Assembly: GCF_020382885.2 (NCBI RefSeq)
Contig: NC_058504.1
Span: 10,406,519-10,470,518, forward strand
DNA length: 64,000 bases
DNA from: Scatophagus argus
Lineage: Eukaryota > Chordata > Actinopteri > Scatophagidae
Direction of reading: 5' to 3'
Shown: one piece after another, positions 1 to 64,000 of the stretch
Layout of the letters: each line of letters begins with the position of its first letter
Numbering within the stretch: position 1 is the stretch's first letter
Position numbers and translations under genes: made by a program
The notes under the pieces: generated by a model
The model's database searches: none
Told to the model about the DNA's origin: nothing
What the model saw: only the letters and a program-made list of their open reading frames with translations

Positions 1-683
1 AGTTCTTGGCATAAATATATACCAAAATGACATGAATGATTTCAGTGGGTAATTTCCAGTAAGAAACATGCTGTCTTCATTGAGAGACTTGAGAGACTTC
101 ACTGACAGCTTCAAGAAATCATTTTTTAAAAATAAATTTTAAAAAAACAGAATCAAACTTGCTGTATGTATTGTCGCCCGCAGGCAAAAAAACAGATTCT
201 GACAAAATACAAAGAGGCTACAAAATCTAAAATGTCGAAACTTCACACACACCTTCAACCTGGCAGCACAGAAGATCTTTATTTGCTTAATAACTATTGC
301 ATGAATTCTTTGGTTATGACCAAAGCCCGGTCTTCCATGGATTGACCTTGCTTTTTGTGAGCTAACAGGGACCTTTGATCTTTGACCACCAAAATCAAAT
401 TCCTTCATCCTCAAGTCCAAGTGAATGTCTGTGCCAAATTTATTCAAATTCGGACAGTCAACCAGAAAACGTGAACGTTTGTTGCCGGTATGGTTGGTGT
501 AAAAACACACACAACAACAGATTTTTCATTCAAATGCCACAAAATCCAAAGAACACAACGTATACTACATATAACATAACATATACATTTAACATATATT
601 CCTCACATATTAAATAGACGCACATGCACACATGTACAAATATAGCCCATGACACACATATTCAGACATTAAATTACACCCAC
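1..683. other. ccdc88b intron/3' continuation, no exon seen
   Basis: Presumably intron of ccdc88b downstream of the exon ending at 684. A/T-rich sequence with no open frame matching a coiled coil. Nothing else recognised. Confidence 0.5.
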
Positions 684-3600
684 CGCTTCCACGTCTATGA
701 TTCTCTGACGCAGCAGAAGATTGTCCCTCTCGAGCTCCCTTAGTGAAGAGCAGCGTGCACGCGCGTCTGCCAGCTGTTCTTCCAGAAGAGCTTTGGTCTC
801 CTGCAGAGCTGCACACAGCTGCTGCTGCTCCTGCAGGCCGTGCACAGACAGACAGGAAACATGAATGTGTAAGATGAAGTGAAGTGGTCATCCTGTTAGT
901 CAGACCATATGAAGGTGGACACTCAGACTAAATGTTTGCTGAGAGAATCACATTGTGTATTTATGTGTCTTTTGCAGCTGCAACCGTCAGAGCTACTCGA
1001 TCTTTGATCCACATCAGTCAACCTTGGCTTCTGCCAAAGGCAAAATCACCAGTAACCATGGTGATTACACTGTCAGCATGATCAGGACTTCGTGTATCCT
1101 GCAAGAAAGGGTTAGTTTAATTTACTCTGCTCTGTACCCATTTCTTCCTATACTAGCCGTGCTTATTTCTACTTTATTATTTCCCTACATATTCCCAGAA
1201 AACCTTCTGCTATCACCCAGGAGATCCCTTTATTGTTATGCATATAGAACTCTATCTATCTCTATCTATCACTATCATTGAAGCAGGGGTCATGTGTAAC
1301 GTGTGCGTAGTCTAAAAGCCACATGTGAGTATTGAGTAAAATCTCAAGAGTTCCAAAGCAGCGAATGCTTGATCACATTTTTTATCTTGTTTACCCGCTC
1401 TTTCATTACTGTAGATATTTTCTGATCTAAAATGTTTTGGTTTGCTTTTTTTTTTTGATATTTTATTTTTCATTTAGGCTTGTTACTTAAGATTTCTCTA
1501 CCTCCCTACCCTCACCTTATGAGTGTAATTAATTTTCCATAAAACAGAGATAAGACACAATAAACCAATTGAAAGGTCAATTTGACAAATGTTTATCTTT
1601 CTCAAATTTTCTACAGCTATTCCCATATTTTTATTGTGAATTCTTTTGGTCACGGTAATTGTGTAATAAAAAATCTGATATCTTAACTGTTAACTACACA
1701 GGTAATCTGTGAGATCAGGAAACACAGCAACACTGCTACAACGCACTAGGCACAGAAGGAACAAAAACAATTAGACAACCACACAGATTGTAAACAAGCC
1801 AACGATTCAGCCAGATTATCTAGACTACTACACTTAAACCATAAGTGACCATACCGTTAATGTTAGTAATAACCTGATATGAAACTAAATAATAATAATA
1901 TAAAATAAAATAACAAAAAACTCTAAAATCAATTTTTTGAGTACAGTGTTGTTACTGGGAATGGAAATAGGAACTGGATTAGTAATGATTCAAAAACTAT
2001 TCAAATAAAGAAATTAGTCTTGGAGTGTCTCCTTGAGGGAAGAAAACCTCAATATGTTCAACATTCAACATTGGCTCAACAACCACGGAAAGTTTTACTG
2101 TGAGTTTGTAAAAATTCATTATGAATCGAAATACAAGAAGAAAAATCATGCTGCGAGCTAATTCTGAGCGTCACAACGATGCAGAATAAATCAAATAGGA
2201 CTGAGAAGGTGACAGGGAGGACACTGCGAAGTGTATTACAAGGATATGGGCACATTTTCAGCCTAAGAACAGTCATACTACCTCGGAATAAATCTCATTT
2301 GGGTGTAAAAGCTCCAATAACTGAAGCCATCCTCCTGCTCTTTGTCAGTGAAGCAGCTCTGAGCTGTAAATCCTGATGACAACACACAGTATAATCTCAT
2401 TCATGGGCTTGGAGCTTCCAAGTTGGGCAAACTCACTCTTGATTGAAATGCTTAGGACCGTGATGGGGTATATTGTACACGGCCTTGGAGGTGCAGTACT
2501 TCTTTTAAAAAACTAATAGCTCTTCAGACAAAGGTTAAAAAGGGTATCTTGTTGACGTGACCTTTGCTGGCAATGTTCATACGATGTCTGTATTTTGCCA
2601 GTGCGCGTGTTTATGTGTATGATAGCACATGTATAACTTATCACCAAAACATTTAGCATCTATTTCATGGCCTGCAGTGTTGCTTGTTTTCCTTCTAGTT
2701 AAAATAAAATTAATTAAAATTAAATTGCTTATTCAAAAGTATGCGTAATGTGTGTGTTTGTGCGTGTGCGCGCGAGTACCTTCAGTTGAGTGCGCGTCAG
2801 CTCCAGGCTGCGCAATCTGTGTTTACAGCTCTGAAGCTCAGTCTGGAGCTGCTCCGCCCGTGTTGCTCGCTCTCGGGCGCAGTCCAGCTCATCCCGCAGC
2901 GCACGCATGCCCCTCACCTCACCCTGCAGACTACGGTTCTGTAGGTGCAGCCACACCCACACATTCATATGGCAGAAAGAGGGAATAAAGTCAAAACTGA
3001 ATGTGAACAGATCAGAGATGTGCAGCAGAGCAAATGTTGACAGTCTAACACAGGGAGAAGGAAAGGAGGAGCAGTGTGTGAGTGTGTGTGCGCACATTGT
3101 CTAAACTGTGAATTTCAGCTGGGTAAGACATTTAACAGCAATGTTCTTTGAAACAAAACTGCAGTTGGCTGTAATGTGTGCGCAGTTTAATTTCTGCTTA
3201 ATATGTAACATAAGAGAAATCAACTTATTGGCGATTAAAAGCCACCTGTGTTTTGTGGTGTTGGCTGTGCTGTAATGTTTTTCAGTCTGTTATAGCTGTT
3301 GCCAATCTAGTGAAGTTTTATGTGTGATAAAGTCTTTCTGTGTATCCAAAGGAAGGATGTCAGTACTGTCTGTACCTCTTTCTGAAGTTTCTTGAGCTGC
3401 TCCTCCATGGTTTGAATCTCCTGTTTGTAATCCAATATCTGATCACCTTTATCTTCCCTAAAAAAATTTTAAAAAGCACCAAAAATGCAGTCAACCAGTT
3501 TCAGTCTACATTTAATACACTTTGTGATTTGCATTATAGCAACTTGATTTGTTCCTCATTCGTTGCTGAGTAACAGTTTCGTGTATGTCTAAGTGTGACA

Positions 3601-6600
3601 AAACCATTTGCACATTTTTCATGTTGACCTTCATCGCAACTTAGCAACTTCTCAAGAAACTTTTGAGATTTTCCATCAGTAACACACAGACACAAACACA
3701 CACACACACACTCACAGTTGTTGTTTAAGGCGGCGGAGTTTGGCCTTGCTGTCTGCCAGCTGGAGTGCCAGACCTTGGGGTGGATCCTCACTGCGACCAC
3801 CCAGGGGCGTCGTGGTTGAGTCAGCCTGGCCCTCCCGCTCCCGACAAAGCTCTGCCATCCTCTGGGAGAGCGACAGAGATGGGGCGATAGATGTGGCAAG
3901 GCACAAAGAAGGACAGGGGGCAAAAGAAAGATTTAGAGAGAAAGGGGAAGACAAGTAAGATAAGAGATTACAGAAACGGACAAAAGCCTGGACATAAAAA
4001 TTAGATACTTAAAATTGTACATTGTTTAACAGACAGTTTGGTATAGTGAGAGGTGATGTCTGCTCACTGTGCACTGACTTCAGGTACAATGTCTTTATCA
4101 TATTTGTACAAACTTTGCTTTTCAAACATTTTCTTTTCTACAAAATTAATGTAAAATGACTTTTCTCTGTAATTCTGTCTCTGTGGTCTATGTGACAATT
4201 TCTTTGTAGTAACACAAAATTCATTTTTTCTGTGGTTACATGCTCCAGATGCACGAGAGCAAGGTGAACCCTTGTTTCATCAGGGCTTAACCGAGGGGAA
4301 ATCATTTGATCAAAACTCAATATGTCGCGCTACTCTGATCTCATGTTAAGGCTGTAGGTAAAGGTTTAGAATATTATTCACTATTCAAAACAGGTGCATT
4401 TTTCCAACAAATGCTAACAGATCTCAGTGGATTTAAGGATGCAGGAGAGATTTAAAGAAAACAAGCTTCAATATGGGCTAATATCTCAGGTCTTCATGTT
4501 TTAAAAGCAAAAAAATAACATTGTGGGAGTATGTCTGAAAAGACTTTTACAGTCGTCTTTTTTAGGATAGCGCTAGGATAAGGTAACGGCAGTCCACTGA
4601 TATGCACTTTATTTCTTTTCTCATAAAACTTGTAAAAGCTATTCAATCACAAATCCCGCACTTGAGATATCATTTCAGCATCACCTTTTCTTGGCTACAA
4701 GGTAGAACTACTACAACTGTGAATGGCGAAGAATAGCAGCAAACTGAATGTGAGCTCTGGGAAGCATACAATGGCTGACTGATGAGGCTGTGGCCTCAGG
4801 CACAAGAAGATGAGTTAGAGAGCTCTCATTCCATGCACGTGCAGTCCAAATCTTTAAGTGATTATGCAGAAAGTTTAAAGTTAATAATGTTTATGTTATT
4901 TATGTTTCAGGTAACTGAAAAATTCATGTCAAACGCTGTGTGAGAATACGGACAACATCAGCCTTCGCACCTTCGCTTCGTCATCTGTTACCTCGGTCTC
5001 AAACACCCAAGGAGTTCCACGAGGACATGGTGACAACACCAGGGGAGGGTCTCACCCTCAGACTTCTAACTTTTCCCCAAATTGAAGATGGAGCTCAGTG
5101 GTCACCATTTTGACAGAGATGGTGATGTTATCGCTGCTCTAGACCACTTTCTGGAGTTCAAAGACACCAACTTCTACAAAGATTTGATCCGTATGCTCCA
5201 CAACTGCTGGACTAAGTGTGTAAATGAGGAGACTATGTTGAAAAATAAATATGGTAGGTTTTCTAAAAAGTAATTCTTCTCACGCCACAACCTTATCAAT
5301 CACTCCTCATATTTTTGATCAAATATGTTCATCACACAGATCTGCATCAAAGGTCCCTAGCCGGAACTGAACTGGAGACATCGCTGAGAACATTGCTGTT
5401 ATACTATACGGTATAATTCAGTTATTATTAATTATTCAGGATACAGCTTCTCACATTGGTGTAAACATTATGACATGATTTAAAAGAATATTGCAAGATT
5501 TTAGGAAATACACTTTTTGCTTTCTTGCCAAGATTTAAATGTAAAGTTCTGACAGCTCTGGTGTAATATACAGTCTGTCCAAAGGTTAAGAAAATCAGCC
5601 TACAAGCACTTCTGAGTCTCACTTATTAAAAGGTAATATCTTGTTTGATCACTCTAGATTTCTGTTACCTTTGAACAGAGCCAGACCGTTTGCCCCTGTT
5701 CACAGCCTTTATGCTAAGCTAAGCTAAGCTAATCAGCTGATGACTGTAGCCGCATGTTTTAGCGTACAGACATTAGAGTGGCATCAATGTTCAGTCATCT
5801 GACTCTTGGAAAGAAAGCAAAAAAGCATATCTTCCAAAATATTAAACCATTGCTTTGCATGTGCACACGTATACCTCCAGCTGTGTATCTCTCTGTGCCA
5901 GCAGGCTTTGTATCTGTTTGGTCATGGAGCTGAACACCAGCTCTAAGTCTGCACCTTCAACTTCCATCAGCTCCTCCCACCGAAGTGGCAGCACCATGCG
6001 GGGATCCTGAGTCACCTGCGGCAAGGACAACTTATCAGGTTTTTATGATAAGATCAATATGCATCTGAGAAACCTAACACAAAATGGCTAACAACAACTA
6101 GGCAGCATGAAGGCTGTGTGAATACCAAACAGAGAAGCAACTGTGTACAATGAAGGAGGAAAAAAAAAAAAACATCTCACACATCTTCTGAAATTTATCC
6201 ATTTGGGAGGTGTGTCCAAAAATGCCTGACTTGTATGAGAAACTAATGATCTTGTAAACAGGTTTGAAATGTCCTCGGGTGGAAGGCATATGAGCAACAA
6301 CCAGGGGGTGCATCCATCCACACAGGAAGAGCACCTCTCACCTCTGTGATTCATGAGGCTGAAGAACCTGGCACAAAAAAATGCTGGTGGGCAACACGCT
6401 GTTACTGTAATGCAGACACGCCGGTATGCAACATGCTGTTTTTGTAATGCAGGCAATTATTCACGGGGGGGTATTTTTAAAAGAGTGCAATTTGGCATTT
6501 AGGGTTCATTGGAGAGGAAAGCAGGGAGCAACAGAGAAGAGATAAAGGAGAGAGGATGATGTGACGGAGGTGGAGGTGGAGAGGTGGACATGAGGGGTGG

Positions 6601-9600
6601 AGGATCCATACAGGATCCATGGCAGCAACGGGCACCCAGAGGTCCTTCAAAGGCTGCCAGCAGAATAACAAGTAGCTCATTTTCACACTCACTTGAAGAC
6701 CCAGTAGAAGGTATAATAGTGTCACTCTCTTTTTCTGCAGGCCAGACAGTGAAGATTTTTTTTTTTGCTAAATCATATTTGGGAGCAAAAATCCCCTTAG
6801 AAGTGTCTCCCCTGGATAATAGCTCCTCATACCGACCCATTCAGTGAATGTCTTGGGGGAGGGGAGGGGGGGGGTGTCCTTGATTTGACTAATACTTGAA
6901 CGTACCTGCTGAATACAGCTGGCTATGGCTGCCTGGGTCTCAATGTCCAGAGACTGGATCTGCTGAATGAACGTCTCCTTCTTCTCACACTGCAGACACA
7001 CACAAATGAAATGGAGCCGTGTGTGTGTGTGTGTGTGTGTTGGATCAAGACATATTGATAACGATAAGCCATCTGACAAAAAAGGCAACAATCTTGATAA
7101 CTGATTAATTGTTTCAGCAGAAAAAAAGGGAAACATTCAGTAGTTCCTGCTTGTCCTCACATTTGTGCATTAAACAATGAATTGATTAATCATCAAATAC
7201 AGTCAGAAAATTAATCGATATGGAAAATAATCGTTAATTCGGCCCTAAAAGAGATAAACCTTTCGTTAAATGTGAGCCTGCTCCCCCTGGACTGGAAAAG
7301 TAACAACAAGTATCTAATTATGTGCAGTTCATATACAAACAAAAGCAAAATGTGCAGCATACCAACAATAGTTGCATGTCATACTCATTTTGAAAAAGTC
7401 TCTATTATGGACTAGTCTAGTAGTCGTGTGCTGTGTCCCACAATCCTGCCCCCCAAAGTCACACAGATCACTGCAGCTAAGGCAGCAGATGACCTTAGCA
7501 ACAAAACAATGGCAGAAGAAAGGTTCACAACTGTAAGATGTTTTTATTTTTTCTGTCAGTACATTATATCTTTCCCATATCTCATTTAAATTATACAGAC
7601 TTCCTTTCCTTTCACTCTCTGACTCTCTCCTGGTGGTGACAAAAAGAAGTGCAGCATTACCTTAAATAAACTTACGCTTTGCTCTGGATTTGAACATTGT
7701 TGGAAAAATTTGGGATGATGTAAGTGCACAACTGGATATATAAAAGGTCTAGTCACTTTTAGACATTTACTGTGGCAATGTCACATATCATATCTTTAAA
7801 GCCACTTTGTAAAAATTGAAAATGTTCAATATTTGGCCCCAGTGGTAATATTAAACAAGGGGTCTATAAAATTCAACCCCCTTGGAAGCTTTCTAATTTT
7901 ATTGTCTTGCAGCACTGAATCACGGTTGATTTAATGTGGCTTTTTCAAAACCGTCTTTATGGTGAAGGTTCTGTTAACTGATTCACCAAAAAATTCCTGA
8001 CTGGTGTGTTTATACTATTGTAAGACCCTCTAACTACACATTGGTGATGGTTATTTATTATGGGACTTTTATATTATCTGCGCCTCAGTGGCGATATTGG
8101 TATGGTATGTTAAAAGGGGGTGACTTTGAAATTGAAGGATCTTTTTCTGTCAATCACTTTCGAAAACTGCGAAACAACAAAACACGAAAACTTCCAAGGT
8201 CTGTCAGTACTCTTTATAGACTCTGCAGACTTTGCACACATTTTCACTGTCTAAATTTTCTTTAAACAAATACCTTTGTCATTCCAAAAAATTAGAGATG
8301 CTATAATGAGAACTACTCTGTCATAAACTGAATTGTTGGCCTGGATGAAAAGTCTCTGGACCACTTAAAACATCAGGATTGATTCTTTGGAGACCATTCG
8401 ATGAATATTTTACTCTGAATTCAAGCGATGGACTGACCACACCATATGAAGTAAAATACTGCTCTTCAGTACAAAGTACTGGTCGTAGTTCAGTAAAGCA
8501 ACACTGTGTTTGTGATTATCAACCTTGGGAAAAAAAGCAAACAAAAACAAAAAAAACGTGATGGTCGTGTGAGTGTGTGATCACCTGCACTGCACATCCT
8601 AGTAAGAGCAGCAGCAGTCGCCTGAGCTCTTCCACGGCTGCCTCTGAGGACACAGAAATAACTGTCATCATCATCATCATTATCATCATCATCTCCACCC
8701 CCCGCCGCCACCCTCCTATCATTATCACCTTAATGCGTTTCACAGATAGTAGAGATATGGACTCATATATAAAGTATAATTACTTTCCTGCCACTGAGAC
8801 ATTGCACTGATAGGATCATGTTATCTTGTACCTGTTAGGGGGTCCTGCCCCAGGATGGCAACGTTTGGGAGGGGCATCAGTATCAACTGCTGCAGGTCTT
8901 CCTGAAGAAAAGAATAAATTTGAAAAGTTAAGTGAAAAAAAAAAAAATCCCCGGTGATGAGCTGGCCCGTCCTGTCTGTCTGCTCACAGAGGGTCTGAAT
9001 AAACAACAACAGAGAAACTTTCCACCCGTCTCTGCAGTTTGTGGTGTAAACAAAGACCTGGTATCTGATAAGAGCAACTTTGCTGTTGTTCTTTAGGATC
9101 AAGGAGGCTTTGTCTGAATTATGCTTAATATATTTCAGTGCGTCTGATTCTCAGTATTCTCTAGAAGCAACAGACACATAAGAAAGTTCAAATAAACAAA
9201 CAACAATCCTGTAACAAAATCCATGAAGTGTTTCTACTGATGCCCTCATGGTTAGAATACACACATAATATGGGCAATGTGACAGCGGGTTCAGCTCTAC
9301 ACCTCTAAGAGCCTGAGGTGTTAAGCATAATATTTGGAGAGGGCACAATTTCTTAACTCTGCATGAGCAGTTTTAATTTATTTAAAAAATAGCTAACATT
9401 AATCTGAGACCATTCAGTCTACAATAGCTCACTGTGTGAAAAAGCATATTCTGTGTCATTAAAATGAAGTCGGTTTGTGGTTGGCTTTGATGTGGTTTTT
9501 CTGGGTGACGATAAGCGTGTATCCAATACTTAAATAGTATTCTTTACATAAAAGAAAAAATTGAAAAATTTAAATTTTTGACTATTCACTAGTCATACTG

Positions 9601-10357
9601 TTTGTTATGGTCAGTTAGACACTTAAACACTTGAGGGTTTGTGTTTAATACATAAAAGGTATTTTAGTTTCTGAACTAAAACAGAAACATTTTGAAAAAA
9701 TAGAACTTAAATAATTAGTGCAGCCATTAAATCTCAAATGTAAGAAGGCATGTGCCCCCTCAGGATAAATAATCATGTGGATGTGGACTCCTATGGCCTC
9801 TAAAGCAGCCAAAACAAGTTCTTAGGAGTGGACGTTTCCGGCGTCGTCTTGTGCGAGAAAAAATTTAAATTGTGTTAGAGAATAAATGGTGTGATTAAGG
9901 ACCAGCAGAAGGACTACAAACACTGTGGTCAGTTTGTTTCAACAACCTGTAATTTTCTGTTTCAAGATCTTGGATAAATGACATGGAATAAAGCCGTACA
10001 GCAGACCTGGCTTTACTGGCAGCAGATACAAGTATCTGTCATGTGGACCTGCAGTGCCTCGCTCCTCCTATATTACCATCCAGGACAGGCAGATGACTTC
10101 TGCCAGGTACTTTATTTAGTTACTTACTTGGTCCTAAACCCAAAAAACACCAGAAAAAAAACTTCCCTGTTAATTAAAAATGTTTCTGTCAAAGAGCCAC
10201 ACACTGGCATTGGCATTGGCTAGCTCCCTTCCCAACTGCTCTCAAAGCCTGTTCACATCCTCCTGTGATCCATCGATACAAAATCACTAGAGTACAAGCA
10301 AGCAGCAAGTCACAATTACAGCTTTCTCTTTTGCTTGCTGTAATTTGTAAGCTGTAC

Positions 10358-10399
<42 letters not shown>

Positions 10400-13300
10400 G
10401 GAGAGAGAGAGGGAGAGAGGGAGGAAATATAGAGGCAGGCGCTCCCTTCAGCAACTCCATCATGTGCGTTTGGCATCAGAAACATGTGCAGCCAACCTGA
10501 AGTTTGTGGTCCTTCAGGGCATTTAGGACATTAGCCACTGCAGCTTTGTGTTGGTCAACGTGCAGCTCATGGTTCATGATGCCAAACAGACTTCTGCAAG
10601 AGATGAGCCCTGAGAGAAATTATATAGAAACTGTTTGTTGTTGTTGGCATACTGAACAATTTCCCTCTTGAACATCATAGGACCATAATACACACAGGGT
10701 GGTGTTTGCTCAGATCCCTCCAGCTCTATATTTTATACAGTGCATCATCGTTTGGTACAATTATATACCCTGCTTGAGTAGGAGATTAACAATATGAGTA
10801 AGACATGGTGCAACTATCTGTTCTGTGCTTTGATTTCCAGGACAGTTTCTCTTTTCCAGTGACTTTGTAGTAAAAAAAAAAAAAAGAATTATCCTTTATC
10901 CCTCAGTAAGTCCTTCTCTGAAAATAATCTAAAGTTGTTCACAGTAGTGCTGAATTTGAAATACCCTTTTCATCAAGCTGCTGGGTGCACCGGCGAAGAG
11001 AATTAAAATATACCCTTATCTTTTGTATCAACAGTTCTACTTTATGTTGTTTGGACTGGTGTTGGTTTTCATTTTACCTACAGATTTTCAATGCTTCAAT
11101 TTGAGCTGTCTCACTTTTCCTTCATCTTCTTTTTTTTTTTTTTGCCTTTAGCACATGCACAGACCAGATTCAATCTGTAGATGTTTACTTTGGATGTTCA
11201 GGAGCTCTGAAAGTACCACGGTTTTCAGAGGATGGACATCTCTAAATGCAGACGGTCAATAAATTAGTGGGCAGGAGGAACATTCAACATCCTACTAAAA
11301 GAAGACTGAAAACTTAGTATGTCCATTTAGAGCCACTCCTGGCTTTAGATGGAGAAGAAGATAAGAGTAACCCACAGTACAAGAGAACAGAACAGATCAG
11401 AATAGCATAAAATATAGAATAGAACAGACTAGAATAGAACAAACAAGGTGTCCCATACTATATTGTACTATAGCAGAGTACAGGTTGGTTAGACTGGATC
11501 TAACTTCATATGAGAAGAGACACAATGATACAAAATTGAAATAAATAGAATAAAACAAAAGTGATGGAAAAGAATAAACATGACAGACTACAATGAAAGA
11601 ATAGAATCAAATAGAACAGAACAGAACAAACAAGTAGGTAGAAGTAGGTAGAGTAGAAACAAAATACAGCACATACAATATTAATTGCCATACAGTGCTT
11701 CATATACCAGTAAAGATAAATATCGACTGCTAACAAAAGAACATCCTGCATCATCTACACAAATAGCTCAGTAGCTTAGAAAAACTGAGGTCATAGCAGA
11801 GAAAATTATGCTTTGCCAGATCGTAGAAGGTTGATGTGGCTTACACTCTCCACACACACTAACACTGAATCTCTCACACACTCTCGCATAAACACCTACA
11901 CAGCAAAACAGCGTCAAAAAAAAGACAGTGAGAAGCAAAACTGTGACCAGCGTGGAACTAAACATCGACAGCGACCGTGCAGCCTATTCTGCGTGTGCCA
12001 GGTGAAATTCCAGTTTAACACCGACTGATATGAGTTTCCCAATTATCACCAGGGTTTTGTGCTCCTCTGAGGTTTCAAGGGACATTAATGATTTACCGAA
12101 AATTAGGAAGTGAAACCTTGCAGGCTCGTGTTTTTATGTTGTGTGACAAGCTAACTAGTGCATGTTCAGTCCACCTGACTAAGGCTTGGGGAGGTTTTCT
12201 TTGCTGACAACAGAGGGCCTTTGAATCATCCTCTGGGGGAAGAATTGTGTCATTTCCTCTAATGCCACAGGCGCCCACAATGCATTTTATGAAATGCACA
12301 ATACTGCTGTTCGATAGATTTTTATTCACTTTCCTTCCTCAGCCCCCTAGCCAAAAACTACAGCCAAAGAAAATAATAATAAATAAATCAGCTATCCATT
12401 CATCAAATGCTTTCTCACCCCATCTGCCTTATAATAAGGGACAGGTCTTCTGAGGATGCAGATTTTCTGTTTCATCTTGTCGTTGACGCAAATACTCCAT
12501 CACCCCCCGCATACACTTCAAAATTTCTCCGATATCCTGTGGCAAAACATTTGTGAGTTGAGACAGTTGATAGCTGAGATTCAACTTGTCCTCTGATGTT
12601 TTCTTTTTCTTTCAGCTAGACAACTGCTTCTGCAGCACTCCCCCGTCTCCCCCATTCCTCGCCATTTGGTGTGGCTCCGAGTTATGTTTCAGAAGGATAC
12701 TTCAGTGTTTTTACAAGACATTTTGTATTTATAATGAACCCCTAGCCATTTCAGTCCATCCACAAAAAAAGCAATCACACTAGCGTTTTGTGTGGAGGTC
12801 AGTCCAGAGTCAGACTATTTCCAAATAGTCTGTGTGGTGTGTATAAGTGTGTCACAGGTTTGCCTCAGTATTTCCTCTCTGTGAGGTTGTCGAGGTTTAA
12901 CTTATAGGAATAGTTTGCTTTCAGTGTTAGTTTTTTTCCAAGAGTTAGATGAGAATTATGACACTACCCACATGTCTGTGCTAAATAATAAGCTCCAGCT
13001 AGCAGCTTATTAGCACAGCATGGAGAGTGAAAATTAGGTAAAACAAACAATATATAATCTGTTGATTAGCTTCATTACTTGCTGAATTAAAAGTTATGAC
13101 AACAAATCATCCAACTCTTGGCGAAAAAGGAATAAATGCCTCTTAAAGTAGGTCTGCATTTCTGAGTAAAATAAAGTATACAAACAAAAAATGTATTAGC
13201 ATGAACGCAACGTCTCATTTCTTTTATATGGTACATATGCGTACAATATTTGTTGGCTGTATTTTAAGTGTTTCTAGAAGCACAGTGCAGTAAGAAACAC

Positions 13301-14768
13301 TAGCAGCATTAGCAATTTGTAGGTTTGTTTCTGTCTGAGTCTCAGTCCAACATACAATCCTCCTTTAGCTCTGTTTTTCATCTGCACGAACACCTGAGAA
13401 AAGCATTTTTTTCTCTTTAGGAGCTGGAAACACGCCTTTGTCTTCCAACTAGCCGCTAACGTTGTCTGCTGTTTGGTGCTGTTCTGCTCAATCAGAGCAC
13501 CGAGAGTACACCAAACAGTACAGCTGCATGCTATAAAATCAAATCAGTGAGCTAAAAGACACTCAAAAGTTGTGCTGCAAGGACTGCAAAGACAGATGAT
13601 AATTCTCTATGGGTTCACATTACACACAGCCATTTGATCCCGATGAGTGCAGTCAGATTAACAATCTCTTTGTGCCATACTGACATTTGAGTTGATATTC
13701 ACCTAGCTGGGAATGAAAGAACATTGCTGACCTTGGAAATAGTTTGATAACTTTATCAGAGGTCTACAGGAAGCAGAGTTTGCTTTTGTTTACTTAATAT
13801 TCGGTTGAACTGTAAATAACTATGCATGCAAACTAAGTCATCTGTGCTACATGCAATTACATCCATCCATTTTCAATATCTGGAGTTTATCTGTCAGGGT
13901 TGTGGGGGGCTGGAGCTTATCCCAGCTGACTACAGGTGAGAGGCAGGGTGCACCCTGGACTGCTCGCCAGTCAATTGTAGGGCTGACACACAAAGACAGA
14001 CCACCCGCTCACACCTGGGAGCAGTATACAGTAGATGACTGTAGCCACTGAACCTAATGTGCATGTTTTTGGGACTGTAGGAGGAAGCCGGAGCACCTGG
14101 AGAAAGCCCACACTGGCACAGTATGGGAGAACGGGCAAACTCCACACAGAAGGGCCCAGACCAGGATTCGAACCAGGAGCCCTCTTGCTGTGAGGCGACA
14201 GTGCTAACCACTGCACCACAGTATCTATCCAAAAAATTCCTCCATGTGAGAACACACATGTTTAAAACCTGCATGTGCCCTGTTGACTCTCAGACCACTG
14301 ATTTCCTCCCCCCCAACCATTCCCTACCTGGTAGAAGGCTCTGAGATGTCGATTTAAAATTGAAAAGTTCTGGACTCTCAGCATGTGATCATCTCTCTCA
14401 TTGTCGTACAGCCGCTCCACCTTGGGGTTCGAGTCTCTGGGACGTACACAGGAAAAAAACATGGCGGTGAATTTACTGCAGCTCGATCAAACAGCCCAGC
14501 ACTGCGGCTCTCCATATGAGAAGTCCTTATGCAATGGTGCATTTAAGCAGCGGGTGAATAAAATTTTAATGAGCCTGAGAAGCAAGGAGTTAGAATCCAC
14601 ATGCAATTATTTGTTGAAATAAAGCGGCTTAGGTCAGGCCAAATTAATCAGCTATTTGGCAAATACTGAAAAAGATCTTGTTGGGCCAGTTGAGAGAGAA
14701 AGGGTTTTATCATGCTGAAATTTGAATATGTAGATAAGGAATTAATTAAAGATGACTAACAGGCTGGC

Positions 14769-14800
<32 letters not shown>

Positions 14801-17035
14801 GCAGAACCCCATTTCATGATTCACTGGAAATTTATGGCAGATAAGAATGGGCCATACATTTACACCATCCTGCCGTTACACCAACGTGAGGTTATGAAAA
14901 GGAATGTGATGAAAGAACACCACATTTTATGCAAGTACAGAACAAATCTAATAGTCTACAGTGCTAGTAGCAGCTCCGAGAGGATGCACTTAGGCACAGC
15001 AGATCTTTGAGCTAAACGCTAATGCTAGCATGCTAATATACTGATGTTAAGAAGGTACGTTTAGCTTGTTCACCATCTCAGCTTGACATGTTAGCATAGT
15101 AACATGTGTCTCGATATCGTAAGACAAATATTTGAACAACAAATGTGAATCTCATGGTGGTGTTAAAGGAGAATTAAGAGGATTACCAAAGTTAGTGTTG
15201 TTCATCCTCTGAGAACCGGGAATGTTTTTATTCTACGTGATAGTTATATAGATATATAGATATAGATAGATAGATATTTCAGTCTGGATCAAAGTGGTGG
15301 ACCAAGCATCAGTCTGTCAATCCTAGAGCTTTGCAGTATGTATCTGAAAAGGTTCTTCACTCAAAAATTGGCCTTTTAGCTCAATTGGAGAATGGGTGGT
15401 GGGTCTATTTTCAAATTTTTAAATTTTTAAAAGTTCAACACCTTTCGTTTTCTACATTAGATTGACAGAAGAATGTCCCTTTATCATGTAACTACTTATT
15501 TTGCCTTGTCTTCTCTCCACTTTTATTGCAGCCAGTGCACAGCTGCAAGGCAATGAAGCAAGAAAATCTTGATCAATCTTACATGACCCTCATGACCTCA
15601 TTGAGGAAAATCCCATTGGTCAGCCTCATGTAACGATCCCGGGCACTCTGGGAAATTGAGTTTACTTCCATGTACTGACTGTAGAGCTGAATGCCGTCCT
15701 CCCTCTCCACCATCGTCTCAAATAGCTGAACCTGCGAAAGACAGGGAAGATCATGTTGTGTATATAAGAAGAAAAGCTTTAGTGTGTACAAGGAGGTATG
15801 CCAAGACAGAGGCAGGACCAGAGACAAGGGGGAGATGGAGAATAGCAAACATTTTCACACAGGAAGCCACTTGAGTCGGCGCACCTGTTTGGACAGGTGG
15901 AATCTGTGCTCTCACACTGGGAAGCACTTCACAGTGACAGGCAGCCAAGCAGGACAGCAGCCAAGGTCTCTCTCTCTCTGTGTCTGTATGCTAGAAAAAG
16001 CTGCGCCAATGCAAATTCCCTATAATGAGGTTTATTCCCACCTGCACCTTCTAAAAGCTGCACTGTCTGTAAACAGGCTAATAAGCTTGATTTGGTTCAG
16101 CTCATAAGGTAAGGCAGAGCAGCCCGAGACACTGTGCAACAGGGTAAACAGAGAGCCGGTTACTGCTGACGTCCTTCAGCACAGGCCACGTGAAGCAGGA
16201 TGAAAGCTCTCGTGTCAGTGAATAACTGCCCTGCCCTGACTGTGCCAGCTGCAGGCGTCCCGTTGAACCTGACCTCTGACATCCCTCTTTGGAGGAGGGC
16301 AACAATGAAGTGAATGCCACTACAAGGTCCAGTATAGAAACACATTATATCATAAATACTGTTCATTGACCAGAAAGGAGGAGGCGGGGGGGGGGGGGGT
16401 CCCCCCTGGGTTCCTTCTCATGGGGAAAGACCAGCTGAAAATTCAGTCTGTCACAAACAAATCCTCAAAAGCTTTTAGTGACTATTCTCTTGTATAAACA
16501 GTGGATAACTTTGTATTAGGCTACTTTTAAATCAGAGACAGCCCAAGGACACGGAAGTTTCAAGGCTAGGAGAACAAATAGTTGGTCATTAAGAGGCAAG
16601 GGAAGCTGCCAAAAGGAGAAGTGGGGTGTTTGAGTGTTTGTTTTGCTGTACACAATAGCAAGAAAACTCACATCCAGGCTATTTTTTTGTTCTCTTTATC
16701 CAACTCCTGTATTTGTTAGGGTGAGTAGTACTGGAAAATAGACTGCTGCAGGCTAAAAGATACAAGTCATAAACATTTGCGACTGGAAATAACAGTGTGT
16801 TTACAGCAGAACCGGTCACTGTCCGCGGGGGATTTCTTCTTTTTTTAATTAAAATTGTTTATTTATTCATTTGTTTATTTGTTTTACCAAATTCCACACG
16901 GTCGTTATATTTCTCCTCTCTCTGCCTACAGGAGTGATGACCTTTTCTCTAAGTGATGAACGATAAATGACGTACCCATTTCGCCAGCGCGCTCTCCATG
17001 AACTCCTCTATTATCTCCATAATGTTAGACTCCAT
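684..17035 (-). CDS. ccdc88b: Ccdc88b-like Hook-domain coiled-coil protein, 5' part (11 coding exons, continues past left edge)
   Basis: CCDC88 proteins (Girdin, Daple, CCDC88B) have an N-terminal Hook domain that binds dynein/microtubules, followed by a long coiled coil; CCDC88B acts in immune cells. Exons by GT-AG sites with matching phase: 16976-17035, 15583-15731, 14328-14436, 8832-8901, 8585-8643, 6906-6989, 5875-6015, 3716-3861, 3376-3457, 2780-2938, 684-830; together 402 codons. The start is the ATG at 17035 (MESNIMEIIEEFMESALAKW). Family landmarks in order: FYQ-EDLQQLILMPLPNV, the Leu-rich helix LRRLLLLLLGCAVQ, CEKKETFIQQIQSLD, then LALQLADSKAKLRRLKQQL opening the coiled coil, and ALLEEQLADARARC near the last visible exon. 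The LALQLA-KA-LRRL segment is closest to mammalian CCDC88B, as I recall it, rather than CCDC88A/C, and synteny agrees. The C-terminal half lies outside the window. No exon is visible in positions 1-683. Confidence 0.9.
4919..5273 (+). mobile_element. Mariner-type transposase fragment (decayed)
   Basis: The reading frame from 5082 gives MELSGHHFDRDGDVIAALDH, then FLEFKDTNFYKDLI and WTKCVN. This matches the C-terminal pattern of mariner/SETMAR-type transposases (a G-x-x-F, then a helix, then a W-x-K-C region). Only the C-terminal end survives; the catalytic DDD residues are absent and upstream sequence is out of frame. It lies in an intron of ccdc88b and is on the opposite strand to that gene. 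Confidence 0.6.
5480..5856. mobile_element. MITE-like element, copy 1, with long inverted ends
   Basis: The left end contains ggaaatacactttttgcttt then cttgccaag. The right end, read on the other strand, contains the closely related ggaagatatgcttttttgc then tttccaag, so the element has imperfect terminal inverted repeats of about 45 bp. A direct gctaa-type repeat sits in the middle (5712-5731). This layout is typical of an abundant percomorph non-autonomous DNA transposon family. No coding capacity. Confidence 0.65.
7020..7040. repeat. (GT)n microsatellite
   Basis: An uninterrupted GT run of about ten units in ccdc88b intron 6 sequence, just upstream (minus strand) of the exon 6906-6989. Confidence 0.9.
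10361..10426. repeat. (GA)n purine microsatellite
   Basis: About 65 bp of GA dinucleotides interrupted by GGGA units, purine on the plus strand. It lies 70 bp downstream (minus strand) of the orphan exon at 10497-10593. Confidence 0.9.
10497..10593 (-). other. Orphan exon-like segment inside ccdc88b intron 3
   Basis: This is an open stretch of 1+96 nt with a pyrimidine-rich CAG acceptor on its 5' side and CAG|gttggc as donor. It encodes SLFGIMNHELHVDQHKAAVA followed by NVLNALKDHKLQ. It ends in phase 0, the same phase in which the next ccdc88b exon (8832-8901) begins, but its entry phase does not match exon 3. Known CCDC88 proteins join FYQ directly to the next exon, with no insert here. It may be an alternative exon, an exon of an unrecognised nested gene, or chance. 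No family recognised. Confidence 0.4.
11384..11650. repeat. Degenerate AGAAT/AGAAC pentanucleotide tract
   Basis: Blocks of agaat, agaac and related pentamers at 11384-11448 and again at 11570-11650, with a diverged stretch between. Looks like an aged minisatellite in a ccdc88b intron. Confidence 0.6.
12432..12540 (-). other. Second orphan exon-like segment inside ccdc88b intron 3
   Basis: A good acceptor (tttgccacag) is followed in phase 0 by an open frame beginning DIGEILKCMRGVMEYLRQRQ and reaching a stop at about 12432. The residue pattern looks like a real amphipathic helix, weakly like Hook-domain helices. No convincing donor follows, so it would have to be a terminal exon or use a weak site. 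It lies upstream of the other orphan segment in the same intron. Identity unknown. Confidence 0.3.
12904..13150. mobile_element. MITE-like element, diverged copy 2
   Basis: The left end reads ggaatagtttgctttc then ttccaagagttagatgag. The right end at 13110-13140 reads caactcttggcgaaaaagga, the inverted partner. A centre with repeated agctagcagc/ctaa motifs resembles the copy at 5480-5856. More decayed than that copy. Confidence 0.5.
13854..14222 (-). mobile_element. tRNA-derived SINE, antisense in ccdc88b intron 3
   Basis: On the minus strand the element begins with a tRNA-like head. This has an A-box region (tggtgcagtggttagcac) and a perfect B box (GGTTCGAATCC), followed by the conserved body of a common teleost repeat with blocks such as aaactccacacagaa and ggaggaagccgga (plus-strand reading). 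It ends near the plus-strand atccatccattttcaatatc. It is a polymerase III-type retroposon, not a functional tRNA gene: no anticodon arm or acceptor stem closes. Confidence 0.75.
14769..14801. repeat. (TA)n microsatellite
   Basis: Alternating TA of about 33 bp with one TG interruption, inside a ccdc88b intron. Confidence 0.85.
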
Positions 17036-18418
17036 TGTCGTGTTAAGAGAGCTGTGAAACACCACAGAGGGCAGCTAATTAGAAAGTACTGTCGACGCCG
17101 CTCATGTGATGAATCAAAAAGAAAGAATCCATCTTGTGACAAGCGGAGCAGTTTGACATTTCTGAGGCCCTTCCCCTCCCTCCACCTCTCTGAAGCTTCT
17201 CTTCCTCTATGAGTGTTTGTGTGTGTGTGTGTGTGTGTCAGTTAGTCTCATTGCAAAACCACACCGGAATTTGTCAAAACGCCTTTTTTTTTACTTTTGA
17301 ACCAACATTATTACACGCACTCCATTTATTGGATTAGAGAAACTAACAATATTACTAAAAATGAACAGACAATAACAAAAGGAGCATCAGAGTTTTGGAT
17401 AATAGTAATAGATTAATAGATAATAGTTTTTCATATGTTTGACTGACTGTGATCTCATAGGCCATGGAAATACCTTGATCTAAGATAGGACTGCAACACG
17501 TGGTTTAGACTACGTGCAATTACATTTTTTTACAGCGTAGGTTATTTGCATAAGAAACTCATTCAGCGCCAGAGTTATTTCTCCTCAATAACTTACTGGT
17601 TTGCCCGTGAACATGACAAACGGTTTGACTGGAGTTATTACCATTATTAAAGTTGTCAGAGCTGTAGTCCAAGTCCTCATTAAATCACTTTCAGACCAAA
17701 TTCAAGTACTGTGCAATAGCGACCTCTGGTGGTTCCAAATTAAAATTCCATCAACGTTTCCACTGCGAAATGACTGTGCGAAATGCAACCAACCCTGTTT
17801 AGGTTTTGGTGCAGCACTTCCTGTATCATAAGCTCTGTTTTAAAAAATGCTTCCAGTATTTGTCATTTTGTAGAGCTTCGTTCTGTTTGGCGTATGGGTT
17901 TACACGTGTGTAGCCTATTAATGTTGGTGTGCTGCGTGTACAGTCGTGTTCAACAGGTTTCCCTTAATTCCTGGGAATTTTATATTTACAAGAGCTTGCG
18001 CATTAATTATTTTTTATTTTTCAGTTGAATATTCCATTTGTTGTGTTGTAATTATTTGAGAAAACTAACTATGATGACCACCTTTCTGTCTCTAGTTGTG
18101 TTGCCGTAATAATAATCATTAAATTCTGACAGTTAACATAATTTAATAACCTCCAGAACCTACCTGTTTTATAATCAAAGATTGTCTTTCTGCGTAGTTA
18201 TCAGTCTGGTATGAATCAAATAAAACATTCATTGACCTTATTCTGTGATAGAATTTTATTTCAGAAGAATGAGCACACATTGCATAGATCCGTAGCTAGG
18301 ACAACATGATATATTCTTTGCAAATTAAAAGCATTTAAAGACTGTGTTGCTTTGTAAAATAACCTCCAACATGTTGTGCCAGTGTGCTGTTGAGTGTGTT
18401 CTCCTGTGTGCTGGCAGT

Positions 18419-18464
<46 letters not shown>

Positions 18465-19243
18465 ATACTGCTTGTGCAGCAGTCCTGGGATTAACTATTC
18501 CGGGATTATCAGATTGTTTCAGAGCTGCCAGAATAGACAAGATGACAGCTTCATATAGGGCACCACACTCACACGCACATATACACACAGACACACTCAC
18601 ACACTTAATCCAACTTCCCTTGCTGAACTCAGATAACCCATACACAGAGAATTCACTCCTCTATTATATTAGGTGTACAAAAGGAAGCCAACACTACTTA
18701 GCAGTTGCAAACTTCTACCTTTAATATATAGTTCATGTTTCCTTTTCTAACAAGTTCCTAAGCATTTCATTGCAGTTTGGTACAAACTCTATGGCAGGTG
18801 ATGAATAATACAAATGCATGGGATGAACACTGAGCACTGTGTGACTCTACCGTATTTGAGCCAAATGTCAAAAAATGTGTCTGTGTTTGTGTGCATGCTA
18901 CACTCGTTTTAACTTAATGTACTTTCTTCTAGTTTCAACAAAAAAATACTACACATCTCCTGAACAGGTTTCCTGGTGGTAATACATTCATGTGGCCCTG
19001 CACTAAGGAGATGTTTGTTTTGGTGTCTTTGTGCATGGCCTGAAGAGATTCCCTAAGTCTTGCACTGTTTTGGCCATGTGGCTGCTGCATTGGTGGAGCG
19101 CAAATCAAGCCTAACGCACCAAAACCCAACAGGTGTTCTACCTGCCACCAGTCAACTCACACAACCAAAAAATAAAACCTCGGACACATCCCCTCCCCCC
19201 GCATCCCTTCCTCCTCAGCTCATATTGAAATATTTTTTCCCCT
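17036..19243. other. Intergenic: ccdc88b promoter side and rom1 3' side
   Basis: The right end of ccdc88b and the 3' end of rom1 face each other head-to-tail on the minus strand. Besides GT runs at about 17215-17238 and 18419-18461, I see no gene, no TATA box with a clear context, and no unambiguous polyadenylation site for rom1. Plus-strand tttatt at about 18255 would be an AATAAA on the minus strand. Confidence 0.5.
18419..18461. repeat. (TG)n microsatellite
   Basis: About 43 bp of TG in the interval between the ccdc88b start and the rom1 stop codon. Long apparent frames across it are low-complexity CV repeats, not genes. Confidence 0.9.
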
Positions 19244-20480
19244 CTAGCTGTCAGGAGCAGGGGAAGCAGCCTTCTCCGCTGCGTTATCAGCACCCTTCCC
19301 TGCATCTGCGGACTCCTCGCCGACGTTGGGTTCAACCTGCCCGAACTTAAGCATGGTGAGGGCATTGGCTTTGAGGTCTTCAAAGGTTTCCTTCACTCCC
19401 TTCTCCAGGAGATAACCCTCACTGTCGCCCTCGGGATTCTCCAGAGCCATGGCTGCTTCCACAGCCGTCTGCAGGTATCGCATGCTCAGAAGCACTGACA
19501 GCTGGGCACAAAGACACAACAAAGATGCTGTAAAGAAAACTGCATCTGAAATCAAATGTCTATCATCAAACGAGATGTTCAAAAGGCATGATAGGCTCAC
19601 GAAAACCTGTGGCTGTGGAGAGGCATGTGCTTCAGCCACATTGATATCATAAAAAGAAAGTTTTTAATAACAACAAAAATATTCATTAACTGCCCTTAAT
19701 CTGACAATTAAACTATGATTGATGCACATATTTGCACACACTGCTCTTAACTCTTTGTGTATGTATACTGATGCTGATTCACTCTGACCGTGGACGAATA
19801 AACATGACCACATGACTAATCACATTTCACTGCAAGATTACATGCTTTTTTTAGATTCAGATTTAAACATTTGGTTAAATATTAATGTTAAGGTTAGTGA
19901 AAAATGCCATTCAGTTACTTCCATACAGTCCCTTACACAAACCTCAAATTTGGGTAAGATTGAAATAATGATAAACCGGTGCAGTACAAATAGAGCGAAA
20001 ATAAATAAATTGTCTACCAGTCAGTGCTATACAACATATCTTTTTTTGTTTCATCTCATGCTTCCTCTCCCTCTTTTGTTTGATCTCAAGGTATAAGATT
20101 CAAAGGAGTTTTTTTTTCTTTTTACTTTTGCTTTTACTTCTTACTTGAAAGTCAGATGTGATGTGCAGCTCAGCTTGAGGCCTTGTTAACTCAATCACAC
20201 GGCAGACATCTATCCTCCTCATGACGGAGCAGAAAAAAATGTCATACTGAGCCGTTGTTTCTAACAAGTAGCTTGTTCGATTAGCTGGAGGCAGTGCATA
20301 ATGATGCACTATTAAACATGTGCATGACTATCCTGTTCCAGCTCCAGGTCCTGTTTGTTATATGAAGAGAGTGTGCTATCAGTACTGTTATTTGGCAAAG
20401 GATTGAAAGTGCGTGTTTGATTAAAAGACAAGACATCATTCTGGGTCAGTGAGGTTTTCTATCTGTCACTTGTCACAGCA

Positions 20481-20531
<51 letters not shown>

Positions 20532-23423
20532 ATTTCAGGACAAATGTGAAAAACCTCCCACACTGTGACAAATTCCTGGAGGAGCAAACGTCACGAATTT
20601 TTAAATATTCAGTTACAAAAGAAATCACAGAAATTAACACTCTATGACTTGGATAAATACTGTATTTTTTTCTGTTTTACCGCAATTACAGAAAAACTGT
20701 CATCATTCATCATGTCATCGTGCATCTCACCTGTATAAAGATGACTGACAGCACACCAGGACCAGTTGAATTCATCAAGTCCATGTAGTAGTCGACCAGA
20801 GCCTGCCTACAGCCGCGGCTGTACAGGTTGAGCTCCTCTGAATGGTAGTCATAGCTGAAGTGGGCGTTGTTATCCGTCAGGTGGTACTGCAGACAGGGGC
20901 GAGGGGAGGCCGGGTTACAGCAGCTGAAAGGAACACCATCTAACAGGTAACGGCTATCCACGTTACTCCGGATACGACTGGAGACAGAGAAGGGAGGGAC
21001 AGTGAGAAAACAGATGATGGAAACAGATTAGAAATGGCAGAAAAGTAAGGGGAGAAACAAAGAAATGAAGGTGGAGAAGGTGTGTTCATTTTATTGTAAA
21101 CCACATGACAAAAAAAATCATTTTCAGACAGGTTAAGGGCCTCACTTTTAGCTCAATAGCCACTTAACATTAGAGAGAAATGAGCAGTGCCACTGTACTG
21201 TGTCATCATGCCACAGCTCTTCTGTCCATTCATTCCTTTTCAGCTGTTTTATCTTAGGCCAACTTTTCTCCGCTTGCCTTTCCATCCGTTTCTGCTGTTC
21301 CCTTCAAAAGTAAAGGCCAAATCTATTTTTAAGACACTCTTATACTGTATTCATTCTTCTTCCCCCCTTATTCTTCCTCCAACGTATTGTTTGACCTTTA
21401 TGGACGTGAAGTCTAGTTATCTGTCACTCATTGAGACCTCCTATTTCCTTGTCTTCTCTCTCCTGTAGCTTTCATCAATCCGGTTTCTTCCCTTCCAAGC
21501 TCGTCATGCCCGCATCTCATAATCTGCTCATCTCTGTAGCGTGATTCACTCACTCCTTGATGTCTTTAGAGGTGAAGTCCAGGTATCTGTTGTTGACCCA
21601 CTGAACTTCAAACCAATCCTTGAAGTTGTTGTTTCCACAGCAGCGAAACTCCATCTGCAAATGATCAATGGTCTCCTTCTGAGAACAGCGGCCCGGCACG
21701 TCTGTGTCCTTGTAGAATCGGATGCCATTCCTTAGGCCCACCTGACAGCAGAGAGAGAAAGAATAGGGCTGTTTTATCTGTTGTTTTCATGTGTGTTTTC
21801 TGTCAAGAATGCAGCTGTTTACAGTTCAGTTTAGCACCTGTTTTAATTATTTGATGCCTGCTTTGTTTAATTCCAACGTAGCTGAGAAAACTGATTTGAA
21901 AACTGAACTCAACTCCTGTTGGGGGCAGATCTCTTTGCTGCAGGGCTATACTAACACCAACTGTACCCCATGACCTGTCAAGCTCCATCATTATTCAGGC
22001 TAGTGACCCCACCTTGAGGGACTCCTCCAGACGTCCTTGCAGGGCATAGCTCAGCACCACAACAACGATGAGCAGACAACAGAGGAGTGCAGCTACAGCA
22101 AACCAAGCCAGGAGGAGAACCTTCCAACGGGGGAAGCGGCTTGCGTCCAAGGAGTCCTGACAAACACGACTGGCGACCCAGTTAGTGCCGATGGAGGCCA
22201 GGCCCACCATCATCAGGATGTTGGGCACCACGTGGATCTCTGTGTTGTCCATCACCTCAAGGAAGAAAAAGCAAAGTCAAACAACAATAGCATCTACAAA
22301 AACAGCAGCTAAGTCATTTTGTCATTTCCTCTGCCCACTTTAGTAGGTAATAATCCTGCATTCAATTAGCATTATCTGTTCTAAAAATTACATTGGCAAC
22401 TAAGTAATTCATTTAGCTTGATATACTGGAATCAAAGGTTACTATGGAAATATGAGGACAAATTTAATTAATTGTCCTGGTTACAGCTGAAGTCAATTAA
22501 AGTAGGTTGAGACTTTACTCATTATTGAGTTATACTGAGTTTTTCAAAGCACCTTGGCCCTGTTGTTGCTTCAGAATTACTATTTATTCAGGCCAGATGT
22601 GCCACCTTAGAAGGTTGTCAACCTGTGTCATCTATCCAGCCAGCTGTGGTTTGTGATAAATCATCTCGGCCTCTGGATGAGAAGAAATTATTTCCTGATC
22701 GATTTTGTCAATGATCTATACAAGTAAAGTGCCAAGGAAATTGTCTATATATGTGCATTTTCTAACTAAAAGAGGATTAATCTGTTGTAAATCAAGATCC
22801 TTTAGCTTCCTGAAACCTATCTGTAAACAAACTCAATGACACTTATCTACACAACTAAGAGGTTATGGAATCTCGTGCTCTCGGTGGAGATCGATAACTA
22901 TCTGAGGGCATGTGTTCATGGCCTGCAGCTTTCCTGTGCAACCCACAGGATATCAATGCATCCAACCTATCCAAATCAATCAGGGATCAATACAGCCCAT
23001 TGACTGGCCAATTTGAACAAATGCAAATGTCTTTTCAAGGTCACGACTTGCACCTGCTGGTCACTATACCAAAATTCAATACATACTCATGACATGTGTG
23101 AATGTGCCTGAAATAAAAGTATCGGATAACACAGCAAATTCAGTAAATTCGGCAAAGGCAAAAGTCTGAGCATGTAAATGCATGTTTGTGTAACTGACAC
23201 TGTAACTGATGTATTTTCAGACCATCAGTTTGTGTGTGTTTGTGTGCATACGAGTCTCTTTGCCTCTCTCTACCTCGTCCCTGCGGAGCAGCTCTGTTTT
23301 GAGGTAAACCCCCAGACAAAAGATGAAGGTCCCACACATCACTGCCAGCCAAGACAGCAGCCACAGTCCCTGGGCCAGACGCACCCGCCGCTGCTGGGTG
23401 AACTTCATCTTCAGCAGCACCAT
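19244..23423 (-). CDS. rom1: Peripherin-2/ROM1-family photoreceptor tetraspanin, probably rom1 (361 aa, 5 exons)
   Basis: ROM1 and peripherin-2 form tetramers and larger disulphide-linked complexes that shape the rim of photoreceptor outer-segment discs. Exons: 23274-23423, 22013-22255, 21554-21741, 20731-20977, 19244-19501; phases match throughout. Four membrane segments are visible (about residues 19-40, 60-80, 98-122, 258-280). The large intradiscal loop keeps every family cysteine at peripherin-2 numbering: C150, C165-C166-G, C213-C214, C222, C250, with the signatures [21 protein letters not shown] and [16 protein letters not shown]. The loop position glycosylated in peripherin-2 (N229) has no N-x-S/T sequon here. 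That fits ROM1, as does [13 protein letters not shown] and the neighbourhood (ints5, ccdc88b). A divergent fish peripherin-2 paralogue remains possible. The start is the only in-frame ATG ahead of the first helix. Confidence 0.9.
20484..20527. repeat. (TG)n microsatellite in rom1 intron 4
   Basis: About 44 bp of uninterrupted TG between the rom1 exons 19244-19501 and 20731-20977. Confidence 0.9.
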
Positions 23424-26400
23424 GGCTCACTACCATGCACCGATCCGCACAAAGACAGGGGGGAAAAGTAAGAGAAAGGGAGCAGGAGAGAGGACGAAGG
23501 AGTTTAGTAAATTACTGTCAAAAATGGAGCGTCAATCCAGAAGAGGGCAGCTGTATATAAAGAAACAAGCCCTACAGAGGTTACAAGAGGGTGGTTTCAA
23601 TGTGGCCCAAACACGGTGGCCAGCACAGGACCAGCTCTTGTTGTTCGGTGAGTTATTAGCAGGTTGAGCTCATCTAAGTTGTCCCAGGTGGAGGGGATAA
23701 GCAGGTAGATCCCTTCGATGGTAGGACACAGTTAACCTCAGAGGATAATCCAAAAGCTTTCACTTGGATGTTAAAATTGTCGCAAAAATATGATTTATAA
23801 TCCAAGTCAGTGCAGCAAAACCACAGGGGAATGGTGGAAAATTGTCAGATAATGAAGTAAGGAGAAAAGATATATTCCTTTTTCCAGAAATGACAGGTTT
23901 CCCCTTCAAGTCGATCACACTGCTGTGGCCAACCCGCCCACTTTATGATGAAAAAAAAATCCTCTTCTTGTGGTGATGTTGTCTTTTGATGGCGCCCCTC
24001 TGGGTCTGTGCATGTGCGGCGCCCCCCTACACCCCTGTACCCATGGTTGGAGGACACAGAGACTGGCCAAAGTCAAGAGTTTGGAGCCGTAATCCCCCCC
24101 AACAGAGTCCCTGGGATCCTATTAAAGTCCAGGGGCCAATGGGAAAGCAGGCCAGTGTCTGATCAGCAAACTTGTTCTGATCGACACGCAGTATGGGAGT
24201 GGACTATCGTGACAGGTGGACTTACCTGAAACCCGTCAGCACAGGCTGGCCACTATGCACGCCTTGGAGACAGAAAGCCATAGACACAGTTAGCTGAGGC
24301 TAAATTATAACAATATCATGATATATGAAGTGAGGAAAGGTTATTGCTGAGTCATGGTTATAAATCACATCAACATAATCCCTTTTCCTACCAATACAGG
24401 AAAGTTAGTTCCACTTTTATCCAAAAAGATGTTTTAGTTCGCTGACAGGATCAACAGAAAACCATAAACAGTAAGATGGTAGATACATAAGATAACCCTG
24501 TGGAAAACCCTGTGGAGTTTTCGAGTGTACTGACTGTTGGATCAGAAAGGCAAACTTTGAGGTCAAGAACTTCAGTTAAAATCACCATTACTTAAAATTT
24601 GTAAAAGCAAGAAATGATTAACAGTATCGAATACCTAGGAGAGGTCCACAAAGATGGCAAAACAGTGCTGACAGTAGCATTTGCAACCTGAGTGTCGGCA
24701 GAAAATGAGCTGGTGTGAGAAAATCCCTGAGAATTGATTATGGAGAAGCCATCTAAGAGGTTTGGAGAGTAAATATTATTTTGGTGGAACTGCTAGAGAG
24801 AGAGAGATACTTAACAATGGTTATCAAAATAATGTAGTGGAGTTAAAAGTAGTTAAGTGTAGGAGAAGCATGTATGTAGCATAAAATCAAGATACTCAAG
24901 GAACAAATAGCTCATACTTTTACCACAGCGCAGTACTTGAGTTAGCTGCTTTTCACTACTGCAAATGTTACCTTAGTGAACTTGTATGTACTGACCTGAT
25001 GCCAATTACATCCAAACGAGTCTGTTCCAGGTTAACAAAGTAGTATTTAACAGAGAATATTTTTGAGACGGCATGACAAGGACACACACACTACTGTACA
25101 TGACAGTGTGAACAAATGGGAAAAAGAGAAACAGTTCCTTGGTTTATGTTATGACATTTATATCACTTCACTTAAAGCAGCCCACATATCCACTGATTAA
25201 TTTACTGACTAAAATGAAGTGAATATTGTCCCTAAAATGATGGAGACTACTTCATGAAAAGCGAAAGTAAGACAAGGGAGAGGAGAGTTGCACTCATGTG
25301 GGATTATGAATACAGTGCAGAGGGAGCGGCTGGTGGGGCTGAATCAATGGGATTACACTGTTAGTATAAGTGTTTATGACAGCTTGAGTCAGAGCTATAC
25401 TTTAGTTGAAGCCAGTCTTGCGTTACCAGCTCTTACCATATACCACAAAGATAACTAAATCAGACTATCACTTCATAACTGGAGATTGTCTATCCATGCA
25501 GCATAAATCACATTTCCAATGATGCCGTTAAATAAGAAGATTGATTGAAAGAGCTGCTCATTTTGACATGATGAGCTGACTGTTTTTGTTTTAGCCCTCT
25601 AGTGGCAGAGATCTGTCAGTGTGCCCATCAATCATTATCTTAACAGTCTCATTCAGTGCATTCAGTCGATAATTCTCAGGAGTTTTGAAGATCCCAGATT
25701 TCTTTTTCTTTATTTCTTTCTTTTTACCTATAGAAGACAAATGTTACATTTCTTGTAGAGCTAAGAACAACACAGCTGGCTGTGCGTATGACCTCATGCA
25801 TATTCATAATGAAATGAAATAATAATGAATAATGAGATTTAAGGTGATTATTTTTATTGGTAGAACAGATGAAATGACAAACACAGTTACATATTGAATT
25901 GGTGCAGGCTAGTGGTGTTGAGAATTGTATAAAGCAGAAGGTAAAGTGTACACTGATTAGAGGTGGAGGATACACAGATTAAAATACATTTTATCCAGCT
26001 TCACATAAACTTTATGCCTCTTAACCACATTTAACCAGATTAACACGTCAATATTTCTGAAAGGAAGAATGTATCGTATACATACCAAGGCAATAAATAT
26101 TCATTTATTTATATATTTCATTTACATTTTCTGCAAACCTAAAATTATATTTCACATAAATCATTTTTAATAACTATATAACCGTTTAAGAGCAGCTCTC
26201 CTGCTCTGAATATCCATCATCAATCTGCTTCCTGTAGTTCAAGGTTTCTCACAAACACGCAGTACAAACATTGAAAATGAACTGATGAAATCACGTCTGT
26301 GTAAAAACTTCAAGAGGCATTTCTGCCTCGTTGAATTACTGTTAACAAAAGTAGAAATGAAATCTTTTTCACTGGTGTTTGTGCAACACGTTGCTGTTGA

Positions 26401-27515
26401 AAAAAATGACTATTATGAAGTCACTCAAGTGTGTGAAGGCAGAAGCAGCTTCAAGAGGCAAGTGAGAGCCACCTACTTCACCTACTACCGTGCTGCAATC
26501 GAAAAGGTTTTTATCTTCATTATTCAGGTAGCTACATAAGTATTTCCCATTCAAGAGCCTTTTATTGAATTATACAATGTGAAGGCTACTCTGACGAGAG
26601 GGTACAGCGCTTCATAATACTACATGACAAATATTTTTAAAAACCTTGACATCCTGCATCTATCAAAAGAGAAAAAAAGTAGGGTATTTATCTTAAAAAA
26701 GGATTTGTTGAAAGGTGACATTAACTGGGTGGCCGTTATCACTGACTCTTATCAAAGCACAGATTCTCACTCTGCCAACAGTGACAGTGGAGACCTTGTA
26801 CCGCAATGACATTTCATCTGATCAGCATGTTTTCTGCTCTTTTGGGAGGAACAAGGTAAGGGAACAAACAAGGTAAATGACACCTAATTAAAAAGACCAG
26901 TTAAACAGACACATATTTAAAAAGTGTTGTCTACAGTATGAGTTGTTTTTTAGATCCCCTACACAGATGTACTAAGACATACATACAAATTCTGTAAAGT
27001 GTGTCTAACATGATTTTTGCAGAAAAAAAAGCAGAATTACCACATCAAAATTGTTAATATAAAGCTGAATGTAAAGCTACCTTACAGCTGCATCAGTCAT
27101 GGGGTCTACACAGTCTACACAGCTAAGGTCAAACAGGAACACGAAGAAACTGAAGAGGAATTTAAATATTTTAATGCTATTTTTTTCATGCATTCGCTGA
27201 AAATTTAGAAGTGTGTTTTTTTTTTCCCTGTTTATCCAATTTTGGTATCATTTTTAAACATACTGATGATAGTATGTAGAGAATTTTCTTCCATTTCTTC
27301 TGTGATTTCTGGTTTATAAAATCCTTTAAGCCCCGTAAAGTACATTATATACAAGCGAAACACAAACACATTTTCTCAACTTCAGCAGAACTGTTTGACA
27401 TATATGAATGCACACATGTTTCAGTGCAACAAGATGGAAGTATACATTAATGCTGCCATGTCTTCAGATGACATTCTCCGTCTGCCACTTTGCCTGTACG
27501 TCTCGCTCCATTCGC
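23424..27515. other. Intergenic between rom1 start and the coiled-coil gene's 3' end
   Basis: Apart from the TAATCC cluster near rom1, this 4 kb is A/T-rich without a supportable gene or RNA. Plus-strand tttatt at about 26569 gives a minus-strand AATAAA that could end the coiled-coil gene's mRNA. Short frames here lack splice context. Confidence 0.5.
23746..24095 (-). promoter_or_regulatory. Cluster of three TAATCC (CRX/OTX-type) sites upstream of rom1
   Basis: TAATCC occurs at 23746-23751, 23798-23803 and 24090-24095, within 320-675 bp upstream of the rom1 start codon. The hexamer is the core of photoreceptor homeobox (CRX/OTX) sites, the expected regulators of a disc-rim gene. A possible 5' UTR donor (gtaagtcc on the minus strand) at about 24226-24233 suggests the promoter could be further right. 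Short motif, so only suggestive. Confidence 0.35.
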
Positions 27516-30500
27516 TCACTCCAGCCCACCCCGCTGCTCCTTCTCTCCGCCCACATCCTTATGGGACTGCAGCTGCTGCAAGAACTCATCCAGGATCCGC
27601 TGCGCTGACATGGACGTCACATCCACAACGTCCTGATCCACAAGTGTTACATTTACCTCTGCCTTCCCAACACAGCTGTCGCCACCTACATGGGCCTGCT
27701 GGGGGTTTGGTTGAGTGTCAGGGTGGGCAGTTCCCATGGGAGGCTGCTGTTGGCTTTGGAGATAGACAGGTTGTGGTTTGGCAGCGTAACTGGCAGCCAT
27801 TTTTTGATAGATTGCGGTGCTCATGTTCTCTACAGAGAGAGGTGGGCTGTGGCTGGACTCCAGTTCTTTTCTTCCTGTTGGTACCTCCTGTTTAAACGGT
27901 ATGAAGGCTGTCACCCTCTGTGGACATGTCTCTGGCTTCACCAACCAATCATGTGCTCCTTCCTCCATTTTAGGAGCTTGGGATTGAGCGTCTGCTCGAG
28001 TGGCACAATGGTTGATTGGAGCGGGTGTTTTCAGAAACTTCTGTATGGCCTCAGCAGAATCAAAGTGCTTCTCCAGCAATTCTTTTATCAAGCATGGCAC
28101 CTGAAGTCGACACACCAAACATATACATTAAATCTGAATTCAATGCAGGAAAACAAAAAGTTGTTCCAGGCTGTTATGCATTTTTTTGGCAACAATTTTC
28201 ACCGAGCAGCATCTGATTATGTTTTGTTTTGTCTTTTTTTTTGTAAAAAATTGAGATGTTTATAATTTTACAGAAGATAACTTCATTTGTTCTTCTATGC
28301 TCTTTTATTAACTGCCTTGTCAAGCTTTGAAGGGGCTGACAACCCCCAAGTTGGGGAACCACTGGACTGAGTATAAAATATGTTAAACAATCTCATTGAC
28401 CACCTACAAAAATAAAATGCTGCTTCAAAACACTGATGCAGCAGTCACAGAGAACATTTCACTGCAGACCAAGAACTCTTCCTTTGCTTTTATTTAAATT
28501 TTAAATCCAATTTTACTTGTAAAATAGCATTTTTACATTGCTGTATTTAACTATTACTTAAGTAAAGGATCTGAATACTGATAACTAAAAACTGCAATTT
28601 TGTAACTGCAGCCATTATGGTACATACTATTGTGTTCTTTACCAGGTATTGTCGAAACTGTGTGGTGCAAATGAATTTAAATTGAGCTAATATTTGAACT
28701 GTTTACTATTTTAATGCAGGCTTACAGTGGCTTAGAGAAGCTCTGTGCAGCTATTTATGCAAGTTTATAAAAGGAAATCTGACTCAATATCAGCAGTTAC
28801 TCAGTGTTTTAGAATCAAGAACATATAAATAAATAGAACACATCTAATGGCCACTTAAAAATAGCATCTCTATGTTTGGGGCCCTGTGACCTCTTAGTGC
28901 CTTGAAGCCTGTGACTGTTGGGACTGTTCAGTAATTCAGTCATGCTTACACACACATTAGTAGACAGTTCTGGGTGCACAAAGAAATGATTTAATATCTT
29001 AAGCTGACTGCGATAAAACTTAAATTGCGATAAGGAGGAGAAGCAAAGCCAAAGCAGGATTAAACACATGCAATTAAAACATACCTGCTTCATATACATT
29101 TTAGATTTTGAGTAATTTGGTACCATAATATTAAATTTCAAACATTTGAATGACACATCTAATAATGTATTTGGTAAAAAGCCTCCAATCTGATTATGTC
29201 TAGTGTATGGGGAAGGGGGCAAAGTGTACCAGTAGGTGGCACTGTGCTCACATTGATGTTCTCCAGTGCTGCCATGGTCCTGTGGGCGTCTTCCAACTCC
29301 AAGCTCAGCTGGGACACTCGGTTTAGTAAGTACTTCCTCTCACTGCTCAGGCTCTCTGACTGCACCCCCCCACACACACACACACAGTAGGATGACATTT
29401 ACAGTAAAGTAGTTCATTATTTGTGAAAACTGTGAGATAACAGACTCTTACTCCCACGATGCACCACAGAGCGACACAGGAAATCATTCCTGCCTGTCGC
29501 CATCAAACTGTTAAACTCTGCACTGTGATGGACACACATACTTTTATATATACAATGTATATATAGGAATTCTGATTCTGATTCTGAGATAAGATCCCCT
29601 CTGTCCCCTTAATTCAGCCCGGGCCCAAATTTATTTCCATGCACGTTTTCTCACCGCTATATGCAGGTGTTCGCCTAGCAGATTATTAGTCTGCTTAGTC
29701 CCAGTGTGGGTTTCCAGAAGGCTACAAGACACAGAGAACCACAGAAGAAAGAAGATTTAGAAACCATATAATATCAGTGCCTAATATCAGTGCACACCAC
29801 AGTACCATCTCATTATCTTTCATGTAGAGTTAAAGGCAGTTGTTTTTTTGTTTTTTCAGGCCAAGTGGCAGCCACAAAGTCTCCTCATAAATATTTAACA
29901 ACTGACACCAAACTGGAGCCTAATGTGAGATGACCATTCACGCCAGTTGCTCCGGTCTGTTGAGGACGGTGTGGTATGTGGCTAGTGCACTGCAGCTGTT
30001 GATAAATACAGGCTTGACAGAGTTCAGGTCACAACAAGGCTCTCACTGGTGAGTTTGAAGGGCTAGGACAAATGTCTTGAGTCCACTTGTCTCTTTTGGA
30101 CAAGGAAAATGGGTCACTGCAGAACCAAAACACCCGCATAAATGAGCAGGGGCTTTTAATCCAGTATGTTCCATGGATCAATCAATCTATCGAAACTGTT
30201 ATGTAAAACCACAGATTGACTTGATGGATTTGTATTGATTACTTCTGGGTCTGTAATCAATATATGTGCATTAATCACATCATGTTGCTCTCATATAGAG
30301 GCATGCTGTGTACTGTGTCATCATACTACACGTGGATGCGATGTTTTCCAGTCCCACGCAGTCTTCAGTGTCTATTTGCGCATGTGAGTTATATTGTCTA
30401 AGCAATGTTAATCCACCATGCATGTTGAATTTTGTTCTGTTACAAACCTTTTATATTTCTCCTTGACATGCTTGAGCTCATCCCTGGTCCTCTGCAACTC

Positions 30501-33500
30501 CACCTCCAGGCTCTCGATGCAAACCACAGTCTGCAACAAGTTCTGGTGAAGATCTGCATTCTCCTCCTGCAGCGCCCTGAACACATAGGAATGATGGGAG
30601 TTGAGCTTTGAAAATATATTTATATTAGAGATTAGGCTCTTTGTTCCAGGCTGATAACAATACACATATGATAGTTATATAATCAGACTCCAAAAACAGC
30701 TTTGACTCTCAAATAATCACAACAAAGATGCTATACAAGTAAGCACTATTTTGTTATAGAGCCATGGAGGTCCTATTTCATACAGGCATCAGCTACAAAT
30801 TGTATAAGTATATTTATAGTAATAGTCTGGAAAGACTTCATAAGTGACATGTGCATTATATATTACCTATGGGAGGGTTTTTTGCGCTTATGTAATTTTG
30901 TCATGCCACTCTTTAGCTTCTCTGTCATATATACTTATTACTGACACAGAGATTATTATATAAATGAGTTCCATAACTGCACCCCTTCATGTTAAAACAG
31001 GAACGGAGGCAGAGAGGATGCTTATTAGTGTGATCAATAACCAGTGACCCATCACAAGACGGATGGAGCCAGACCCAAAACATTAGACAAAATGTGAAGT
31101 AAACTGACAGCAAGTTTATTACACACTTACCGGAGATGGTCGGCATCACACAATGTGTCCTACAAAAACAGGATAAAAAAAATCTAATTAATGCTTGCAA
31201 TATACACAAGACATTAGGTACATCAGGATATACAGTAATACTAGCATAGCTTAGATTGGAGGATGTTTACATCTTCACTGCTCACCCAATATAAATGTCA
31301 CATTGCCATTGTTTTCATTTGAATTCCAGTGCGCTCGAGAAGAGCCAAAAGAAATGAGAAACACGTCACTCTTCGAAGTCAACATGTGCTGCAGATATTC
31401 ACTGTTCACATGTGAACTGGCACTTTTGAACAAAGCCATTTAAGGATTAGCTGATCCGTGTCTGTAAATCTACAACAACATTAGCAGCTCAGGAGTGGTT
31501 CCAGGCTTGGCGCTATATTAAGCATATAATTATATAATAAGAATGGCATCACTTCCATCCTCCCATACAATTATTTTTAATACACTTTAGCCTGGCGTTG
31601 CTTGTACTGTGTAAAAGGCAGAATACACCCAGGACAGGTCATCTGTCTAGCACTTACTGAGCACATGACAGACTGACTAGACTGGTGAGTTCTGACAGAC
31701 CTGCACCCAGAATGGCTTATGATCCCATCTGACATGTTCCTCCTCACATTTGTACGTGTGTGATTTTGCATATAAAAAAAAAGAAGTATGTACTGAACCT
31801 TTACTTGATAAGATACAGTCAGTGAGACCAAATCCTACACAATAGCAACACAGAAAAAGACGATGTTATGTAATATTAGTACATGCCGAGCAGATTCTTA
31901 CATAACAGCAATGTGATGCTTGCTTTTATCCAACCTACTAACTCACACATTTTGTGTGGTACTGGCTGCTACTGCGAGCCAGTATGTGAGATTTGTCCTG
32001 GTGCATGTGTGATGTGTATTTTTACTCTGTCATCATACATAGGTGATTCCCGGAACATACAGTAGCTCCAGGCTGACAGTTGAAAACAAACAACTGGACC
32101 AGTTAAACTGATAAATAAAGGTGGTTTCAAAGAGAGTTTCCCCTAAAAGCACAGGACTATCATCTGCTGCATTGCTGAAGAATGACTCAGCTTGCAATGC
32201 GTAATTTTGGCACATCCCACACAGCCTGTGTCTCAGCTACACTGCCTCTGCAAGAGAGGAGCAACACTCCATTTGTTATGCACATCCTGTTATTTGTACA
32301 GAGCTGTCTTCCCCTCAGTTCAGTACGTGCAAATATATATCCATAATACATTATAGCAGCATAACATGCTACACATTGTGATGCAGCACGGTTTGAAATA
32401 GTTTGTTATCCTGTATATAACACTCTCTTGCCATCCCTGAATTGATACTCACAGATTTTTTTGATAAAGGTTTTAAAATTATCACTCATTCTATGAATAA
32501 ATATAAATAACTTATATTAGCTATATTACATCAGGATAACTCATGACTTACTTGTCACTTATTGTGACTAATTTCCAATGTGATTATTTCAAATCATTTC
32601 AGCTCTTAAGGGAAATGAATGTCAATAGACAAGCTTATAACATCATGACAACCACAAGTGCAAATGTGTATTACAGCATTTTAACCATTTAACCAAAACA
32701 TGCTTTCATTGGTGTTTCATTTCTAAATTGAAATAAGGTGTGACTGTACAAGTGACATTTCACTTTCAGATTCGTGATCTGAGGCCTGAAATCACCCTTC
32801 ACTCCTATCTTTACGGTCTCATATTATTGTGCTCTTACAAAAAACACAAAAAAGTACATTTACCCTGCGTGGTTTAGAGTTTCCCACATGTTGTGAATGG
32901 TGCCGACCACTCTGCTCTGAGCTGTGACTGGTAGCTGTGGAGGCTGTGTCCCTGGCCCTGGATGAATCTGATTTTGTGGATGAAGATTCAGATCCAAGGC
33001 CTGGCCCTGTTGTAGAACGTGTCTGTTGAGGCTGCTGCTGAGGGAATTGCTGGGTATGTTGAGTGTATGAGGCTGCAGGCTGCTGCTTGCGTTGGTGGCG
33101 TTGTTTAGGCCGGCTGGGTTCAGGACTGGTACTGGTGCCGTCTGTGAGGTGAGGGCCACATCTACCATATCTGTCCCCCGATTCGGAGCCCCCAGTGGGC
33201 GACAGCCTCCTGTCTTTACGGTTGCTTCCATGTTGTGTATTGTGGCTGGGAGAGTGAGGGTAGTGATGAGGTGGGGGACTACCGCGGTGGTTCTTAGCTG
33301 CATATGAGATAAGTTTGTCCGGGTTGGAGCAGTCCGAGTGTTTTCGAGAGCTGCTGTGAGCCGTTTTCTCCTGCCTGCTGTGCTGCTCCCTCTCCTCCCC
33401 TGAACTCTCTCTGTGCTTTTTGGGTGGGAGCTGAGGCTTGACTGGGCCAGGTTTTTGGGTTGGAGCAGGCTGCTTCCCAGTTGCTTTTCTGTTGTTCACA

Positions 33501-34829
33501 CCCAAGATGGTGAGAGCAGATGGACTCATAACCTGTTTTGTAATCTCATCTAGAAAGGCTGAGAACTGCAACTTCCCCTTCACAAAATTTTCCCTGGCTT
33601 GTTCAATCTCGACTTGAGTTACCCCTTTTCCCTTCTGTCTACTGGAATCTTGACCATTAGAAACTCTTGGGGACAGCACCTCCATAGACTTAGCCTTGCG
33701 AATGTCACTATGAGGCTCTTTGTTTTTAAGGATGCCTTTGCTGGGTAGCTGGCTTGAGGACACTGCTCTCTTGGGGCCCCTGGAGACCCCTAACAGAATG
33801 TCTTCCTCACTGAAAGCCAGGCTCCGGTTCAAACTAGCTGTCTTGTACAGAGGTCCATAGTTCATGTGAGGTTCCCTGGATCGTTCAGCTCCAAGTTCAC
33901 TTTCACTACCCTGCAGAAGACCTTCATCACTTCTGCTGTGACCTCGGTTAAGAGAAGAAAATCCACGCTTTCCCTTCTTTTGTGAGCTTCCTTGTGACTC
34001 ACTACAAACACTGCCATTTTTTCCATGTCTGATCGTGGCAAAGACAACGGGCTCACTGCTGTCATCTTCCCTGAAACCTCTGCGGACATTTGCGATGTTG
34101 GAGCAGGACAGGGAATGCTGTGGATGCTCAGCATGACAAAGAGAGAAGGGACCGTTTGCACTTGTCTCCGTGTACCAGGAGGAAAAAGAGGAGGATGAGG
34201 AGGACGAGGAGGAAGAGAGGGAGGAGGAAGAGGCCCTGGAGAGAGTTACAGGTGTTTCGTTCTTGTACAGTATCTCATCTTCTTCGCTGTTGTGAAATTG
34301 TTGTGCCTGATGACGATGGTGGGCATCGTGATGATGGCTGCCATGGAGATAATGACTATGGTGATGGGGACGGTGGTGCCCATGGCTTTCATCTGTATTT
34401 CTGTCTGTCTCATCAAACATCGTGTACCTACCAGGCAAAGACACAGGAATACAAGCAACTTTAATTATGTCTCTCTGCCTACCAATCTAATATAACTACA
34501 TTGTAGAAATAGAGCATATTTATAACTTAAATGTCAGAATATTTCATTTCAAAATGCAGCTGTAGCTTTTGCTCAATAGAGGCAAATTTTGGGATACATC
34601 AGACTTTTACTTGAATACTTCTTCCATTAGATGTGAAAACAAATCTGGCCGGCTGGTATGAAACGTCCTACCTGTGTGACTGGGGGTCTTGGTGATGGTG
34701 TTGACGGTGGTGGTGGTGGTGCTTCCTCGGCTTGATCTCGTCTGGGCCGCAGGGGCTGTGAACAGGCTTAAAAAAATTCTCCATCACCTGTCTCCTCCCT
34801 CTTGATGGAGATGGATTGTGGATGCTGTC
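27516..34829 (-). CDS. Unidentified Ser/His-rich coiled-coil protein (7 exons, 879 residues visible, 5' start not found)
   Basis: Exons with consistent phase: 34672-34829, 32864-34427, 31131-31159, 30448-30576, 29655-29721, 29252-29359, 27516-28100 (stop TGA). Numbering from the first visible residue: His-rich stretches near 40-50 and 69-93; polyserine at 119-136; SKGILKNK near 282; a hydrophobic block ENFVKGKLQFSAFLDEITKQ at 332-351 followed by VMSPSALTILG; PxxP-rich KPGPVKPQLPPKK near 378; Gln/Ser-rich linker; then a coiled coil built from five small exons (LEVELQRTRDELKHVKEKYK, LNRVSQLSLELEDAHRTMAA). The last exon starts LIKELLEKHFDSAEAIQKFL and ends with ILDEFLQQLQSHK. The coiled-coil layout recalls TJAP1 and BEGAIN distantly; the rest does not. 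The first exon with the initiator lies upstream of 34829 and was not found; a Met at about residue 17 (MENFFKPV) could be an internal start. Likely a cytoplasmic scaffold; function not claimed. Confidence 0.8.
29451..29587 (+). mobile_element. LINE 3' end (Rex1-like), short remnant
   Basis: The plus strand reads LPRCTTERHRKSFLPVAIKL then LNSAL and a stop. This is the typical C-terminal tail of fish non-LTR reverse transcriptases, which ends with R-x-R-K-SFLP-A. An A/T-rich region and a tctgat tandem tail (29567-29587) follow, as expected of a 5'-truncated LINE. It lies in an intron of the coiled-coil gene. Confidence 0.6.
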
Positions 34830-37005
34830 CTGTACGGGTTGACAACACAAAGGGCACTGATGGTGATCCGTGTTGGTAATCTGATTTTTTTTTTCCCAGA
34901 CAATCTTTTTCTCTATATGGCTATGATATCATCTCTTCAGACCAGAGCTACTGCTGTTTCTCACCACAAAAATAGGTACAGCATGTGGTGACTTTTTCTG
35001 AAAAATATATAATATTTTGAACGAGCCAATAAGGAGTCCTCAAAAAGTTTGCTCACAATAGTCTCTACAGAAAATAAATGTCTTGGTGTTTCAGTAAAGT
35101 ATCCAGTTGTTGGCTTGTTTCAGTATGCATAAGTTTGTCTCTCTCGGTGTCTGGCTGCAGAATAATGGAATCACGGCTCGTGAGCAGGAACGTAAGTTGG
35201 CTTGATTTTGCACCATGTCTGATGTAACAGCTGGGCATGCATTGAACCAGCTGAAAGAGCAAGACCTTTGTCCTCATACAGGAGACAATCGAATCAGGCC
35301 CTGTGGGACAGGATCTATAACGGAGTACATTTAACCCACTAATATGACAAGCAGAACTAGGGTTCATCCATACATTTGTGTTGCTTCATGCTTCATGTCT
35401 ACATCATCTATTCCTGTGTTACATTTTTTGCTAGCTTTGTTTTTACAGTGTTTATTAATATATAAAAAGCAAGTATGAGCATCAAACAAAAATATTGAAC
35501 TGCCCACAGCGGCCCCATTGATTTTGGAAGGTTTCCTGCTGCCATCTCGCTGAGGCCTACATAGTTATATTTACAAGGAAGATATATAGGCTTAACCCTG
35601 GACAATCTAAATTTGTCATCTGTCAGCACAGATTATAGCCAGTCATATGATTTTGCACCGATACGATTGATTTATCAGGAATTTGGTATGCTGATTTAAT
35701 CAAAACATTCTTCCCTGTCAAGTTAGGCCTATTTAATAAATAGATTTGCACACTTTCTCAAGTGATTTTCCAGGTTTGCGGTGGCGTGCTGTAGGCTATG
35801 TCGCAACTCCACCTCAGATACAACTTCAATGCTATTTCCACTAAACATTCTAGTTATCACAGTTGATGCCTGACAACTTCTAACAATCCCTTAGTTGCGC
35901 AATGCAAATTGCCAACAGTTTCACACAAAGGTCTTGATGAGCCAGATGAAAGGCCTTGATGTGACATAGTTATCACATGAAAGAAGATGCCTCTATTTCT
36001 AATGTATGTGTGGCACAGTATAGCTCCTGTCTAACAACCATGAAAAAGATCAATTCATTGAAGTTGGGAGGGGTAGAAACTCATCCAGAGGACAACAACC
36101 CACACTCAGCTTTTGATCAATGGCCTAGAGTTATCATGAAAATAGTTACATAAGGGAGGTTGCCCAGACTTGTCCAGGGTACTGGAATCAATGGTGAAAA
36201 CCAATACAGCAGATGAAAACAAGGGAAGGATAGGGAGAGTTCCAGGATTAGAACTGACGTGGCGTGAGATACAGCACGTCTCCTTTAGTGCACCCTCTGC
36301 TGGTGAACAAAATTAACTCCCATTTTGGCTTTCTGTACTGGTAATTTTCCATTCTGTCACAGCAAGTTTCCTACACTGGATGTTTCTGGATATTTCTAGT
36401 TTTATGGCGTACACTGTTTAGACACGTCTAATACTGAAGCTTTGTTAATGAACTGGACATTATACGTTAGACTCATACAATGAACGCTTGTAAAAGAGGT
36501 CTGTGACTACAGAATAATACAAGATACCACATGATACATTTGACACATTGGACGCACCACTGCCTTTACTAAGCAGTCCACCAAAAAGATAAACTCGTTA
36601 TTGAACAAAGGCCGTGCGAGTTACAAGAGATGAGTTGGCTTTTTTTCTATTGTTCGTCAATCACAAAGAGCATATTGCAGTAAAGGGAAAGTAGATCCGG
36701 CAATTCAACCATTCCAGTTTGATCCGGTCTGTCGGACCGTGTAACACACAAATACAGGTCAATCCGCGCAGTCCTTTCTGTGACGTCAGCTGTTTTGACT
36801 ATTGGGTTTCATTGCGATGTGGGTTAAAAATGTGTTTTTTTATTATAATTTTCCTCGCTGTTTTGTGTTCCACATATTTCCAAAGCGAGAATATGATTGA
36901 CATCATCAATACAATCACATTTTATAAGCATTTTTTAAACGTGAATCTGGGGCTATTTTTAGCGGATGAATAACTTCTCTTGCTGTGGCCGAATCACCCA
37001 AACAG
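34830..37005. other. Head-to-head interval between the coiled-coil gene and malat1
   Basis: It must contain the missing first exon(s) and promoter of the minus-strand coiled-coil gene and the upstream region of malat1. A perfect cAMP-response palindrome TGACGTCA lies at 36781-36788 and an inverted CCAAT (attggg) at 36801. No other coding exon could be supported. Confidence 0.5.
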
Positions 37006-37013
37006 TATAAATA
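36781..37013 (+). promoter_or_regulatory. Candidate malat1 promoter (CRE, CCAAT, TATA)
   Basis: TGACGTCA at 36781-36788, an inverted CCAAT at 36801, and TATAAATA at 37006-37013 lie in order and would place transcription start near 37036-37045. A second possible core (TGACGTA 37614-37620, ATTGGC 37642-37647, TTTAAATA 37651-37658) lies 640 bp downstream and could be an alternative promoter. Motif evidence only. Confidence 0.45.
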
Positions 37014-40000
37014 CTGCGTAAGACGCCATTTCAACTCACTTTGCTGATACGAATGCGATTCGTGTTCTTTACGTCGTGGCTCGTCGCAGGTTAAATCGAT
37101 CTTGTTTTTCTTCTTTTTAAAGCTTAGACAGTTAGTCGTAAGTAACGAAGATCTGAAGATTTACACAACCTAGTCTGATAATTGTGATTTTTTTTCTTGA
37201 ATCTAGGGTGTTTTGTTCAGAATCAATAGCATTAATCCCTGTATCGAACTTAGACAGCTTCGTTGTTAGTATAAGCAATTTTACTTGGTAGTTACTTTTA
37301 TCCAGCAAGACTTACTTATCGAACTAATACAGCGGGCGTTTGTCAGCTAAACTTAGCCTGTACACGAAACCAAAGCGTCTTTTTTATCCGCTGGTTAGCC
37401 AGACGAGGCAAAACAAGCGAAGTACAGGGCCTTTATTGTCTCACTCTTATTCTTCAACTTTCTTTTTGTTCACTTAATATCTAAAATAGATTACAAGTAT
37501 CAAGTACTTTACTGTGTGTATATATGTATATATATATAGAGAGAGAGGAAGGATTGAGTCTCGATTGATGTTTTTTCACGTCCCTAACGACAGTTGTCTC
37601 AATATGGGTGCCGTGACGTAGAGGCCAGCAAATGTTGTGCTATTGGCTAGTTTAAATAACGCGTGACTCTACGAGATAGAGATGGAAAGGGCGTGGTTAA
37701 ATTTTAAACAGGCGCAACGGTAGAAATGTCCGGAACGACAATATTAAATTTTTTTAGCTTTTCTAAATTGATATTGACGTTAATAAGGCATTACCGTGAG
37801 GCCCGATTCCACGTTAAAGCGGTGCCTCGAAGTAAAAAAAGAAAACAGAATATTACGGCAGTCATTTCGGAGAAGAACTCGATAATCAACGTGCGAAGGT
37901 TTAGCCCGAAAAGCAGTTTAACTATGAACAGCAAGAGCACTAATATAGGAAACGCTGCATCATGTCAGTTAATAATTTTGAGGACAGAAGTAGCAGACCG
38001 AGACTAGTATGAGGACTTTTAATAACAGTTTTGAAAATCGATCATTAAACTCTACTGAATAGAATCGCTGTGAACCAATTTGTTTGGAAAACCAAAAGAA
38101 GAAGAATTTTTTTTCAAAGAAATTAAATGCGCTCAGTCTGTGCCACAATTTGAGCAAACATCTTTGAAATGCCTCTAAGCGTTTTTTTTTTAATTTCTCT
38201 TGTGGTTCAGTCGTTGCTCCTTTCTTGTTTTCAAGTTTCATATGGTAGTATTTCCTTTTACCTAAAGCTTCTTGGAAGAAAACAAAGTTTATTCTACCAG
38301 TTGTTGCAGGCTCAGTTGATACTGAATGGATTTTTTTTTTAAATCAACATCTTTTGTATTGCTTAGAAGACAGAAGATTTTTTTTTTTCGGGGGCGGGGG
38401 GGATGGACTGAGTTATCGAGGGGAAAAATGGACTTAGTTATGCAGGAAGAATGGACTTAGTTATTAGAGGAAGATCGCAGGACCAGCGCGGCGCGAGGCC
38501 ATGGGAGACGGGGAGGACCAGAGTGGAGCCAGGCAGGGACAGGACCAGAGGGCATGGGAGGACCAGAGTGGAGCCAGGCAGGACAGGACCAGAGGGCGTG
38601 GCGGGACAAGCAGAGGGGGCCCAAGAGAGCAGGAAGCAGCAGCAGCAGCTGTCGGCGGGTGTACACCAGAGGGAGCCAGAGGCACAGGACAGAGTAGCAG
38701 CACAGAGGTGGCCATCACTGAACCAGTTGCAGCAGTTCCAGAGCAAGCCAGCCAGCCAGTCTTGAGGGTGGGAAAGGGAGTGCAAGTGTCATCTAGCTTC
38801 GCAAGTTTAAAATCAGGCGTTGGTTTGTATATTGGGTATAGGTATCTCTGTAACTTCTCAGAATATAATTTTGCAACCCACTTTCTAGAAACATCTGTTG
38901 TAGAACACAATTTCTCGCACAGCTCTCTCTTCCTCTTTACAGGCAAGCCGTGTAAAGCGTTTTGTACCGTGGTCACCCCTCCTGTTGTGCGCTGACTATG
39001 AGTGTGGTGGTGTCTGCTGTGGTGAATGCCTTGGTAGTGTTCTGGCGAGAGGAACATCTTATCGGACTTCTCTACCCCCTGCGCTCAGAAGTAGTTCCCC
39101 AGCCGGAGGGAGAGGCAGTCCTTTATTGTTCATAGGTCTTCCCCGAAAGAAGTTATCAGCATTGGAGTGTGAGAGTGGATGGTCTCCTGTGCGACCGATT
39201 GATGTGTGTATACAGCAACCCTTCAGTGATTCAGCTGGGCTTCAGTGGTACAGATCAGCAACTCCTACCTCTTATCCCCAGCAGTGAGTTAATGCATGAA
39301 ATGTACGTGTGGGTGTAACTATCCAGTACATCAACAACGTTGCCTGTCTAGTGCACAGTAATTTTTGTTATCAAAAGAAATTTGTATAGAAGTTATAGTT
39401 GATCCTGGCTAGTAAAGACTTGGGGAGGGCGGGGGGTATTTAAAACATGTTTCGAGTTCTTCTTTTCACAGGCCCGGCCCCCTAAAGCTGATCATCGAAA
39501 GAATCCCCCTGTGCTAGCCACTCGGTACAAGTTGAGCTCATCTTATTTACTGTAGTGCTATGGATTGGGATCATGTGCATCCACTGCGATTTAAAGAGAT
39601 TTAGGAAGGTATTTGTATCCAGTACACTATTTGGAACGTGTTGTAAATGGGGTTTCATGTATATCTTTTGGGCAATGGGAGGGGGGGGGGGTTGTGGGGT
39701 TTTAATCAGTCTTTTCCTAGACTCCACAGCTCCACGTTGCGACGCAAAATGGCTTGAGTAGGCAACATCCAGGTGCTCCCACCAGGATTGAAGTGGACAC
39801 TTTGCCTCACAAGAGAGCAACTTCTAAACTAGTCTCCTGGTTGTGCAGGAAGCTCTGTTTTCCCAGGGAGAGTGGTAACAAGTCTCTTTACTAGAAGTCA
39901 TTGTAATTCTATACAGGCTTCAAGTTGCTTTGTGGGGATGGGCGTGGGCTGTCTATGTGTGACTTTTGCAGATTAAGTTGTATGACCCATCCTTGAAAAA

Positions 40001-42372
40001 TCTACATTCGAGCCCACATCATCAGTTCGTAAGGATGGAATCCCTCCCGTTCAGGCTTGTGGTATTTTAAATGCTTCTTCTTGAAAATAGGTTAAGTCTT
40101 TTATGAATTGTACTCAGTCATACAGTTGTCCTTCCTAAGGCAGTATTGTAAAGCCATAATTGTCTTGTAGTTTTTTACTGCTTCATTTGAGGGGTATTGT
40201 GGGGAGAGAGGCTTTTTCCTTTGCATTTTTCAGTGTGCTGTGTCCTGTGCGCTTTCCAATATCCGAGACCATCAGGATCTCTGCTAACTCATTGTATGTA
40301 CAAGTTTCCTTGCGCATCGAGCATCACGTAAGGTCACTAAATGTGTCACATTTCTCTTTAACATTCATTGTCTGGCCAAATGCCTCCATTGCAATTCCTT
40401 TGCAATTAGTTACTATGCTTTGTATTGACAATACAATGAGTGAACTATCTGTAAAGGATTTTCTTATTGCATAATAAATGCATAGCTTGTTGTGATTGAA
40501 TACAGTTTTGGTATGCATTTGTTCTTTTTTGGGGGCTGTGTGGGGGAGCTTTTCTTGTGCTTTTTCAGGTATGACTAAAGCTTGGAGCTTTGTTAGAGCA
40601 CGGATGTGACCTGCGGTCGAATGACATCCTTTTCAAAGTGGAAATTGAAGGCAGATAAGTTGAATCCATCAAATATTGATGTTGGAAAGCAGAAAAGTCC
40701 CAACCCTAGAGTGGTCACTTATCTTGAATGGGCTCATTTGCCCTCATTGTTCTTGAACTGAAAGCAACTTGCTATACATGACTGTAGAAATAGCACTGCT
40801 GTGCTTTCTTAAGTCTCTTGTGATAACGGGAAGATTTAATGGACCTTCATTGATTCTGACGTTATCTGCAGTAAAGCATTTGGGTATGGATAACAATAGT
40901 CAGTTCTGTGATACTGTGGTGGGGGGGCATAGGGGGTGTTTGTCTGCCTCTTTGATCTTTCAGAAATCCAAAGGAAGAAAGCAAGTCTACCTAGGACAAC
41001 AGGAATCAACCATCACGCAGTTTGAACATGTGGAGTCAGGTTGTTTTTGATTGTGTATAGATTGGAACCATTAGCCCTCAGCTGCTAGCCATTGCGCAAA
41101 TGTGCAAGTGGCAGGTTGGTCACAAAAAATGTCTTTATCATCGCGCAACTGTGTGGTGATCTCAAAATTGAAGTAGCTGAGGCAAGCTGTGCATGGTACG
41201 GCTATAATTTGACCTGAAATGCAACGCAAATGTGTTGCTGTAGTTTATATCGTGCATTAGTTTTGTTCGGGTGTATCCCTATACTTCTCTTCACAGAAAT
41301 CAGAGTGCGAGACTGGTTCAAGCACAAGTGAAGTCCTCTAACCTGGAGCATGTAGTAAGATGTTGGCTTAACTTGTCAAAATAAATTTCTGCAATGTTGT
41401 AGTTGACATCTTGGAACTGGCTTTATGTTAACCTCATCAGTAACAACAATGCTTTACCTGCATATTCTTCTTTGGCCATGGGGCCCTACTGCTTTGCATC
41501 TTAAACCATAAGATGAGTAGAACTCGAATCTTTGAGTATTGTGTGGTGGGTGTTTTGTGTAGATCACTCTGTTTCAGATCATTTTCGTCTGTCCACTCCG
41601 ATCTCGCCTGCCTCTGAATGCAAAGTCATCTGTGGAAGCTATCAGCGAATATGAGTGTGGCCCCTGAATGAAGTACCAACTCCCTGTGCGCTTGAGCTTA
41701 AATCTGAACCCCCTGACGTCCTTCGCAGAAGCCCTGCTCTCTGTGTTGTGTGTGTGCCTTTTTTCTTTTTCCCTTGGTTTCTCAGGTCAAATTATCAAAC
41801 AAAAAAAATTGTCTTAATTTGTCATCTGGGATGGCCTTTGATGGAGCACTGAGAATCCAGTCACATTAAGATCAAGAGCTGCAAGCTTGTCTCTAATACT
41901 GCATCACCTCAGTCTCATGGGTGCAAGTTAAGTAATTTTGGTTCCCTTGATTTTTCTTTAACATACATGGCTTTAATGTGTAACTCAACATACTGCATGT
42001 ACATCAGCTCTGCATAACATTTTATTTGTAATACACATGTTCATGTAGTCGTTGTCAAACATTGCAGTATTTGGTCGGGTTTCTTTGGGTAGGTGGGTGT
42101 GGGGGGGGCAACACTCTTCTTTCTTTCTTCCATATTTCTTGTTCAGGTTATCTTGATACTGAGCCAGGTGACTTAAGCCTCTGCAGGGGAGTCATGGGAT
42201 GACTTGGTACAGCCAGCCTCTAGAATACAATCTTTAATACTTGGAAGAATTGAGCATCGCGGAGGAATAATAGCTGTGGCAAATGCTGCTTCACCAGTCG
42301 TGGTAAACTGTAACCTTATTGACCATGTTGACATAATCTGTCATAATGGATGAGTATTGGTTTGAGGTTTGT

Positions 42373-42392
42373 GGGGGGTGGGGGGGTGGGGG
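42373..42392 (+). other. G-quadruplex-prone tract in malat1
   Basis: Three adjacent G-runs (42373-42378, 42380-42386, 42388-42392) separated by single T residues give at least four possible GGG blocks on the transcribed-RNA strand. It lies about 300 nt upstream of the triple helix. Confidence 0.5.
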
Positions 42393-42698
42393 TTTAAATT
42401 GTCTGTCTCTTTTTCCTGTTACAGCTGTAAACTTGACAAGAAAGCCTTCGCTGTCCGTTTTGACCCGCAAGTCCTGCCAAATTGCAAAAGGGGAAATGGC
42501 TTTGGGTGTCACCAGGGATTCTGGTATTGTGGATTTAATAACGCAAAAGGATATTGTGGAAATGAGTTAAATGCCAATACAGTGTCGTGGGGAATGCCGG
42601 GATCGGGGAAACCGTTGTCTGTCTTCTAGTTTCAGCTTCGTGACCAAGAGAAATCCCCTTGTGGTGACAGGATAATATAGCAGCCAGGTGTTGAAGGG

Positions 42699-42784
42699 TT
42701 TTCTTTTCCTGGAGGAACAAACTTCTTGTTTTGTTCCTCCAGGTTTTGCTTTTGCCCATAATACAGCAACAACAAAAAGCAAAA
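42699..42784 (+). ncRNA. MALAT1 3' triple helix: ENE plus A-rich tract
   Basis: Parts in order: U-rich motif 1 TTTTCTTTT (42699-42707); a perfect 14-bp hairpin stem CCTGGAGGAACAAA (42708-42721) with TTTGTTCCTCCAGG (42730-42743) and an 8-nt loop; U-rich motif 2 TTTTGCTTTT (42744-42753); a 21-nt linker; A-rich tract AAAAGCAAAA (42775-42784). Motif 2 is the exact Watson-Crick complement of the A-rich tract (10 pairs). Motif 1 lines up in parallel as four U.A-U triples, one C+.G-C triple, a skipped C-G doublet, then four U.A-U triples. This is the blunt-ended architecture known for human MALAT1, which protects the non-polyadenylated end from exonucleases. Confidence 0.95.
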
Positions 42785-42843
42785 GACTCCGGTGGTGGCA
42801 CTCCTGACTTTGTCGGGACAGGGTTCAATTCCCTGCGGTGTCT
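42785..42843 (+). ncRNA. mascRNA, tRNA-like small RNA released from the MALAT1 3' end
   Basis: A 59-nt tRNA-like fold begins directly after the A-rich tract. Acceptor strand GACTCCG pairs with CGGTGTC (42836-42842) except for a T.T opposition at the fourth pair; anticodon-like stem TCCTGA/TCGGGA with loop CTTTG; T arm CAGGG-TTCAATT-CCCTG with a canonical TTCAA loop; discriminator T. The blocks TGGCACTCCTG and GGGTTCAA and CCCTGCGG are shared with human mascRNA. RNase P cleaves at its 5' side and RNase Z at its 3' side, and CCA is added afterwards; the CCA is not encoded. Confidence 0.95.
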
Positions 42844-45591
42844 TGCTTTTTTATTATTTTAGTATGCTGCATGGGGGGGAAAAGTGAAGCCATTTAAGGA
42901 TAATTACATGTAGTAACATCTTCAGTGAAACAGTTGGTTTCTCCTAGTTACTCCACTAGTTTTATCCACTAGTAAACAAAAATTCTAACAAGATGGAGAC
43001 AAATGGTCATAGTGTGCTCAGTCTGTAGGCCTAAATCACCAGGTCAACTCACTGGATATTAGATGCAGGAAGTGACACAAACTTTGATTATTATCCAATA
43101 TGATGACAATGGATTTGAAGAGTTGAACAGTACAGTTGCATGTAATGTTAACATTTTCCTTTGTGTGAATTGTATGTTTTGAAAAATATTTTAAAAAGAA
43201 ACATGTTTAACTTGGCAACAATGTTAAAATGGTCAATAAATCTTTATATCTGACTGACTACTGAATTTGGGTTTTTTTTTTTTTCTTTTTCCTTCACTTT
43301 ACTTGAGCCTCTGGAGACAAAGAGGTTTGACATTTGGCAGTTGAACTAGTTTTCACGAAGTGAACCCGTGTAAGTTGAGATATATTTAGAATTTTACAAA
43401 GGTCTTAAATATTCTTACCTGCTGCAGGAAAATTACAAATTCTTAACGTGTGTGTGTACTGACTTGTTTACATTTAAATGTAAACTACATGTGAGAAGGC
43501 TGTCAAATTTATGGTGTTAATTCTGATTAGTAGGGATACCTTGCCATTACAGCTAGCCACAAAAGCTAGGAATTAATCTCATGAGAATGAGCTGCAAACA
43601 TCGAGCAAATCTGAAGTCTAAGCGAGGTGTTAATATGCCATCATCTGATAGAGAAAGCCATTTTGTTATTCCTGTCAACTGTGGCAGTTCCAGAAGAGTT
43701 TGGAGCGATAGTCTGGTCTGTAGCATTTTATCATCACGCTACAATATACACAGAGCATGCCTATGGAAAATGAAAATGTATGTGTATGTACAGCTATGTA
43801 TGTGCAGTATATGGAACAATGAAACTGTTCTTCTAGGGTGCTACACAGAAGAAATAAAATGATAAAAATACAGCAAGTTTAAAAATAAAAAATACAGAGA
43901 AACAGAATGAAAAATCTAAAAAAAATAAAAAGAAACATGCACAGATATCCACAGTAAAGCACAAGACAAACGGTAAGACATTCGGGTGTGGCGTTGAGGT
44001 CTGTGTCAGTCTTGTCCCTGGGTGTTGGGCTCGGAGAAAGAAACTATTTCGGAGTCTGGTGGTGGTGGACCGGATACTGCTGTACCTCCTATCAGACAGC
44101 AAGAGAGTGTGTGAGGGATGAGTGGTGTCGTCTGCAATGCTGATTGCTTTGCGGATGCACTGTGTGGTGTAAAAGTCCAATGGATGGGAGAGGGACTCGG
44201 TGATCCTCTCGGCCGTTCTGTTCAATGTTCAATGATTTGCTGTTTCTCATTCACTCAGGGTTTTTTTGTCCTTTGTAATCTGTCTGTTTTTAAAAAGCTA
44301 CAGAGTCATCTAATATGCAATGTCAAATTGAACCAGAAACCCTTAAGGTTAACTTATTTCAATAGCAGTTTCTTGATTTGGAAACATCTTCGCTTGCATA
44401 ATTCACAGTCAAATCAGTGATCATCAGAACGCTTGGCAGTGGATAGGAGTACTGAACCAAGAGAAACTCAAGCTCTTTTAGTCCTGTTACATTTACTTTG
44501 GCTTTGTTTCATTTGGGAACAGAAGAAGTTGCTGTTGGCTGCCTTACAAACAGCCAGACTATGTGATTGGCACAGCTGGATTACACAAGAAGAACAGATG
44601 CACGAAAACCCAGACCACCAGAACAAACTGGTCCACTGGAGCTTTGAACAAATTGTTGGTGCATATCAAAATAGCAGGGTTTTGCTTTGTTACTCAAAAA
44701 AAAATATATATGATAATGATAATGACATGAGCTGGCTTTTAAGCTCTTTTGAGTGTCTTCTTGAGGAAAAGTTGAATAACATTTGGTTAATCAGTTTCAT
44801 TGATTTAGTGCTTAACACTTTGTCCTGTTCCTCTGTGATTAGAGAAATTAATGTTATTTTTTTAAAATAGTCTGCATATTATGTACAATGTCTCTGCTCT
44901 TTACTGTGTTCTGGTTGTCATGGTACTGTCTCCAGTTCACCTGGTCCATTTTGGGAACATATCTGTGACATCACTTTAATATTTTTACAGTGATGTCTAT
45001 CAGCATGTCAAAGATTTTCGTGAAAATTTTCACCATGTAGATTTCACAACAATGAGGCCACCAAAATTATAGTGTTAAGATTTGAGTCTTTTAAAGAGTA
45101 TCTATGAAACCTTATTGACCCATTATTTATGGTAATTTGGTACAACACAAGTGCAACTGATACTGCAAGATCTGCCTTAAGGCACTCATTTGAATTTATA
45201 TTGCTTTAGCGGTGCATACTACCGAACAAATTTGCAATCATTAATTCTAACTGTAATTATTCAATATTGACTTAAACTGCCACGGGATGTTTTTTTTATG
45301 GCACAAACAAATGCTACAAAGAAATTTTGACTTTACCTAGACGTCCTTTACACAGAAATGAACTTCTCAAAGCTAATTATCATCTGGATGTAGTTTATTG
45401 TTCTTATTAAAATTGCCACTGAAAAGCAGTACTGAAAAACAACCTTTTGCGGAACCATTTTGCCGAAACAATGTTTACACGGAGCCATTATACGTCCGTG
45501 CCATGCGCTAGCTAGCTATTTTCTGCCAGTTTGTGTAGTTCTCCTGTCGGTGTGTGTGTGTGTGTTGGATGAGGTGTGGAGGAAAGAGGAG
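42844..45591. other. Interval between mascRNA and scyl1
   Basis: AATAAA at 43235-43240 could serve a read-through transcript from malat1. A LINE remnant lies at 43975-44228. The immediate scyl1 upstream region (about 45450-45591) has two CCAT-containing YY1-like sites (aaccattttgccg, gagccattatacg). An isolated 145-codon frame at 44433-44870 has no recognisable similarity. Confidence 0.5.
43975..44228 (-). mobile_element. Non-LTR retrotransposon (LINE) reverse-transcriptase C-terminal remnant
   Basis: The minus strand reads HPLDFYTTQCIRKAISIADD, then THPSHTLLLSDRRYSSIRST then TRLRNSFFLRA. The arrangement (IADD-HP-H-L-LLPSGRRYRSIR-T-RL-NSFFP) is the classic end of fish LINE ORF2 proteins. It is 5'-truncated and keeps only this tail. 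Confidence 0.65.
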
Positions 45592-48500
45592 ATGTGGTCC
45601 TTTTTTGCCAGGGATCCTGTCAAAGACTTTGCTTATGAAATTCTACCAGACACCCAAGAAAAGTCTGGAATATGGACTCTACATCGGGGGAAGCGAAAGG
45701 TAATAGAGTCTACCAGTCCCCCGCTAAGAGTTATCCCGTTTCGTTATGGAGGCCTGTCACTTAGCTGATTAGCTAGCGGCTAAGTGACATCGACTACTTC
45801 GATTCAGCTTTCAGACGCGACGTCTTGTGTTATCTTGCCGTGGTTTCACGTCGATATCTTTCTCGTCTTTCACGCCGATTCAGTGTCAGTGCTGATTATT
45901 TTTCTATATGGAGTAAGTGTTCGCTAACGAAGTGAGTTCAGGCTTTGTTTACTCCGAGAGACAGACACGTATTTCTCGCCACGTCACCCCGTTTTAGCCG
46001 AGTTAACCGCTGTTATTATAATAGTTTTCGAGCTAATGCTTCATCACATGAATAAAGAGTCCGTGCCCCACCACTATTAGCACCTCACTTAGGAAACTGT
46101 CCTCGGTATTATCGTCGAGCAGCTCTGGAATGACAATGCCATTACAAACACTGCAGGGCCGGATAATGACAGTCAAACACCCGCTTCCTGTTTCATCACG
46201 TTTATTGTAATTTATTTAAATGTGACACGGTCATATCTCAATTCTATGGTTGTTATGTTTGTAGTCTTGTTTGAATTAATTACAAAGCACAAACGTTTAG
46301 CGCTTAGTGCAGTGCTTTAAATATTATGTGTCAGTGTTGTGGGTGATTCATTTCAGCCCAACTTGTCTCCTCAGACCAATGGAGAGCCAGTGTCGGTGTT
46401 TGTGTACGAGGTAGCACAAGGAACAGAGCAGCAAACCCAGCTAGCCAAGGCTGCCTTCAAGCGTATGAAGACCCTGCGTCATCCTAACATCCTGGCTTAT
46501 GTGGATGGACTGGAGGTATGTGCAAGTGTGTGTGTGTGTGGGAGTGTGATTTTTGCATCCATCTTTACTCACCCAGTTCTTCATGTTTACAATGTTGAGA
46601 GGAAAATGTCACTCAGCGTGCTTGTGGCACATGTTGCAAAAACTGTCATGTTTTTTTTTTTGTCATTTCACTAACATATAATTAGTATCTCATCTTCACC
46701 ATCTGCTTTTCTTTGCATGTTTGCATTCAGATAGAGGTGAGTGTGACTATGCCACTGTAGGCCTGTAATGTTTGTACAAAAGTGAGTAGTTCACTACAGA
46801 ATGTAAGTAGATTCTCACACCTGCTAAATGTTAGCGCGTGTACAAGGTGTGCTGTGTTGCACTTAGTTGTGGGTGTGTGCAATAATTCAGTATTTACATT
46901 TGTTGCTTTTTGATAGAAATCTTTGGCGATGAACTGTTTATTATAAAACATTGTTTTGTTTTGCTGTGTATTTGTTTTGCATATTGCTTTTAACTTTCAT
47001 TCAGCCACTGACTTGATTTGTAGCAGAGCTGATAATAAATAAAACATAAATATTAGTTAGAAACACACACATTAAATAATAGTTGTTGTTGTTGTTTTTT
47101 TTTCTTTGTTTTGTGGTTCTTTCACAGACAGAGAAAAGCCTGTACCTGGTTACTGAGCAGGTTACACCCCTGGCAGTCCACCTGAAGGCCAAGGCAGAGA
47201 AAGGTGGAGCTGGGGACCTGGAGGTCTCCTGGGGACTGCACCAGATTGTGGTAAGTGGATAGGAGGTGCTGATACTTTCATGGGAGCCATAGTTCAGTAG
47301 TTCTGCAAGCAGTTGCTTCACTTCTGCTGTTTGCCTTCCATCACAGAAAGCCCTCAGTTTCCTAGTGAACGACTGCCACCTCCTCCATAACAACTTGGGT
47401 GTATGGTCTGTTTTTGTGGATCGAGCTGGGGAGTGGAAGCTCGGGGCCCTTGACCATGTGGCCCCCGAGCAGGGTGATCCAAGTGGTGTGTCACTCCCTG
47501 CCCCCAAAGCTGTCTACCCAGACATGGAGAAATATGACCCGCCAGAGCTGCCCAATAGCAATGCAGAGAAATGGTAAGAGAGGGGTGTATTTTAAAAGAA
47601 AACAGAACAGAGCAAATCAGAATAATAATAATGTAATACCTGAGTGTCGATATGATGTTGAGCCTTGCCCTGGTTCATGTCTGTTGCAGGGCGGGGGAGG
47701 TGTGGCGGCTAGGCTGCCTGATTTGGGAGGTGTTCAATGGGCCTCTACCTCGCACGTCCTCCCTTCGTTCACTGGGAAAGGTACGACACCTGTGACCATG
47801 CTAATAAAAATATTCTTAGGTTTATAGTTAAAATTGGCCTTTTATTTTATTTCTGACGGTGTGCTTACATTTGATTCATAAAAGATGCTGAGCATAAAAA
47901 AACTTGCTTAAGCAGGTTCTTTAAATCCCATTTGTGACTCACTAAATATCTCAGATCAGCTAAAATTTACAGCAGCTGCCTTGTGATTTGTGATCTACTC
48001 CTGTATAATTCCTGGACAAATGAGGGTTTAGTCAGGAACAGCCACGGACCAATGGAGAAAATCGAGAAAACGAGATGAATGAATGCAAAGGCAGAACTAG
48101 ATAAGTGTTGTGGTGATGTCAGAAAAGCTTATAAACTTTGTTTTTGAGTAAAAATGAGGATTATTAGAAATAATAAATGTTTAGATCATTCTGTTGTTTC
48201 TTTTGCATTAAAGGGCAGACATTTTGTCATTGTGAAGAAGAAGTGTAGTCATATTGAACTTGAAGAGTTAGCAGAAACTGTGAATGAGACAAATATGCTC
48301 CTACCAAGTTGCCTTCAAGCAAGGAATTTAACCAAACCAACAGTTTGTTCATGGTTTCAGTGATGGCTCAAAGGGATCTTTGTTGGCAACATGGAGAAGT
48401 GATGTTCAGATTTGTCTTCTGCCTCTTGTGTTTCCTTTTTGCCCACAGATCCCCAAGGCCCTCGTCCCTCATTACTGTGAGCTGGTGGGGGCTAATCCCC

Positions 48501-51500
48501 GAGCTCGGCCCAACCCAGCTCGCTTTCTCCAGAACTGTAGAACCCCCGGAGGGTTCTTCAGCAACAGCTTTGTGGAGAGCAACCTTTTCCTGGAAGAGAT
48601 ACAGGTGCAAAGACACACATAATCATAACAATGGTGTTTGTAATTGTGCCCAAGTGACTGCCTGTGTCGTGTAGGCTCAGAGCGGAGACTCAAAGCCACA
48701 CCACAATAATTTCTAAGTTTTAGCAGTGTCCAATTGTTCAGGAAAATCTTCCCTCGAAGTCCAGTAGAATCATCAGCAGGAGACAGGATTCTGGGCAGCA
48801 AAGACTTTAATTCCGGCAAAAAAGGGAAAAACCGTTCACAAAGCACACTAGGTACACATGAAGGGTCTCTCACAGAATGACTGGTGGCTTCACGTTATAT
48901 ACCTTAGGGTTTGGACCTTTCCACGCCTATTGTCCATCCCTTTTGCCAACTTTGTTTTTATTTACACCAATAGATTTCTCTTTTTGTCCTGGATTGGGTG
49001 GTGACTTTTGACACCATTAGGTAGACCTGCCCTAGGTCTTCTGGGGACTTTCCACTGGCCTTATCTTGCACCTGTTTATTTATTATTTTATTATTTTTAT
49101 GTGCTTCTGTGCACAGTTTACACCACTAGTTCTCCTCTCTGAGCTGCCTTCCAATTTCAGCCTAAGTTTCAGCTGGCACTTGACACTATTATCTCCAGGC
49201 CTCTTTCTGTGCTATTTTTTAAAATAATTGTTTTTTATGCAGGATTACAATAAATGCTCTTTTCCAGGTTTACAGCAGTTACAATGAGATTACACAATTA
49301 CAGTTTTACCTTCTATAGCTTACAGGCCCTTAATCAGTTGTATCCTTTTAATACGGCTGTATCTTGCTTTTCTTTCAGTCTTAATGGAAACATAACATGA
49401 CTACATCATGCTATTATATTGCAGTGCATACTATAACTTCAGCTCATCACAACTTACATAGAAATTACACCACACCTGCCGTATCAAGATAGAACCAGGG
49501 CAAGTGCTTATGGATCTGTCCTGAGGGAAACATTATTTAATTTGAAAAAACGGTTACCATCACATGCCACTGAAAACTGTTTGTTAGTGTTCATAACAGT
49601 TTCTGATCATATAATGGATGACAGCAGTGGAACTTGAACTTTGTCTCCAGATCAAGGAGGCGGCGGAGAAGCAGCAGTTCTTCCAGGATCTCAGTGACAA
49701 TCTGGACTCCTTCCCTGAAGACTTCTGTAAACACAAGGTCCTGCCTCAGCTGCTCACCGCCTTTGAGTTTGGCAACGCAGGCGCCGTAGTCCTCACGCCG
49801 CTTTTCAAGGTGAATCCTACAGCATCTCATTTTCAGAGTAAAACAAAGTATCTGTCACTAGAACTTGCATAAATATATTCCCTAGTCTACTAAGTTCCCA
49901 AAACAAAATATTTAGAATAATGTAAACACACAACTCAACAAAAAATATATCAAAGAGCAAGCTGTTTTTAGTTATTTTAATACAACATATTGTATGTTAA
50001 CCCAACCCATTTCCTTTATCCCATGTCTTTTTATCTGTCCCTCTATTTGTCTGCCAGGTGGGGAAGTTCCTGTCAGCAGAAGAGTACCAACAGAAGATCA
50101 TCCCTGTTATCGTGAAGATGTTTTCCTCCACAGACAGAGCCATGAGGATACGGCTGCTGCAGCAGGTCTGTAACGGCCGTTACATCCGGCCACCGACAAA
50201 GAAGCGGTTGATTAGTGAAGTGGTTTTTAGTTAATTTAACTTGTACCATTGTGCAAGAGCACGTTGCTGCTCTTGACCAAAGGAAGGATATATTTTTGTC
50301 TGTCATTTTTGAGCCTGTGGTAAACCCATTATTTCTTGTCTGTCTGTCTCCAGATGGAGCAGTTCATTCAGTATCTGAATGAGGCAGCAGTCAATTCCCA
50401 GATTTTCCCTCACGTTGTCCACGGCTTCACAGACACCAACCCTGCCATCAGAGAACAGACTGTTAAGGTAATTTGCATGCTTAAATTCAACAACCAACCA
50501 GGAGTTGTTATTGCATCTTGTTATTACTTGTGCAGTAGATGTTGTCAGCCTGCCATAACGGTAACTCCTCTGTTTCTCTCTCCAGTCTATGTTACTGCTG
50601 GCTCCCAAGCTGAATGAGACCAACCTGAACCAAGAACTGATGCGTCACTTTGCCCGTCTGCAGGCCAGAGACGAACAAGGCCCAATCCGATGCAACACCA
50701 CTGTCTGTCTGGGAAAGATCGCCTCCTACCTCAATGCTGGGGTAAAGTACACCCGCACTGTGTAAAACACTTGATTCATGTAATGCAAAACACCACTTCA
50801 GGAAGGAATCTGTTCAGATGGATGAATTTGGTTGACTCTCTCCTCACAGACTCGACAACGTGTTTTGATTTCTGCGTTCTCACGAGCCACTAAAGACCCT
50901 TTCCCAGCTTCACGCTCTGCTGGTGTACTTGGCTTCGCCGCCACACACAACTATTACAGCGTAGGGGAGATCGCCGCCCGCATTCTGCCCACCCTCTGTG
51001 CCCTTGCTGTTGACCCTGATAAGAGTGTCAGGGACCAGGTATACGCGCATGACTAACTGACACTTATGACTACGTGTTGTTTCTTATGGCTTGGCTATGA
51101 TTGCCTGTATTATCATTGCAGTGGAGATGAGAAAACAGTTTGCCCAAAGTGATGTAGTTATTCAATATTTAATGTAATTATATCAAGACTACGTCAACCT
51201 CTCTAAACCATTCCAGTCAGAGCTGGAATATGCTGATGTATTGTTGCTCACTATGTTTTTCTTATGTCTTCTCTTTCTTTTTCTGTCAGACATTCAAAGC
51301 CATCAAGAGTTTCCTTTCCAAGCTGGAGACGGTATCAGAAGACCCCGCCAAGCTGGCTGATATAGGTGTGTAACACACCACACTGAGCTGTTTTTAGTTT
51401 TATATCTGAAATTCAGTGTTGAACTAAAAGCTTGAGATTTTCTTTTCTGCCTGTCTTGCAGAGAAGGACGTGGCGTCGTGTGCCCAACCTGCTGGTGCCT

Positions 51501-54136
51501 CCTCCAGCTGGGCCGGCTGGGCCGTGACTGGCATGTCCTCGCTGACTTCTAAGCTGATCCGCAACGCTCCAGGGACCGAGGGGGGTGCAGCTGAGGGCAG
51601 CGGGTCCAACAACAACACCAGCCCTACCAGCGCCACCAGTGAAACACCTACACCTGGTAGGGTTGTCACATTTGATTTGCTTGGGACATTGTTGGACTGG
51701 TGGGTGGGGGGCAGTTTTGAAAAGAAGTCGATGCAGCACAACTAGAGTCTTTGTTTTTATTTATTCTCCATTATCTTCTCCCTTGTCTAAACCTGCCACA
51801 TACATTACCCACAATGCAACCATAAAAGGTTTTGTACCACTTTTTTCCTTATATGTGCCACCTCATCCCACCCGAGTCATGCAAAGACACTTTGGTGTGT
51901 ATAACAGATTCCTCCTTAAGAAGTCCCAAACATGCACTCTGTAACCACACCTCTTGTGTTCCTTTCTATCACAGGTTCTGAAGATAAAACTCCTCAACCC
52001 TCTCTGACTCACCAAGCTGCCTCTACTCGTGCCAACCAATCGCAGGCTCTTGACGTAACAGACAATGATGACGAGCCAGTGGGAGACCGCTGGGATGAGG
52101 AGGAAGACTGGGGAAGTTTGGAGGTAAGATTGTACTATTTTTTTTTTTAACAGAATTATCTGGCATTATGTTGCAGTAGTAATTTCAGATCATGAAAATT
52201 GTTGGCTTTTTCTTCCACAGGAGCCAGAGAAAACTCACACTGAGCCAGATGACTGGAACACAGACTGGTCAGGAATGGCATCATCCAAAAAGAAGGCCAG
52301 TGACAGAGGAGTATGAGATCTTTCATTTGAATCAATTACACAACACCACCTGTAGTGCTAATACCATTAATTTTAATGCAACAAACTCCACTGATCGTAT
52401 AGCCACTCCTACTGTGAGTAATAATTATCATACCATTACTTCTGCTAGTATACTGTTGATACTGGGCTGAAACAGATGATAAAGAAACATTCCCCATATA
52501 ATCAGAGCCATGTATAGCACTGAAAACAAATGAAAAGAAAAGGAATTTTGGTTGCTTTGAACAAAAAGAAAAATAATTCTCTTACACTCACTTTATGGTT
52601 TTGGTGCTCGGGCTTTGAGCTGATAAGATTAATGAGTTGATCCAGACGTGATTAATGAACAGTGAACAGGATATCAGAGCTTGTGATCTGACCTATTTGT
52701 CTTTACAATTTTACAGAGTTCAGTAACTTTGTGATCAGTGTTCTCTATGTGGATGAAATTGTGCCTCTTTTTTTTTTTTTCTTTTTAAATAGTTTTTCAA
52801 TTGGTCTCCATTTTTATCATCTTTCCCATATCTAGGTGGGCCGGTCGTCCTCCACGGCGGTGAAAAAGCAGAGCTCGGACTGGAGCAGCTCAGGCTGGGA
52901 CGCCGATGACAGCTGGTCCAACGAGAAGGAAGGGCAGGGTCAGAGCTCTGCAGGCGAGGAGGGCTGGGGGAATGACTGGGGGGAAGAGGACACAGACGCA
53001 GCTTTGGCAAATGCAACACTCCCTCTGCCCGAAGGGGTGCGGTTAGCCAGCGACTACAACTGGGAGACCAACAGTGCGGCCAAGGGAGCCGGTCAGAACG
53101 ATCTGTTTGCCAGCATCTCGCAGAGAAACACAACCAGCACTGCTGCCACCACGGTGAGGACAGAGGGAGGCAAAAACAAAAAATGGACAGATTAAATTAA
53201 TGCTGCTTAGATGTCAATTCTGCATCATCATCGTTTAAAGTGTCCCAGGTGGTTGGTGTTCAAAAAAAAATTGTGACCATATTTGTGTGGCCAACACATT
53301 ATATCTCATTTGTTTAAACTCTACAACAACCTGAAAAAATGTTTTATGTAAATGTAAAATGTTTAAGTTTTTACAGGGATTTGAATGATTTTTCAGAGCT
53401 AAGGTGTAGCTGCTTCAGGCCTTTATTGCTAAGCCAAGCCAATCACCTGCTGGCTCCAGCTTTACATGAAGTGTACACACATGAAAAGAGAGTATCCACC
53501 TTGTTTCCCGACTCTCAGCACGAAAGTGAATAAGCTTATTTCCTGAAACTGTTCAACGAGATTAAAAAATACTGCCTTCTCTTGGTGCGAAGTTGATCTG
53601 TAGGTCAAGAAAACATGAACATGAAATGAGAGAAATTATCAGGATAATCTGACAGCACAGGCAGTTCAGAGAAGTGATGTGTATGTTGTATTTTCTGCAT
53701 GTCAGGCTGGTGATGGATGGGGCGCGGAGGCAACAGGAGACTGGGGAGCTGAGGAGAGCTGGGAGTCCGTGGATGGGAACCAGGGTAAGTCCCCTTTATC
53801 AGAAATATGAACATTCACAGTTTAGGATGAGCTGCAAAACAGACGTCACATTTACACCAAACTTCTGTGTGTTTTCCTGTGTGACATCACTGGAGCATTT
53901 TCACTTCTCCCCCAAATCTTCACTTGAATTGCTTCTGTATTCACACTAATGCCATTAGCTGTATCAGTTATATACCTGTTTACTGAGCTGCCCGTCTTTG
54001 CTGTAAACCAGGTCTCAGTAAGGCCGAGCTGTCCAAGAAGAAACGGGAGGAGAGGAGGAAAGAGCTGGAGGCGAAACGGGCGGAGCGCAAAGCTGCTAAA
54101 GGTCCTCTCAAACTGGGCGCACGCAAGTTGGACTGA
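45592..54136 (+). CDS. scyl1: SCYL1, N-terminal-kinase-like COPI-associated pseudokinase (867 aa, 18 exons)
   Basis: SCYL1 is a catalytically inactive kinase-fold protein with HEAT repeats that binds COPI coats in Golgi-to-ER traffic. Exons: 45592-45699, 46375-46515, 47128-47250, 47347-47573, 47690-47780, 48449-48604, 49651-49809, 50058-50165, 50354-50467, 50586-50741, 50850-51038, 51290-51365, 51462-51656, 51975-52123, 52221-52310, 52836-53153, 53706-53784, 54012-54136 (2604 nt, all phases fit). Start [16 protein letters not shown] is family-specific. The pseudokinase domain covers roughly residues 10-310. The HRD and DFG motifs are lost: [14 protein letters not shown] and KLGALDHV occupy their places. 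HEAT repeats follow (about 330-560), then a low-complexity acidic/tryptophan region ([28 protein letters not shown]). A Lys/Arg-rich helix ends in RKLD, the known COPI-binding terminus. About 60 residues longer than human, mainly in the W-rich region. Confidence 0.97.
48650..49560. mobile_element. Possible LTR-like insertion in scyl1 intron 6
   Basis: Scyl1 introns are mostly short, but intron 6 is about 1 kb and base composition shifts at about 48650. The segment includes gcaaagactttaattccggc and a T-rich block, reminiscent of a solo LTR. I could not see a clean target-site duplication or TG...CA ends. Tentative. Confidence 0.25.
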
Positions 54137-54628
54137 TGGGGGTGGGCGGGCGGGGTGTTAACAGAGGTTTGAGAGAGGAACATGGACCACAGAAACTGGA
54201 TCCCAGAGTGCAGGATAGAGGCTTGACATTCCCCCAAATGACCAGAAAGGAGCGTTAGCAGTGAGGAGAACTCTGTGGACAGTCACTGTAACAGAGGTGG
54301 CTTGTTGTGTGAGCAGAGGAAAATGTTACTGTTGGTCAACAGATGACTCTCTGCTTCCGACACATCGCTGAAAAAGCAACAATCCAGTGCTTTACAAATG
54401 CATTACTGTGGATGGCAAACGCAGCGACTCAAAAGCAGAAGAGGAAAATCCAGAGACTCATGGAGCAGCAGCAGCACAGAGCAGCAGAGTCGATCGCACA
54501 AAATGTCCCCACCCTTTTTTTTTTCTTTTTTTTACATAACTCATAAAGTTTCAGTTGTGAAGTTCCTGTACATATGATGCAACTTGTCTTGACATGAAGA
54601 AATGACACCTTTTAAAAGATTGACAGAT

Positions 54629-54716
54629 ATATATATATATATATATATAACAGAATTCAAACAAGCGTTCTTATGCTGAACGTCTTTCAGCACACACACA
54701 CACACACACACACACA
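54629..54716. repeat. (TA)n and (CA)n microsatellites in the scyl1 3' UTR
   Basis: TA repeats at 54629-54649 and CA repeats at 54691-54716 separated by 41 bp of unique sequence. Confidence 0.85.
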
Positions 54717-55690
54717 GTGGATATGATTGTTTTAGTTCAGCTGTCACTAACCTACAGATTTAAGACCAATCCATGCATGCACTTGTGTATTTCTGTGGCC
54801 TAACGAAAGGTTTCACAGCAAAGAAGAACTACAACTGTGTTGAGTTTACTTTGCACATACGACACTGTAATTTACTCTACTGAACTGACCTGACGAGTGA
54901 CACATTTGACTGATGTTAATATGTAACATTGCAGACGCATGACGAGCGCTTGGATGGAAATAAGTGGATAAAATGAGGCTGGTCTCAAAGGGAGGAAAAA
55001 TTGACGTGTGTGTTAACGTGATTTTTCGTGTGTGCAGTACTGCTGTGGTGGAGGCGTTATGAAATCAGTGCAGTTTTATTTTAAAGTCTTTTGAAGATCC
55101 TGTCATGAATTTGTGCCTGTATGAAGATACGGTCACAAGTGCGAAATTAGAGAAGCACGTGAGTTAATTTGCATCTTTTCTTGTGTGGCCGCACACTGAG
55201 CCTGCAGTTATCACCAAAACCTTTTGGGATCATCTGAGGACGTGAGGTTTACTCAGTGGTCATTTTCGACTGTAGTGGGCGTAGTCGGGGTAAAGGAGTT
55301 CCCTTAAAGTTGCTTTAACTCATTTACTTGTGCCTTCTGTTTAATTGGAGACGTGTTGCGTAGGATCGCATCCAACAACCTCCAAGTCTGACTAAAAATT
55401 TTGAGAAGCAGACCTGAATTGTCTCCCACCAGCAGATTTTGTGGTTTCCATCACACACCTTTCAGCGTATCCCCACATCTCCTGCCTGTGTCGGACGTGG
55501 TGGTGTTAGATTTGGTGTAAGATGCGGTACAGATTAACCGGCTGACGCAATCAACAGCCATCACCACTGGAGCTAATGTCCCGTTATGGGGAGGTCGGGT
55601 CAGGTCAGGTCAGGAACTGTGCTGTGCTGGTGGACTGGGTGCAACCTTTAATAGAGAATTCGAACCATGTAGCATGTGAGCTCTTCGGAA

Positions 55691-55711
55691 AATAAACATG
55701 ATTAAAATAAA
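55691..55711 (+). terminator. Tandem polyadenylation signals of scyl1
   Basis: Two AATAAA hexamers 15 bp apart, about 1.55 kb after the scyl1 stop codon, followed by a T-rich stretch (tgtttattctttaag). Confidence 0.55.
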
Positions 55712-56726
55712 CATGTTTATTCTTTAAGTTAAAAGACTGCGGTCGTATTCCTCCTCAGCAGACGGATGAGTTGAAATCATGAGGACAGGGATGGGAATTG
55801 TAACAATTTTGTGGACTATTCATTCAATTATGCTGATGATTTTTTTATTTTTTTTTAAAAAAAAAATGTTATAAGACCTGCAAATCACATTTCATTGATT
55901 CACCAGACTGAGATCAAGTCCTGACATGGTTTCAAAAACTGCGAGTCTCAGAAAAGACTACCATCCACAATTGCAAGTTATTCTTTATTCAGTACAATTA
56001 CAAACAATTAAATGTCAGAGAAAGACAGAACACAAGTTGTAGATGAACTGTGAACTAATTTGAGGTAACACGCCCTGACAAAAATGTCGAAGTTGTTCAG
56101 TTTATTCAGCCGAGGACCCTCAGTTTATTAATGTGCTCTTAGAATAAATGCTAAGTGAAAGTGTGTATGGCTTTTCTGTGAGACACAACAACAAAATCAT
56201 CATATTAGCTTATTCTGATTACATGTAAAATATTCTTGTTGCATTAAACACAGGCTAATGGGAACCCGCATTTCGACACAGATGTTTAGATTTGATTTGG
56301 GTAGCTATTATTTTTCTATTAATATTTTATTTATTTATTAGATTTTACCAATAGAAAACAGCCCCCAACCCTGTGGTTGAATTCAAAAATATATATAGAG
56401 CTTTCTTCAAAAAAGTCATATTAAAACATTTAAACATACCTCATCTTGGCACCTTAATCAACTGGTGGAGTTAGTGTTTGTTGTGCATATATGTGCTGCC
56501 TGTAGAAATTTTTTAAAAAGTCTGGGAAATTCAGGGTCTTGATCCCAAACCACCACTCAGCCTTTCAGCGTTAATCAAACTAAAGATGGCATAAATTTCT
56601 CACTGAATCACAGATGTTTGTATGTAAACTAAGCAGCATCATCTGTGAGGGATTACGATAAGTATCAGTTAGGCTCTGCTGGTAATCTATTAATCAAGCC
56701 CCTGAACAGGTGACCCAGGACTTTGA

Positions 56727-58012
56727 TCACTGCGTGTCCTTGTTTTCTTTCCTGCTGCCTCCAAACAGAGCTGCCACCAGGGCAACAGCACCCAGGCCCA
56801 CCACTGCAGCCACACCTGCGACCATGACCGCTTCACCTGCCTTACGCACCTGCGGAGGAGAACGAACGCTCTTTTAGTTTAGTGAGCAGAGATGTGATGA
56901 GCGGTGCGGACATTCAAAACCCCATTAAAATCATCCATTATTTGTGCCGACTTTTTCCTTTACAGGAGCAGAAAATGTAAATTATTGCTGTCGAAGAGGT
57001 TTGAGGAGTTTACACAGATGTGTTGAGCCTCGCCGTTTAAACAGTCATTTAAATCTGCTGTGAGAAAATGGTGAATGACGTTTTAGCAGCTGTTTGTTCA
57101 TAACATTCAATCTTCTCGTTCTTATTCTCCAGTCATAAAGAGAGTATTGTAAAAGACTAACACGGGTTCACTGACCTGCCGGGATTCAGCTTTTCCGTAG
57201 CGCAGTTCGTTTACAAAATGCTCACAGTTGCCCCTGAAGAGGCAGTAGGGCAGCTCCCGGCCCACCAGTGCCCACGCCTCCCTCACTATGACGCGTGCCG
57301 GACGGGGCTCGTACTTCTTGTCCAGGCTGTTGTTAATTTTCCACTGGTCGGTTCCCACCACGTCCCACAGCTCCTCTTTCTTCACCAGGGCCTTCTCAGC
57401 CAGCACAGACATCATGCTGCTGGAGCCCGCATCCGGGACCTCAGCTACGAATAAAAAGGAACGACAGAAAGAGAGGACAGACATAATGTGCACTAAAACA
57501 TTGCACTTTTTGCCGGTTTATTAATTATGAATCAGTTCAACCAGACAAGCAGCCAAAGCTGATATTTTGGTCTGAAAAAATCTGCATGTCAGAAAAAATG
57601 TGGGGCGTCAGGCTGTTCTTGTTTCAGGTTACAGGTTAGGATGAAGGAGGCGGCGGCGCAGGCTGTTGTGTGGTGCAAGTTGACTCACAGGGTGGGGCCA
57701 TGTGAACAACGAAGCCATCACCAATATACACAGCCCAGTGCTGATAAGAGCCCCGGAAGATTTCTATCAAGTCCCCGATCTCTGGTTTCTCATCGTACTT
57801 GGAGGAGAACAGACACACAGAGAAAGTCTGACACATTGCAACAGACTGTGTTTGGCAACTGACATAATGTGGGTTAAAGACACGCACAACTTTCAAATTA
57901 AAACAACCTTAAACATGAAATTGTGACTAATTATTATCAAACAAACAAAACTAATCACTGTGGTCTAATTTTCTACATTCTGAGATAATTTCCTGACCAG
58001 TGTTGGTGCCAT
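56727..58012 (-). CDS. PLAAT/HRASLS-family phospholipase A and acyltransferase (171 aa, 4 coding exons)
   Basis: PLAAT enzymes are small membrane-anchored thiol hydrolases of the LRAT/NlpC-P60 fold that remove or transfer acyl chains on phospholipids. Coding exons: 57998-58012 (MAPTL), 57689-57797, 57176-57444, 56727-56849; phases fit (516 nt). For the third exon the acceptor at 57444 is used rather than 57439, because only that keeps frame and restores the conserved HMAPPSEVPDAG junction. Domain features: [20 protein letters not shown] with the first catalytic His; the second His in GFVVHMAPP; the nucleophile in [14 protein letters not shown]; and a C-terminal hydrophobic anchor ([18 protein letters not shown]). 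Closest in layout to PLAAT3-type members, but the fish paralogue number cannot be decided. Downstream neighbour scyl1 is convergent; ints5 is divergent. Confidence 0.92.
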
Positions 58013-58635
58013 GTCCGTGCTTGTTTTGACTGTAAAACCTTGGACTTTCCAGATGACCTTCAGTGCCTGCAGGAACAAATAGTTTTAGAATTCTAATATT
58101 ATAATAATAAGATTATTAGCACACAACATGAGAAGAGAGAAAAGTAAAAGATGCTGAATTAGCCTACTGTCTTTTGATATAAATGGACAAAGTAAGTGAC
58201 ACACAAAGTACAAATGACAAAGGGACAAAGATTAACCGCACAGCATTATGAACTGAGGGCTTATCTCAGGACTGTTGCCGCAGATTACTGATGCATTCAG
58301 GTTTAAACTTTGTATATCTCAAACTAAGTTTTGGACGTTTGTCACTGACACTTTTACATCATTTAAATTTCACTGTGACCCTGCTGTAATGTATACAAAG
58401 TAGGCCATTTTATTCCCGCCTAAAGGGACGCGGTCCATTACATAAATGCTCAATTTTGAAGTTTCAACAAACAACGTAAACAACAAGGCAGCCGACAGCT
58501 AGCTTAGCGACGTGAACTGCGTTTACATCATCCAAATGCCTTTGACTGCTGTCGGCTTTATAGCTGAGGAAGCATCAGTCCCCGCTCACTTGACTTAGCG
58601 ATGCGGTTTATGTACATATTTTGACAGTCCGTCTT

Positions 58636-58700
58636 CTTACCTTTGACGGTGACCCACTCCCAATGGTCGTTTCGGTACCGGAGACGCCACCAAAGTGCCA
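58636..58700 (-). other. Probable non-coding first exon and donor of the plaat gene
   Basis: A strong donor AAAG|gtaagaag on the minus strand lies at 58636-58643. Together with an acceptor cctgcag at about 58071 ahead of the ATG-bearing exon, it would give a short 5' UTR exon. No ATG in the visible part. Upstream boundary unknown. Confidence 0.4.
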
Positions 58701-59293
58701 ACAACAAAGCTCAGCTGTGGGGGATCAGCTGATTGTTGCTCCTTTCAGCCGGAGCCTTCAAAATAAAAGCAGCATTCAAGCATCAGAAGATAAAGACAAG
58801 CTCTCTTTAACACTGACTGAAAACACAACTTAAGCAAAAGTAAATGGATAATAACAATAATGATATTGTTGTCAGAATTTGGTGACAACCTTCACATTTT
58901 GAGATTAAAGAGATGTTGTAATGAAAATGTAACTGAAAATGAATTTTGAAATGGAACATGAAGGAGAAACAGAAAGTAAAATTAAATATCCTCATCCATT
59001 TTTAGAAATAATTAATTAATTCAACATTTGCAGATAGAATACATAAAATACATAAGTACAAACTCAGTCATCATCATCTTTTGTCATTTAATTTCATTTC
59101 ATAATTGTTGACTCAAGTTTTATGTTAGTTCATTGGATGAATATTCTGAAATTGTGTTAAAGCAGCAGAGTATCAACGCCAGCTGAACCAGTAGATTGAT
59201 AGATGGATAATCCATTTAGCACCACTAGGTGTCGCCAGTGTCGTTAACATTCTCTCACAGTTTTCCCTTTTTCTTAACAACGAAGAAGTCGTA

Positions 59294-59302
59294 ACTTCCG
59301 GT
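59294..59302 (+). promoter_or_regulatory. ETS-type site in the plaat/ints5 divergent promoter region
   Basis: ACTTCCGGT is a full consensus ETS/GABPA site (reverse orientation), 140 bp ahead of the ints5 ATG. It suits a TATA-less housekeeping promoter. Plaat and ints5 start codons are 1.4 kb apart and diverge. Confidence 0.45.
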
Positions 59303-59441
59303 TTTGGAGTGTCTCTTCGCTGTATTTTTGTTCAGAAACCGGACAGAGAAAAGAACAAATATCTGCCACCGTCGCACACGTCGAAGCCCCATAGCCGAAA
59401 GGTGGATTTGATGTGATGCTTTAATGTTAAAAGATCCAGCA

Positions 59442-62400
59442 ATGTCTGTGGCGTTTGACGGGAGTCCGCTGAAAGCGATGCAGAGCTCACACACTCACAC
59501 ACCGCAGGCTGCCCTGAGGTGAGTGGAGCGGAAGCGGCTGGACTGACAGAACAGAAACAGAGAAAAGTACATTTAGACTCTGAAGTCAGTTTAGTACGTT
59601 TTTAACCCCCAAAGTGAACCGTACAAAGATTCATCAGTCAATGTCACTACACTGGTCTACAGAGGCAGCTCGTGTTTGAAGTTACTGGATTAACAATAGA
59701 CGTCAGGGCTACATTGAGTAGTTTTCAGTTAATCGATTATTCATGTGCTCTGTTAAGAACATATACATATGACGAGTTTTTTTGTTTAGGCTGAAATCCT
59801 TCACATTCGATAAAAAGATTTCAACTAAAAGACTGACATTATATCGATTGAAGAAAAGTTAATAATTGTATAAAATTTCCAGAAAATGTTTGGTATTTTA
59901 ATTTTATAAAATATTTAAGTAGTTTATATGTTAGTGCTGCAGTGCAATTTAATCATTTCCGTTATTACTTTAATTTTTAAACCTTAAATTATAAGTCAGT
60001 TAATCAATTATTTAATCAATGTAGAATTATAACTCTTTTGATGATAAGTTGTTTAAAACAGTAATTCTTCATATTACCTAATCACACCTTCTTATTTATG
60101 AGGATTTGATGTTAGTAATAAACTGCACAACTAAAACATCTGGAAGACGTCCACTTGGACTAAGCGGTTAATCATTGCAGTGAGAAAAAGTGTTCGCATT
60201 TATGGATAATGAAAATAATTGTTAGTGTCGGCCTTTTTCTTTAGTTTTTTTTTTTTTTTAATTAATTAGTCAGACATTCATAAGAAACCGTAACTACCAT
60301 AACATCCCAGAGCCCAGAGTGATGTCCTTGAATTGCTTGCTTTGTCCAAATTAAAACTCAGAAGACAAACATTTTCAGAAAGCTATAAAAGAGAAAAGCA
60401 AATAAATCTGACATTTGGTAAGCTGTATCAAGCGTGCGTGGCACATGATTCAAACGATTACTTGGTTACCACGTTGTTGAGGTTGATTGAGGAAAAAAGC
60501 AATCAATCAGCAACTATTTTGATAATTAATGTCTCTTTTTTTCATCTGTTTTCTTCTTCTGCCAAAATTCCTACTTTGCCCATCATGTCGTCACATCTGT
60601 CCTTCTCAGTGCCCACGATCTGTCACAGGAGATCAAGTCCTTCATCAGTGGCGTTGACACGGTTCAGGGTAGGAAGCTCAGCGTTCGGGAACACGCTCGC
60701 TGTGCTGTGCGCCTGCTGCGCTCGGTCCCGGCCTGTCGAGGGGCGGTGCTGGAGCATCTGAGGAGCGTGTACGATGAGCATGTCTCTGCCTTCTTACACA
60801 ACCTGGAAACAGAGGGTGATGCCAGCTCTGGGGTCAGTTCCAACCTGGAGGACATCATACAGGTGTGTTGACAAAAGAGCACACATAGGACTTCTTATGA
60901 AGGTAGCATGAAAGGCTAACATCACAGGCCATTTCCATTCAATTCTTGTGGATTAGTATCACTGTTTTGATGTTGATTGCTGCTTATAATCACCTTTCAA
61001 GCAAAAATGCCAAATAATATCTAATTCCAGCTTCTCAGTTGTGAGGATTTTGCTGCATTTCTTTTGCTCTTGTAATAACAATGCTGAATATTTTTGATGT
61101 TTTGGATGAAACGAGCAATTTCATCTTGAGCTTTAGAAAATTGTAGGGAGCATTTTCCACTAATTTCTGACATTTTATAGAACAAATGATTAGTCATCAG
61201 AATAATTTGAAATAAGTCTAAATAACTGATCAATAATGAAAGGATTTGTTTGTTGCAGCGCGAGTATTTTATGCTTTGAATTTTAAACATTCAGTATCAC
61301 TTCTGTGTAAGATGAAGAGAGACAGACACATGAGGTTGTCTGTAGTGTCTGAATCATCTTTATAGGCCCAAAGAGTATCAGATCCAGACCACACTCAGTT
61401 TTGCTAGACTAAACCTCTGTTTTCTTGCATTCAATGAAAATATGGTAGAGGTTGGAAAATTCCTCAGTAGATGTACCTAATTATTTCTGTGTGTCTGTAG
61501 GAGGTTCATGGTGTGCTGTCAGAGTTCATCCGTCTCAACCCCCGGGCCTGGGCCCCTCTGGTATCTTCCTGGGCTGTGGACTTGCTGGGCCAGCTGAGCA
61601 GTAAGCACGCTGGCCGCAGGGTGGCCCCTCACTCCTCCAGCCTCAATGAGCTGCTCCAGCTTTGGATGTCCTGTGCTGCAACCCGGTCCCTCATGGAGAC
61701 TTACTCCCAGTGTTTGGCTGCCATGCTGGCCTGGTGCCCTGATGCCTGTGTAGATGCGTTGTTGGACACTTCAGTACAGCACTCCCCGCATTTTGACTGG
61801 GTGGTGGCTCACATTGGCTCTGCCTTTCCGGGTACGATCATCAGCCGAGTCTTGGCATGCGGACTCAAGGACTTCTGCTCTCATGGTGCCAAGGACCAAG
61901 GGCTAATGGTGATGGGAGTGGATAAAGGCAGCAGGGTGCCTAAGATTGGCTCGGTGGTGGGGATCCTTGGACACCTTGCAGCTCACCACTCAGACAGCAT
62001 CAGGAAGGAGCTGCTCAGAATGTTTCAGGAAAGCCTGGGTCCATCAAGCCCTCTATCACCCACTTCATCCTCAACATCTTGGGAGAGTTCCCCTCAACTT
62101 CGTCGTGCCGCAGTACCGTTTCTGCTGCAGTTAGCTGCAATGTCCCCCTACCTCTTTGGTGCAGTGTCTGCAGAATTGGTAGAGCTGCTACGGCCTCCTG
62201 TGCTTCTCCAGCTGCAGGCCTTGTTGCAGGGCCTCCCAAGAGAGGAACTGGATAACATGCTGGGACTAGCTGTCCACCTTATCAGCCAGAGCCCATCAGG
62301 AGGTGCCCGGGTCCTCCGTTTTCTGGCAGACACGGCAACCCCTGCATCGGTCATCATCTCCGGCCCTACACCTGCCCCTCATGAAGGAGTCAGAGAAGGT

Positions 62401-64000
62401 TGCGATCGCCTCCTTCAGATGCTGCTTCTGCATCTCCACAAACTGGTCTTCAACCGCTCAGATGGAGTTGAGGTCAACCCCCATCACTCTGCTTCCTCTC
62501 AGCCCCAGAGAGTTATCCCCTTCTTGGAGGAGCTGCAGTCTCACATAGGTCAGCTATGTGCCGAGACACTGCGACTGGAGAGGAAGCGTCACCTGTGGCT
62601 GCACCAGCTGCTCTGTCTGCTGTCTGTGTATGGAGGTCCCAGCATAGCCACTGAGGCCTTCTGCCAGCTGCTCACCCAGGCCCGTAACCCAGAGGAGTTG
62701 GCTCTGGCCTGGCAGCTCCATACCATGCTTTCCTCTTGCATGGTGGGACTCATTCCTGCCGCTGTAACTCGCTGTGTGGCTCAGATACATACACACACTC
62801 TGGGGCCCCGGCAGCTGAAGCAGCTGCTGCTTAACCTGGCCACAGCCATCCAGAGTCAAGATGAGGAGAAAAGAGGAACAGCAGGTGTTCAGTCCTCCAT
62901 GGCCATTCAGGTGGGCTCAGCTGTGTCAGGACACCTTCATGATTTTGGCCCGCTCCTTCTCCACGGTGACCCGGCTGTATCTCATGCTGCAGTGCGTCTC
63001 CTGTCATGCAGCCCGCTCCCTCGCACCTCCTCCCCAGCACACCTGCTCCTGCTCTCCCGTGCTGCAGTCACTCACTTCTTTCTTGCGTTGCGGAAAAGAG
63101 GTGAAGGAGGGAAGGTGGGGAGAGATGGGGGACAGGCAGGCGAGGCGGTGAACTGTTCAGTCCTGCTCCTGTCCCGTTTTGCAGCGTATTCTCCACTTAC
63201 TCTCAAGGCAGTACTGCAGCAGCTGGTTGAGGGAGCGCTACATAAAGGCAATGCTGACTTGTTTGGAGGGCAGATCGCTGACATGTCTGGTGCCCCTGTG
63301 ACTTCCCCATCTGTGTCCCCTGACCTCGGAGCCTCTTTGCTGGACATCAACTGTCATTTTGGTACCACCGCCAACTTTTCTGGCAGCGTGTGGTCTGTGT
63401 TTCATGCTGGGGTGATTGGCAAGGGTTTGAAGGTCCGCACCGCAAGCAAGCTGACTGACCCTTCTGGGGTCATCCAGGTGAGGAGCACAATTGATTAAGG
63501 GCTGTAATTGAGCGTAATTTCAAGCAAAACGTGGATTGAATAAGATAACAACAGTGCGTTCCAAGATATACATAAGTTAGGCTGATTTGCCCTTTATAAA
63601 TAAGGTGAATGCACATTTAAGCAGCCTTTTCAGTTAGTTTTATTTTTAAAATACATAATGTAGACATACATCATGTAAATCTGACAGAGAAAAAAATGAC
63701 AAAAATCTGTGTGTGTGTTTTATGTCACCAAGACTAAAACTGTGTCACCTTCATTTTCTTCTGTCTGTAGAATATTCAGACTCTGCTAGCTGTCATAGTC
63801 CAGTGTTGCAGCTCCTCTGGCCTCAACGGTTCTATCAATGGCTCGCGATCACCGTCTGACCCTGACGAGCCCTCACCCATCAACGCAGAGGCAGCCAAGG
63901 TAGTTGCAGTCACATTGGTGGAAAACGTCTGTCCGGATGTTGCCAATGGCGAGCTGTCCTGGCCCCCAGAAGAGCACGCCCGCACCACAGTGGAGCGAGA
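59442..64000 (+). CDS. ints5: INTS5, Integrator complex subunit 5, 5' part (4 exons, runs off right edge)
   Basis: INTS5 is a helical-repeat scaffold subunit of the Integrator complex, which cleaves snRNA 3' ends and attenuates paused RNA polymerase II in the nucleus. Exons: 59442-59518, 60610-60862, 61501-63477 (659 codons, one long exon), 63771 to past 64000; phases match and about 845 residues are visible of roughly 1000 usual. Recognition: [13 protein letters not shown] with [55 protein letters not shown], and the nearly invariant block [20 protein letters not shown] followed by [20 protein letters not shown]. The ATG at 59442 is the first in-frame start and gives an N-terminal Ser/His linker before the conserved AHDLSQEI helix. 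Confidence 0.95.

Follow-up and report, generated by a model that had tools for sequence, protein, structure and literature searches.

The MALAT1 long non-coding RNA, its triple helix and its synteny with SCYL1 have been described in jawed fish, and in the account given there SCYL1 lies downstream of MALAT1 on the same strand in ray-finned fish (PMC10869381). PMC5871880 gives the sequence of the human triplex RNA, and the human MALAT1 triplex is reported to consist of nine U.A-U triples and one C+.G-C triple (PMC11411715). In zebrafish, malat1 is described as a mono-exonic, abundant RNA about 7.5 kb long, whose inactivation gave a null allele that is viable and fertile (PMC6633201). According to the comparison in PMC6888369, H190-H194, the triple helix and mascRNA are the only parts of the human model that zebrafish and coelacanth MALAT1 fit. 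A second triplex/menRNA gene, NEAT1, is present at the locus in tetrapods other than birds and squamates.

Here we describe a 64-kb stretch of Scatophagus argus DNA (the window; coordinates are positions within it). In the segment 42699-42842 we recognise, with near certainty, the 3' end of a ray-finned fish malat1 lncRNA gene, because its motifs are in the MALAT1 register, a mascRNA abuts them directly and probable SCYL1 follows downstream on the same strand. Further evidence comes from the stability of the apical hairpin and from its close likeness to the human triplex RNA as published. Gene order points to a ray-finned fish, and so does the 570.7-Mb genome, a size usual among teleosts and small among tetrapods. 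Both MALAT1 and its triple helix have been published for fish before, and the locus is a further example of a known gene.

A predicted triple-helix 3' end in Scatophagus argus

Direct reading of the sequence, together with folding, gave the following elements, all on the + strand.

42696..42698, +: short P1 basal stem, 5' strand GGG; the minimum-energy fold pairs it with the GCCC side
42699..42707, +: U-rich motif 1 (U1; Hoogsteen strand), the 9-mer TTTTCTTTT, read from the sequence
42708..42721, +: apical hairpin P2, 5' arm (sequence and fold)
42722..42729, +: apical loop (sequence)
42730..42743, +: apical hairpin P2, 3' arm (sequence and fold)
42744..42753, +: U-rich motif 2 (U2; Watson-Crick strand), the 10-mer TTTTGCTTTT, complement of the A tract
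42754..42773, +: linker holding the P1 3' strand, diverged from human
42755..42757, +: P1 3' strand CCC, preceded by one unpaired G (sequence and minimum-energy fold)
42774..42784, +: A-rich tract AAAAAGCAAAA; the predicted RNase P-made 3' end at 42784 is set by the mascRNA boundary
42785..42842, +: mascRNA (RF01684), 73.2 bits, E 1.9e-13, full model length

The original prediction had named U-rich 1, a 14-bp hairpin, U-rich 2 and an A tract, and all of them lie where it placed them. The two arms of P2 are fully complementary over 14 bp, and U2 and AAAAGCAAAA, the last ten bases of the A tract (42775-42784), are exact reverse complements. With U1 placed alongside the A tract in parallel orientation and the C-G doublet's C skipped, 9/9 Hoogsteen positions are allowed, in the order four U.A-U, C+.G-C, the skipped C-G doublet and four U.A-U. 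The C+.G-C triple and skipped doublet claimed to be as in human are thus borne out and, as read from the letters, the register at 42699-42784 fits a MALAT1 triple helix. The piece comprising U1, the hairpin and U2 is far more stable than its shuffles (fold z = -6.8), and the 156-nt segment 42690-42845 has z = -4.1; in neither case was any of 200 shuffles equally stable.

The mascRNA directly abuts the A tract, and its score is far above the gathering score of 42.5 of the Rfam mascRNA-menRNA model. The covariance search proposed with the original prediction therefore succeeded for mascRNA; the triple-helix models of Rfam had no hits in the window even with E allowed to reach 5. At that threshold the window has nine Rfam matches, and mascRNA is the sole one that reaches a gathering score. 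The other eight, to mir-466 (twice), mir-297, RUF3, sR53, SCARNA7, psbA-2 and tmRNA, fall below the score of their family and were set aside as chance or simple-repeat matches; the psbA-2 match overlaps the P2 hairpin and the tmRNA match overlaps the T arm of the mascRNA. ARAGORN found no tRNA in the window, nor in three further mascRNA loci of the genome (L036, L040 and L042).

Comparison with human MALAT1

Human and window sequences were compared without automatic alignment, in which the A tract ends at the wrong place. The two share the A tract end AAAAAGCAAAA, the U2 core UUUUGCUUUU, the U1 core UUUUCUUUU, the C-G doublet and the base of the apical stem. In human, U1 reads UUUUUCUUUU and GC is followed by five U in U2, whereas the window has four in both. 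With one U fewer in each strand, one U.A-U layer is missing, and the window has eight U.A-U triples and one C+.G-C (nine triples) compared to nine and one (ten triples) in human. Calling the triple helix base-perfect was for this reason an overstatement. The linker has diverged, and the run of A before the paired A tract is shorter in the window. As had been proposed, the triple-helix register nonetheless fits.

The apical stem has 14 bp in the window and 13 bp in human. Nine of the 13 shared pairs are unchanged; the other four, which are adjacent, have changed on both sides with pairing kept. A figure of 1 in 715 can be put on four such opposite changes, but we do not rely on it because the changed pairs are adjacent and may reflect few events. 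The proposal that structure rather than sequence is conserved holds for this hairpin, with its 4/13 compensated pairs, but not for the triplex core. U2, the A tract and most of U1 are identical in letters to human, and conservation of the core is therefore at the sequence level. Strong purifying selection had also been claimed; comparison of two sequences does not measure selection.

Occurrence of the motif in the genome

Neither the pair of U2 and its A tract nor the full motif appeared on either strand of 200 simulated 64-kb sequences (first-order Markov, derived from the window). A better guide to chance than this simulation is the count in the whole genome (570,666,677 bases, 570.7 Mb, in 48 contigs), where the exact pair occurs at five places. 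Flanks were compared at four of them (the window, L043, L045 and L046), and only the window has U1, the hairpin and mascRNA; the fifth place, on C18, is known from the match alone. The 251-bp malat1 3' end has a single match in the genome, in a search that is insensitive to diverged copies, having missed nine short mascRNA copies. Between them, the exact-pair and 251-base searches found no second triplex-bearing copy.

Among viral contigs, the U2-A pattern is present in 34 stretches, none of which has both U1 upstream and a T-loop-like string downstream. TTTTCTTTT lies no more than 90 bases upstream in 4/34 (L004, L008, L009 and L023), L004 and L023 being identical in the matched stretch, and one other viral stretch (L027) has a T-loop-like string within 75 bases downstream.

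The predicted malat1 gene and its neighbours

The gene is predicted to span about 37.0-42.8 kb, and the following features of the window surround or compose it.

37006..37013, +: TATAAATA box, identified by sequence; predicted malat1 start 25-35 bases downstream
37035..42784, +: predicted mature malat1 lncRNA, about 5.75 kb; 3' end from the mascRNA boundary, 5' end inferred
45592..53195, +: probable SCYL1 coding region, start codon at 45592, from frames and a Cex1 match
46321-46674, 47293-47577 and 48332-48622, +: exon-holding open frames 1-3 of probable SCYL1; frame ends are not exon ends
50324-50617, 51428-51745 and 52836-53195, +: exon-holding open frames 4-6 of probable SCYL1; frame ends are not exon ends
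57.1-57.9 kb: LRAT-domain exons (Pfam)
61501-63498: INTS5 (Pfam, E 6.1e-153)

In bird MALAT1, the distance from TATA to start is given as 25-35 bases (PMC10869381). By analogy, we predict that transcription of the fish gene begins near 37035. A promoter-like cluster lies ahead of it at 36781-37013, with TGACGTCA at 36781, ATTGG at 36801 and TATAAATA at 37006. The predicted RNA is shorter than zebrafish malat1 (about 5.75 kb compared to about 7.5 kb), and the longest + strand stop-to-stop frame listed within 37035..42784 has 175 aa. GC skew is above zero in 5/5 kilobase bins between 38 and 43 kb; as it is still positive onward to 49 kb, it says little about malat1. Inside the predicted RNA, a G/A-rich 45-base tandem repeat (2.0 copies) occupies 38511-38601; it is possibly a splicing-factor-binding stretch. 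Upstream of malat1, the - strand holds a 555-aa open frame at 32819-34486 with no Pfam match at E 0.001.

The frames at 45.6-53.2 kb probably belong to SCYL1, judging by the human protein, and Cex1 is the yeast relative of SCYL1. One of two of these frames tried against PDB gave a match, that at 50324-50617 to yeast Cex1 (PDB 3vwa, E 4.2e-4), and this frame has a single match in the genome. Pfam did not name SCYL1: 0/2 frames matched in one run and 1/5 in another, the one being a HEAT repeat match, below the Pfam cut-off, in the same frame 50324-50617. We conclude that SCYL1 is probably the next gene downstream of malat1 on the same strand. MALAT1 of ray-finned fish such as zebrafish likewise has a triple helix and mascRNA, with SCYL1 next downstream on the same strand. 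FRMD8 is described as missing from the locus in ray-finned fish. FERM_M has 47 matches in the genome and none in the window, which agrees with such a loss but is no proof of it; the FERM of FRMD8 may score too low by exon. The match nearest to the window is on the - strand of C12 at 10.255-10.257 Mb, about 150 kb before it.

Assignment of the locus

A mascRNA match alone is not proof of malat1, as this genome has nine other mascRNA copies, and earlier work cited by PMC10869381 reports dozens of MALAT1-like modules in anole lizards and some in fish. The 3' end described here could thus be a relocated MALAT1-like module within an unrelated transcript rather than an ortholog of malat1. However, probable SCYL1 follows directly downstream in the same orientation, which is the arrangement described for ray-finned fish, and, apart from one copy that also hits a simple TA repeat, none of the nine copies shares anything with malat1 upstream of the A tract region. 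The window mascRNA also scores highest (73.2 compared to 52.5-59.3 bits), and at the sensitivity of our searches the genome has no second SCYL1-linked triple helix. We therefore consider relocation very improbable.

NEAT1 (MEN beta) has the same 3' end architecture, and its menRNA shares RF01684 with mascRNA, so the family match by itself would suit NEAT1 as well as MALAT1. NEAT1 is reported as tetrapod-specific, however, and for jawed fish a single MALAT1-like gene is reported (PMC10869381). The 64-kb window has a single RF01684 match, and no second triplex/menRNA gene was found in the window or, among the candidates scored, elsewhere on C12. We give identity with NEAT1 almost no weight. Hardly any weight goes, too, to a decayed malat1 locus that is no longer expressed, to which the missing U.A-U layer and a U.U mismatch at the fourth pair of the mascRNA acceptor stem might point. 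The remaining elements are all intact and the mascRNA is far above the cut-off. Moreover, the layer is gone from both U strands, which would be unexpected for random decay.

For a malat1 gene, maturation can be proposed by analogy with human MALAT1. RNA polymerase II would transcribe through the locus, and the mascRNA would fold like a tRNA, be cleaved from the upstream RNA by RNase P at 42784/42785 and be released at its own 3' end by RNase Z. The freed A-rich 3' end may then pair with U-rich 2 while U-rich 1 enters its major groove, the expected product being a blunt helix of nine triples (four U.A-U, C+.G-C, the C-G doublet and four U.A-U). Such a helix would take the role of a poly(A) tail by blocking 3'-5' exonucleases, and the RNA would accumulate in the nucleus. 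We infer transcription, cleavage, triplex folding, stability and nuclear retention from the human system. The locus adds one fish sequence to the known deep conservation of MALAT1. It also provides a natural variant of an RNA triple helix that is under medical study: both U strands lack the same layer, and the hairpin sequence has changed by compensating pairs.

Further mascRNA copies

Searching the genome with RF01684 gave at least 10 matches above the cut-off, the window and nine others; the count is a lower bound, as 68 of 64,509 first-look candidates were scored. The nine others, seven on C6 and two on C7, are as follows.

C6 18.57-20.63 Mb and C7 21.62-21.66 Mb: mascRNA-like copies L036-L042, L056 and L057 (RF01684)

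A 340-base piece around one copy recovers the same nine at 98-100% identity. Where surroundings were compared (7/9 copies), they form common duplicated stretches of at least 1.05 kb with about 98-99% identity. All nine derive from one founder by recent duplication, so features that they share count once. In all nine, likeness to malat1 is confined to one 71-base stretch of 79-80% identity that runs from two bases before the A tract to the exact end of the mascRNA, and CCA is encoded in the DNA directly after that end. The copies have an A-rich leader without adjoining U-rich partners: 8/9 have no 9-mer with at least seven T within 880 bases upstream, and the ninth (L057) has 9-mers of this kind 349-521 bases upstream, more distant than in malat1.

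It is an unlikely though conceivable reading that the nine copies, which retain a tRNA-like fold and A-rich leader while lacking triple-helix partners, form a small family of free-standing mascRNA genes besides malat1. In that reading the product would be the small RNA rather than a stabilised lncRNA, and the encoded CCA would look as though the founder had come from a finished, CCA-tailed mascRNA. Multiple mascRNA copies have been published for a fish before: Table 1 of PMC5584509 lists 42 mascRNA-menRNA matches for the killifish Nothobranchius furzeri.

Long pairing around one C6 copy was considered and dropped (fold z 0.08, with 99/200 shuffles as stable). One copy has an additional match to a simple TA repeat (L060). 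Two aligned C6 copies are without a non-standard pair, unlike the malat1 mascRNA with its U.U at pair 4, and one pair of mascRNA copies adjoins a protein-kinase frame (L047).
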